DNA of 64,000 nt, taken from the NCBI GenBank assembly GCA_025526935.1, contig JAHLKD010000096.1, positions 147,831-211,830 on the forward strand. Reading direction: 5' to 3'. The stretch comes from Cladochytrium replicatum. Its lineage: Eukaryota; Chytridiomycota; Chytridiomycetes; Cladochytriales; Cladochytriaceae. Under the pieces are notes generated by a model. It had not been told where the DNA came from. It was given only the letters and a program-made list of their open reading frames with translations, and did not search any database. Within the stretch, counting starts at the first letter, position 1. Every line of letters starts with the position of its first letter. The position numbers and the translations under genes were made by a program. This document shows positions 1-64,000 of the stretch, one piece after another.

Positions 1-74
1 GAACGTAATCCAAATGTACGCAAGAAAAGGGGATGGGGGGGGTTATATAAACATTTAACATTGCACTGAATATA

Positions 75-1801
75 TCAAAAAAGATTCAGAGCAAAATACT
101 TCAACGACGTGCTCGAAGCTACTCGGCGAAATAGATCACCAGCAATTTCTGCACATTTATATGTGACAGACAAAAAAGATTTGGCTGCGCGTGTGGGAAG
201 TGAACATGTGAAATCCACTAGTTGGACGGTTCGATAGGCCGTTTCAAGCGCCCACCAAACTGTTGACCTTACTAGCGATATAGCCATCTCTGGAGAGAAG
301 ATGATGTTCAGGACGTGGTATGGATAAGCTGGCATGGATAAGCTGGCATGGATAAGCTGGCATACCTTCGGAGAGAAGCGTGACGGTGCGGTCCACTTCC
401 AAACTCTCCGTGATCCATGGGCTGAAGATCGCATGGCCAGTTGTACCACGTGCTGGACTGTCAACGGGCTCAACACGCGGAGCACTGGTGAAGAGGCGGC
501 CTCTCTGGTCGTCAGTCTCAAGCAAAGGGTAAGCTTTTTCGACAATAGGAGTGCCAGCAATGGTAGCGTGAGGCTTGAGGGAGGAGCCGAGATCGTCCGT
601 CACAGTGGAATTGCTGACTCGAGACGGGTTGGCGATGGGCGAACTCAGAGTGCCAGCAACGGCGGTGTGAGTCTGGAGGGAGGAGTCGAGATCGTCCGTC
701 ACAGAGACATTGCTGACTCGAGACAGGTTGGCGATGGGCGAACTGAGAGTGTCAGCAACGGCGGTGTGAGGCTGGAGGGAGGAGCGGAGATCGTCTGTCA
801 CAGTGGCATTACTGACTCGAGAAGGGTTGGCGATGGGCGAGCTCAGAGTGCCAGCAACGGCGGTGTGAGGCTGGAGAGAGGAGCTGAGATTGTCGATGAC
901 AATGGCATTGCTGATTACAGATGGGTTGGTGATGGGTGAACTCAGGCAGGTTGGCAAATGCACAGTCTTGACTGAAGACCGTTTGTTCGTGACGATATCT
1001 GGTGGGAAGATGATGTTCAGGACATGTCGTTAGTATGGATTAGCAGGCATACCTTCGGAGAGGAGCGAGCAGTTGCGGTCTACCTCCAAACTCTCCTTGA
1101 TCAATGGGTTAAAGGTCGCACTGCCAGTTGCACCTCGGGTTGTGCTGTCAACGGGCTCAACACGCGGAGCACTGGCGAAGAGGCGGCTTCTCCGGGCGAT
1201 GGGCCAACTCAGAGTGCCAGCAATGGCGGTGTGAGCCTGGAGGGAGGAGCCGAGATCGTCCATCACATGGGCTTTGCTGACTAGAGACGGGTTGGCGTTG
1301 GGTGAACTCAGGCAGGTTGGCAAACGCCAAGTCTTGACTGAAGACTGTTTGATCTTGATGGTATCTGGAGAGGAGATGATGTTCAGGAAGATGACAGTAA
1401 ACGTAATATGGATGAGCAGGCATACCTTCGGAGAGGAGCGAGCAGGTGCGATTGGTACGACCGACGGGGCTGGGAGGATTTCCAGCTGGGAGCCAAAAGA
1501 AAATGAGAAATCGGGATTGCTGAGTGGAAAGGAAGATATTTACCAGCGGGAGAGCCTAAATGAATGGGAGACACGCGTCAGAATGGGATGGGAATGAGAT
1601 CATTTGGGACTAGCTTTGACGGGAGCTCTCACCGAACGGAGAGAAAGAACACGCGGATTCACTACGAAGAGTGCAGTGCGGTTGGGGGGGGGACACAAAG
1701 AAAACGCGTGTTTGCTTACCAGCTCGAACAGTCGGGTTCAACAAACCAACCAAGTCGTTGGAGAAAACCTCGTCGTCGGTCAATTTCAGGATACGTGTCA
1801 T
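75..1801 (-). CDS. Repeat protein with duplicated exon modules, function unknown
   Basis: Not a recognised family. Read by hand as complement(75..289, 366..998, 1053..1364, 1426..1485, 1720..1801); every junction keeps one frame (all phase 1). Introns at 290-365, 999-1052 and 1365-1425 all start GTATGCC right after a Leu-Leu-Ser-Glu sequence; the one at 999-1052 has a perfect TACTAAC branch site. The two middle exons are copies of one module: a start with SSVKT and LPTCLSSP, then one or more 33-residue units (99 bp, Ser/Thr/Asn-rich, with DDL-SSLQ and HTAVAGTLSSP), then ASAPRVEPVDS and ESLEVDR ahead of the next intron. The 366-998 exon has at least four 33-residue units in tandem. The last exon is different, with a hydrophobic Trp-Trp start. 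The protein is about 434 aa with no clear signal peptide. The first intron is long (234 nt) and may hide a 12-nt microexon near 1535-1546. Inference: it grew by intron-bounded exon duplication. Confidence 0.6.
550..950. repeat. 99-bp coding tandem repeat
   Basis: About four head-to-tail copies start near 551, 649, 750 and 848, each with GTGCCAGCAACGGCGGTGTG or a close variant on the plus strand. The 99-bp period is a multiple of three, so the minus-strand frame stays open through all copies as 33-residue protein repeats. A further single copy lies near 1214 in the neighbouring exon. The copies differ at several positions, so the array is not brand new. Confidence 0.85.
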
Positions 1802-2145
1802 GGTGGGTGGTTTCAGAAGAGAACAAGATAGCACAGATAGGTAGCAGTGTGAGATCAGATCGCAAAGAGAGCTTGCAGCCGTGTAGGTGCGTTGAGGTGC
1901 AGGCAAGGAGACGCGTTTGCCAGAGCCACGCGTTCTTATGACGCGTTATATCACCATATTTGGGTTGTTTTCGGGCCAGAAGGTGAGGCGCAGGGGTTAA
2001 AAGTGAAAAAATGGCGTCCCACAACACCAGAAGCACTCACGAAAAACGAGTTCAATAAGAGCCACTAACTTCAATCACATGTCAATACACCGCTGTGGCT
2101 TTGTTACTGGTTGTTAATTAATCCGATTACCATATTATTTTCAAA
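1802..2145. promoter_or_regulatory. Divergent promoter with three MluI cell-cycle boxes
   Basis: 344 bp between the start codons of the minus-strand repeat protein and the plus-strand DDHD lipase. ACGCGT occurs at 1911-1916, 1928-1933 and 1941-1946, that is 110-145 bp upstream of the repeat-protein ATG. ACGCGT is the MCB element bound by the MBF complex in yeasts, which drives G1/S transcription; clustered copies are typical of real targets. Extra ACGCGT copies lie in the first intron near 1704 and 1573. That they act on the repeat-protein gene rather than the lipase is inferred from distance. Confidence 0.5.
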
Positions 2146-5100
2146 ATGAGTTCTTCGCCTGCGAATCCCAATCCGCCCAGCGACACCACAAATGCCCCTC
2201 CCTTGCCACCTTACCCTGAGGGTTTCGATGATTGGGATGATGCCGTTACTTCGACCCCTGCAATTCCTCTGACGGCAGCTCCTCCTGCTACAGTTCCTTG
2301 GTAACCATGATCCCGCAATCATTCAATGACATTCATTGATTTGGCCTTTGCAGGTGGTTTTACGCTCTAGATCAGCCGCTGCGATGGCCAGGTGGGCCTC
2401 CTCTTCCGCCCGCACCAGCGAAACCAACCTCTTGGGCCCCCTTCTCGAAGCGTCATAACACTGACCTCGAAACAGCGTTCAACGTATTACGTCAGGCTAC
2501 AGATGGAGACGGAAGACGTGTATCAACAGTTCCTCCACGTGTCGCGGTCAATGATGACCTGTTGTACGAGGTTGATGTCGAGAAAAAGGAGATTTCACCC
2601 AGTACGCTGTTGGACGAATGTGCCTTTTGATTGGGAATTTATTCGATTGATTACAGTCTATTGGCTTGGCCCTGTTTATGAGGTTCGTCGTGGAACATGG
2701 TTCTATGCGGCTGATAATAGTCGATTCCTGCCGTGCGAAGAGAAACTTGCTAGACAGATCGAAGACGGCTACAGGCTAGCTCAAATCATTTTTTCAATTC
2801 TCAGGTTTAGCTTATTTTTTGCTTTTCATTCAGAAAGTTTCAGCCGTGGAAAGATGGAGCGACACCGCCTACCGCTCCCTCATCTATTTCGTCAGATTCA
2901 AGCGTCACGCCTTCCGCTCCTCCAAAGCCGCCGCCTGAACGAGTAAGAACTCAATTACTTGCTCATTCAATCCTTATCTCCTACCGTTGACTTCGTCAGA
3001 GGTGGACGGTGTTCGGGCCTTACGCAAATCAAAGTGTAATCTATGCCGAGGGCGCAACTGCGTACTTACAATACGACGTACTTTCAGCTAAACTCGCACG
3101 CGCTGTCATCACCACTTTCTCGAAGGGAACTCCAGGTGGTATTAGGCTCATCCGTGGTTGGGATGAGGTCGAGAAGGTTCGCGCCAGAGCAGAAAAGCCT
3201 GGTCAAGCCCAACAACAGCAGCAACAAGTTCAACAACCTCAGCCACAGTTTCAGAGGGAGCTTTCTGCCAAAGCGTCGAAAGAAAGTTTGAAAGGGAAAG
3301 GAAAGGACGATGATGTTGGAGCCAAAATCGCCGCGTTCTTTGGGTTGCCTGACAAGGAAAAAGAAACGGAAAAAGAAATCGGTGCAGGCGAAAACGAAAA
3401 GGGTGATGATGCTTCTGTTTCGCCACCCGATTCTCTGGAGGCTGAGAAACACGATGATGCGCCAGTGGAAGTTCCACAGGATGATGCCATGCGACCCATC
3501 ACCCACTTAGTCTTTGTAATTCACGGGTGTGTTCTTATGCAGCGATTAGAAGTTCTTATGCAGCGATTAGAAACAACCTCTGATCGTACATTTTTTTGTT
3601 TTTTTGCAGCATTGGGCAGAAACTGGGAGAAAAGCTCGGAGCTGTCAATTTCGTCGGCGGTGAGTTTGCGAACAGAGTGCTATCTAATCGTTTCTGAACA
3701 CCTTTGTTTGAAAAAAGATGTAAATATTTTCAGACAGACCCTACGAACAGTCGCCGAACAGTACTTCTCTGCTAATGGTTCTGAAGCCGCCAGTCCTTCA
3801 GGTGTTAACTCTCCACCACAACCTGGACAGAAAGCCAAAGCGGTGCCAAAAGTTCCTTCCGGTGGTGGAGTTCAGGTACTCCTACACTACCCTATCACCA
3901 TCAAAATCTCACTTTCGTTACAGGTCCTTCCGATTCATTGGCGACAAAAGATGGCTTTTGGGCGCAACCCTCCCCCAAAGCCCCGTACAACCGGAGCAAA
4001 GGAGGGCACTGTCACATCCAAAGAAGCAGCGGGAACCGACACCTTCTCCGATCTCGCTTCCGTCAAAACAATGCAGGAGCCCGAAGACGGTACTATCCCC
4101 AGCAGCGTGAGACGTCAAAGCACCGGGTTCTCCATGGAGCAAGCCGAGGACGATCTCGAGGAAGCCGAAACGCACTTAGACGACATCACACTCGAAGGCG
4201 TCCCTTCGATCCGCACACTGATCTCCGACGTCGTCCTCGACGTTCTGCTTTACATGACCCCGCGATTCCGACAGCAGATGGTCCGCCACCTCACCCGCGA
4301 GCTCAACTCCATGTACAAGGAATTCAAAGAGCGCAACCCAAAGTTCAACGGCACTGTGTCGCTGTACGGACACAGTCTGGGGTCGGTCCTGGCCTTTGAT
4401 ATCCTGTGCAACCAGAAGGGAAGCGCGAGCGGGGGAGAGAAGATGGAAGAGGTGAAACCGGCCGAGGAAGCTAGTGGGGTTGATCTGGGGGATGTGCTTG
4501 GGCTGGCGGGCGGGCCGGGAAAGAAGAGGAGTTCGAATGGGTTAAGCGGGCTGATGAGGCAAGAGCGGATTGAGTACGAAGAGCTCGATTTTGAAGTCGA
4601 CAAGTTATTTGGTAAGTAGGTATTCGAACTGGAACAACTGTAATTGCTCAATAGCGAGATCAACCTTGCAAGCTGTGGGTTCCCCTGTTGGGATTTTCTT
4701 GCTCTTGAGAGGGGACAAGTTATGTGCACGGATGAACGGCGTCTCCTTCGATCCAACGACCGAAATCGGGGTCGCTCGACCGAAATGCAAAGCCGTGTAC
4801 AACATCTTCCATCCGCATGGTATGCGTTTGCTCGTATTTTCTAATTTGATTTGTTGGGAATTCTTATTTCAACTGTTTTTGCCTCACTTACCTTAGATCC
4901 CGTTGCTTACCGTATGGAACCCATCGTCAGTCGCATCCATGTCTCGACAAAGCCGGTGTTTATCCAATACACCAAAGGTGGTCTCAAGGTACCCCGAAAC
5001 TCAAAAAATCGTATCCTGTGCCATTCTGAGCCATAACCATAACTTGAAAGGGAACCATCGTTGGAATCCAAGAGGCATCATCCGGTCTCGTCGACAAAGG

Positions 5101-5567
5101 CATGTCCATCTTTGAGTCCATGCGCACCGGTCTGGTCTCCACTACCCAACGCATGGTCGCAGGCTTGGTGCCCAACAACGCCACCAAGTACGAGGACGAG
5201 GAGAACGCAGGGAAGAGCAGGGGTAGTAGTCCGTCCCGAATGGAGACTGGGAGCATGGACGATCAAGAGTTGACCGCCACGGATCTACGCGCTTTGAATC
5301 CGCAGGGAAGGCTCGACTATAGTATTCAAGAAGGCGTGCTGGGTAGGTCCCTTTTTTGAGAAGAGTTGTATGTTTAGATACGCACTAATTGATTGATCAG
5401 AAAACCCGTACCTTTCTGCCTTGGGCTCGCACATGACGTACTGGAACGACACCTGCGTTTCCTTGTTCATTCTGCGAGAACTACACGCCGCATCGACTCC
5501 TGCGGGGCAAAGCGGAGTCGCAATGGATGGGCGGACACCGTCCAACCCTTCAAACAGTGCAAAATGA
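2146..5567 (+). CDS. DDHD-domain phospholipase A1
   Basis: Intracellular phospholipase A1 of the PA-PLA1/DDHD family, which releases fatty acid from phosphatidic acid and related lipids at Golgi, ER or mitochondrial membranes. Twelve exons: 2146..2300, 2354..2601, 2657..2774, 2834..2942, 3000..3526, 3610..3659, 3718..3875, 3924..4611, 4655..4819, 4897..4988, 5051..5342, 5401..5567, giving 922 aa. Family marks in order: a Pro-rich start, the RRGTWFY segment near residue 145, VFVIHGIGQ near 383, VLPIHWR, the lipase nucleophile elbow GHSLGS with Ser near 606, then the DDHD core with HPHDPVAYR near 740, LDY, and SHMTYWNDTCVSLFILREL near the C-terminus. The poly-Gln and Ser-rich linkers are usual. 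The intron at 2775-2833 begins GC rather than GT (needed to keep frame), and the 3660-3717 intron ends in an A-run plus G. The start ATG is the first in frame after the promoter. Family call is secure; substrate is not. Confidence 0.93.
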
Positions 5568-5847
5568 TTAACACTCTTCTATTGACACTCCTTGATCGTT
5601 TTTGCACACTCTCGCTACTGTGCTGTTTGCCACAATGGAATGAACATCGTTCGTTTTGTTTCACTGTATTTGTATTGACGAGATTTCGACAAATAATAAT
5701 TGCGATTTGCACTAATTGACTATCTTACATTTGCAACAAATAACTTGCCAATTGGAACTATGTTTCAAAGAAAACAATTAAAAAACTCCGGCATTAGAAT
5801 AGTAAGGTGAATGTTAATAAAGAGAGATCTGGGCTTCAAAAAGTGAT

Positions 5848-8063
5848 TCAACGAGTTTGTGTTTGCTTCTGCACACGCTCAGCGATCCCACGAAGCAGCA
5901 TCTCGAACGCATTGGCATCAAGCTCTTTCTCCACGTCCTCAAACGCACGCAAGAGTTTGCTCAGCGCCGCTTGAAGCTGCTCCGCCTGCTGATGCATCTG
6001 TACGTGGAGTGACGACGGGAGGCGTGATACCGGCGTCGGGTGTTGAGGTGGCGAGTTGATGGATAGGTGCGACATGACCTGTGGACGTAAAGGTCAACAA
6101 GATCCTAGAGTGCAGTATGCGGAAATACACTCACCGATAGGATGGCTGGCTCGACAACGGACCTTATGGGCTCGTAAAGCGTTCCTCTCGACGATGCGTT
6201 TCCAGGGTAAGCCGAGGAGCTTCGAGATATTGCAACGGGTTTGTTGTCTCCGTTCACTACGGAACTGTAACTGGCAGCACCGGGGTTGACGTGGCGTGGA
6301 ATGTCTGGGTCCTGATGCCGCGACGGGATGGTTGGTATCGGTGTCAGTGACTGCAAAAAGTGATAAGCTACACCTGTAAAGTATAACGTCCCTTCGATTC
6401 TGCTCACCATCTTGCGATTGCTTGCGGGCTGTCCACTCACAGCCTGAGGCGGTAAGTGTATTTCCGTCCTTGACCCCTTCGATGACGTGCTAGCTAGCGC
6501 AATCTCATATACACCTGACTGCGACAAGCTCCCACTCGAACTCGTGCTCGCCCGACTCGACTCCAACACTCTCGTATCCACGCGCACGGTCCCGAAATCC
6601 CACGACGCGTCGCTCAGCCTCAGCGTCATCGTGTTGTCGTCTTCGTCGTCAGGGTCGTTGATATTGCTCGCCATCGACATGCGCTTGCGTAGGGTCTCCG
6701 TGCTGTTTGCGAATTGGTTGGACTCATTCGAACCCAGCGCGATGGCGGTCATCCCGGTGCCTTGGTTGGCTGCCGTGGTGGTGTGACGGGATTGGGAGGT
6801 GCCGGTCGTGCCGGGCTTCGAGCTTCCCCGCTGCTTGAAGCGCTCGTGGCGGTCGATCAGCTCTGTTAGGTATGAGACTTTCTTTGCTCCCTTGATGAAA
6901 CGATGTTTGAGGAGCTCCTTGGCAGTAGGTCGCTGGGATTCTCATCAGCAAAGGTTGGGAAATAGGTTGAAAAAAACTTCACCTTTGTTGCGTCCTTCTG
7001 CAAACACACGCTGACAAAGTCACGGAATGCTTTGGAATATTCATTGCCTTCGAGGACTGGCGGGTCGCTTTTGGGAACAAGGAACAGCACTTTCATCGGA
7101 TGCAAGTCCGCGTGAGGCGGCTCGCCTTTGGCTAGCTCTATCGCTGTGATTCCCAGACTCCAAATGTCGGCCTGAAAGAAAATTTAAGTCTCGCCCGTTA
7201 ATATTAAAGTTTATAAGTCTCGTACCTTTTGGTCATAGCGAGACTGGGAAATGACCTCTGATTGGACCCAGACCCAGAAAATACTGACGATAAACATTGT
7301 GTCTCCCAATGCATTCCAATCAGTACGCACCTGGAGCCATCCAGAAGGGTGTTCCGACAAATGTGTTCTTTTTGGTCATTGTCAGCGAAAGCTGCCCAGA
7401 AACACCAAAGTCTGCGAGCTTTACGTTCCCGTCTGCAGTGAGGAGAACGTTGGCGGCCTTCACGTCTCTGTGAAGCTTCCCTTCGTTGTGGAGGTAGTTC
7501 AATCCATGAAGCAGCTCTCTGAGGATGATGGCGATATACATCTCCTCAAAGGGCTTTTGCTTCATCTAACATGAGCACGCGAATTCAGACGGATAGTGTT
7601 GGGAGGAGGTTGTGGATATGAGCATACTAGATCCAGACACGATCCGCCAGCACAGTATTCCATTGTTATCCATAGCTTTGATTTCTTTAGGTATGATCCG
7701 TAGTATTTGATGATGTGAGGCGAGTCTAGTTGGGCCAGGATGGCCATTTCTTGTTGTATATCTTCTATTTCGTCTTCCGCATCTGCTAGGGTGGTTAGTA
7801 TTGATTCTCAATTCGGGAGATTGACTTACTTTCTAGGTCGATGAGCTTGATTGCGACAGTACGACCGGTCTTTCTGTGGACTCCTTTGAAGACCTTTCAA
7901 ATAGAAGATTTTCAGTCTGGGCGCTCATCCAAGGTTCAATGCACCTCTCCAAAGGAGCCCTTTCCAATCCTCTCTTGCCGAAGGTATTTCTCCTCTAAAA
8001 AGGGTAGATTGAATGTGGATGCCAAGGTGGAAATTTCGTAAGAAAGCGCATACCTGGATCCAT
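5848..8063 (-). CDS. GCK-III (MST3/Nak1/Kic1-like) Ste20 protein kinase
   Basis: Serine/threonine kinase of germinal-centre kinase group III, which in fungi acts with Mo25-type scaffolds in polarity and septation (RAM/SIN-type pathways). Exons on the minus strand: 8063..8054, 7994..7945, 7893..7830, 7785..7628, 7565..7331, 7257..7226, 7171..6983, 6932..6408, 6350..6135, 6078..5848; 569 aa. The kinase domain is N-terminal: glycine loop IGKGSFGEV near 12-20, VAIK with Lys36, [11 protein letters not shown] with Asp128, DFGVSG with Asp146, GTPFWMAPE, then [19 protein letters not shown] and [18 protein letters not shown]. The C-terminal half is Ser/Thr-rich with the short SWDFGTVR motif seen in this group, ending in a Gln/Glu-rich helix. 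Start chosen at MDPEEKY because an in-frame stop lies upstream. An open frame at 8126-8413 could be joined in phase through a 38-nt intron, giving an N-terminal extension, but that intron would be unusually short. Convergent with the DDHD gene. Confidence 0.93.
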
Positions 8064-8594
8064 TGGTGCCGATAGCCGAAACACAGGCTTTCTAGGGATA
8101 TTTTTCTTGACTTTGCAGACCGACTCTACCTCACAGACAGTTTTCTCCGGGTGTTCTCTCGCTTTGGACTATCGTAAATCGGAATCAAGTGGGTCTCAAA
8201 TGCTCCGCCACACCTGGAGCAGTTGACGCTTTGGGGAGCGAGCCGGGCGGCGTAGGGGCGGCATGGCGGGTGTGATCCAGGAAAAATAGCGACGGAGAGA
8301 TTCGAGGAGCGTGATCCGCACGGTTTGTATGCTTTGCGAAACTCCGTGATTGGACGAGGAGGGGCATTGGAATAATTTGTGGAGCGGAGAGCGCTGGTCG
8401 CATTGTTTATCATTCAGTGCGAACAAACAGGGCAAGCTACTAGTGATTGGAAGTGAGCAGAATCAGCTGGCTTTAGGGACCTTCCAATTTTCCTTCTAAT
8501 TTTCTTACTAAAATTATTGGACCCTCAAATTCCAGCCTCACGCCTCCACACGTTGAAGGGAGTCGGTCACACTCGAAGTACACAGTGCCATGTC
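8064..8594. promoter_or_regulatory. Divergent intergenic region, kinase and membrane-protein genes
   Basis: 531 bp between divergent start codons. It contains a minus-strand open frame of 95 codons (8126-8413), rich in Pro, Ser and Arg with a C-SRC pair, which may be an upstream ORF, a 5' exon of the kinase or chance. On the plus strand TTACTAAA near 8506 followed by an AG at 8533 looks like a branch site and acceptor of an intron in the 5' leader of the next gene. No TATA box stands out. Confidence 0.35.
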
Positions 8595-11052
8595 ATGTAC
8601 TTGAGGAACCCAATGAAAGCTGTGGAACTGGATATGAACCTGGGGCATGCCCTGGTGAGACGCGCAAACTACTCGGAAACAACCCGACAGTGCTCAAGGG
8701 ACTCGGACTGCAACAACAAATTTCCGTTCTGCTCAAACAATACTCAGACATGCGTGGACCTGAGGGACCCTGGCTGGGTAGGTTGCTACCGCGACGTCGA
8801 TTGCTACGGCACAGACACAAAGTCTCGCTTCTGCAACACTCCAAATGTGCCGCATAGTGGCGGATATCCTTACAGCTGCTCTTCGCTCCTCGAGAAGAAC
8901 AGCAAGTGCTGGAGAAACGAGATGTGCATCACGGGACAGTGTTCAGATGAAGGAGTTTGTTCGGAGAACGTACCGCCAACGCTGACGATTGCTTTGATTG
9001 CTTCGGTGATGGCTGTCTTATGTGTTGCATTTATGGGGGCGTTCCTGTTCGTGCATTATCGCCAGCGGAAGTACGTTTGTCATTACTCGCGTTCATTTTT
9101 CGATAGTTTTAACGCATCGTTTTGTAATCACCAGATTCCACGTTGACGATCCCTTTGAACTCCCTCCACCGTACGGAGCATCCCGCGCAAACTCTTCAGC
9201 AAGTCGGCGCGGCTCACGTGCTGGCTCTCGTGCGGCAAATCGCTCTGGTCCGCCCTCGTACATCTCGCGTCGCTCTCCTAGAAACTCGCAAGTCATATCT
9301 GTTGCAGATCTATCTGCAGCTGGCATTGAGTTGTCGAGCGGAGATTCTCGCAACGCACCCCACGACTCTCGCACAGTTTCCGACATCTCTTCCGAATCCG
9401 GCTCCGTCGTTATCCGCCAGGACCTTCAAACAGGGGCACTTACTGCTCGTCGTCGGACTGGATCGGGGAGCAGCCACGACATGTGGCATATACCACGCCC
9501 AAACATCAACATCCCCACAGCTGCCGAAGCCGCCGCCGCTGCGGCTGCGTCTGCGGGCGGAAATCACACCAACAGACCGAGCGGTGGCAGCAACATTGAA
9601 ATGCGAGCCCTCCGTCGTTCAAACCGGACCCCATCACCACGTTCTCGCACATCCACTTCCTCTCTCTCCTCTTCCAACTCTTCACCGGGCCGAGGCACTT
9701 CCAACGGCTTTGGAACATCCTCACAACCTCCAGCAACATCGACCTCTTGGTTTTCGAGCTTTTCGTCTATACTACCGCGGCCACGTGGTCAGTCTGCATC
9801 CGCTGCCGCACAGGCGGCGGCTCAAGCTGCTGCTGCTGTGACGGCTGCAGATGTCGCTGCGGAAATGGCGGAAGCGTCAGCGGCAACGAGGCGGAGGAAC
9901 TCGGTGCCGCAGTACCTGGAAGATGAACACGACGGACGAGCGGCGATGCGCGATCGATCGGGTTCATCGCTAACTGGCCTGCCGCCAAAACTTGGCCCGC
10001 ATATGCGAGGGTTGCACACGAGTGGGGGAGGTCCGCAGCGGAGAAGGTCGGACACGATGAAATCGCCAACGACCGATTCGGACTCGGCGGGAGAAACTTC
10101 GAGTCGAACAAAGACGGGAACGTCGAGCAGCAGTGGGAGAGGGTCGAAGCAGTCCGTCAAGTTTACAGACCAAGATTCCGTTATTGAGGGCTCAACCAGT
10201 CGCTTAGAGACGTTAGAGCCTCGTGAAGAAACAGCCTCGAAGTCCGTCGGAGAGTTTGCGGAAAAAATAATTGACGTTGTCATCACCGAGGCACCCAACA
10301 CCACAAGGTCGGAGCAGTTGGCGACGCCTCATATTCTTCCATTGATGGATGAGACCAAACGAGCGGAACTGCTTCGCATGGGATCCATCTCGTCGCTTTC
10401 GTCTTACGAGTCTGCTGCCGACTCGTTCCACTCGGCACAAGGTCCATCAGGCGGGGACTTGTTTGGGACAGCAAGCTTTGACAATGAGCGGGTGGACGAT
10501 TTGGGGGCCGGCGAGGTCGAGGACCTCAAAACCGCAATGGCTGCGTCACTGTCCACGTTCAAAGCCAAGGGTCGTGCGACCACGCCCCCACCGCGGGACA
10601 TACCAAAAACACCGACGCACCCACATCCCGAGGGGCCGTCATCCTCGTCGTCAGCGATGCGACGGCGGTCCTCACACGAAATCGATTCAGACGACGACGT
10701 AGTGTCGGACGAGGATCTCGAGGCAGCCGCGTTCGAGATGGAGCGAGCGGGTCGAGAGAGGCTTGGGGACGCGATGAGACGGACGCAGGGAGCGGTGGGA
10801 ATGGAGGGCGGTGGAAGTGGGAGCGGGAGCACACCGGCGGGTGGATCGACGGCGGCAGCAGCGGACGCGGCAGTGGTAGCAGCACTTGCTAGGGGGAGAG
10901 GTCGTGGCGGGCTCGTGCCACCACCTCCGGGGGCGAGCGGAAACATTCGCGGATCAAGCGCAGGAGTGTTAGGGGTTGCAAGGGGACGGCAGCGGTCGTC
11001 GGAAGGGAAGCAGCCGCCTGCGCCAGGGATGATCAATCGACGGCAAGGATAG
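8595..11052 (+). CDS. Cys-rich single-pass membrane protein with PPxY motifs and long Ser-rich tail
   Basis: Not assigned to a named family. Two exons, 8595..9070 and 9135..11052, joined in frame (about 797 aa). Residues 33-123 hold about 13 cysteines in a CxxxxxC/CxxxxC spacing with CSRDSDC and CYRDVDC, like a disulfide-bonded ectodomain. A hydrophobic segment near 129-153 is followed by HYRQRK, placing the tail in the cytosol by the positive-inside rule. The tail is low-complexity (Ser, Ala runs, Arg-Gly) with two PPxY motifs just after the membrane (LPPPY near 172, PPSY near 195), the recognition site of WW-domain ubiquitin ligases such as Rsp5. The N-terminus is unsure: the first in-frame ATG is used, no signal peptide follows it, and a hydrophobic stretch in the same frame lies upstream at about 8480-8515 without its own ATG, so a missed 5' exon carrying a signal peptide is likely. 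Inference: a surface sensor or Rsp5 adaptor. Confidence 0.7.
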
Positions 11053-11294
11053 GAGAGGAAGGATGGATAGCCAAAGGTCTGTATAGTGGGTTTAAAATAC
11101 ATTTTCATTGCTATGTGACATTCACTCAGGGCGAACAGTTAATTAATTGGTTAATTCAACAATAACCATTGAATCCCTCCGTCCGGCGGTCGCTCTCGGC
11201 ACCCACCGAGAGAGCAACCGCGTGTCACGAATTAATTATTAATAACTCAATAATTCAACGTGAACACCCGCACCCATCACGTGCCACCAGTCAT
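11053..11294. other. Intergenic region
   Basis: 242 bp between tandem genes. A/T-rich with a TTAATTAATTGGTTAATT run near 11139-11156 and a second TTAATTATTAATAA near 11231. No gene seen; it must hold the terminator of the membrane-protein gene and the promoter of the large downstream gene. Confidence 0.4.
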
Positions 11295-14200
11295 ATGGAA
11301 CAGTTGTTGGTGAAGCACCGCAAAAGGAAGACAGCGACAGCGACGAGGCGTGGAAGTGGAACCGAAGGTCGTCAGACATCTGCTGACCCCCATCGTACTG
11401 ACTCTCGTCCTACACCTGCTGACCCCCATCGTACTGACTCTCGTCCAATCTCGCTACCCCTCGCTGCCACCGCAAATGATGCTGACCAGGTACCTACATT
11501 TACCAATACCACGTCTCTCATCACTAACTCGAACTGCTCAGGAATGGCTGCAGGATCTCGAGTTGGACCTGTCGGAATTAAGAGAGCCTCACCTCAAAAC
11601 TATCCCAATATACCCTACTTTTTCGGATGCTACTGCGTCGCCACCACCCAGCACTCAAGCCGATTCTTCGCCTCAGACTTACCGCTCCCTCACTTCCAGT
11701 CTACGTGAAGCTGTCGCTGCAGAGCCGAGCGCTCCCCAGATTTCAGATGTGCCGGGCCTAGAGGACATGGAGGCGGATTCAGAGGAGGCCATGGCCGCCC
11801 TTCGCGTCTGGTACGAGCCTCTCCAACCCGACCGTCTCGCCGCAATGTTCCCCAACTACGAAGCGCTCGATTATGCTGACACCGTCAAAGAGTTTCGGTC
11901 CTCCTCTGCCCCGCCCACGACCGATCCGTTGTACGTCCATCTGAGCAACTACGAGTCGGCCATTGTCGCGACCCGCAAGGTTAAGGTGCAGCTCGAGCAT
12001 CTTCAGGCGGCGGTGCACAGTGCAGTCGCAAACGTCTGGACGATGGAGAAGGAGTCGTTTACTGCAGAGGCTCTGTGTGGAGATCTTACCAAGTTGAAGC
12101 ATACCTACGTGTCAGAGAAGGCGATAATGAACTCCGACGCCGTCGCGCGTGTGAAAGAGTCGCTAAAGATCCAGGCGAGTCGCCACCACGAGGATTATGG
12201 CAACGCGGTGTACGTGGAAAAGGTTTCGAGGTTGAGAGTGCAGAATGTGCTCGATGAAATGTTTAGAGGATTGGGAGATGGGTTCCCGATCGATGGAAAC
12301 CGCGTTCGCAGCAGCTTGTCGATCCTGTTTCATTTCGAGCGAAAGCAGTCTGGCCATATGATCTCAGCTTCGAGTCCGGCGTCCAGTAATGCTACAAGAT
12401 ACCCCGAGACGTTGGCAGCAATTTCCACGGACGGCGAAGAACCCGAACACGTACCCGAGCCCGCGATACTCCGTGACGTTCGATCGTGGATCACTTTCCT
12501 CGTCAGCTTTGTTCTCGAGCGAGGATCACTCTCTGACCAGCGATTCATTTTGCTCCAAGTTCTACGTACACCTGGGATTGGAACCTGGGGCGGGTCTTTC
12601 GTCCAGTGCAGCGTGCAAAGAGATTGGAGCTCTGTCGATGTTCAGCATTACTTGGCCACCGTGTCGGCAGTTCTCGCCCCGATCGAGGAAACCGAGGAAG
12701 TTGTTGTTGCTGCAGAGAAGGAGAAAATGATCATTAAACAGCACTTGAAGCGATTCGAAAAGTCGAGTGATTGGGTGGTCGTCGATGAAGAGGATCTTGA
12801 CTTGGAGCCCATCCCGCCACCATCGACACTTTTACGAGAGGACGATTACCTCGTTTTGTTGGATCAAGTGCAAGTGTCAGCCGTCTTTGAGAGTGTCGCA
12901 ACATTTTACACTGGAAGATGCACACAAATTTTGACAAACTTTGATTTTAAACCGCCGCTTCAGCTGTTCAGTATATGCGGGCAGTTCTTGTCGACTCTTA
13001 AGCGTGCGTTGCGGATATTTCATCCCCACACATTCCCAACTCTTCACCAAAGACTCGGGCACCTGGTTTCATCCGCCGCAAAGACAATCCAGTCAACTGT
13101 GTCGAATGCTTTTGAACACTACGAGCTCGACGAAGGCAATCGAGTGAAAATTTTTGATCACCCTCTGATAGTCGAAGGATCGGTGGTGACTACGATTCAG
13201 TCGGAATTGGATTCGTTCATATCTCAGGCAACTTGCATGCTGATTCCGTTTCCAAAGCTTTGGCAATATTTGCATCTCATTCCAGCTGCGCATATCAATG
13301 AAGGAAGCAAGTGGAAGATTATGGAGGCATACGCCGGGCCAAAGAGCGAGAACGATTCGTTGTCGTTTGCAAAGGCTGATCGCTCGATTGGGCGAGGTCG
13401 CCTAATCACTCTTTTGAAGCGTAACCCGCATGAAGCTCAGAATTACTTGCAATTTGTGGTGACGCTGGGACTTTCATTGCATACACCACCGAAATCACTT
13501 TGGGTCCCCGACCTTACGATTAAAATCGCTCGACTTGTCTTCGAAGCATGCTACCTGCATGCAGAAATTCGCACACTAAAGTTTGGGTTAAAGCTGCTCC
13601 ACCAGCTTACGTGTCGGTACCCAGCACTTTTGTCCTCCGTGTTTGAGTGGGTTCGTAGCACCTGGAACACGGTGGGCGACTTTGCCCTGGAAATATTCAA
13701 AGCGCAGCCACTTGGAAAATGGAGAATGTCTTCTGTGGATTTGGATTCGCTCCTCAGCATGTTGAAGGACCCGCTGGGAAGCAACAAGTTCAAGTTTGCA
13801 CAGTACGTTCTGTACAATCTCAATTGGGACGATTCCGAGCGTAGAGGGGAAACCTTCTTGCCGAAACTTTATCATCGCAAACTGGCAATCAGCCTGGCGA
13901 ATATTTATCTTGATCGAAAGAGTGTTCAGGCTGCGTCTCTGGCTTCCGCTGCGAGTGCATTCATTCCGTCGTACATTTCAGAATTGACTTCGGGCGGCTA
14001 TTATCGACTTATGCAGATGGAGCGGCCATCTGACTTTTTCTCGTGGACTTGGTTCGTGGGAAACACTTTGTATTATTTATGTTTTGTTGACTAAGTCGAT
14101 TATAGGAATATGATAATGCGCTTGAGGCTTTATCAAGCCCCAGTGGGTATCAATACTTACGCCCTTGATGTGTACGACAATGGTGGAAAGCCATTCGAAC

Positions 14201-17200
14201 CCTTGATCAGCCCGTCGCTTACAACCATGCGTGGTGCAATGATGTCAGACGCGCTGGCTGCCTACCTGATGCTCATGGTCTCCGAAATTGGGCATCACTA
14301 CCACGTCTTCTACGAAACTGGGTGGGAGCTTCTAAAAGTGCTGGTTGCGCAAGACGCCGCTGGAGTCGTGATCAAAGTCGTGATGGAGCTGTTCCCAACG
14401 TTCATCGTGAACCACGGCGAGGCGGTTCTGATCGATCCAAGTTTCCGGAATTTTTTCATCACGTTTTTCAAGCACGGGGATATTCCGTCGAGCCCTACAC
14501 AGCGGGAGAGTTTGGATGTGCAAGCTGTGGGGATCGGAAAGCTTGCCAAGGTGCAGTGGCTCGGTAGGGATCTGAGCGCACTCGTGGATATGCACCTTTC
14601 GAAGGAGATTGTTAAAGATTCAGACTCGATCCGTGGTGCAATCGGTCTCAGAATTTGGCTCCGCATCGTGTCGTCTTCAGAAACCTGGGTGTACAATCGC
14701 AGAGTCTTGAAGATCGTGGATACATTGTGCGAAGCATCGTTTATCTGCGGCTTTCGGGACACGATCAGAACGTTCTTGAGCGCAGAATATGATCGCATGA
14801 TTCAGCAATATGCGCAAAAGGTGGAGCAGTCATCGCGCATTCGCATTATCGCGCCGATTGAAAACATCTATAGCCTCAGAACGAGTGTCGAGAATTATTA
14901 CTACGGCTACCCTTCGTTGATTTCATTCGCTGCTCCTCCTGAATCAACTCTGAGCCTGCTCTCTCGAACCCACGGACACCTTGATCTTGCATGGTACATT
15001 TACGAATCGCTGACGGTGGAAGTCCAAATCGAAAAAGAGTTTCGCACAAACGCTGCAACGATCCTTGGTGACCGCGCATCGTCGGCTTCAGTCACCGAGG
15101 TCAGCGGATTGGATGGTCCGCCGAAACCAATCTCTTCATTCACGATTTTCAAACTCGCGCAGCTTGCACTCAGCATCCCACCAGATCACCCGTTAGCGCT
15201 TATGGTTTGGCAGGTAAATGCAGTCAATGAGCTCACCACATAGTTTTTATCTCTAATTTTTTAAGACGTTTTTCTCATTATATTTTGAGCGCGCTCCTGT
15301 CGCTAGTGGCCATGGGAGCTATTTCCTCGGACAGAAATTAATGGATGGACAACCAAGGCTGGCGGACAGGCTGATTGAGCGATTGTCTGATGCGGGTCGA
15401 AAATGTTTTGATGTGCGATGTAGCAATTCTTATGGCGAGGTTGACCTTGGCGGTCTCTATTCTGCGATGCGTTCCTGGCTGACAAATCGAAAGTTGATCT
15501 CGCCGTTGATTATCGTTGATACACAGGCCTCTGAGTTGTACCCAGCATATTTGCGCGACGTGATGGACGGATCAGTACTATTCTCAGTTTATGCTTCCTG
15601 GGGTCTCGCTGAGGTGGCTTCTTCATCAAGACGAGGCTCTGTGACCAGAACAGAAGATGCTCCTCCATCAGAAGCGATAACACCACATCTAGATGTAAAT
15701 GCAATGGTTGGTGCCCCATTGCCTCCACCGGCCTTTGTTCTCAGCCAGCCGCTTTTGCCCAATGTTTTCAGCATGACTGCAGATAGTGTTCACAAACAAG
15801 TTCTGGATGATTTCAGCCTCCTCAAAAAGCGAGCTGTTGCCTTTGCAGCATTTGTTGCACAGCATGACGCACTCGATGTGGAGTACATGGATCTGCTCTC
15901 CAAACTTTACACCAATGAGATGGTTCGAGCTAGAGCTGAAAAACAGTGCATCTCTGGGAAGTGTCAGGAAGCTGCACTGTTTGAGTACGCAGTAGGAAAA
16001 GTGAAGTCAGTGCCAGATGTTAAAAAATTGCTTCGTGAGAATCGGCAGCAGAGTGAGATTCTTCTTCGAACAGACAATATGGATCCAAGAGCTTGCATCG
16101 CAGCAGTCAGGATCTTGCTCAGTATTGAATGGACCCAGGTTCAGTTGAGCACTGGCTCAAACAAGATTGTAGACATAGCAACAGACATTTTCTTTGAGAT
16201 CATGCAAGGTTTGAATAGTGAGGGCGTTGCTTTCCCTCCAATTAAGCAGATTGCCAAAGATATTGGTGAAGCATTTGGAAGCAAGTTCGTCTCTGGATCA
16301 GATGCCAACACCATAAAGCTTTTCAAACAGCTAAATCAAGTTGCACTCCCTGACTTCTATGTCCATGTGTTTACGCCAGCTGCAAGTCCTGAGCATTTTG
16401 CTGAAATGCTCCAGCAGGTAAATATCAATAGAAACATGTCACTAAATGAGTTAAGAAGCTGAACTCGTTGGCATAGATAATTGAATCCAGGCATCAACTT
16501 GGTGACAATGTTGCTGCTCAATATCTGATGCGTTTTGATATCAAAGTGTGGAGCAATAGTGATGCAGCAAGTCTTGAGATTAAAATCAAGTTTTGTGATC
16601 TGATCTTGGACTCACTCTTGAACTCTGATATTTCTGGTGATGTTTGTTCATGTCTGCACACACTCTTCAGAAACTGTGTCAAATACAACCCAAGCATTGC
16701 CATTCCAGTTCTAACTCACTTGCTTGGTCACAGTTCAAAGTCATTGAATGATACAACTGCAGCCATTATCGCTGAGTTTTCACTTGCAATCAATAATGAT
16801 CAGCCAATGGATGTGCACCTGCTAACATCTCCACTGCTTCAAGATCTCTTAATCTCTCGAGACCAGTCAATGAGCATCATCAGCAAACTCTCAGATCAGA
16901 TTTTGACAGCCCAGAAAGATAGACAAGTCGTATCTAGGCTCTGTGCATATGCATTCCTTGACCTTTTAACTTCAAATATCATATCAAAAGGACTATATGC
17001 AAACTTATCAGAAGTCCACTTTAGTGAGGTATGGAACCATGTTTCAGCATTTATATTGCTATGGTTTGGGCTGGATGAAAACAAGCCACATCAGCAAGTA
17101 TCTGCTAAATCAGTCTTAATGGCCGAGAAAGACATGGTTGATCATGCAGCAACAAGATTTTCTCAAATTATTTGCAAACTATGCATAAACTTTGCCACCT

Positions 17201-18879
17201 CTCAATCATCAGTTCTGGTTTGGCAGCTCTATAAGATTTTGTTAAACACAAATGTGCATGACGATTTTGTTTTCGCTGTGGAGAATACTACAAAAACCAC
17301 TGCTGCATGGAAAGGATTCATATTTGATTCATCAATAGCTCAAGACATCTTGCACCTTAACAGAGGGGAACATCTCAGTTTGTCTGATTTGTATTTCATC
17401 TGCAACTTGCTAACATATGCCGAGTGGAGGTATATTAAGGCAGGACAGCCAGACCAGCAATGCTTGGAAGTAGTTTTTATTGCAGCTATCAAGGCACATA
17501 AAATATTTCCCAATGTGACAGAGAGATTGCAATTCTTTGCTGCATCTGAACAATGTCTGCTATCTGTGTTGAACCCAGATAAAGTATCATTGGACTCATT
17601 AGAAAAGATAATTTCATTATTGCCATGTTTGTGGGAACCGGCAGTTTCAAATTTGACAATCAAACCTGAGCAAGAAAGTGTGCCTCCTGAGTCCTACCTG
17701 TTCTGCATGAAGCATTTAATGAATTTTTCTAATGCGCAGGATACTGCACTAAGTGAAGCAAAGTCAAGGACAGTGTATGATTACATTCAGAGAGTATTAT
17801 CGTCACAAGTCGAGAATAATGGACAAGCAGGGACATATATTGAAACAGAACTTGGTCACGTTATTGAAGAATTCATGATAATGCTTGACACAAAGCATGT
17901 GAATGTCGGTGGTGTGAATGTCAGTGATCTACTCCGATTACAGATGGAACAGCTTTTCTCTCTCCTCAACAAATGCGCAAAAGGTGGCCTTATATCTTTC
18001 CAAGTGTCTGACGGATTGAGAAAGGGTTTAAAAAAGTCTTTGCAACCCCTTCCATTGATTGGAGTTATCTGCAGTGTTATCTCAGCAGTTGAGCAAATGG
18101 CAGTGATGCTTGAAGTGTGCATTTCCAGATACTTTGAGCTGAATCGAGACCCATCAGAGTGGGTTACAATAATCAACAACTTGGAAGTACCAGAGCTAAA
18201 CGCTGAGGCTTTCATTCGACATTGTTTGCGACATGGGCTTGTGTTCACACTCTATGCACATGCACAACAAAGACTACGAGAGATTGGACCGAATTATGAC
18301 CTACGAATTATGATAGGAGAGCAAGTGGCATCATGGATTGGGACAATTATTGTTGATACCATTGATGAGGGGGACGAAGCAAAACTACTCATTATAATGA
18401 ATTTGTTCTCTGATCTTCTTTCAGAAGAGCTCTCTAGTTTGCCACTATTGGAGCATCATTCCCGTTTGCGGTCTCATTTGCCAAGTCTAGGCGAACGATT
18501 CTTGCGCTGGGGAGAAGACAGGTCACAGCACGGGCTGTGGGCAGCAATAGGGTTTGGACCAAAGTCAACTCTATCAGTTGATTTTCGCTTCTCAGCTCGA
18601 TGCATTGGAACTTTTATTGGAACTCGCCTACTTGATATCAGTGGGTCAGGGGAAACATCAGCAGAAATGAAAATCGAGGCCAACACGCAAAGATCAAGAC
18701 TACTTAACACTCTATCATCGCTTCAGCAGCAGAGAGAGTACGAGCCACTATGGCACAAAATGCCTGATTTAGTTCAGATTTTAGAGGATCCTGCCAAGCC
18801 TCTTGCATCTCTGTCTGAGCTTATCGATACCCTGTTGCGCGTGGTATTCCCTGATTGGCATCTTCACAACTTGCTGTAA
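11295..18879 (+). CDS. Very large helical protein, EPG5-like candidate
   Basis: Five exons, 11295..11489, 11542..14051, 14106..15213, 15266..16417, 16477..18879, all phases consistent, giving about 2455 aa. The start MEQLLVKHRKRK is followed by a basic, Ser/Pro-rich disordered stretch to about residue 160; the rest is alpha-helical with few low-complexity parts and no membrane segment. Size, the basic N-terminus and local features such as LALMVWQTFFSLYFERAP (spanning the 15213/15266 junction) resemble EPG5, the large tether that joins autophagosomes to late endosomes/lysosomes in animals. I recalled this likeness by eye and could not align it, so another giant helical-repeat protein remains possible. 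The third intron ends TTTTTTAAG; the second begins GTTCGT, a weak donor forced by frame. Exons before about 15.3 kb use GC-rich codons, while 15.7-18.9 kb is clearly AT-richer, so the gene has two compositional halves. Confidence 0.55.
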
Positions 18880-19745
18880 TATGTGTTTAAGTTGCGGGGC
18901 TGTTTTGGTTATACATTTCAAGTTTTAGTGTGATCTACTTCATCTTTCTTCTTATGAATATAGAGAAATGAAATTAAAAGTAGGCTGCCAAGCTGCTTTG
19001 TATAGGTCCCACATTTGAAACTGTGCAAGTAATTTGCTTCCCAAATGCTATGCTGCTTTTGAAATTCTATATAATGTTTAAAGATCAGTGAGGGACCTGC
19101 AGGGGAAGGGCAATCAAGATATGTATTGATGTTTAGGATCACCAGGTTTTTAGGTCTTTCGGGTCGGGTCTGGGTCCATTGACCAAATTGACCCGACCCA
19201 ATTGCTGTGTTTTCAGGAAAATTTTTCGGGCTGGATCTGGGTCAGGTATCAGGTCCAGTGGCAAAACCCTTCTTGGGTCAAGATTCGGACCCTAGTAAAA
19301 TCCGATGTGATAAGGAAGCTAAAACGAAGCTATTGTTCTTTCTGTCCACGTGGACACTTTCCAAGAAGACGCAATATAAGTTTTGTGTTTATCAAACAAT
19401 TTGTATCACAACTGACATTGAGGCATGTATTTTCTGTCCACCAGGACACTTTCTCAACTCATTGACGGTACTTCAGTGATCTCCATTAAGTACAACTAAC
19501 CTCTCCATCAATGTTACTAGCAATACCATTCTGTCCACCCAGACACTTTCCAAGAAGTCACTATGGAAGTTCTGTAACAAACAATTTCTACATGACAGAC
19601 CTCGAGAGCTGTGCTTTCTGTGCACCTGGACACTTAGAGTCTGTAACGTTCCAGCCACACCACAACAAAAATGGAAGCTGCCTTTATTAAACTAAGCGTA
19701 AGGCAGCATCCGACGCAAGCCAAAGACTAGTGGACAGTCATCCGC
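18880..19745. other. Intergenic region with repeats bordering a hAT relic
   Basis: 866 bp without a gene. It holds the 3' end of the EPG5-like gene, a 10-bp perfect inverted repeat GGGTCGGGTC/GACCCGACCC at 19161-19170 and 19190-19199, further GGGTC-rich sequence to 19290, and a degenerate tandem repeat at 19339-19640. This may be the 5' terminal region of the hAT element whose transposase relic follows. Confidence 0.5.
19339..19640. repeat. Degenerate ~92-bp tandem repeat with quasi-palindromic core
   Basis: The core TTCTGTCCAC-NN-GGACACTTT recurs at about 19339, 19432, 19529 and 19616 (spacing 86-98 bp). In the first copy the centre GTCCACGTGGAC is a perfect 12-bp palindrome. Sequences between cores are also related (an AACAAACAATTT-type block and a GACATTGAGGC or similar block). 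Subterminal repeats of this kind are known as transposase-binding sites in hAT elements; that use here is inferred from position upstream of the transposase relic. Confidence 0.6.
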
Positions 19746-20792
19746 TTGACACACGGAAGCGAAGTCTGCCAACCCCAAATTTCAGCAGCGTCCAGCAAGG
19801 GGAACAGCATGCAGGACAAACGCAGATGTATATCAGGACACAGTGGCAACAACAGTGCTCGAGAGCCTGGCTCCACATCTTCTTCCAATGACTCCAGCAA
19901 GTTGGGCCCGGCTTCTGAGTGTGCACCAGAGCATCCTGCGGACCTTAGTTTTGCTGACTCTTCAGTGCGACAGGCGCCAGCAGCTGGATCAGTTCAGCTA
20001 TCAATGCTTTCATCAGACGCAGATGTTGATAGCATGTCAGACTATAGAGGTAGTCGAGGCGGCATAGCGAAGGATTACTATAAGGTTGATAAGACCAGAT
20101 CAACAAAAAACCCTCCAGCATCTGAAAAACCACCATGGAAGTATTGCAGGTCGCTTGGACTGTTGGACACCGTCCCCAAGGGACAACAGACATTGAATTT
20201 CGGCTCACTGGAGAAGGAGCAAGACTTTGTGTTCAATCCAGATGTAGTGTGGCATTCGATTTTGAAGATTGCTGCAGACAATCAGGCTTTTACTGTTGTG
20301 GAGAATGAGTTCTTTGTCAGCATGCCTAAGACTTTTCAGCCAAACTATACACCAAAGACGGCAAAAGCAGTGAAGCAAGAGGAGATGGATCTTTATGATA
20401 GGCAGAAGGAGCTCGTTAAAGGTCTGATTGTTGGTTCGCCTTCAAAACTATCAATAACAGCTGACTGTTGGACATCGAAGAACCAGATTTCTTTTCTTGG
20501 AATAACTGCCCACTTCATCACAAAATAATGGGAGCCGCAGGACTCGCTGATGCAGATGATTCCGATGGTTGGAAAGCATGAAGGCGTCGCCATGGCTAAT
20601 CAGCTTGTCAAGTGTCTGGATGAATTTGGCATGCTATTGGGTGAATGCTTATTATGCATTACAACCGACAACTGTTCAAACAACTTAACCATGATTGCTA
20701 AGCTGGAGACGCTATTGGAAGATAGGGATATTGCGTGGTCTGCAGACACTCAACACATGTGGTGTATGGCACACATTATCAAACTTGATGAA
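19746..20792 (+). pseudogene. hAT-family transposase relic, truncated by copia sequence
   Basis: The open frame 19746-20528 encodes a Ser-rich N-terminus, then a region ending in LSITADCWTSKNQISFLGIT and HFITK, the start of a hAT (Ac/hobo) RNase H-like catalytic core with its first Asp. A stop at 20526-20528 breaks the frame, and 20550-20792 continues in another frame with VAMANQLVKCLDEFG, the second-Asp motif CITTDNCSNNLTM and the following MWCMAHIIKL. After HIIKL the sequence switches to copia reverse-transcriptase sequence (DEDSNIIRF) at the shared stretch AAACTTGATGAAGAT. The C-terminal dimerisation region is missing, so the copy is dead. An N-terminal BED finger is not visible. Confidence 0.8.
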
Positions 20793-22180
20793 GATAGCAA
20801 CATCATCCGATTCAGGGCATGATGCAGAACAAAGGTCTAGTCGCAAAGTATCAGACACGTCAGAGCTAGGACTGGTTATAAGGGTGAAGATATGAAAATC
20901 ATTCATGCTTTGAATCTTAACACCAAACGCATAAGCGAATATTTTCATTTTACTTTTCATGAGGGAGTATTTGTTGGCTTAAACCCAACATCACAAACTT
21001 TAAATGACCTCACCGAAGACTATCCTATTCCTCAGGGTCAACATTTTGATATTTCAAATTTACCTGATATGAATAGCTATAATGACAATACTACAGACTC
21101 AGATTCTGATGATAGCGCTAACACCTCATCTGATGAGGAGTATCCCAACCAACAATTTTATCATCGAATGGATATCTCACATATGCATGTTACTCCTATG
21201 TCCCAACATGATTCAAATGTTGATGACGAGCACGATACCACCAACGACTATCACCATTCGTTAAACATGAACGATGACACTTATGTACCACTTTCTGTAC
21301 AACACGAACAAGAACAAAATGAAGATGATTCCCAAAGTGATTTGGAAGATTTACAATGGATTGGTGAAGATGATGACAACGATTATGGATTTGTTGCACA
21401 CAAAGCCAAAAATCGCAAACTTAAAGGCAAACAACCTATGGTTACTCCAACAAACAGATTTCATCCCCAGCGAAGACATCCTTTGTTGAGACGTAATATC
21501 CCCAATGTCAATGTAAATGAGAAAGCAAAATCGAGTACACCCGACATTCCTATACCTCAAGGACACTTGAGAAGTATTCCCAAAACAGTCCAGGAAGCTA
21601 TGTCGCGACCTGATGAATGGCCATACTGGCTTGCAGCCATGTGTGAAGAAAATCAACAACTTATCAATTTGGGAACATTGAACAAACGCATCTTGCCAAA
21701 TGGGAACAACCTTCTCACTGGCAAATGGGTTTATTCATACAAACTTGATGAAGATGGCAACATCATCCAATTCAAGGCACGATGGGTAGTTAGAGGGTTC
21801 TCCCAGATACAGGGAATGGATTTCGACAAAACCTATTCTCCTGTGGCGAAAACCACTACAATTCGATTACTAGTTGCTCTTGCTGCAATTATCAAATTAC
21901 ACATCTATCAATTTGACATTACAGGAGCATATCTCAATGCATGACTTGAGGAAGATGTTTATGTTGAAATGCCTCATGGATTTACAGAGACTGACGAATC
22001 TGGCAATCCATTTTGTCAAAAGCTTATATGGTTTACATCAAGCTGCTAGAGAATGGTACAAATGCCTCTGGGCGAAATATGAAGACATGGGATACATCCG
22101 TGATCTTTCAGATGCTTGTCATTTCTGGCAAATGAAATCATCTACTCACAGTTCCACTGTGAAAATACGTGAACACACTA
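20783..22180 (+). mobile_element. Copia family A fragment, integrase C-end to reverse transcriptase, decayed
   Basis: A plus-strand Ty1/copia fragment. After a 100-bp scrambled start it matches the integrase end (HFTFHEGVFVGLNP), then an acidic linker, then the reverse transcriptase (WPYWLAAMCEENQQL, GKWVYSYKLDEDGN, FKARWVVRGFSQ, FDITGAYLNA). The long open frame is 20892-21944. It stops at 21942 right after YLNA, and the next part (EEDVYVEMPHGFTETDESGNP, REWYKCLWAKYED) has lost about 10 bp near 22012 relative to other A copies in the window. It ends abruptly at REHTT, where LTR type 1 sequence begins. No gag, protease or LTR of its own is attached. Confidence 0.88.
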
Positions 22181-22676
22181 CTAACTATTGAACTAAAGCA
22201 TATAGATGATGATCTATTACGAGTTTGGATACCTCCGGTTATTTCTTCATGGGTTATATTTATTGCGGCCATAGGTATAGTAAACTGTCATTACTTTTCT
22301 ATCATCCACTTGTAGAAGTGAAGCCCGGATCAGATCACAGCAAAGGTTTACATATGATTAACGCGTTCGTGGGAATCATGTGTGAGAACAATCCTGTTGA
22401 GGAGAACTAGATCTCACGCACAGCTTAGCATAAATATGCTTTGCTACGCCTGTGAGAAGAAGAGTCAAACCTTATCGCTGCGATCCAGATCTTCCGGAAG
22501 GAAAAGCCAAAACGACAGTACACTTATTTAAGGAGCCTGTGGCGATACACACAAGGAGCATTCTCTTGCGCTAGCACTTGTGACTCGCAATCTTCTTTAT
22601 TCATCTCTTAGTAACATTAACCCGTGAATTAACAACACACACAACCTGAGGATCCGGACCACAGCTTTGTTCAACA
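22181..22676 (+). mobile_element. LTR type 1, 5'-truncated, plus orientation
   Basis: Matches the 599-bp LTR type 1 from about base 104 to its end CTTTGTTCAACA. The missing start and the join to copia-A sequence at REHTT show that it is a recombinant fragment, not a solo LTR made by simple LTR-LTR exchange. This is the left part of the 760-bp inverted repeat. Confidence 0.88.
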
Positions 22677-22723
22677 TTCTTTTCTCCTAAACAAAACTTT
22701 TATCAAGAAAACTTATAATTCAA

Positions 22724-22940
22724 CACTTGAGGAAGATGTTTATGTTGGAATGCCTCATGGATTTACAGAGACTGACGAATCTGGCAATCCATTAGTTTGT
22801 AATCTTGTCAAAAGCTTATATGGTTTACATCAAGCTGCTAGAGAATGGTACAAATGCCTCTGGGCAAAATATGAAGACATGGGATACGTCCGTGATCTTT
22901 CAGATGCTTGTCATTTCTGGCAAATGAAATCATCTACTCA
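22724..22940 (+). mobile_element. Copia A reverse-transcriptase fragment, plus orientation
   Basis: Encodes MPHGFTETDESGNP through ACHFWQMKSSTQ of the copia-A reverse transcriptase, then runs straight into sequence antisense to the RNase H end of the same family (GGATCATGGGC onwards). This is the inner end of the left arm of the inverted repeat. The 47 bp before it (22677-22723) match nothing else here except the other arm. Confidence 0.85.
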
Positions 22941-23974
22941 GAGGATCATGGGCTTACTTTTGGATGAAATACCAATGGTTGCCATGAGGTTTTTCATCCA
23001 CTTCATCTCACGTGATAATTCATTCAATGCATATAACTCTGCCTCAGTGGAAGAGCAAGTTAAAACCTGTTGCTTTGTAGACTGCCAGCAAACAGCTGCA
23101 TTGGCAAACATTACAACATATCCTGTCCTGGAATAGCGAGCAGGATCATTTGCCCAGTCTGCATCAGCATATCCCATAGGGATGTGTTCATTTGATGCAA
23201 ACTCATATACACCATCAGAGTGTACGTTGGGAGTGGGTATGTTGTTGCGTGTGTAATGCAAACCATAGTCCCATGTTCCCAATAAGTAACGATGCAGGCG
23301 AGCTAGTGCCTTTTGTTCGCAAACTCGTGGTTCAACCTGATGTTGTGCCAAGACATTGACAGCATAAGATAAATCAGGTCTGGTCTTTGTAGCTAGGTAC
23401 GAGATTTTCGTGAGTTCCGAGCGAAAAATAGTTGCATCATTTTTGGATAAAATAGGCAAGCTTGTTTCATGTTTGTAGTGAGAAGAAATAGGTGTTTTGG
23501 CTGGTTTAAGATTGGATTCCCATAATTTCAATCTCTGCAATATTTCCTTTGCATATTGAGCATTGGTTATGAAATAACCGTGAGTAGTTTTGATCAATTG
23601 CATTTTCAGAATCCATTTGGCTGCAGAGTGACTTCCAACCTTGAATGAGGAATTCAAGCCATCCATGAAGTCTTGGTAGCCATTTGGGTCTGGAGAGAAA
23701 TGAAGAATATCATCCACATGAACAGTAGTGTGTTCACGTATGTTCACAGTTGAACTTTGAGTAGATGATTTCATTTGCCAGAAATGACAAGCATCTGAAA
23801 GATCACGGATGTATCCCATGTCTTCATATTTTGCCCAGAGGCATTTGTACCATTCTCTAGCAGCTTGATGTAAACCATATAAGCTTTTGACAAGATTACA
23901 AACTAATGGATTGCCAGATTCGTCAGTCTCTGTAAATCCATGAGGCATTCCAACATAAACATCTTCCTCAAGTG
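22941..23974 (-). mobile_element. Copia A fragment, reverse transcriptase to RNase H, minus strand
   Basis: Open minus-strand frame 22938-23948 (336 codons): MPHGFTETDESGNP, GLHQAAREWYKCLW, the catalytic HVDDILHF (the usual YVDD box with His for Tyr), KSPAK-type linker, TKTRPDLSYAVNVLAQHQ, then RNase H with ADWANDPARYSRTGYVV and CSSTEAELYALNELSREMKW, ending near KSKPMIL. It lacks the DNQS and THMDVRERF end, so it is a truncated but unbroken frame. Residues before MPHGF are missing, being replaced by the 47-bp spacer and LTR type 1. Confidence 0.9.
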
Positions 23975-24021
23975 TTGAATTATAAGTTTTCTTGATAAAA
24001 GTTTTGTTTAGGAGAAAAGAA

Positions 24022-24620
24022 TGTTGAACAAAGCTGTGGTCTGGATCCTCAGGTTGTGTGTGTTGTTAATTCACGGGTTAATGTTACTAAGAGATGAATA
24101 AAGAAGATTGCGAGTCACAAGTGCTAGCGCAAGAGAATGCTCCTTGTGTGTATCGCCACAGGCTCCTTAAATAAGTGTACTGTCGTTTTGGCTTTTCCTT
24201 CCGGAAGATCTGGATCGCAGCGATAAGGTTTGACTCTTCTTCTCACAGGCGTAGCGAAGCATATTTATGCTAAGCTGTGCGTGAGATCTAGTTCTCCTCA
24301 ACAGGATTGTTCTCACACATGATTCCCACGAACGCGTTAATCATATGTAAACCTTTGCTGTGATCTGATCCGGGCTTCACTTCTACAAGTGGATGATAGA
24401 AAAGTAATGACAGTTTACTATACCTATGGCCGCAATAAATATAACCCATGAAGAAATAACTGGAGGTATCCAAACTCGTAATAGATCATCATCTATATGC
24501 TTTAGTTCAATAGTTAGAAATGTTGCTCAGTGAAGAGTGACATTTCTGTATATCGGGCGTTTGTGTTTTTGTACTATCAATGACTGGATTGGCCAAGTCC
24601 ATCAATCGAAATACTTAACA
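24022..24620 (-). mobile_element. LTR type 1, complete 599 bp, 3' LTR of a copia B fragment
   Basis: On the minus strand it runs from TGTTAAGTATTTCGATTGAT to CTTTGTTCAACA, with TGTT/AACA ends. The GAGGGGGTG polypurine tract lies directly upstream on the minus strand (24621-24630), which marks it as the 3' LTR of the copia-B fragment to its right. The left flank is not host DNA but the 47-bp spacer and copia A. Its outer ~500 bp form part of the inverted repeat. Confidence 0.9.
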
Positions 24621-25820
24621 CACCCCCTCAGTCATTAGATAGGTACAACCGAGAGTATCACTCAACCGATCATAACTTTCTGTAAATGCTGAAGTTGATA
24701 TTCTATTGAAATAAAGGTGAGTTGTATGGACATCGCCAGCCGGTCGTTCAAGATAGTATATTTAGTAAAGACTGACTGACTAGCCCCAACGAGCCCCTGT
24801 GTTTAAGGTATAATTTACTTCCAAGAGGTTTAGTTAAGATGTCCGCGATCATATCAGAAGTATCCATATGGTGTAACTCCTGATGTTTCTGTTCAACTTG
24901 GAGATTCACAAATCTCTCGCGAACGTCCATGTGTTTGGTCCGTTTGTTGTTGAACAGATTGTTTGCGATAGACTCGGTGGATTGATTGTCTTGGCATAAA
25001 CGGAGCGGATTGAACGACGTAATTCCGATACCCGTCATAAGATTTTTCATCCACTTCATCTCACGCGATAGTTCGTTCAGCGCATACAGTTCGGCTTCCG
25101 ACGACGAGGCTGCAATAGTCTGTTGTCGAATCGACTGCCAACTGATTGCCGCATTAGCGAACATTACCACGTAACCGGTTCGTGAGTATCTATCTGCATC
25201 GCCCACCCAGTCTGCATCGGCATAACCTTGTGGGTTGTTAGCCAAATCAAACATGTAGAGACTGTCGGGTCTTAGCATCGGAGACGTGATACCAGTCCGT
25301 GTATAGTGTAAACCGTAATCCCAAGTACCGAGTAAATATCGTTGTAATCGATAGAGAGCCTTTGATTCTGACTGTCGAGGATCAATCTGATGTTGTGCCA
25401 AAATATTGACTGCGTATGAAATATCCGGTCGTGTCTTAGTCGCCACGTACGATATCTTCATTAACATTGATCGAAATTGTGTTGCCTTGGCATCGGACAG
25501 TGTTGGTGTGGTCTCGTCAAATATGTATGATTTTGACATCGGTGTTTTGGTCGGTTTGATGTTGGTACCCCATAAGTTCGCTTCTTCGAGAATCTTCTTT
25601 ACGTACAATGCATTGCTAAGGAAATATCCTTCCGTTGTCTGCAATAACTCCATTTTCAGAATCCATTTCGCCTTCGAAGTACTGCCTACTGTGAACGAAG
25701 TTTCCAAATCGGTCTGAAACCGATGATATGCGTTTGGATCTGTGGAAAAATGTAGTATATCATCGACATGAACGGTAGTGTGTTCGCGGGTATTATTTGT
25801 TGGATTGTATCGCCAGAAAT
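24621..25820 (-). mobile_element. Copia B fragment, 3' end to reverse transcriptase
   Basis: Frame 24748-25707 encodes the last part of the reverse transcriptase (SKAKWILKMELLQ), TKTRPDISYAVNILAQHQ, RNase H with ASSSEAELYALNELSREMKW, DNQSTESIANNLF, KHMDVRERFVN and the terminal ADILTKPL. The upstream HVDDILHF part is at 25730-25790. The element is cut at 25820 by LTR type 2 in the opposite direction. Nearly identical to the copies at 28112-30352 and 56524 onward. Confidence 0.9.
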
Positions 25821-26382
25821 TGTTGATGCATGCACATATATGGAACTAGCTACTCCAGTCTTCATCCACTACCGACACTGAGGGGAAATAGCCTTACCAG
25901 AGACGTCTGGGACAAGTTCATGCGTAATCATACATTACATGAAAGAACTGGCATTTCTAACTATTGGTCATGAAGACATCCTCCTTTACTCATTGGAATC
26001 TAGTAGAGTTCTGAGAGTGATCACGCGTTTGAGAAAGAATGTGATGCTAATCAGTTTGCTGCTGACAGTTATATCATACTTGAGTACATCTCGTATGATA
26101 TTAATGCAAGATACTACATACTTATTTCTCATAGAGAACATGTCATCGTAGACAAGATTATTGCTAATCTTCATGTTCTGCTCACAATGGTTATTGTGAA
26201 CGATCACTGGGATCTATATCTCTCTATTCGACAGAATAATGTTTATATCAGATATTTCCATATATCTATAGCCACAGGTTAATTATAAAAGCCGAAACGA
26301 CAGTATATTTGAATTGTTTGCACAATTCAAAGAGCCTGTGGCGATATGAGATTTCGGGTGGCTGTGGCGCAAGAGCGTGATT
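25821..26382 (+). mobile_element. LTR type 2 fragment, plus orientation
   Basis: Starts TGTTGATGCATGCACATATA and matches the 694-bp LTR type 2 at 54676-55369 for about 560 bp, including TTATAAAAG near 26283 (a TATA-like box) and the block GCCGAAACGACAGTA. It ends at GTGATTGGA, joined to copia-B integrase sequence. About 1.5 kb of copia B that should lie between 25820 and 26383 is missing, so this is an insertion with deletion or a recombination product. Confidence 0.85.
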
Positions 26383-27060
26383 GGAGCTTCTGCTTCAGCT
26401 TCGTGCGACTACAGACCAAACAATTCTGCATAATTGATTTGTTGACAAGATTGAATGCATCCGGTTCAACCTTGGGCATTTTGATGTTGAGCTTCTCTGC
26501 CGTTCGAAAGATCGTCCGTAAGTGGATGTGACCAAACTGCTGGTGTAACTTTGCAAGTTCGTGTACTGTCACTGGCGATAAGTTGGTGCTCACTCCAACT
26601 GTATCTTGAGATGCTCGTTGACATTCATCATCGTTCGTTTGACGAATGCTGTTGTCTGACATTACATCGAGACCCATCGCGTGAGAAGATCGTACACCGG
26701 ACGTAAAGTCCGTCGACTGATCGAGACCTTCTGCGGATACCGCTACTGCTTTAGCTCGTTGAGCTATCACATGCCGCGGTTGATGAGTTCCGACGGTACT
26801 AACATTAGCATAGAGATAGTACAAATCTCTTTCCCGTCGCCCAATAATAACGTGTTCATCCGTATCACCATGCGTGAGGATATGTCTTTGGTAAAACTCA
26901 CAATGTCCCCGGAGTCTCCAATGATACTACACACCGATGCAAGTATGTCTTCGAGATCAGAAACATAAAGTGCGTTGTGTATTATCTTAATTCGCCCATT
27001 GGGTAAAACTACAGATGTGGGTGGAAGTTTAGGGCTGTATGTTGAGGGTTTCGTTCTTTG
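26383..27060 (-). mobile_element. Copia B fragment, protease to integrase N-end, decayed
   Basis: Minus strand encodes the stretch from NGRIKIIHNALYVSDLEDIL through the pre-integrase zinc region (HQQFGHIHLRTIFRT, IMQNCLVCSRTK). It matches 59600-60230 of the near-complete element. A deletion near 26880-26890 breaks the frame and VPDLEDTL is changed to VSDLEDIL, so it cannot be active. The following 27060-27171 matches nothing that I recognise. Confidence 0.85.
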
Positions 27061-27171
27061 AATGTTGAGTGGAGGTTTGAAGTAGATGCGGCAACGTCGC
27101 AACCTGGTCGCTTGTCACATGACGCATGGAGCATGTTAGGATCGAAAGACCCTAAAACCCGCCGATCCTTA

Positions 27172-27512
27172 CTTGGTAGCCATTTGGGTCTGGAGAGAAA
27201 TGAAGAATATCATCCACATGAAGAGTAGTGTGTTCACGTATGTTCACAGTTGAACTTTGAGTAGATGATTTCATTTGCCAGAAATGACAAGCATCTGAAA
27301 GATCACGGATGTATCCCATGTCTTCATAATTTGCCCAGAGGCATTTGTACCATTCTCTAGCAGCTTGATGTAAACCATATAAGCTTTTGACAAGATTACA
27401 AACTAATGGATTGCCAGATTCGTCAGTCTCTGTAAATCCATGAGGCATTTCAACATAAACATCTTCCTCAAGTCATGCATTGAGATATGCTCCTGTAATG
27501 TCAAATTGATAA
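27172..27512 (-). mobile_element. Copia A reverse-transcriptase fragment
   Basis: Minus-strand frame 27152-27448: MPHGFTETDESGNP, GLHQAAREWYKCLW, HFWQMKSSTQSSTVN, HVDDILHFSPDPNGYQ, then unrelated sequence. Upstream codons continue to TGAYLNA-like sequence at 27475-27510. It stops exactly where LTR type 1 begins at 27513, the same A-next-to-LTR1 order as at 23975-24022, 62481 and 63287. Confidence 0.88.
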
Positions 27513-28111
27513 TGTTGAACAAAGCTGTGGTCTGGATCCTCAGGTTGTGTGTGTTGCTAATTCACGGGTTAATGTTTCTAAGAGATGAATAAAGAAGATT
27601 GCGAGTCACAAGTACTAGCGCAAGAGAATGCTCCTTGTGTGTATCGCCACAGGCTCCTTAAATAAGTGTACTGTCGTTTTGGCTTTTCCTTCCGGAAGAT
27701 CTGGATCGAAGCGATAAGGTTTGACTCTTCTTCTCACAGGCGTAGCGAAGCATAATCATGCTAAGCTGTGCGTGAGATCTAGCTCTCCTCAACAGGATTG
27801 TTCTCACACATGATTCCCACGAACGCGTTAATCATATGTAAACCTTTGCTGTGATCTGATCCGGGCTTCACTTCTACAAGTGGATGATAGAAAAGTAATG
27901 ACAGTTTACTATACCTATGGCCGCAATAAATATAACCCATGAAGAAATAACTGGAGGTATCCAAACTCGTAATAGATCATCATCTATATGCTTTAGTTCA
28001 ATAGTTAGAAATGTTGCTCAGTGAAGAGTGACATTTCTGTATATCGGGCGTTTGTGTTTTTGTACTATCAATGACTGGATTGGCCAAGTCCATCAATCGA
28101 AATACTTAACA
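27513..28111 (-). mobile_element. LTR type 1, complete 599 bp, 3' LTR of copia B
   Basis: TGTTAAGT...CAACA on the minus strand, with the GAGGGGGTG polypurine tract directly upstream (28112-28121). It is the 3' LTR of the copia-B sequence at 28112-30352. The left flank is copia-A sequence; no target-site duplication can be tested because the 5' LTR is missing. Confidence 0.9.
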
Positions 28112-30352
28112 CACCCCCTCAGTCATTAGATAGGTACAACCGAGAGTATCACTCAACCGATCATAACTTTCTGTAAATGCTGAAGTTGATATTCTATTGA
28201 AATAAAGGTGAGTTGTATGGACATCGCCAGCCGGTCGTTCAAGATAGTATATTAAGTGAAGACTGACTGACTAGCCCCAACGAGCCCCTGTGTTTAAGGT
28301 ATAATTTACTTCCAAGAGGTTTAGTTAAGATGTCCGCGATCATATCAGAAGTATCCATATGGTGTAACTCCTGATGTTTCTGTTCAACTTGGAGATTCAC
28401 AAATCTCTCGCGAACGTCCATGTGTTTAGTCCGTTTGTTGTTGAACAGATTGCTTGCGATAGACTTGGTGGATTGATTGTCTTGCCATAAACGGAGCGGA
28501 TTGAACGACGTAATTCCGATACCCGTCATAAGATTTTTCATCCACTTCATCTCACGCGATAGTTCGTTCAGCGCATACAGTTCGGCTTCCGACGACGAGG
28601 CTGCAATAGTCTGTTGTCGAATCGACTGCCAACTGATTGCCGCATTAGCGAACATTACCACGTAACCGGTTCGTGAGTATCTATCTGCATCGCCCGCCCA
28701 GTCTGCATCGGCATAACCTTGTGGGTTGTTAGCCAAATCAAACATGTAGAGACCGTCGGGTCTTAGCATCGGAGACGTGATACCAGTCCGTGTATAGTGT
28801 AAACCGTAATCCCAAGTACCGAGTAAATATCGTTGTAATCGATAGAGAGCCTTTGATTCTGACTGTCGAGGATCAATCTGATGTTGTGCCAAAATATTGA
28901 CTGCGTATGAAATATCCGGTCGTGTCTTAGTCGCCACGTACGATATCTTCATTAACATTGATCGAAATTGTGTTGCCTCGGCATCGGACAGTGTTGGTGT
29001 GGTCTCATCAAAGATATATGATTTTGACATCGGTGTTTTGGTCGGTTTGATGTTGGTACCCCATAAATTCGCTTCTTCGAGAATCTTCTTTACGTACAAT
29101 GCATTGCTAAGGAAATATCCTTCCGTTGTCTGCAATAACTCCATTTTCAGAATCCATTTCGCCTTCGAAGTACTGCCTACTGTGAACGAAGTTTCCAAAT
29201 CGGTCTGAAACCGATGATATGCGTTTGGATCTGTGGAAAAATGTAGTATATCATCGACATGAACGGTAGTGTGTTCGCGGGTATTATTTGTTGGATTGTA
29301 TCGCCAGAAATGACAGATGTCTGCAATATTCCGCACGAAACCAACACTGAGATATTGTTTCCAAAGAGTTTTGTACCATTCTCGAGCTGCCTGGTGTAGA
29401 CCGTACAGACTTTTGATAAGTCTGCAGACGATGGGTCGATTCTGGAAATCTACTCGTCCGAAACCATGAGGGAGTTCGACGTAGTTCTCTTCTTCCAGTA
29501 TCGCATTGAGATATGCACCCTTGATATCAAACTGGAATATGATCATGCCGACTAATGCTGCTAATGCAATCAGAAAACGGATCGTGGACGTTTTCGTAAC
29601 TGGAGAATAGGTTTCATCGAAATCCAATCCTTCAATCTGTGAAAATCCTCGTACGACCCAACGTGCTTTGAATCGAGTAATATTGCCATGTTCGTCAAGC
29701 TTATATGTGAAAACCCATTTGCCCGATAATAAATTCCGTCCATCAGGTAAAAACGTTTCGGCCCAAGTATTGTTGCCGACTAGTTGTGTAACTTCCTCCT
29801 TCATCGCCGCTAACCAGAATGGAGCCTCATCGGATCGTGATAAAGCCTCACGAAGAGTCTTTGGTGCAGTCCGTATATTTCCATTCGCAATTGGTTGTGT
29901 TGGATATGAGGAATCGGCCTTCAGGGTCCAATCAATATTAGGAACGGACCGGGTAAACAAGGAATTTTGTTTCCTTTTGGCGTTCGACAAATTTGCACTT
30001 GCTTGACGTTTTCGTTTTCTTGCTGCATACGCTTCGTCGACATCTTCTCCAATGAATTGAAGATCACTTTCGAGTTGTGCATCATATTCCTCTACAGGAG
30101 ATACGGAAGACAAATTCGGAGATTCTTCAGTAATGGATTGTGGAGTCGATAAATCAGCATTTGGATCATAATCAGCATCGTCTGGGTCATCATCGTCTAG
30201 TCCATGTAAATGTTCAACAACATGCATGTCACCGGCTTCTTCTAAGCGGTAACATGTGGGGTCGTCGTTTATATCCTCATCGATTTCTTCGTCTGCAACG
30301 GTAGAAATCGGGAAATTGTCTGAGACAAACTCAACAGTCGTCTCTTGCACCC
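28112..30352 (-). mobile_element. Copia B 3' half, intact reverse transcriptase/RNase H frame
   Basis: The frame 28239-30623 is open from the acidic linker after integrase (GVQETTVEFVSDNFP) to the end of RNase H (ADILTKPL). It holds APFWLAAMKEEVTQLVG, FKARWVVRGFSQIEG, FDIKGAYLNA, HVDDILHF, ASSSEAELYALNEL, DNQSTKS and KHMDVRERF. Compared with the near-complete element it keeps five bases near 29950 that the other lacks, so this copy shows the unbroken reading. The 5' half (gag, protease, integrase core) is absent: at 30352 the frame passes into LINE endonuclease sequence, giving a chance 794-codon fusion frame. Confidence 0.92.
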
Positions 30353-31990
30353 CCTGACTAGAAACGAGACGGAAATCAGAAGCTCTACAAAGACTGCGAT
30401 TGATCAAGACTCCCACACCAGCCCGTCGTGTACCCGATGACCCAGGAGAAAAACGAGTGTCAAAAATCAAATCTGGAGAAGGCAGCGGGTCTAAAGGAAA
30501 AAGGTGTGTTTCAGTCAGGAGCAGAAAAACAATGTGATTTGCGCGCATAAAGCGAAACAGTGAATCAAGAACTCCAAAGCTCAAATTGCGACAATTGAAG
30601 GTACCAACTCGAACACTAATCATTGACGAAGATGGGTTGAGCGAGGCTGACGCGCAATCCCGCGGGCACTGTCCAGCACAGTTTCCTGAGCATCCATGGG
30701 GAGCTGACCACGGACATACAGGAAAATAGCAGGATCAGTAACTGAACTGAGGATATGTGCATATCTCTTGTGAACAACTTCCCTGACCGCAGCCTCCCGC
30801 TGCTCCAAAGGCAGAGTAGAGGCTCGGCGAAGAAAGTCAGGGTTTGATTTGTCAGCGGAAGCTTCCTGGGTGGAGAAGTGCGCACGGAGAGCAATTGCGG
30901 TTGAGCGAATACAGATAAAGGAAGCAATGTTGCGACCAACGAAACTGATGTGGCGGATACCACGCACCACCTCATCGCCCAAGAGAGCCCTCAGCATGGT
31001 CCGCACAAAGCCGAGCCGCTGTCTCATGATGTCCTTGATGTACACAGTGGTCAAATCATCCACACGGGCCTGAAGATCAGCAGGTGGGGAGACCAGCAGT
31101 GGAGAGGTCGGAGGATAGAATACGACAGGCCGAGGGCCACGAAGGCTGACATTCGAAGTGGGGTCACGACCAGCAAGGGCAGTCCTGACAGCTTCTGTAC
31201 GAGATTCAGCACTCAGTGTGGAGAGACTCTCAAGCACACGGGCACGGGCATTGGCAGCAGCAGCGGCATAAGTGCGTGGACCACGAGGTCCACGTGGGGC
31301 AGGTCGACTAGACGGGGGGCGAGGGCCAGGAGCACCAGAGTTCCCAAGATCGTCCTGAATTGAAGGATTACCATGCAGTTGTCTAGGGGGAAGGCACACA
31401 GGCGCAGCCACATCATCATGGCGGGAGACAGGGGCAACCGGAGGTGAAGGCGAAGGCAGCGGCCTCCCAAAGCGACCCACCAGATCCTCGGCCATATCAC
31501 GACAAACACTAAAAAATTCAGCAGGAGTGTCCCTCGGCAAATGTGCAAGCATAGGATCCAGCATCGCCAACGGATCAAAGGTTGCACAAACAGATCGCAT
31601 CTGAGTGAGAACGACACGGAGATCGGCCAGAGATGCAACACTCGATGGAGCAGCCACAGCAGCAAGAACCCGGACACCCGGCAGATGTGATCGGGAACGA
31701 GAACGGGAGCGACCACGGGGCAATTCATGTTCAGCAGGTCTTTTGGCGCGTTGGTCACGTGATCCGAAGTCACGTGATTCGGCATTTTCATCCTCCCCCA
31801 TATTCACATCATCAGCCCAGTGAATTGGAGAGGCAGGAGCGGAGAATGGAAGCTGTGGAGCGGAATTTTCAACAGAGGAGGCACGGGGGCGCGAACGGGC
31901 CTCAAAAATCATGGTGCCACCAGAAAGTCCATCTGGGGGCATGGCGGGGGGTGCGGCGCATCAGGCGGCTGCGCATGCGGAGCGCTGGGA
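30353..31990 (-). mobile_element. LINE (non-LTR retrotransposon) 5' end, truncated by copia B
   Basis: A minus-strand LINE with ORF1 (30620-31942) and the first ~90 codons of ORF2 (30623 down to 30353). ORF2 starts ISVRVGTFNCR, then LLLTETHLFPLDP, the Asn and Glu motifs of the apurinic-type endonuclease at the start of LINE ORF2. Everything after GVGVLINRSL is replaced by copia B. The ORF1 stop and ORF2 start overlap as ATGA (30620-30623). The 5' end lies near the GA microsatellite at 32011. No reverse transcriptase of this element remains in the window. Confidence 0.88.
30620..31942 (-). CDS. LINE ORF1 protein
   Basis: An unbroken 440-codon frame. Residues 1-130 are Ser/Arg/Pro-rich with an RSRSRSRS run, the middle has helical stretches (LADLRVVLTQMRSVC), then Pro-rich linkers, and residues 280-420 form a conserved-looking domain (DDLTTVYIKDIMRQRLGF, ALLGDEVVRGIRHISFVG). 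ORF1 proteins bind the element RNA and aid reverse transcription. No CCHC knuckle is visible, which differs from many fungal LINE ORF1s. The stop codon overlaps the ORF2 start by ATGA, suggesting termination-reinitiation. The start used is the first Met; the next is 10 codons on (MIFEARSRP). Confidence 0.75.
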   Translation of the reverse strand: MPPDGLSGGTMIFEARSRPRASSVENSAPQLPFSAPASPIHWADDVNMGEDENAESRDFGSRDQRAKRPAEHELPRGRSRSRSRSHLPGVRVLAAVAAPSSVASLADLRVVLTQMRSVCATFDPLAMLDPMLAHLPRDTPAEFFSVCRDMAEDLVGRFGRPLPSPSPPVAPVSRHDDVAAPVCLPPRQLHGNPSIQDDLGNSGAPGPRPPSSRPAPRGPRGPRTYAAAAANARARVLESLSTLSAESRTEAVRTALAGRDPTSNVSLRGPRPVVFYPPTSPLLVSPPADLQARVDDLTTVYIKDIMRQRLGFVRTMLRALLGDEVVRGIRHISFVGRNIASFICIRSTAIALRAHFSTQEASADKSNPDFLRRASTLPLEQREAAVREVVHKRYAHILSSVTDPAIFLYVRGQLPMDAQETVLDSARGIARQPRSTHLRQ

Positions 31991-32006
31991 GGCGGCATTG
32001 ATTTTT

Positions 32007-32010
<4 letters not shown>

Positions 32011-32044
<34 letters not shown>

Positions 32045-32091
32045 ATTTTTTTTTTCTTTATTTTTTAGAATTTTTTTTTTTTTTTGAACTT
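32011..32091. repeat. GA microsatellite and poly-T tract
   Basis: About 16 GA units at 32011-32043, then T-rich runs (10 T near 32047, 7 T near 32060 and 15 T near 32070). It sits just beyond the 5' end of the LINE. Not coding. Confidence 0.9.
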
Positions 32092-32375
32092 CATAATATG
32101 TATTTATTGTCCAACCAATACATATCACCCGCTGGTGCAAAATCCAAATACAAGTGTAAAAATACACGTAAATTGGCAGCACATGGGGAGCCGTGCGAGC
32201 CGTAGGAAAAGTAAAATGTTTCAAAACACTAAGGCATATCCAAATCAACAAAAGCAGACAAGATACAATCAGGAGCTGGAGACAAAACTAACTCATAACC
32301 AAGACAGTTTGACCAAATGCGGTTAAGTGCACGAAGAACAAGAACCCACTGGGAAAAGGCAGGGGAAGAAGTAAG

Positions 32376-32446
32376 GCAAAGGTGGTCCAGTGGTAGAATT
32401 GCCGCCTGCCACGCGGCAGACCCGGGTTCGATTCCCGGCCTTTGCA
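32376..32446 (+). tRNA. tRNA-Gly (GCC)
   Basis: 71-nt cloverleaf: acceptor stem GCAAAGG paired with CCTTTGC plus discriminator A, A-box-like TGGTCCAGTGG, anticodon stem GCCGC/GCGGC around loop CTGCCAC with anticodon GCC at 32408-32410, and T arm CCCGGGTTCGATTCCCGG carrying a consensus B box. No intron. The encoded sequence lacks CCA, as expected for a eukaryote. No run of four T follows closely, so the pol III stop signal is not obvious. It lies between the LINE and copia C. Confidence 0.96.
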
Positions 32447-32687
32447 TGTATGTTCAACGAGCGTGGGAGGTGGTTAAAGAGGAATGAATAATTGGACATC
32501 TCTTTCATGTGAGATGATAGATATCTCCACATGACCCGCAACGGATGTGTGGGCTGTCAAGTGTAACATACTTGATTTATTGCTTCTAGATAATATTATT
32601 CCAGAATGAATGGATAACTCCTCTGCGAGATTTGAGATTTGACTAATAACTGGTGTGCAACATAGAAGGGCGCCCCTTTCACCCAAA
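32447..32687. other. Spacer between tRNA-Gly and copia C
   Basis: 241 bp with no open frame of note on either strand. It contains short direct repeats of GAGATTTGAGATTTGA near 32628. Nothing assigned. Confidence 0.4.
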
Positions 32688-32957
32688 TGTTGTAATTATG
32701 TTAAATAAGGCCAACTTTATAGCAGCACTTTTCTCTTTTGTCGTAAATCGGACAAGTTCATTTACACCTGAACCGTTCATCTGCCACTGAATCATTCACT
32801 TTCTTGATTGTTTACCTGATTTGGAAAGTTAAAAGTTTCTTTTCCTTTTCTCTTTTCTTACTTTCTAGATGTTTCCTTTGCCGCTTCTGCTCTATAAAAG
32901 GAGAACAATCTTTCTCAATAAATCTAGTGAAGTTAGAAAAACCATCTATTTACGACA
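32688..32957 (+). mobile_element. 5' LTR of copia C (270 bp)
   Basis: Begins TGTTGTAATTATG and ends TTTACGACA, directly followed by a tRNA-iMet half-molecule primer site. CTATAAAAG at 32892-32900 is a clear TATA box, and pyrimidine-rich TTTTCCTTTTCTCTTTTC lies upstream of it. The ends were set by the TG...CA rule and the primer site; no 3' LTR is present in the window to confirm them. Confidence 0.8.
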
Positions 32958-32970
32958 GGTTATGAGCCCA
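32958..32970 (+). other. Copia C primer-binding site, tRNA-iMet anticodon arm
   Basis: GGTTATGAGCCCA immediately after the LTR is complementary to the anticodon stem-loop of eukaryotic initiator tRNA-Met (around the CAT anticodon). Copia and Ty5 are known to prime from such a cleaved half-tRNA rather than from its 3' end. Confidence 0.85.
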
Positions 32971-33000
32971 TCGCTCTGTACCTTTACCTGATCTCATCGT

Positions 33001-34190
33001 ATGTCAAATCGCCGAAACAACCGAGAACTCTACTCGCTTGATCTTAGCTTAACGGAATCAGAAGCTCGAAGACGACACCTCGAAGCTTACCAGCAGCAAC
33101 AGCAACTTCACTCGCCGAGCAGCACTGACACTGACACGTCTGACTAGGCTGACACTCCAACGCAAGAAGCACCATCGACCTCTATGTTTTCCATCGGACG
33201 GTCATTAGCAACCTTACTCGCAACAACCGCGTATCAAGCTCTCGCACCAGCTCAGCAACCAACAGCCCCGGCTACACAAGAACTGCCACAAACGCAAGTC
33301 ACCCAATCTCCGATCAACGTTATCGCGATGGCCAGCTCCAGGAGCAACCCTACCAACACCGTGTCTGCTACTACATCAACAAACAACGAAATCTCCACCT
33401 CCGGATGGTCTCGCCCGCCTAAGCTCCAAGGCCTCGAGTTCCACACCTGGCAGTTCTGAATGCAGTGGTGGCTAACTAGCCGAAACCTCTGGTATGGAAT
33501 CCTGTATACCGACCTTGTCGAAGCAGACATGTCAGTCACACAGAAGCAGCAAAACAGACAAGCCTTCGCCGCAATCCTGGAATGCCTCTCGGACAAGGAC
33601 ATTGTTCGCATCGAAGGAGAAACTCTCGCCAAGCGTATCTGGACAATCCTGGAAAATGCATACAAGTTAAGTGCTCCTGTCACCTTGCAGCGGCTCAATG
33701 AAGAGATGGCATCGCTTACCAAAACAACCTCCATGCCTTTCGAAGAGTTTGCCATGCAAATTCGTTCGCTCGCTCGGCGCATTAACGCAGTCGCCAAGAC
33801 TATTGTGAAGGGTTCGGCCATGGCAGCTGACACTTGGTCTGAAGCTCGCATCATCACTCAGATCCTTAGTGGTTTGGGTGCCGAGCACATCGGTTTTGTC
33901 TCTGCCTGGTACACCCAAGCGGAGAGCGAGCAGACCCTCGACAACCTGACGCGTCAATTGGCACAACTCGACATTCACATGGATCGCCATCGCCGCCAGC
34001 AGGGAAAGACACAAGCAAGCATATTAAAAGCGCAGACCGGACTCTCCGCGCAGCAGCAGCAGCGAAATCGAGGTCGAAACAATCACGCAAGAAGGATCCT
34101 CGTCGTTGTCACTACTGTGGCATCCAAGGTCACATACAAGCAGACTGCCACCGTCGCGCTCGCGACACCGCCACCGGACAAGACACTCGA
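33001..34190 (+). pseudogene. Copia C gag with nonsense codons and a frameshift
   Basis: Starts at ATG 33001 (MSNRRNNRELYSLDLSL). TAG at 33145-33147 and TGA at 33457-33459 interrupt the same frame; the body then runs from 33460 (SLTKTTSMPFEEFAMQIRSL, ILSGLGAEHIGFVSAW), typical of the copia gag helical domain. Near 34095 the frame changes: the CCHC knuckle CHYCGIQGHIQADC at 34105-34150 is in another frame. Three lesions make this gag non-functional. The same region carries Gln- and Asn-rich codon runs. Confidence 0.85.
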
Positions 34191-34199
34191 CCAGCCAAC

Positions 34200-36070
34200 A
34201 TGCGCAACCTATCGGGAAGCAATGGCAACAACAACGGCAACAACCGCGGTCATCGAAACCAAGCCAACATCTCAAACACCAATAACAGCAACAACAGTCT
34301 CACCCACTCTGCCGGCTCGTCTCCAAACAATGTCGAGATGCCAGCTGCCGCCCTAGCCGCGGATACGTCCGGGGAGCGAACATTCACGCCATTCTTCGCG
34401 TGCGTCGGATCGAGCAACGACGACCGGGTGACTCGATCACACAGGGAACTTCACGAGATCCCTACTCTTCTGTCGATCCCTTGTGCTGTCGATCGAATTG
34501 AGCACACTGTTTTGTCGGCTCGTTCCAGTGACGAGATCTCTTGGTATCTCGACTCAGGAGCGACGACACACATCTGCAAGGATCGTGCAGCGTTTGCCAA
34601 TCTCCGGAGCGTTCCTCCAGAGACTATCCTAGTCGGGAACAACGAGACGGTCACCGTCACTGAACGAGGTTCGGTCAAACTGATGTTTGATTTGAATGGC
34701 AGAACTAACAATCTTGAACTTACCAATGTATTTTACGCCCCGACTTTCTCCCACAACTTGGTATCTGTTGGTCGCCTCGTGGATGCGAGCCTCGAGGTGA
34801 AGTTTGCCAAGAACGTTTGCGACGTCCGCTATCCGAACGGGGCGCTTTTCTTTACTGCTCGCCGGGACATAGGCCGCCTTTGGCGCCTACAATCTGCTCA
34901 ACTCTTCAGAAAACCCTCCGCCTTTCTCGTCACGACCACGCAAGCTCAACTCGCTCAGCTCTGGCATGCCCGCACCGGTCACCCTGGTGTCAACGCCTTG
35001 CGTCAGCTTCCTCATCTTGTGGACGGTCTCAGTGTTCAAGCTTTCAACGATGCCGACGTCCACAGTTGTGCGTCCTGTCAAGCTGCCAAAGCGCGCAAAC
35101 AGCCTTTTAATGGCTCCCGTCGCCGTGCAACAGCACCCCTCGAACGTATTCATCTCGACCTCGCCGGCCCCATCTCGCCTCCCTCACTCACCGGAAATCA
35201 GTACGTCGCAGGTTTGACCGACGACTGCACCTCCGGTCGTTGGGTGCTCTTCTCCTCGGACAAGCAGGCTCGTACGGTCAACACGAGCTTCGACACCTGG
35301 CGACGACACGCTGAGAGACAGTCCGGACAGCTGGTCAAGTCCATTCGAACGGATGGTGGACGCGAGTTCGTTGGGGAATTCAAATCGTTCCTGAGCCAGC
35401 TCGGGAAGATGCCACTGTCGTTGACTCCAAGTGGGTGTTCAAGCGCAAAGTACTCGCCAACGGGGCGCACAATCGATTCAAGGCCCGCATTGTTGCTCGA
35501 GGTTTCACGCAACAATTTGGTGTTGATTTTGACGAGGTATTTGCGCCTGTCGTCTCGTTTGTCACGTTCCGTCTCCTCGTGGCACTTGCTGCCGCGATGG
35601 GATGGGTGATGCGAAAGGGAGATGTGAAGCAAGCATATCTCAACGCCATCTTGATGCACACCATCTACCTCAGGATCCCTCCCGGTTTACCGTTCTCGGA
35701 AAATCGCAAGAAAGCCTGGCGTCTCCACAAGTCACTCTATGGACTCCGTCAGTCTGGCCGAAATTGGAACAAGGAGTTCGACTCTAAGCTTACCTCAAAC
35801 GGATTCATACGGTTACGGTCAGATTCTTGCGTTTGCCTTCTACCTGGTAACGGATTTGCGGAAACAGTCATCATCGCAATATTCGTGGACGACGCGTTGG
35901 TCATTGGAACAATCCTGGATCTTCGTAACTCTGCGGTCGCTTTCGGTGCACCTTCCTTTGTCAACGCAACGTCCTTCATCATGGGCATAGTGATTGGGCG
36001 AGGAACCGTTCCTTCGGCGAGCTTGATGAAGCGCCGTTTGTACTACATTTTGAAACTGGAAGTTGCATAA
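34200..36070 (+). pseudogene. Copia C pol, internally deleted
   Basis: Frame 34200-35400: protease with WYLDSGATTHICK, the pre-integrase domain with LWHARTGHPG and CASCQAAK, and the integrase start with LDLAGPISPP and SIRTDGGREFVGEF. At about 35405 the sequence jumps inside one clone of DNA to the reverse transcriptase in another frame (35435-36070): FKARIVARGFTQQFG, GDVKQAYLNA, SLYGLRQSGRNWN, IFVDDALVIG. The end of integrase and the start of reverse transcriptase are deleted, and everything after about 36065 (RNase H, 3' LTR) is missing. Family differs from A and B in sequence, GC content and primer site. Confidence 0.88.
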
Positions 36071-36088
36071 TGCCTGGAGTGTGAACCC

Positions 36089-37060
36089 ATGCGCAAACAT
36101 GCGCCGCTGACCGGGATACAACAGTGGGCGAAATATGGGCTTAATAGTCCTCAGGCTGCGATAGATCGGGCGAGTATGGAGGGACACGTCGATGGTCTCG
36201 ACTGGTGGTTGAAGGAGGGTGGTCTAGGGCTTAAGTGGACTCACAAAGAAATGGATTGGGCCAACACGAAGGGACACAGGGCCACTTCGACTGGTGGAAA
36301 GAGAGCGGTCTTGATCTCAGATGGACTGCCGAAACGGCAAGTCGAAACAAGCACGTTGAAGTCCTTGAATTGTGGGAAACAAGCAGTCTGAAACTACGAC
36401 GGACGAACTTGGCGATGGAAGGTGGACAGCAGTCCGTCGTATCGATATGCTTGACAGGTGGAAGAACAGCGGATTAAGATTAACATGGAGTTACATGCCA
36501 ATCAATCGAAATGGCGGCTGAACGCGGACACCGGGCGTCTGTCTTACAGGGGTGGAAATGAAGTGAAATCAAAGTGGCCCGGAGTGGTCGGATGGTATGG
36601 TTAGCAAGCCGAGCTGGTTGCGTCAACGTTTTGCAATCGATGAAAGAGAACGGGCAGGAACTGCACTCGTCGCTCCCGTTGATCTACGCCTTCCAAACCG
36701 GCCGTATTGATGCGCTTGAGTGGTGGAAAAAAAGTGGTGTGGAATTGCAGTATGTCGTTTAACGGACGAGGCAAACAAAAATTAGTCGCGTCGGTGTACG
36801 TCAGTAGTGGAAAGACAGTGGTCTTGCGCTTCAATGGAGTTCATCGGCAATAGAATCCGGGAGCGAAAAGGGCCATGTGGAGTTCTGCAATGGTGAAAGG
36901 AGAGTGGTTTGGAATTGAAATACTCCAGACAACTGGTGATCAACCTGGCGAGAAAGAACGGCTGTGCTGCATCGGTTGAACAGAGTGGTTCGAACCTGGC
37001 TTAAAATCTCTGGCAGTTTCATTACGTGCAACGCAAAGAAAAATCGATAAAAGACAACCT
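36089..37060 (+). pseudogene. Relic of a WWK-SGL ankyrin-like repeat gene
   Basis: Repeats with the pattern A---GHV--LDWWK-SGL-L-W recur in shifting frames: EGHVDGLDWWLKEGGLGLKW near 36178-36240, DWWKESGLDLRW near 36288-36330, MLDRWKNSGL near 36445-36475, DALEWWKKSGVELQY near 36708-36755. Frameshifts and stops separate them, so no product is possible. The repeat resembles ankyrin-like units (about 26 residues) that I associate with large families in chytrid genomes; the family assignment is from memory. It starts right after the broken end of copia C, so the insertion may have cut it. Confidence 0.7.
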
Positions 37061-37097
37061 TCATTCAGCGTAAAAACCCCATCATCAAATGTTCAAA

Positions 37098-38785
37098 TCA
37101 ATTTTCCAAGACAGAAGGCTTCATCCTTTTCACGCCTTTAAATACTGTCTGCAACTGCACATCCCATCCACCGCTGTCGCTTCCTGCATCCATCATGATA
37201 TCATCGCTGTCTATATTTACTGCTCGCTGTGGTAGCAGAGACCCCATTGGAACTTGTGGCCCTGGCGTTTGAGTCATCAACACTGGCCGAGTTGTAACGC
37301 GACATACGTCGTCATCGTCAAAATCATCTTGTGCCTCTCCGCTCCGGTTCACGACGACAAAGAAGTTGTCCGTAACGTCCATGTTGGTTCCAACGACCGA
37401 TGTCCGATCTTGAAAGTATCGTCGTTGTGGATCGAGAATTTCAAGCAGAAGCTACCAAATGAAACATTTAGATTGTTGAATGTTGCGGTTATAGGTTCAA
37501 ATTCTACGTACACTAGCCCTCCAACCATCCACACCTCCCAAAGCCTGAGCGACCGAAATCCCGAACAGCTCTCTGTATAGCAACAACAACATATCGAACA
37601 GAAGTCGTGTATGGTTAGGCACTATGTGCAGTATCCGGTGTCGAACTCCCTCAATGTGATTACGCTCAACCTGAATGGCTTGTGCTTCTGTCCCGACTAC
37701 AAACTGGTATTGGTTGTGCAAATGGCGGCGCTGCTGAAGCGATCCATCTAACTTTCTTCCAAACGTTCCCTCACGAACAAATGAAGCGTTCTCGTGCGCT
37801 CTAGGCAGCTCCGCCTGAGGAGCCGCACGCTTTCGCTTCTTCCCTTTGGGTTGCGCGGAATCCTGGGATTCTGCAATTTCGTCGCGCATCCGTGGATCGA
37901 TCACAAACTTTTCGCCCTCCTGGACACCATATCCACCCGTCAAGAAGAAACGGTATCCTTCACAGGCTAGAAAGTCGTCCAGCGAGCGAATCGCGGTTGT
38001 TGCGAACCGCTTGCAATCTTCAAGCAAGTCGGTGTGATATTCACGAGCGTATCGACGAGACAGGCTGAGGAGCGGAAAAGCGAGACAAGTGTTGCTTGCG
38101 TACAGCTTGCGAAGACGAAGAAGCAGCTTTGGTTTGGATGGTGCGGGTTTGGGCTGTCGTCTTGTTGGAGACAGCCGACCTGAACTATTGAGCGGATTAT
38201 GGACCGCATTTTCACCGGAAAAACCTTGGTTTTGCGAGGTGTTTGAATGGAGCATTGCGGGTTGTGGAAATGAGTAGCACTTTGGATATTGTTGGCAAAG
38301 CGAGCGATGTAACTGAAACGGCCAAGCGGGCGGATTGACTTCCTGCGGCTGTGGGATGGAGAATGCTCGAGAGTGGCTGTTGTGCAGGAACGTCTAGAAG
38401 TACGGTGAATGCACAATGGATGCTGTCAGTTTAAAACCAGAAGCAATTATCAAGTGGAAAGTACCTTGGCAAGTTCAACCATCGACTTGAATGCGGGAAT
38501 AAGGAGTTGAGTCCGTTCGAGGCGGACTGCAGAGGCAATACAAAACAAAAGGTGAACAGTTAGTGCTCTTCTTTCTCTGTCCAATTGTCAATCTTATTAC
38601 TAAGATAGGCCAATCCTTCTACGGCAACTGCGCAAGTCACTCAATCTCAACGTAAAAAACAGAAACGCTTTACGTTATCAAGTTGTTCTAATGCAGATGA
38701 TTGGAAAGCAACCCCTGCTCCCTCAAGACTGCTGGTTTCGTTTCCTTGAGCACCTTTCAACCCGTGAGTGGCGGAGAGTCGCGTT
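37098..38785 (-). CDS. Unrecognised protein, helical start and acidic end, 5' end unresolved
   Basis: Exons by frame continuity: 38785..38667, 38526..38465, 38393..37512, 37451..37098, about 472 aa plus an unknown N-terminus. The first two exons join into a heptad-like helix, SALEQLDNVKLRLERTQLL then PAFKSMVELAK. A Pro-rich stretch, a basic patch (KPKLLLRLRKLYA), a run with FLTGGYGVQEGEKFVIDP, a nuclear-signal-like KGKKRKR and a helix LLFDMLLLLYRELFG follow. The C-terminus is acidic (DDFDDDD, IDSDD). The donor at 38666 (GTTTCT) is weak but is the only one that keeps frame. The length and nuclear signal would suit a chromatin or transcription subunit, but I do not recognise a family. Confidence 0.55.
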
Positions 38786-39013
38786 CTGGATGATCGGTGC
38801 AGGTGATTCTTTTTTACTTCGTATTTATAATTTGGTGTATTTGGAAATAGGTGTTATTTGGAAGAAAGAAAAAGAAGAAAACACTAGCAGCAAAGTTGAA
38901 GAAAAGAATGACGCGAATCAGATCTGGCAATATTCACTTTGGTCACCGTGCAATGGAGGAATCTTGGCTAATTTTGATGGATGGTATTCTCTCTCACTGT
39001 TTCCTGTGAACAT

Positions 39014-40263
39014 TCAGTAACTTGATGAGTGAGAAGGCGGGCGATATCCTCGGACGGGCTGCATCTGGATATGTTGTGCTGGAATGGAATATTGGGAACG
39101 ATCGTAAGCCTCATAATCTTCCCATGGGCCAGAAGACCGGGCATTGTGTCTGTGACGGGAGGGTGGTTGGCCCATTGCAGGTGGTCTTTGAGCAGCCATT
39201 GCTTGAGCTGATAAAGTGTCGTCAATAATATCGTGCACACCGTCCTGAATGCGCTGCCATTCTTCGAGCCGACGGCGTTGTTCACGTTGTATTTCAAGCT
39301 TACGCTACAAAGTCATACGAATTAGCCATGTGAGAGAAACTATAAATACAAAAGCGTTTGCCTGATGGGATCGGAAGTGTTGGCGCATGTTATCGTGTCT
39401 ACTGAACCGGGAGGTGCAGTTCGGAATCGGGCAAGCAAATGGTTTTATATTGGTATGTGTACGCTCATGACGAGATAAATGCCCGCTGGAGTGAAATGAT
39501 GTTCAGTGAATTGTTTGCCCATTTTCTTGTGTACGTCCACTTACCTTGTAGAGAACGCCTTCCCGCATGCACAAACATGTTTCTTTACCTTTCCGTCCTC
39601 ACCTTTCCGAGAGGAAGCAGTAACACCCGCATCTGGGGTTTGCTTTAAGCTTTTGATCTTGGTAGGTGGAGGAGATGCCGAGCTAGGAGATTGTGAATGT
39701 TGCTGTTGTTGCAAGTCGGCGGAACTGCGTTCAGATTGTGGATGACGCGAGTAAGCGTGATCAATTTCGCCTCCATTTGATACTCTATTGCTCGCTGAAT
39801 AGGGATAGTCCGAGTATCCAGAAGGTGGTGCGACCATAGTGGGATCAAATGTGCTGTCGTATAGTGGGGGAGGCAAACTGTATGCATCGATTGTTTGTGA
39901 AAACGATGATGTGTGGCCGCGTGCATAAGGCTCGTTGGGATTTCGCACGTAAGGTTGCTGATGTGCCACTGCAGGTGAATGAAACGACGGATCGGAGACA
40001 CTGTGTCTGGGTGGCACATCAGACACGGTACACTCCCGAATGAGCGAAGATATCGGGGGAAGCTGCTCTCCAAACCCAAAGCTTGGACCAGGTCGATACA
40101 TAAGCACGGATCGCGAATCATTGGAGACATTCATTGGGGGATAAGCATTTTGATGCATTTGCCCATACGAGACTGGATATGCCTCTTCATAGATGCTCGG
40201 TGAGACTTCAAGTGGATCAGTAGTCCGGATCTGGGAAGGGTGCTCCACACTAATTCTTGACAT
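39014..40263 (-). CDS. C2H2 zinc-finger transcription factor, Nrg1-like
   Basis: Exons 40263..39545, 39485..39362, 39304..39014 give 377 aa. Residues 1-225 are disordered (Ser, Pro, Tyr, Gln). Two tandem C2H2 fingers follow at about 228-283: HVCACGKAFSTSGHLSRH and ACPIPNCTSRFSRHDNMRQH, the arrangement seen in fungal Nrg1/Com2-type repressors and activators, with the first intron splitting finger one after FSTS. A charged helix rich in Arg/Gln/Glu then leads to a His/Ser-rich tail. The second intron (39305-39361) begins GC, the second GC-AG intron in the window. DNA-binding is secure; target genes cannot be told. Confidence 0.88.
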
Positions 40264-40703
40264 TAACGTGCGGAAGGTTCAGCGTTGGTGCTGTTGTGGA
40301 GCCAAGCTGAGCGAAATGTGGGCACGATATATGAAATGTGGCAGACGCGGGGGCCACACATCTAAGGAAAGGGCATCCAGAAGGGGCAGGGCAAAATTAG
40401 GGACCATGCACCGGGCCAAATTTACAGATGTCCGCATAAACCTATTCTCCGACTGTGGCTACAACGGGCGCACGGAATACCTCAGCCAGCAAAAGAAGTC
40501 TTCTTCTATTCAAAAGTCCGATAGAATCTGGCCCGAACTGACCGAGTTCCAGACAACAACGAAATGTTTTGATTGTTTTCCTTGCTAAATTATTTAATGT
40601 CCCTTGACAAGCCCTGCCTCGTCAGGGTCCGAGAATTTGCACAGGAATTATTACTATTAGAGTGACGGCACCTACTCTCAATTTAATAAATGGCGTTGGT
40701 GTA
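40264..40703. other. Intergenic region
   Basis: 440 bp between the 5' end of the zinc-finger gene and the 3' end of allantoicase (both minus strand). It should hold the zinc-finger promoter and the allantoicase terminator. No conserved open frame, repeat or strong motif seen. Confidence 0.4.
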
Positions 40704-42244
<1,541 letters not shown>

Positions 42245-43847
42245 ATGGCATACGCTGGCCAGGCATACGGGAGAGGCTGGGAGCTCAACCGCGATCAAAC
42301 GGTCGGGTCACCAGGCGCCTCCTTCGCTACGTCAGCAGCGCGGATGAAGAGAATAGACGACGTACAAACAAACTTGTCTGCAGAGATCGGGATGGGTAGC
42401 AACGAGTTTAGCCATTATGCAGAGTACGATACGCACCACTCGTACGCAACTTACTCGCCCGGAGGCACCCAAATTCACAACCAGCAGAAGCATGTTCCGA
42501 GTAAACGGGTTTGTACATGTGCTTTTGCAGATTGATTGACGAACGATTAATCTCTTTATCTTTGTAAGCAGAGGCGGTCTGACGAGTCTCCTGTTGTGGA
42601 CGAAAGCCCATTAATGTCTCACCTCCCAGCGCTGCCAATGTCACCGGGTGTTGGGACTGTCGCAAGACCCCATGTCCCGGCAGTGTTTCAGTGCGTCCAA
42701 TGTCTGACAATCCTTGCAGACTCCACGGGTTCCGCTGCGTATCACGCAGGTAAGAGACCTGGTTACTCGCCGTCATACCATTCTTACATACCAAAATAGA
42801 TGCAAACTTTCTGACGCTCGAAGCCATATCTCAGTCAGTCGATGTCGTTGAGCCACCACAGATTTGCGTTGATGGGTTTCTACGCAACTGCTCTTATAAA
42901 GCTCTGCGGTGCTCGCACTGTGGAACCATTGTCGGAAAATGGGTGTATGACACTCCAGAGTTTCTGAACCACATTCTGTAAGTCAGTCGATATCTTGTTT
43001 AACGTTTTTCTGCCTTTACTCGTTATTCAATTTTAAACTCGTCGTCAGGAATCGGTTTGTCCTGGAAATGACAGCAATTCGGCCTTATCACCTGGGAGAG
43101 AACACTTTAACCATCACAGTGAACGTTCCCGAGCCTTCCCCGGCCCCTCCCCCACCAGCTGTACAAATTCCAAACTTGGGGGTCCCGTCGCGGTTATCAA
43201 ACTCCAGCTCTCGCGGATATTCCGACCACAACGATATCTCCTCGGGCGGTAGTGATTACAACGCCGGGTATGACGAATCCTACGAGGAAGCAACTCCCCG
43301 TGACCATTCTCGCCTGAAGCGAGAGTCCATGGAGGGTCAGCAGCCACCGGGGTCATCCAAACGCGGCGGCTTGGACTTCAAGACCTACCCTTGCCCCAGA
43401 CCGTACTGCAGCAAAGTGTACAAAAATCCTGGAGGACTCAAGTACCACCTCACCAGCGGCACTTGCGAACTCGACTACGATGCGATACCGGCAAAGGGAG
43501 GATCGGCGATCCCGCCAAACCCGCACGAGAGTGGGAGTGACAATGAAGACGGAGCAGATGGAATCGAGGATGGTGGCGAAGGAGGGTCTATTTCGCCCAA
43601 TAGTGCCGGACGGAAGATCAAAGTTACTAAAAGACCGTACTGGTGTGTGATGCCCGGATGCTCCAAACGATACAAGAATCTTGCGGGATTGAAGTACCAT
43701 GCGAAGACGATGCATCCCAAGTTGCGATTGGAAGATATCAGGGGTGGGCGGGGGGTGACAACGCCGGGATCTCCCACAGGACTCGGAAATGAGGAAGGAA
43801 GGGAAATGTCACTTCCGGGCGAGGAAATCGGTGAGCAGGTGTATTAG
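42245..43847 (+). CDS. Mis18/yippee-like domain fused to Sfp1-like zinc fingers
   Basis: Exons 42245..42508, 42572..42749, 42800..42977, 43049..43847, 472 aa, all phases consistent. Residues about 127-235 look like a Mis18/yippee zinc-ribbon beta fold: first CxxC at 129/132 (FQCVQCLTILADS), second CxxC at 185/188 (RCSHCGTIVGKWVYDTP), and RFVLEMTAIRPYHLG at the end, as in Mis18 proteins that prime centromeres for CENP-A loading. The C-terminal half has two zinc fingers of the Sfp1/JAZF1 style, YPCPRPYCSKVYKNPGGLKY (C322, C327, H340, then C346 in the fourth place) and YWCVMPGCSKRYKNLAGLKY (C406, C411, H424, H429), linked by acidic sequence. Both domains lie on unbroken, in-phase exons, so the fusion is not an artefact of joining two genes unless the 42978-43048 intron is misread. 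Inference: a chromatin or transcription factor; a centromere role is unproven. Confidence 0.75.
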
Positions 43848-44090
43848 GAGCAATTACTCTTCTTTTTCTTTCTAGTGTTTTCTTCCTCGTTTATCGTTTG
43901 GGCAAATTTGTGAGGTTATTGCTGACAGTCACTTGCCATCAAGTAGTTTTCCGACATCTGTTGATCATCAGGGATTAATTTATAAAGTACGAGAAGGAGG
44001 TTTTAAGGCTGAGGCCGCAGTGGAACGTATATCTGCAATTACTGAATACATATTGAAAGGTGGTGTGGTCTATTTGTGGAAATCTTTTTG
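43848..44090. other. Convergent intergenic region
   Basis: 243 bp between the stop of the Mis18-like gene and the 3' end of the isomerase relic. T-rich TCTTTTTCTTTCTAG follows the stop. No feature beyond terminator sequence expected. Confidence 0.35.
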
Positions 44091-44935
<845 letters not shown>

Positions 44936-45515
44936 GTAGTTGCCTGATCCGAATGATACCGTGCACACACTCCTACTTCGTTTCAACCCCGATGGGCGTG
45001 TCATTCACGTCCACTACGAGGCACATTTCGCGCTGACCTGCTCTTCATCGTATGTAGACCAGTCGAGTATTCCGGGCATTTTTGGTGAAGCGTTGAGGTG
45101 AGCAGCTAGTCTGGTTCTGGTTCAAAAGGCGGAGTGCGATCGCCGAGAATTCTCTTTGCAGTAATAAAGAGGTTGCAGGTGGACTTGTCTGCTGCGTGCA
45201 GAGCTCCGCAAGTGCATTTCCGGGTACGGGGTGGATGCGACACCGTGCAAAAGAGTGATTCAATCCTGGGGTGTGGGATTGGAAACCCCTCCATTCCAAA
45301 TGTGATGTTTTTGGAGGAGAATGTCTTAGATAAGAGCACACAGCATAAGCTGATTTGTTGTATTAAAGAGAATAATAGTTATACGTTTAACAATCATTTC
45401 TTTGCGATGATCGCGATGTGTGAAGAACAGCTTAACTTTTTTGAGAATAAACAGAGCCATAAACTATCAGAATCCAACCGTCCAAGCCACTCCCGTTACC
45501 GAAGGCTTCAACCAA
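44936..45515. other. Intergenic region
   Basis: 580 bp. Open frames on both strands (for example 45134-45565 plus and 45045-45341 minus) overlap each other and have no recognisable domain. The first ends by overlapping the lipase start in another frame. Likely the lipase promoter and the upstream part of the isomerase relic. Confidence 0.35.
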
Positions 45516-47768
45516 ATGGTTCCGTTCTTGGGGCGTTTGTCACTAACGGACTGGTGAGAAATTGATGGAAATTACAGTTTCATGTCGATAACACTGTGAA
45601 AACTTCAAAGGCCTCGGCTGCTGTTCGCCTTCTCCTTTCTGTTGGGGGAGCAGATCTTGCGCCTCGTGTTTGTGCTCTTTCCACCTTTCAGATGGGCCGC
45701 TGAGTACATTTCGAGGTTCCTTTTCTCTCCCGGAACGGAGGCGCTTGCCTCCTTCGACGAAATAAGGCGGAAGGCCCGTGGAGTGCCTTCCGATGTGACG
45801 CTTTCATCGGATGATATCGCAGAGGAAGATGGGGATCTGGTCTTCTCCGAAATCGACCGCGCACTAGAGAGGATGGAGAATATTGAAGATTTTGTTCGTT
45901 TCTGGTGGGCTCAAGATTGATAATCGGCATTGTGACGTCAGTTTCCCTTATCTCGTTTTTATCGCAGGGGTTTCATTCTTGAGCCGCATTATGTCACCAC
46001 AGATGACGGCTTCATTCTTACTCTTCATCGTATTCCGTGCTCACGCTCTGAATCTGCAGCCCGAGCATCGGGATCAGTTGCGCCTCATCAATCACCATCA
46101 AAACCACAATCGGCGAAGCCAGCAGTCTTGATCTGGCACGGCGTAAGTGAAATGCTGAATTTGGGTCTTGAGTATGAACTGACGAGGTAAACAAGTTTTT
46201 GATGTGTTCAGAGATTTGGGTTTGCCAGCCAGTCATGGAAAAGAATCTTGCATTCGTACTTGCAGAAGCGTAAGGACGAACGAAGGTTCAGATTATGGAA
46301 CTCCATCTAATTTATCTCTTCAGGGGTTATGATGTATGGCTCGGAAATACCAGAGGCAATAAGTACTCGTCGAAGCACTTGAAGTACAAACGCGGCGAAG
46401 AAGCGTATTGGGACTTCAGCATGGATACCCTTGCCTTATTCGATATGCCCGCTGCTGTTAATGTACGAAATTATGTTATTTTCCCCTCAATGCTATAACT
46501 ATTTGCAGTATATCATCAAAACGGCCGGAGTACCAACCTTGTCGTACATCGGCTTCTCGCAGGGCACAGCACAGGGATTTTCAAGCTTAAGCTTGAAGCG
46601 TGATCTTAACAAGAAAGTGAACATCTTTATCGCGCTGGCACCTGCCACAAAGCCGAAAGGTAATCTTACCAACCACGTTCTGATGAGTGTTTATTTGATG
46701 ACGGCAATGTAGGATTGGAGAACAAGTTTATCAACTCACTTATCAGTGCACACCCCGAAGTTATCTATTTGCTGTTTGGCCGAAAAGTGCTCTTGTCCTC
46801 AACACACTTCTGGTCTTCCATACTCTCACCACGGACTTACGCGGCTGTCATCGATGCTTGCATGTGGTTCCTTTTCGGCTGGACCTCGCAGTGCATCGAT
46901 CACAAGAATATCGTTTACCGTCACTTGTACAGCTACACGTCTGTCAAAACAGTTGTTCACTGGTTCCAAATCATGAGGGTCAAGCGATTTCAGGTATACA
47001 TTCTAACTTAGTGTCAATGAGAGAGCAGAAGTTTTTATATTGTGGTATTGATAGATGTACGACGAGAATCCAACTATGATTGCAAACGCCTCCACTGGAC
47101 ATGTGGTTCCACGTTACCCTACAGAGCACATTCAAACGCCCGTCGCCTTGTTCTATGGAGGGAAGGATACGCTACCTGACACTCAGTATATTATTCGGAA
47201 CAGGTGAGCAGTGGTGCATGTACCGCTTGCACGCAACTCATGGAACTTTGGTAGTCCTACTCCAGTTTTCTGTTTGCAAGTGCTTGAATACGAACATTTA
47301 AGCTTTATCTGGGGGACCCATCAAACGAAGCTCTTGTTCCCTCCGCTTCTCGGTCTCTTGCACTCGCACTCTCCTTTCCAGCGGAAACTTCCGTTAACTG
47401 TTCCGTGGATTAGTTATGAGGAGATTCGAGCGACGGTTGAGCGAGGTTCTGGAGTGCAAACTGAAGATGGAAGAGTGGTGTTTGATGGAACCGTGTCGGT
47501 CAAGGACTACCACGAGGGTGTTCGTGGGATTGCTCACGTCGTGAGCGTCACTGGATGGGGAGAAAAGAAGGTCGAGAGAAGGGCAAGCGTTGCACTTGAC
47601 AAAGAAGAACTTGGCCAGCTGTCGAAGCTTGAGAGGCCCTCGAGTGTGATGCTGATCTACCCGGAATGCAAGAATGCTGAAGAAGGAGAAGAAGAGGCAG
47701 AGGACGGCGTTGTGACTTTCAAACGCATGCGCAGACGCAGTCCTAGCCGTGATAAATTTATCGAATAA
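45516..47768 (+). CDS. Steryl-ester hydrolase / acid lipase family (Tgl1/Yeh-like)
   Basis: Alpha/beta-hydrolase that cleaves steryl esters or triacylglycerol at lipid droplets or membranes. Exons 45516..45553, 45611..45904, 45968..46142, 46214..46269, 46324..46462, 46509..46659, 46713..46993, 47055..47203 join in frame; the last exon runs from about 47281 to the stop at 47768. The N-terminus has a membrane anchor (LLFAFSFLLGE then LRLVFVLFPPF). The core shows the family signatures HYVTTDDGFILTLHRIP, LIWHG, AGYDVWLGNTRGNKYS, the nucleophile elbow GFSQG, VNIFIALAPA, the acid-residue loop FYGGKDTLPD and the catalytic-His motif EYEHLSFIWG. The 47203/47281 junction is one base out of phase as I read it, so either a short exon is missed or the copy has a frameshift before the His motif. 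The tail ends acidic then Arg-rich (RMRRRSPSRDK). Confidence 0.85.
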
Positions 47769-48285
47769 TCGGTTGTTCTGAACGATTTCTTTCTTTTGAA
47801 ACGATCCTGTCTCTTGATGTCTAAACACCATAATCATAATGAGGTAATGATACCGTTATTTAACTACAATGTTGGGATTCCAGTTTTGCGGAAAGTTTGC
47901 ACCCAGTGCTTCTGCTGAGGAAACGCAACCTCGAAATGCTGGCACGAAGGTATCTTGTAAACTCCATGTGCACATCATAGATTTGTCAGTCCGTGTGCTG
48001 GGTTGGTGTTCGTTTTTAAACTTCAAAGACGTTAAACAAAGCGTAAGCAGTCGCACAGGTTGTTTGTTGGGTCGGACCTCTTCATCATCTGTATGTCTCA
48101 TCTCTCAGTGCATTTCTGAATGACGTATCGTATCCACGGCTATTTTGTTTTCAGGCTGCCGCCACCCATCACCCCACAAATTAATCGTTAGTCCCATCAT
48201 CAAGCCCCACTCACTGTCCGGTTGCTTCTGCTACAGATCGGCCGCACAACTTTCACCAATCTTTACCCACATCAATCGATTCATC
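47769..48285. other. Intergenic region
   Basis: 517 bp between lipase and aminotransferase. C/A-rich leader before the aminotransferase ATG. No gene or repeat seen. Confidence 0.4.
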
Positions 48286-50045
48286 ATGAGCGGTAGGTCG
48301 TCCTTCGACTCAGTATCCCTTTCTCTTTGCAACCCGGAATGTGACATCCTTTTCATATTGTATTCTTTGGGTCGCAGCTTCCGGTCGCTTGAGTTCCATT
48401 TCTTCACACCTTTCTGGCGGTAAGCTCCAGGAGGGATTCCATGGTTTTCTGTCGCTCACCTTGTGAGCCAACTTTCGACACTATTGATTCAATTTTGGGC
48501 ATTTCCGAGTTTTTTTCACGCAATGGATTATTCTGATCCTCCAAATCAGTTACAGGACAGTTGGCACATGTTCCCCAGGCACCAGTCGATGCCATCTTCG
48601 GATTGACTGCGCGATTCAAGGCTGATACCGACGCCAGCAAGATCAACCTCGGCGTTGGCGCATACAGAACAAATGAAGGTTTGAACAATGTACAAACTGT
48701 AGATCTGCTCAATGAACAGGGAGTAAACATAGGCAAGCCGTGGATTTTGCCTGTTGTGAAGAAGGCAGAGGCGACTATTTTCAATGATCCCACACTCGAC
48801 CACGAATACCTCCCGATCGAGGGTCTCAAGACCTTTGTCGACGCTTCTGTTAAGCTCTTGCTCGGAGCTGACAGCCCTGCCATTGCTGAGGGCAAGGTAC
48901 AGGCTTTGCCATTCAAACAATTGCGTAAAACCTAATGCCATGGTTCTCAGGTAGCTGCAGTTCAAACTATTTCTGGAACTGGTGCCGTTCGCACCGCTGC
49001 TGCTTTCCTTGCCAAATTCCGAAAGGCACCAATCTACATCTCCAAACCGACTTGGGGGAACCACAAGTCGATCATGGAAGATGCCGGTCTCACTGTCATT
49101 GAGCACTCGTACTGGGACCCGGCCACTGGTGGGCTCGCTTTCGGCAAAATGGTCAGCGAGCTCCGAGAGGCTCCATCGGGATCCATTGTTTTGCTTCACG
49201 GATGTGCGGTATGGTCAGATCAACATTAAAAGCTCATAAACCTGCTTAGAAGATTTTAACAAATTATTCAGCACAACCCCACTGGCGTTGACCCGACTGT
49301 CGAGCAGTGGAAGGAAATCGCCCAATTGGTGAAGGTAATGTGTAACCCTATCTGACCGCGTCACAGGCTCAATCTCTCTTCGTCCTTTAGGAAAAGCAGC
49401 ACTTCCCCTTCTTCGACTGTGCCTACATCGGATTTGCGACAGGGTCATTTGACGCCGACGCATTTGCTCCCCGCTACTTTGTTTCTCAGGGCATCGACAT
49501 CGTGTGTGCCCAGTCATACGCCAAAAACTTTGGTCTGTACGGCGAGCGTGTCGGGTGCCTTACGGTAGTCACCCAGTCCCCGGAGCAGAAGAATGCCGTT
49601 CAGAGTCAATTGATGCGTATTATCAGAGGAATGATTTCGAACCCTCCCCTGTACGGTGCTCGTATTGTCAGCATTGTTCTCAACGACCCCCAGCTTTACC
49701 AAGAATGGTAATTCTTGTCCCACCGCTAGCGCTTAAGCACTGCTAACTGTTCCCCTTTTAAGGGTTGCCAACGTGCAAGAGATGGCGGGTCGCATTAAGT
49801 TCATGCGCCAGCAGCTTTTCGACCACCTCAAAGCATTGGGTACTCCGGGCACATGGAATCACATCATCAACCAGATTGGAATGTTCTCTTACACGGGGTT
49901 GAGCACCGCACAAGTGAATATTCTGATCGAGAAGTTCCACGTCTACTTGACCGCCGATGGCCGTATTTCAATGGCCGGGCTGAACACTGGCAACGTAAAG
50001 CGATTTGCCGAGTCTGTTGACTGGGTCGTGAGAAATGCTAACTGA
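48286..50045 (+). CDS. AAT2: Aspartate aminotransferase, cytosolic type
   Basis: PLP enzyme moving the amino group between aspartate and 2-oxoglutarate. Seven exons: 48286..48292, 48556..48678, 48733..48896, 48951..49208, 49272..49334, 49391..49707, 49763..50045; 404 aa, normal length. Exon 1 codes only Met-Ser and one base, followed by a 263-nt intron, much longer than the others here. The mature-like start QLAHVPQAPVDAIFGL lacks a mitochondrial presequence. Key sites: NLGVGAYR, SGTGAVRTAAAFL, CAHNPTGVDPT, DCAYIGFATG (Ile where many have Gln), the PLP lysine in SYAKNFGLYGERVG, and GRISMAGLNTGNV with the terminal VDWVVRNAN. Start choice depends on the tiny exon; it gives the family-like MSGQLAHVP. 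Confidence 0.94.
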
Positions 50046-50221
50046 TGCACAGTTGTTGATGTAACAATTGGGCCTCTTTTCTTCAATGTGCCGCTTGTAT
50101 TGTAAATTCAGTGGACAGATCGTCCTGAACAAAGGTATTGGAAGAAATCTCCGCCTTTTTTGAATTAATCGTTCTTACCAAAAATGGTTGTGGCTATGTA
50201 AAGTAGGATCTCTGTGCACAG
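50046..50221. other. Aminotransferase 3' flank
   Basis: 176 bp with a TTGTATTGTAAATTC stretch near 50097 that could serve 3'-end formation. The transposon cluster starts next. Confidence 0.4.
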
Positions 50222-50466
50222 AGTTTTGATGCATGCACATAAATGGGACTAGCTACTCCAGTGTTCATCCACTACCGACACTGAGGGGAAATTCCCTTAC
50301 CAGAGACGTCTGGAACAAGTTCAAGTGTAATCATACATTACATGAAAGAACTGGCATTTCTAACTAATGGTCATGAAGAAGACATCCTCCTTTACTCATT
50401 GGAATCTAGTAGAGTTCTGAGAGTGACCACATGTTTGAGAAAGAATGTGATGCTAATCAGTTTGCT
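50222..50466 (+). mobile_element. LTR type 2 fragment
   Basis: TTTTGATGCATGCACATAAA then about 240 bp matching the start of LTR type 2 with several substitutions and a 3-bp duplication (GAAGAAGAC). It ends at TTTGCTGC, where degraded copia-B 3' sequence in the opposite direction begins. Older than the other LTR type 2 copies by divergence. Confidence 0.8.
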
Positions 50467-52058
50467 GCATGTCCATCAATCGATATACTTAACACATGTA
50501 CAACCGAGAGTGTCACTCAATCGATCATATCTTTCTTTAAATACTGAAGTTGATATCATGGTGTAACTCCTGATGCTTCTGTTCAACTTGGAGATTCACA
50601 AATCTCTCGCGAACCTCCATGTGTTTGGTCCGTTTGTTGTTGAACAGATTGTTTGCGATGGATTCGGTGGATTGATTGTCTTGCCATAAACGGAGAGGAT
50701 TGAACGACGTAATTCCGATACCCGTCCAAAGATTTTTCATCCACTTCATCTCACACGATAGTTCGTTTAATGCATACAGCTGGGCTTCTGACGACGAGGC
50801 TGCAATAGTCTGTTGTTGAATCGACTGCCAACTGATTGCCGCATTAGCGAACATTACCACGTAACCGGTTCGTGAGTATCTATCTGCATTGCCCACCCAG
50901 TCTGCATCGGCATAACCTTGTGGGTTGTTAGCCAAATCAAACATGTAGAGTGTAGAGACCGTCGGGTCTTAGCATCAGAGATGTGATACCAGTCCGTGTA
51001 TAGTGTAAACCGTAATCCCAAGTACCGAGTAAATATCAATAGAGAGCTCTTGCTTCTGACTGTCGAGGATCAATCTGATGTTGTGCCAAAATATTGACTG
51101 TGTATGAAATATCCAGTCGTGTCTTAGTCCCCACGTACGATATATTCATTAGCATTGATCGAAATTGTGTTGCCTCTGCATTGGACGGTGCTGGTGTGGT
51201 CTCATCAAAGATATTTGATTTCGACATCATTGTTTTGGCCAGTTTGATGTTGGTACCCCATAAATTCGCTTCTTCAAGAATCTTCTTCACGTACAATGCA
51301 TTGCTAAGGAAATATCCTTCTGTTGTCTGCAATAACTTCATCTTCAGAATCCATTTTGCCTTCAAAGTACTGCCCACTGTGAACGAAGTCTCCAAATCAG
51401 TCTGAAAACCGATGATATGCGTTTGGATCTGTGGAAAAATGTAGTATGTCATCAACATGAACGGTAGTGTGTTCGCGGGTATTATTTGTTGGATTGTATC
51501 GCCAGAAATGACAGATGTCTGCAATATTCCGCACGAAGCCAACACTAAGATATTGTTTCCAAAGAGTTTTGTATCATTCTCAAGCTGCCTGGTGTAGACC
51601 GTACAGACGTTTGATAAGTCTGCACACGATGGGTCGATTACGGAAATCTAATCGTCCGAAACCATGAGGGAGTTCGAGTAGTTCTCTTCTTCCAGTATTG
51701 CCTTAAGATATGCACCCTTGATATCAGACTGGAATATGATCATGCCGACTAATGCTGCTAATGCAATCAGAAAACGGATCGTGGACGTTTTCGTAACTGG
51801 AGAATAGGTTTCATCGAAATCCAATCCTTCAATCTGTGAAAATCCTCGTACGACCCAACGTGCTTTGAATCGAGTAATATTGCCATGTTCGTCAAGCTTA
51901 TATGTAAAAACCCATTTGCCCGATAATAAATTCCGTCCATCAGGTAAAAACGTTTCGGCCCAAGTATTGTTGCCGACTAATTGTGTGACCTCCTCCTTCA
52001 TTGCCGCTAACCAAAATGGAGCCTCATTGGATCATGATAAAGCCTCACGAAGAGTCTT
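50467..52058 (-). pseudogene. Decayed copia B, 3' end to reverse transcriptase
   Basis: Collinear with the intact B frame but broken: open pieces at 50537-50944, 51036-51545 and 51648-52001 are in different frames. A 9-bp duplication near 50950 (TGTAGAG repeated), a deletion near 51035, a one-base insertion near 51405 and a three-base loss near 51675 are visible against the 28112-30352 copy. The 3' LTR is nearly all gone. Clearly older than the other B copies. Confidence 0.88.
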
Positions 52059-52194
52059 GTTAAGTATTTCGATTGATGGCGATGTCCATACAACTCACCT
52101 TTATTTCAATAGAATATCAACTTCAGCATTTACAGAAAGTTATGATCAGTTGAGTGATACTCTCGGTTGTACCTATCTAATGACTGAGGGGGTG
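52059..52194 (+). mobile_element. Copia B 3' untranslated end, plus orientation
   Basis: GTTAAGTATTTCGATTGATGG, then CGATGTCCATACAACTCACC through the polypurine tract GACTGAGGGGGTG. It is the 3' leader of copia B reversed with respect to the preceding fragment. The first 21 bp repeat the start of LTR type 1, which marks the inversion point. Confidence 0.8.
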
Positions 52195-52782
52195 TGTTAA
52201 GTATTTCGATTGATGGACTTGGCCAATCCAGTCATTGATAGTACAAAAACACAAACGCCCGATATACAGAAATGTCACTCTTCACTGAGCAACATTTCTA
52301 ACTATTGAACTAAAGCATATAGATGATGATCTATTACGAGTTTGGATACCTCTGGTTATTTCTTCATGGGTTATATTTATTGCAGCCATAGGTATAGTAA
52401 ACTGTCATTACTTTTCTATCATCCACTTGTAGAAGTGAAGCCCGGATCAGATCACAGCAAAGGTTTACATATGATTAACGCGTTCGTGGGAATCATGTGT
52501 GAGAACAATCCTGTTGAGGAGAGCTAGATCTCACGCACAGCTTAGCATGATTATGCTTCGCTACGCCTGTGAGAAGAAGAGTCAAACCTTATCGCTGCGA
52601 TCCAGATCTTCCGGAAGGAAAAGCCAAAACGACAGTACACTTATTTAAGGAGCCTGTGGCGATACACACAAGGAGCATTCTCTTGCGCTAGCACTTGTGA
52701 CTCGCAATCTTCTTTATTCATCTCTTAGAAACATTAACCCGTGAATTAGCAACACACACAACCTGAGGATCCAGACCACAGC
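52195..52782 (+). mobile_element. LTR type 1, plus orientation, last 11 bp missing
   Basis: From TGTTAAGTATTTCGATTGAT to GACCACAGC; the terminal TTTGTTCAACA is replaced by copia-B integrase-linker sequence in minus orientation. It is an inverted partner of the 55925-56523 LTR. Confidence 0.88.
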
Positions 52783-53209
52783 ATTCGACAAATTTGCACT
52801 TGCTTGACGTTTTCGTTTTCTTGCTGCATACGCTTCGTCGACATCTTCTCCAATGAATTGAAGATCACTTTCGAGTTGTGCATCATATTCCTCTACAGGA
52901 GATACGGAAGACAAATTCGGAGATTCTTCAGTAATGGATTGTGGAGTCGATAAATCAGCATTTGGATCATAATCAGCATCGTCTGGGTCATCATCGTCTA
53001 GTCCATGTAAATGTTCAACAACATGCATGTCACCGGCTTCTTCTAAGCGGTAATATATGGGGTCGTCGTTTATATCCTCATCGATTTCTTCGTCTGCAAC
53101 GGTAGAAATCGGGAAATTGTCTGAGACAAACTCAACAGTCGTCTCTTGCACCCCCTGATCCCCGGTTGGTATTTGATCAACATCGAAATATGTCCCGGCC
53201 TTCAGTGGA
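52783..53209 (-). mobile_element. Copia B linker fragment joined to copia A
   Basis: Encodes KRKRQASANLSNA and the acidic linker back to VPTGDQGVQETTVE, then AGTYFDVDQIP. At about 53210, inside the KAGTYF region, the frame passes into copia-A integrase. So one continuous minus-strand frame is A upstream and B downstream, a mosaic pol. Confidence 0.85.
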
Positions 53210-54675
53210 TATTGCTATCAGAGGCTTCGCTCTTTCGTTGCAAGAAGTAGATTGTGATGTGAGAACTGTATTCATCTACGATACTCTGCCAGTGACCTAT
53301 TGTTTTGCCATTTCTGACAATTGGTACTGCATCAGTATGTAGGCGATATAATTTCCTCAGTGCTGGACTTAGCGTCGAGTAAATTGGAGTTTGTACAGCC
53401 TTAGTCTGATTGCAAATTATGCAGTTGTGTAAAATAGACGAGTTAACAAAATCAAGTGCATCACTCCTGACTTTGGGCAGTTTCTTTCCCAGAGAATGTA
53501 AAGTTTGCAGGATTTTCCGCAAATGTATGTGACCAAATTGCAGGTGTAATCTAGCTAATTTGTTGATGGTCACAGCTGAAATGTTGTTTATTCCATTATC
53601 AGCCATTGTTTGGGAGTATAGACTTAATGTTGCAGATGAAGCTCCGTCTAAAACTTCACCCCCGTAATTTCTAGTTTTGTTAGAATCTTTTGGGAAAACA
53701 TTGTTGTCCTTCACTGTGTCAAAACTTACACCAGACGTGGTTGTCTGCTGCTCTTGGGCAGTATTTGTAGTGGTACCAGGTAAAACATTCTGTTTGCCAA
53801 CAGAGAGTGCAGAATTAGAAAGATTCGTCAAAATAGCTGCACCTATTTTGGAAGAGTGTTTAAGGAATGGATTAGTAGTATCCAAACTTCCATGAAGATA
53901 ATATAAACCTCCACGTCTTAAACCAATGGTAACACATTGTTCAGTTCCTTTGTTTGACAAATAGGCTTTGTCTTTGGTGAAACTGACTATATCACCTTCA
54001 TCCCCAATGATGCTATAGACAGATATAAGTGTATCCTCTAAATCGGGAACAAAAAGTGCGTTTTGAATGTGTTTTATTGAACCATTTGACAAAACAAGTG
54101 CAATATCTCCATAGCCTTTAATAGGAATGGGATGATTGTCTGCCAAGTAAACATCTCCTGCATCATTAACGTAAAATAAATTCTTGAATGCATGTCTGTC
54201 TGGAGTCATCCAAGCAGTAGCACCAGAGTCAATCAAACCGAGAGGTTTGGCATTTACGTGTAGATTGCAGTTGGTACTCTTCAATGCTGTGATAATAGAG
54301 GGATGTGTAAAATCCACAATATTATTAGCTTTGAAGATTGAAGAGAAGGATTTGATTGATTGTACCTTGCTGGAAGGTTCTGATTCCTGAGAATCGATAT
54401 CCATGTTGTGGGATGTTGAGGAGGAAGCACGAGATGCTTTTATCTGTTTCCATTCCTCATCATTCAAACTTTTGGCTAGTTTGCGTTTCCTGCAGAAATT
54501 CTGCGTGTGGCCAGATTTGCCACAGAAATCGCAAGAGAATTTGTTGTTCTTCGCATCCTTTGATATTGATGCGGCACGATTGTTTGCAGTCTTACTGTTG
54601 GCATTTCCTTTATGTGAGGAAGCATGTTTCTCAATCAAATGTTTGAGTTGTTTACACTCTGCAGAAGAATGAGAA
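53210..54675 (-). mobile_element. Copia A fragment, gag end to integrase core
   Basis: Open frame of about 490 codons (53202-54675): ECKQLKHLIEKH, the CCHC knuckle CDFCGKSGHTQNFC, a protease DSG motif in GLIDSGATAWMTPDRHAF, LFVPDLEDTLISVYS, the pre-integrase zinc region with HLQFGHIHLRK and CIICNQTK, and the integrase start with DAVPIVRNGK. It is cut on the 5' side by LTR type 2 at 54676. The unbroken frame shows this A copy is fairly young. Confidence 0.9.
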
Positions 54676-55369
54676 TGTTGATGCGTGCACATATATGGAA
54701 CTAGCTACTCCAGTCTTCATCCACTACCGACACTGAGGGGGAAATAGCCTTACCAGAGACGTCTGGGACAAGTTCATGCGTAATCATACATTACATGAAA
54801 GAACTGGCATTTCTAACTATTGGTCATGAAGACATCCTCCTTTACTCATTGGAATCTAGTAGAGTTCTGCGAGTGATCACGCGTTTGAGAAAGAATGTGA
54901 TGCTAATCAGTTTGCTGCTGACAGTTATATCATACTCGAGTACATCTCGTATGATATTAATGCAAGGTACTACATACTTATTTCTCATAGAGAACATGTC
55001 ATTGTAGACAAGATTATAGCTAATCTTCATGTTCTGCTCACAATGGTTATTGTGAACGATCACTGGGATCTATATCTCTCTATTCGAGAGAATAATGTTT
55101 ATATCAGATATTTCCATATATCTATAGCCACAGGTTAATTATAAAAGCCGAAACGACAGTATATTTGAATTGTTTGCACAATTCAAAGCACAATTCAAAG
55201 AGCCTGTGGCCATATAAGATTTCGGGTGGCTGTGGCACAAGAGCGTGATTGGAGAAACACGAAACTCTGCACATACACAGATCAACCTGAGGACTATCTC
55301 TAGCGCAAGTCCCAGATCAGCAGCACTAAAACTGATCAAATCACATCGGCCTCAAACCAAACTTCGACA
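54676..55369 (+). mobile_element. LTR type 2, complete (about 694 bp), 5' LTR
   Basis: TGTTGATGCGTGCACATATA to AAACTTCGACA. It is followed by CAATAGTTA, the same nine bases that follow the 5' LTR type 1 of copia B, and then by a copia gag, which sets it as a 5' LTR in plus orientation. TTATAAAAG near 55139 is TATA-like. The duplicated CACAATTCAAAG near 55176-55200 is specific to this copy. Confidence 0.85.
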
Positions 55370-55429
55370 CAATAGTTATTGCCACAAGGCGCTTCCCCCA
55401 ATCAACACCAGATCTCCAACGCTTACAGT

Positions 55430-55930
55430 ATGCCTAAGAACGACACCCGCGACGGAAAACCAAGGCCGTTTGCTGGGCAAACGCTTGGGGAGTTCGATAA
55501 ATACATGAAGATCATTCAGAATTATGCGAACTCGAAAGGAGAAGCTGGAACTTTGCTCACAAAGCCGCCCTACCCAAAGCCGGAAGACTTTGTGAAAGAA
55601 GAGGAGCCTGAAAGGCCTGAACGACCATCTGCACTCGAAGAATACGACACAACAAATGACTTTGATTATGCCGTTAAAGAGTACGACGTAGCGTTGAAAG
55701 AGTACAAGGCAATTGTGAACGACAATCATCGACGATTGCAATCATATCGCGCTGAATTACAGATGTACGAACGATCTCAAGGACACAACAACATTGCAAA
55801 CAGTTGTCTTGCCGATTGTTTTCCGGAGGTCGACATCAATTTAGTACAAAAACATCAGAATGCCGTTGATCGAGTTGCTGCTTTACGCGGAATTTACCCA
55901 GCTAAACAGCAGAAGACTTTTGAGTGTTGA
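55430..55930 (+). pseudogene. Copia gag N-terminal part behind LTR type 2
   Basis: ATG 55430: MPKNDTRDGKPRPFAGQTLG, then IIQNYANSKGEAGTLL, a Pro/Glu-rich stretch, and CLADCFPEVDINLVQKHQNA. It aligns by eye with copia-B gag (PKPFTGKTLQDFD, ECFPKRDMNRVRAYASAKGK) at modest identity, so this is a related family, probably A. The frame is ended at codon 166 by LTR type 1 at 55925, whose TGTTGA supplies the stop. Confidence 0.82.
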
Positions 55931-56650
55931 ACAAAGCTGTGGTCTGGATCCTCAGGTTGTGTGTGTTGCTAATTCACGGGTTAATGTTTCTAAGAGATGA
56001 ATAAAGAAGATTGCGAGTCACAAGTACTAGCGCAAGAGAATGCTCCTTGTGTGTATCGCCACAGGCTCCTTAAATAAGTGTACTGTCGTTTTGGCTTTTC
56101 CTTCCGGAAGATCTGGATCGAAGCGATAAGGTTTGACTCTTCTTCTCACAGGCGTAGCGAAGCATAATCATGCTAAGCTGTGCGTGAGATCTAGCTCTCC
56201 TCAACAGGATTGTTCTCACACATGATTCCCACGAACGCGTTAATCATATGTAAACCTTTGCTGTGATCTGATCCGGGCTTCACTTCTACAAGTGGATGAT
56301 AGAAAAGTAATGACAGTTTACTATACCTATGGCTGCAATAAATATAACCCATGAAGAAATACCCGGAGGTATCCAAACTCGTAATAGATCATCATCTATA
56401 TGCTTTAGTTCAATAGTTAGAAATGTTGCTCAGTGAAGAGTGACATTTCTGTATATCGGGCGTTTGTGTTTTTGTACTATCAATGACTGGATTGGCCAAG
56501 TCCATCAATCGAAATACTTAACACACCCCCTCAGTCATTAGATAGGTACAACCGAGAGTATCACTCAACCGATCATAACTTTCTGTAAATGCTGAAGTTG
56601 ATATTCTATTGAAATAAAGGTGAGTTGTATGGACATCGCCAGCCGGTCGT

Positions 56651-59600
56651 TCAAGATAGTATATTAAGTGAAGACTGACTGACTAGCCCCAACGAGCCCC
56701 TGTGTTTAAGGTATAATTTACTTCCAAGAGGTTTAGTTAAGATGTCCGCGATCATATCAGAAGTATCCATATGGTGTAACTCCTGATGTTTCTGTTCAAC
56801 TTGGAGATTCACAAATCTCTCGCGAACGTCCATGTGTTTAGTCCGTTTGTTGTTGAACAGATTGCTTGCGATAGACTTGGTGGATTGATTGTCTTGCCAT
56901 AAACGGAGCGGATTGAACGACGTAATTCCGATACCCGTCATAAGATTTTTCATCCACTTCATCTCACGCGATAGTTCGTTCAGCGCATACAGTTCGGCTT
57001 CCGACGACGAGGCTGCAATAGTCTGTTGTCGAATCGACTGCCAACTGATTGCCGCATTAGCGAACATTACCACGTAACCGGTTCGTGAGTATCTATCTGC
57101 ATCGCCCGCCCAGTCTGCATCGGCATAACCTTGTGGGTTGTTAGCCAAATCAAACATGTAGAGACCGTCGGGTCTTAGCATCGGAGACGTGATACCAGTC
57201 CGTGTATAGTGTAAACCGTAATCCCAAGTACCGAGTAAATATCGTTGTAATCGATAGAGAGCCTTTGATTCTGACTGTCGAGGATCAATCTGATGTTGTG
57301 CCAAAATATTGACTGCGTATGAAATATCCGGTCGTGTCTTAGTCGCCACGTACGATATCTTCATTAACATTGATCGAAATTGTGTTGCCTCGGCATCGGA
57401 CAGTGTTGGTGTGGTCTCATCAAAGATATATGATTTTGACATCGGTGTTTTGGTCGGTTTGATGTTGGTACCCCATAAATTCGCTTCTTCGAGAATCTTC
57501 TTTACGAACAATGCATTACTAAGGAAATATCCTTCCGTTGTCTGCAATAACTCCATTTTCAGAATCCATTTCGCCTTCGAAGTACTGCCTACTGTGAACG
57601 AAGTTTCCAAATCGGTCTGAAACCGATGATATGCGTTTGGATCTGTGGAAAAATGTAGTATATCATCGACATGAACGGTAGTGTGTTCGCGGGTATTATT
57701 TGTTGGATTGTATCGCCAGAAATGACAGATGTCTGCAATATTCCGCACGAAACCAACACTGAGATATTGTTTCCAAAGAGTTTTGTACCATTCTCGAGCT
57801 GCCTGGTGTAGACCGTACAGACTTTTGATAAGTCTGCAGACGATGGGTCGATTCTGGAAATCTACTCGTCCGAAACCATGAGGGAGTTCGACGTAGTTCT
57901 CTTCTTCCAGTATCGCATTGAGATATGCACCCTTGATATCAAACTGGAATATGATCATGCCGACTAATGCTGCTAATGCAATCAGAAAACGGATCGTGGA
58001 CGTTTTCGTAACTGGAGAATAGGTTTCATCGAAATCCAATCCTTCAATTTGTGCAAATCCTCGTACGACCCAACGTGCTTTGAATCGAGTAATATTGCCA
58101 TGTTCGTCAAGCTTATATGTGAAAACCCATTTGCCCGATAATAAATTCCGTCCATCAGGTAAAAACGTTTCGGCCCAAGTATTGTTGCCGACTAGTTGTG
58201 TGACTTCCTCCTTCATCGCCGCTAACCAGAATGGAGCCTCATCGGATCGTGATAAAGCCTCACGAAGAGTCTTTGGTGCAGTCCGTATATTTCCATTCGC
58301 AATTGGTTGTGTTGGATATGAGGAATCGGCCTTCAGGGTCCAATCGATATTAGGACCGGGTAAACAAGGAATTTTGTTTCCTTTTGGCGTTCGACAAATT
58401 TGCACTTGCTTGACGTTTTCGTTTTCTTGCTGCATACGCTTCGTTGACATCTTCTCCAATGAATTGAAGATCACTTTCGAGTTGTGCATCATATTCCTCT
58501 ACAGGAGATACGGAAGACAAATTCGGAGATTCTTCAGTAATGGATTGTGGAGTCGATAAATCAGCATTTGGATCATAATCAGCATCGTCTGGGTCATCAT
58601 CGTCTAGTCCATGTAAATGTTCAACAACATGCATGTCACCGGCTTCTTCTAAGCGGTAATATATGGGGTCGTCGTTTATATCCTCATCGATTTCTTCGTC
58701 TGCAACGGTAGAAATCGGGAAATTGTCTGAGACAAACTCAACAGTCGTCTCTTGCACCCCCTGATCCCCGGTTGGTATTTGATCAACATCGAAATATGTC
58801 CCGGCCTTCAGTGGATATTGTACCGTAAGATCGTCGAGTAACTGTCGGGTAGGATTATAACCAACAAAAACTCCCTCGTGGAACGTAACATGGAAGTATT
58901 CGCCTATTGTGTTTGTCCGAAAATTGAGTGCTATGACGATCTTCAGGTCTTCACCCTTGTATCCGAGAAACAGACCTAGTTCAGACTTGTCTCGGATTCT
59001 GCGCGCCAACCTTTGTTCGTGTGAGATCCACAAACTAACGAGTGTTCCAAAGGCGTGGATAGTTGCCAAATCTATCCGCTTGTCAAGGTAAGCACAGTAC
59101 GGAATCGCATTCACAGCTGAATGGAAAGTAGCGTTCTTGACGACCGCAGCGTATAGGATGGAGAGTTGCACGAATTGAAGTGTTCGTGGTAGTCCAGCTT
59201 GTAGCAGCATCGCGTCCGACATATACTTGATCGATTGTATATTCCGCTCTGATAGACCATCGAGTTCCTTTACTGACGGAGGAGCTGGGTGGACGCGGAT
59301 GCGAGGAATCTTGGTATTGCACCATTGGATCAACCGTTTAGTAATCAATTCTCCTGAATCGGAACGTAGTTCAGCAACGTGTAATGGGTGATTGCGATTT
59401 TCCACATCAGCGATATGTCGAATCATACTATCCACCGCATCACTCTTTCGATTCAGGAAGTAGATTGTGATGAAACGAGGTTGTTCGTCGACAATGATCT
59501 GCCAATATCTCTTCTTCTGTCCGTCGTAGATTAAACGTACGACATCGGAAAACAGACGGAAAAGTTTCCTCGGAGCTCGACTTATTGTAGAATAAATCGG

Positions 59601-61061
59601 CTTCTGCTTCAGCTTCGTGCGACTACAGACCAAACAATTCTGCATAATTGATTTGTTGACAAGATTGAATGCATCCGGTTCAACCTTGGGCATTTTGATG
59701 TTGAGCTTCTCTGCCGTTCGAAAGATTGTCCGTAAGTGGATGTGACCAAACTGCTGGTGTAACTTTGCAAGTTCGTGTACTGTCACTGGCGATAAGTTGG
59801 TGCTCACTCCAACTGTATCTTGAGATGCTCGTTGACATTCATCATCGTTCGTTTGACGAATGTTGTTGTCTGACATTACATCGAGACCCATCGCGTGAGA
59901 AGATCGTACACCGGACGTAAAGTCCATCGACTGATCGAGACCTTCTGCGGATACCGCTACTGCTTTAGCTCGTTGAGCAATCACATGCCGCGGTTGGTGA
60001 GTTCCGACGGTACTAACATCAGCATAGAGATAGTACAAATCTCTTTCCCGTCGCCCAATAATAACGTGTTCATCCGTATCACCATGCGTGAGGATAACCT
60101 TGTCTTTGGTGAAACTCACAATGTCCCCGGAGTCTCCAATGATACTACACACTGATGCAAGTGTGTCTTCGAGATCAGGAACATAAAGTGCGTTGTGTAT
60201 TATCTTAATTCGCCCATTGGGTAAAACTACAGATACATCTCCAAAACCACAAACTGGAATTGTATGACTATCCGCTAGTTCCACCACGTCCTCGTCATTC
60301 GTATACGTCAGCGAACTAAAGGCATGACGATTAGGTGTCATCCAAACAGTTGCGCCTGTATCAAGCAAACCCACACGATCCTTTGCTTGAACATGTACAC
60401 GGACAACCTTCTGTGCCGAGTGTGCGTTCACTATCGAAAACATATTTCCGATGTATGTGTCAGCATCTTTATCAACAGAAGTAGGTTGGGTAAGGTCAAA
60501 GATTACCTTCTTGGTCAACACCGGTTTGGCGGTAGATTCGTCCTCCGACGAATCATCACCTGCATCGCCACGGCTGGCAATGAATGCACGAAAATCCGTG
60601 TCTAAACAAAGACTCTTTGCAGTGAGATAGCGTTTACACGCCGACTGCTTGTGTCCTCGTTTGCCACAGAAATTGCATGTGAGATCTGTCTTCTTTGCAG
60701 AAGAAGATGTGGACGACCTGGAGTCCTGCGACTGCCTGGTCCGAGTGGAACTGCTACTCCCACCGCTACTGCCTGAGCCACCCGAGGCACCCTGCTTACG
60801 GCATTGAGCATTGGTGTGAGATGAGTTCGGATGCAAGGTACAAATATCCTCCGACTTCGCAACCTTGGCTTTCGCTTTCGCCTTCGCTTTCTTCGCCTTT
60901 GCCTTCATGGCCTTCTTTGTCCCATTCGGCCCACCGGCATCCATGGTGACGTTGAGTTGGACCAATTGGTTGAGGTCGGTCAAGATATTTGACACTGTTT
61001 CGAAGTAATGCGTTGGCTTTTGGTGGAATGGTCGCGGAGCATTCGGGATTTGCAGCATCAA
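56651..61061 (-). pseudogene. Copia B pol with a 5-bp frameshift
   Basis: Frame 61061-58350: Lys-Ala run (KAKAKKAKAKAKAK), CCHC knuckle CNFCGKRGHKQSAC, protease LLDTGATVWM, integrase zinc region and core (DVV, SDSGE and GLSERN supplying Asp, Asp and Glu), EYFHVTFHEGVFVG, acidic linker to SLFTRS. Frame 58492-56651: reverse transcriptase (FKARWVVRGFAQ, FDIKGAYLNA, HVDDILHF), TKTRPDISYAV, RNase H (ASSSEAELYALNEL, DNQSTKS, KHMDVRERF) and ADILTKPL. Near 58354 five bases present in the 28112-30352 copy are missing, which shifts the frame between linker and reverse transcriptase. A second shift separates gag and pol near 61000-61060. Confidence 0.93.
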
Positions 61062-61848
61062 TTGGATCTTGTATTAACGCCGGTTCCCATTCGGCATACG
61101 CAGAAGTGATCATTTTTCCGAGAAAAGGTACGAGGGTCCGTAGTTCAATTGTCTGCATCGTGATTTTTGCGACTAACCGGTTTAGTAGATCCTTGATTAC
61201 GAGTTCGTCCGGTAAAGAGTTCAGTTTGAGTTCGAATAACTCAGTGAGGTCGGTCACAAACTGCTGAACGCTTTCTGCCGACTGACCGTTCGTACATTTC
61301 AGATCTACCAGCCGTTGCTCCCACATAGACGATTCGATCGGAGCTTGACCGCCAGCACTGAAAATTCGGCGAAGTCCATCGACTTTGCCTTTTGCTGACG
61401 CATAAGCTCTGACTCGATTCATGTCGCGTTTTGGGAAACATTCGCATAGAATTCCAACTGCGACGTTATTGTCCGCTTGTTGTGCACGGTAATCTTGCAT
61501 CTCAGCACGATATTGCGTACGTAAGTGACTGTTGTGTGTGACGATCGCCAAATGTTCACGTAGTTCTGCTTCCCATTGTGCTCGTGCTTCGTTAGCAGCT
61601 CCGCCAGCAGCTCCGGCGATGACTATCGGACGCTGTGGGCGATTTCCTTCCGCCTCGTAATTCGGATTATCAGGAAGAGCCATTGGTTCTTGGAGAAGCA
61701 TAGTGCCAGCGCCGCCACGTAAGTTTGCGTAAGTCTGCACTTGTTCCATGTACAGATCGAAATCCTGCAGCGTTTTACCGGTGAATGGCTTCGGCCGCGA
61801 AGATGTGGCGTCATTCGATCCTGAACCCATCTTGTCGTTGTTGTCCAA
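60796..61848 (-). CDS. Copia B gag
   Basis: ATG 61848: NDKMGSGSNDATSSRPKPFT, then LQDFDLYMEQVQTYANLRG, AECF-like ILCECFPKRDMNRV, WEQRLVDLKCTNGQSAESV and LNSLPDELVIKDLLNRL, a typical copia capsid-type helical domain. After ATIPPKANAL the annotated frame loses family character, while the +1-shifted pol frame continues with HYFETVSNILTDLNQLVQLN and the Lys-Ala nucleic-acid-binding run, so the natural product probably crosses frames there. That could be a one-base mutation or a programmed shift; one copy cannot decide. The sequence between the 5' LTR and ATG is only 33 bp. Confidence 0.8.
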   Translation of the reverse strand: MDNNDKMGSGSNDATSSRPKPFTGKTLQDFDLYMEQVQTYANLRGGAGTMLLQEPMALPDNPNYEAEGNRPQRPIVIAGAAGGAANEARAQWEAELREHLAIVTHNSHLRTQYRAEMQDYRAQQADNNVAVGILCECFPKRDMNRVRAYASAKGKVDGLRRIFSAGGQAPIESSMWEQRLVDLKCTNGQSAESVQQFVTDLTELFELKLNSLPDELVIKDLLNRLVAKITMQTIELRTLVPFLGKMITSAYAEWEPALIQDPIDAANPECSATIPPKANALLRNSVKYLDRPQPIGPTQRHHGCRWAEWDKEGHEGKGEESEGESESQGCEVGGYLYLASELISHQCSMP

Positions 61849-61863
61849 AGAAATGTGTTAAGC

Positions 61864-61881
61864 AACGATTCGTAACTATTG
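61864..61881 (-). other. Copia B primer-binding-site candidate
   Basis: Right after the 5' LTR, the minus strand reads CAATAGTTACGAATCGTTGC. The first nine bases recur after LTR type 2 (55370-55378). It does not match the 3' end or the anticodon arm of initiator tRNA-Met, so the primer tRNA is unknown. Confidence 0.5.
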
Positions 61882-62480
61882 TGTTGAACAAAGCTGTGGT
61901 CTGGATCCTCAGGTTGTGTGTGTTGCTAATTCACGGGTTAATGTTTCTAAGAGATGAAAAAAGAAGATTGCGAGTCACAAGTACTAGCACAAGAGAATGC
62001 TCCTTGTGTGTATCGCCACAGGCTCCTTAAATAAGTGTACTGTCGTTTTGGCTTTTCCTTCCGGAAGATCTGGATCGAAGCGATAAGGTTTGACTCTTCT
62101 TCTCACAGGCGTAGCGAAGCATAATCATGCTAAGCTGTGCGTGAGATCTAGCTCTCCTCAACAGGATTGTTCTCACACATGATTCCCACGAACGCGTTAA
62201 TCATATGTAAACCTTTGCTGTGATCTGATCCGGGCTTCACTTCTACAAGTGGATGATAGAAAAGTAATGACAGTTTACTATACCTATGGCCGCAATAAAT
62301 ATAACCCATGAAGAAATAACTGGAGGTATCCAAACTCGTAATAGATCATCATCTATATGCTTTAGTTCAATAGTTAGAAATGTTGCTCAGTGAAGAGTGA
62401 CATTTCTGTATATCGGGCGTTTGTGTTTTTGTACTATCAATGACTGGATTGGCCAAGTCCATCAATCGAAATACTTAACA

Positions 62481-63286
62481 GTTTGGCTGGTTTAAGATTG
62501 GATTCCCATAATTTCAATCTCTGCAATATTTCCTTTGCATATTGAGCATTGGTTATGAAATAACCGTGAGTAGTTTTGATCAATTGCATTTTCAGAATCC
62601 ATTTTGCTGTAGAGTGACTTCCGACCTTGAATGAGGAATTCAAGCCATCCATGAAGTCGTGGTAGCCATTTGGGTCTGGTGAGAAATGAGGAATCATCTC
62701 TACATGAACAGTAGTGTGTTCACGTATTTTCACTGTGGAACTGTGAGTAGATGGTTTCATTTGCCAGAAATAACAAGCATCTGAAGATCACGGATGTATC
62801 CCATGTCTTCATATTTCGCCCAGAGGCATTTGTACCATTCTCTAGCAGCTTGATGTAACCAAAAAAGCTTTTGACAAGATTACAACTAATGGATTGCCAG
62901 ATTCGTCAGTCTCTGTAAATCCATGGGGCATTTCAACATAAACATCTTCCTCAAGTGATGCATTGAGATATGCTCCTGTAATGTCAAATTGATAGATGTG
63001 TAATTTGACAATTGCAGCAAGACAACTAGTAATCGAATTGTAGTGGTTTTCGCCACAGGAGAATAGGTTTTGTCGAAATCCATTCCCGTATCTGGAAGAA
63101 CCCTCTAACTACCCATCGTGCCTTGAATCGGATGATGTTGCCATCTTCATCAAGTTTGTATGAATAAACCCATTTGCCAGTGAGAAGGTTGTTCCCATTT
63201 GGCAAGATGCGTTTGTTCCATGTTCCCAAATTGATAAGTTGTTGATTTTCTTCACACATGGCTGCAAGCCAGTATGGCCATTCATC
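62481..63286 (-). mobile_element. Copia A reverse-transcriptase fragment, decayed
   Basis: Minus-strand pieces: PYWLAAMCEENQQL, GKWVYSYKLDEDGN and FKARWVVRGF (63026-63286), MDFDKTYSPVAKTTTIRL (62886-63083), then SSFKVGSHSTAKWILKMQL to NLKPAK (62437-62760). Small deletions near 62786, 62862, 62890 and 63090 break the frame. Both ends abut LTR type 1 copies. Confidence 0.87.
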
Positions 63287-63882
63287 TGTTGAACAAAGCT
63301 GTGGTCTGGATCCTCAGGTTTGTGTGTTGCTAATTCACGGGTTAATGTTTCTAAGAGATGAATAAAGAAGATTGCGAGTCACAAGTACTAGCGCAAGAGA
63401 ATGCTCCTTTTGTGTATCGCCACAGGCTCCTTAAATAAGTGTACTGTCGTTTGGCTTTTCCTTCCGGAAGATCTGGATCGAAGCGATAAGGTTTGACTCT
63501 TCTTCTCACAGGCGTAGCGAAGCATAATCATGCTAAGCTGTGCGTGAGATCTAGCTCTCCTCAACAGGATTGTTCTCACACATGATTCCACGAACGCGTT
63601 AATCATATGTAAACCTTTGCTTGATCTGATCCGGGCTTCACTTCTACAAGTGGATGATAGAAAAGTAATGACAGTTTACTATACTATGGCCGCAATAAAA
63701 TATAAACCCATGAAGAAATACCCGGAGGTATCCAAACTCGTAATAGATCATCATCTATATGCTTTAGTTCAATATTAGAATGTTGCTCAGTGAAGAGTGA
63801 CATTTCTGTATACGGGCGTTTGTGTTTTTTTTACTATCAATGACTGGATTGGGCCAAGTCCATCAATCGAATACTACAAACA
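63287..63882 (-). mobile_element. LTR type 1, degraded, with copia B 3' end
   Basis: TGTTGAACAAAG to a damaged ATACTACAAACA end, with many one-base losses (for example in TTTGGCTTTTCC, GATTCCACG and AATATTAG). The polypurine tract and copia-B 3' leader continue to the window edge at 64000, so the rest of another minus-strand B element lies outside. Confidence 0.88.
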
Positions 63883-64000
63883 CCCCCTCAGTCATTAGAT
63901 AGGTACAACCGAGAGTATCACTCAACCGATCATAACTTTGTAAATGCTGAAGTTGATATTCTATTGAAATAAAGGTGAGTTTATGGACATCGCCAGCCGG

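Follow-up and report, generated by a model that had tools for sequence, protein, structure and literature searches.

The window, a stretch of 64,000 nucleotides from Cladochytrium replicatum, contains on its forward strand a gene (positions 42245-43847) whose four predicted exons join in frame to encode 472 residues ending at a stop codon at 43845-43847. These coordinates, exons, introns and stop are the same as those of the in-phase four-exon gene put forward in a preliminary description of this DNA. The predicted protein combines an N-terminal Mis18 (Yippee-like, MeDiY) domain with two zinc fingers. Exon 1 (42245-42508, 264 bases) contains the start codon and encodes a less conserved N-terminal stretch, and a basic KRRR patch (residues 87-90) is encoded across the junction of exons 1 and 2. 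Exon 2 (42572-42749, 178 bases) encodes the first CxxC pair of the Mis18 domain (C129 and C132) together with the dimer residues V126 and I135, exon 3 (42800-42977, 178 bases) encodes the second CxxC pair (C185 and C188), and exon 4 (43049-43847, 799 bases) encodes the final strand of that domain with dimer residues Y220 and L222, a linker, both zinc fingers and the stop. The intervening introns of 63 bases (42509-42571), 50 bases (42750-42799) and 71 bases (42978-43048) are all bounded by GT..AG, the third interrupting the Mis18 domain. As delimited by Pfam, that domain spans 42680-43106 over exons 2 to 4, with introns 2 and 3 within the span. Zinc finger 1, of the C2HC type, is located at 43392-43466 and zinc finger 2, of the C2H2 type, at 43644-43715, both on the forward strand.

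The organism's own genome (50.5 Mb in 198 contigs) was searched with the Pfam family PF03226, and all nine candidates were scored. Three matches were obtained: the gene in the window, a second copy of the fusion on contig C107, and a gene on contig C140 which, by its signature, we take to be a plain yippee. In the C107 copy the four exons and their phases are unchanged and the encoded protein is 90% identical to that of the window copy; the coding sequences agree at 1196 of 1410 aligned bases, and the three introns are 71%, 64% and 55% identical over their aligned bases. The evidence for the putative splice sites is the sequence together with this second genomic copy. Across 20000 base shuffles the 796-base coding part of exon 4 never stayed open, ruling out a chance frame. 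Two separate transcripts, which the preliminary description had considered, would cut the Mis18 domain since the predicted exon 4 contains both its last strand and the two fingers. Although the three introns are predicted from the sequence, it is highly improbable that the fusion is an annotation artefact in which two adjacent genes were misread as one, and this explanation was rejected, because the single open frame of exon 4 bears parts of both domains and the layout is repeated in the second copy.

The spliced protein matched the Yippee-Mis18 family in a Pfam search with 77 bits (E 1.5e-21) over residues 125-226, the curated cut-off being 26.6. The four zinc cysteines lie inside this match, in agreement with the earlier proposal of two CxxC pairs in a Mis18/yippee-like fold, and that reading of the N-terminal region can be sharpened from the family to the Mis18 type. 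The best matches among solved structures were to fission-yeast Mis18 (5hj0 at 4.6e-11 and 5j6p at 1.7e-10), followed at a greater distance by human Mis18-alpha (7sfz at 4e-6), which ranked after a GLI finger chain matching finger 2. With a profile built from the two fusion copies and the fission-yeast and human Mis18 domains, Mis18 chains came first by construction; the next match was a helicase at E 0.033, and all remaining matches had E values of at least 0.75. In a comparison scaled to a database size of 177635, the domain of the fusion protein matched fission-yeast Mis18 with E 5.9e-12, whereas the genome's own yippee, compared as two exon pieces, gave E 3.1e3 and thus no detectable similarity in spite of membership in the same Pfam family. 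Since the one scores so strongly and the other not at all, the N-terminal domain is, judged by sequence comparison, of the Mis18 type and not of the yippee type. The identity of the whole protein as a yippee (YPEL) was rejected on the E of 3.1e3 and on the length of 472 residues.

Fission-yeast Mis18 shares with the fusion protein the MeDiY domain, the four zinc cysteines and 31 of 99 aligned residues. According to PMC4818781, the face through which fission-yeast Mis18 dimerises is formed by residues V22, I31, Y114 and L116, changes to V22, I31 or Y114 disturb dimerisation, and a change to I31 or Y114 lowers association with centromeres. All four positions are identical in the alignment with the fusion protein, where they correspond to V126, I135, Y220 and L222. 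In fission yeast, the joint change of the pocket residues Y74, Y90, T105 and S107 results in failure to complement. Here the fusion protein differs, with three of the four pocket residues unlike those of fission yeast and only one identical, compared with two identical in human Mis18-alpha. The human protein, which is not known to carry zinc fingers, has the same domain, the same zinc cysteines and three of the four dimer positions.

A further difference from both known proteins concerns the region that follows the Mis18 domain. Mis18 orthologs, including those of fission yeast and human, carry a C-terminal alpha-helical domain (PMC4818781), and the C-terminal coiled coil of fission-yeast Mis18 is the part reported to bind Mis19 in PMC6677171. 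No such helical domain was visible, as judged by composition, behind the Mis18 domain of the fusion protein, and this protein carries the two zinc fingers. Residues 227-315 are 24% proline plus glycine with no run free of these residues longer than 12, and the longest such runs are 7 in residues 347-398 and 8 in residues 430-472. A stretch of 24 residues free of proline and glycine was found at residues 25-48, on the N-terminal side of the Mis18 domain. The protein is called here a Mis18-domain fusion and not a full Mis18.

The spacing of finger 1 is C322-x4-C327-x12-H340-x5-C346 and that of finger 2 is C406-x4-C411-x12-H424-x4-H429. Pfam finger models scored under their curated cut-offs (23.0 versus 25.2 for PF00096 and 23.8 versus 27 for PF17017). 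Both fingers fit the helix motif KN-x-x-G-LKYH, which we take to be that of Sfp1/JAZF1-type separated finger pairs. The nearest finger pairs in the genome, also C2HC followed by C2H2, were found on contig C16 (46% identity over 123 residues, E 3.0e-27) and contig C21 (44% over 124 residues, E 4.6e-26), and several further similar finger genes are present. The fingers, designated Sfp1-style in the preliminary description, are thus of one type with those of other paired-finger genes of the genome, and the C16 and C21 genes are here presumed to be Sfp1-like. The C16 gene differs from the fusion in that its N-terminal region is long and contains a further finger-like element, and in that the 699 residues scanned gave no PF03226 match. 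Helix position 2 is glycine and alanine in the fusion fingers versus asparagine in both fingers of the C16 gene; since this position differs in both fingers, the binding preferences of the two finger pairs may differ.

The genome was also searched for genes with which a Mis18-type protein might act. Scm3 was found at one locus (44.9 bits, cut-off 24.3). Two loci, on contigs C35 and C59, encode a divergent histone H3 whose loop is longer and which has a tryptophan, as in CENP-A; from its sequence it is presumed to be CENP-A-like. Six matches were obtained to PF12265, the RbAp48-type H4-binding domain, of which those on C6 and C28 were strong (68-69 bits) and four on C3 and C30 weaker; this type is tied to Mis16 by family (PMC7618776). 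With the fission-yeast Mis18 domain as query only the two fusion copies were retrieved, and weakly (E 0.037 and 0.056), and human Mis18-alpha as query retrieved nothing from the genome. No separate Mis18 gene was found by the PF03226 family search together with the exon-wise search with the fission-yeast query. The genome returned no match to the CENP-C cupin, a result of little weight with a model that matched 4 of 14 control genomes, all under the cut-off, and none to SANTA, also of little weight with 0 of 14 control genomes matched; either search can overlook a domain that introns interrupt. Absence of M18BP1 is not claimed because the KNL2 of chytrid fungi is mentioned in PMC9210943. Scans of viral contigs and prokaryote genome contigs revealed no relatives of the fusion, as expected for a eukaryote gene. 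IFT57 was matched by five stretches at a single locus on C97, of which three exceeded the cut-off, and once on C29; the model also matched 3 of 14 prokaryote controls, in each case under the cut-off. Based on these matches a flagellum is probable for the organism, now or in its past. Taken with the short introns, the genome size and the sequences of histone H3 and of the fingers, they point most likely to a chytrid-like fungus.

Comparison of the two fusion copies revealed an overall dS of 0.750 and dN of 0.053, with a dN/dS ratio of 0.071 distributed unevenly along the protein. The ratio was 0.009 for residues 121-230 containing the Mis18 domain, in which the copies differ by two non-synonymous changes, and 0.028 and 0.022 for the fingers; it was 0.063-0.157 for the N-terminus, linkers and tail, residues 1-120 having the value of 0.157. 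These low ratios indicate that the Mis18 domain and the fingers are both under strong purifying selection in one protein. The value for the Mis18 domain is near that for the core of the CENP-A-like pair (dS 0.73, dN/dS 0.006), and the Sfp1-like pair gave a dS of 1.0 and a dN/dS of 0.08, with 0.023 for its fingers. The dS values of all three pairs make it unlikely that the two fusion copies are a young haplotype pair. Several finger genes and the CENP-A-like gene occur as similar gene pairs divided between two contigs (C16/C21, C23/C114, C35/C59 and C7/C18). This pairing suggests a large-scale duplication, and a duplication of the whole genome is plausible, three gene pairs having been measured.

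The frames neighboring the two fusion copies are collinear and inverted relative to each other, over approximately 40.7-49.7 kb of the window and 31.9-23.0 kb of C107, of which 20 kb was examined. An allantoicase frame (PF03561, 168 bits) adjoins the fusion gene on the opposite strand at 40707-41495. On C107 the stretches matching allantoicase are apart, at approximately 31.4-31.9 kb and, on the opposite strand, at 36.5-36.7 kb, with repeats between them. A frame at 39308-39502 on the reverse strand, with C2H2-finger matches under the cut-off (34.4 versus 40 for zf-H2C2_2), likewise has a match close to the C107 fusion copy. A repeat-like stretch at 18.9-20.9 kb of the window is common to C107, its 18.9-19.9 kb part occurring there twice (approximately 34.2-35.7 and 37.1-38.5 kb) and its 20.0-20.9 kb part once (approximately 33.3-34.3 kb). 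Three frames from this repeat gave no Pfam match, and a reverse-transcriptase frame follows it at 20841-21941. Copia-type retrotransposon frames, with RVT_2, Pol_BBD and an integrase match under its cut-off, are located at 28242-30734 (reverse strand), 33870-35606 (forward strand) and 56654-61073 (reverse strand), the first and last in AT-richer parts of the window. Of five long forward-strand frames within 9010-18876, one of them at 15257-16462, the other four (680, 926, 382 and 800 residues) were scanned and were without a Pfam match at E 0.001.

That the protein dimerises, binds DNA, localises to centromeres or takes part in CENP-A loading is our inference. The reading we put forward, which we hold to be evenly poised between right and wrong, is that a dimer of the Mis18 type supplies CENP-A loading with a DNA anchor of its own. 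The fusion gene would encode the organism's Mis18-type protein, in which a flexible linker and the finger pair replace the helical domain. The Mis18 domain would form a dimer by the face used in fission yeast, providing two finger pairs per dimer, and the fingers would tether this dimer to DNA or to a partner in chromatin. The Mis18 domain would then help to bring the Scm3 chaperone with CENP-A to the place held by the fingers. In fission yeast, direct contact of Mis18 with nucleosomal DNA is reportedly important for its recruitment (Zhang 2020, as cited in PMC9210943). A stronger form of the proposal is considered unlikely: in this lineage DNA sequence would guide where CENP-A is deposited, the sole Mis18-type protein having sequence-reading fingers, and the position of centromeres would be partly encoded in DNA although CENP-A and Scm3 are kept.

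The main rival is that the protein is a paired-finger, Sfp1-like transcription factor in which the Mis18-type domain was reused for dimerisation or cofactor docking and has no role at centromeres, CENP-A loading then proceeding with no Mis18 at all or with one diverged beyond detection. This is a possibility to be taken seriously, although it falls short of being probable. The fingers are closest in the genome to those of a long, low-complexity paired-finger protein, that of C16, and belong with several similar finger genes, the linkers are rich in disorder-promoting residues, and a basic patch is present, all as might be found in such a factor. The largely changed pocket and the unseen helical domain point the same way, and these two features weaken the case for a function at centromeres. 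On the other side, that case is modestly favored, and the transcription factor disfavored, because the dimer face is kept in full and the family search and the fission-yeast query revealed no other Mis18-type gene in a genome with CENP-A-like and Scm3 genes.

It is also conceivable, but quite doubtful, that the protein is a general chromatin regulator which, together with Mis16/RbAp48-type proteins, controls histone acetylation at many sites selected by the fingers, among them centromeres. The loci encoding RbAp48-type H4-binding domains are consistent with this role, as is the work of Hayashi from 2004 that reportedly linked histone deacetylation at fission-yeast centromeres to Mis16 and Mis18. 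However, in fission yeast no direct contact of Mis18 with Mis16 was seen without Mis19 (PMC6677171), and the coiled coil that Mis19 binds is not visible in the fusion protein.

No Mis18 domain joined to zinc fingers was found among the best matches in open PubMed Central full text, so that the statement in the preliminary description that no described protein has both was uncontradicted there; this concerns the literature only, and the same architecture may well be present in protein databases or in other eukaryote genomes under automatic annotation. A Cryptococcus paper (PMC3744442) lists a yippee-like gene and, separately, finger genes, and the accessible part of PMC13001451 contains only background on Mis18 in fungi. 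How the Mis18 complex is recruited where species lack M18BP1 is described as unresolved in PMC7618776, which proposes binding to the spindle-pole-body protein Sad1 as one answer for fission yeast. If the proposed part in CENP-A loading is true, fingers built into the Mis18-type protein could give another answer to how it is recruited. If the protein acts at centromeres, its fingers would also provide a direct experimental handle on CENP-A loading. If it is instead a transcription factor, the Mis18 dimer would be a module that can be reused away from centromeres.
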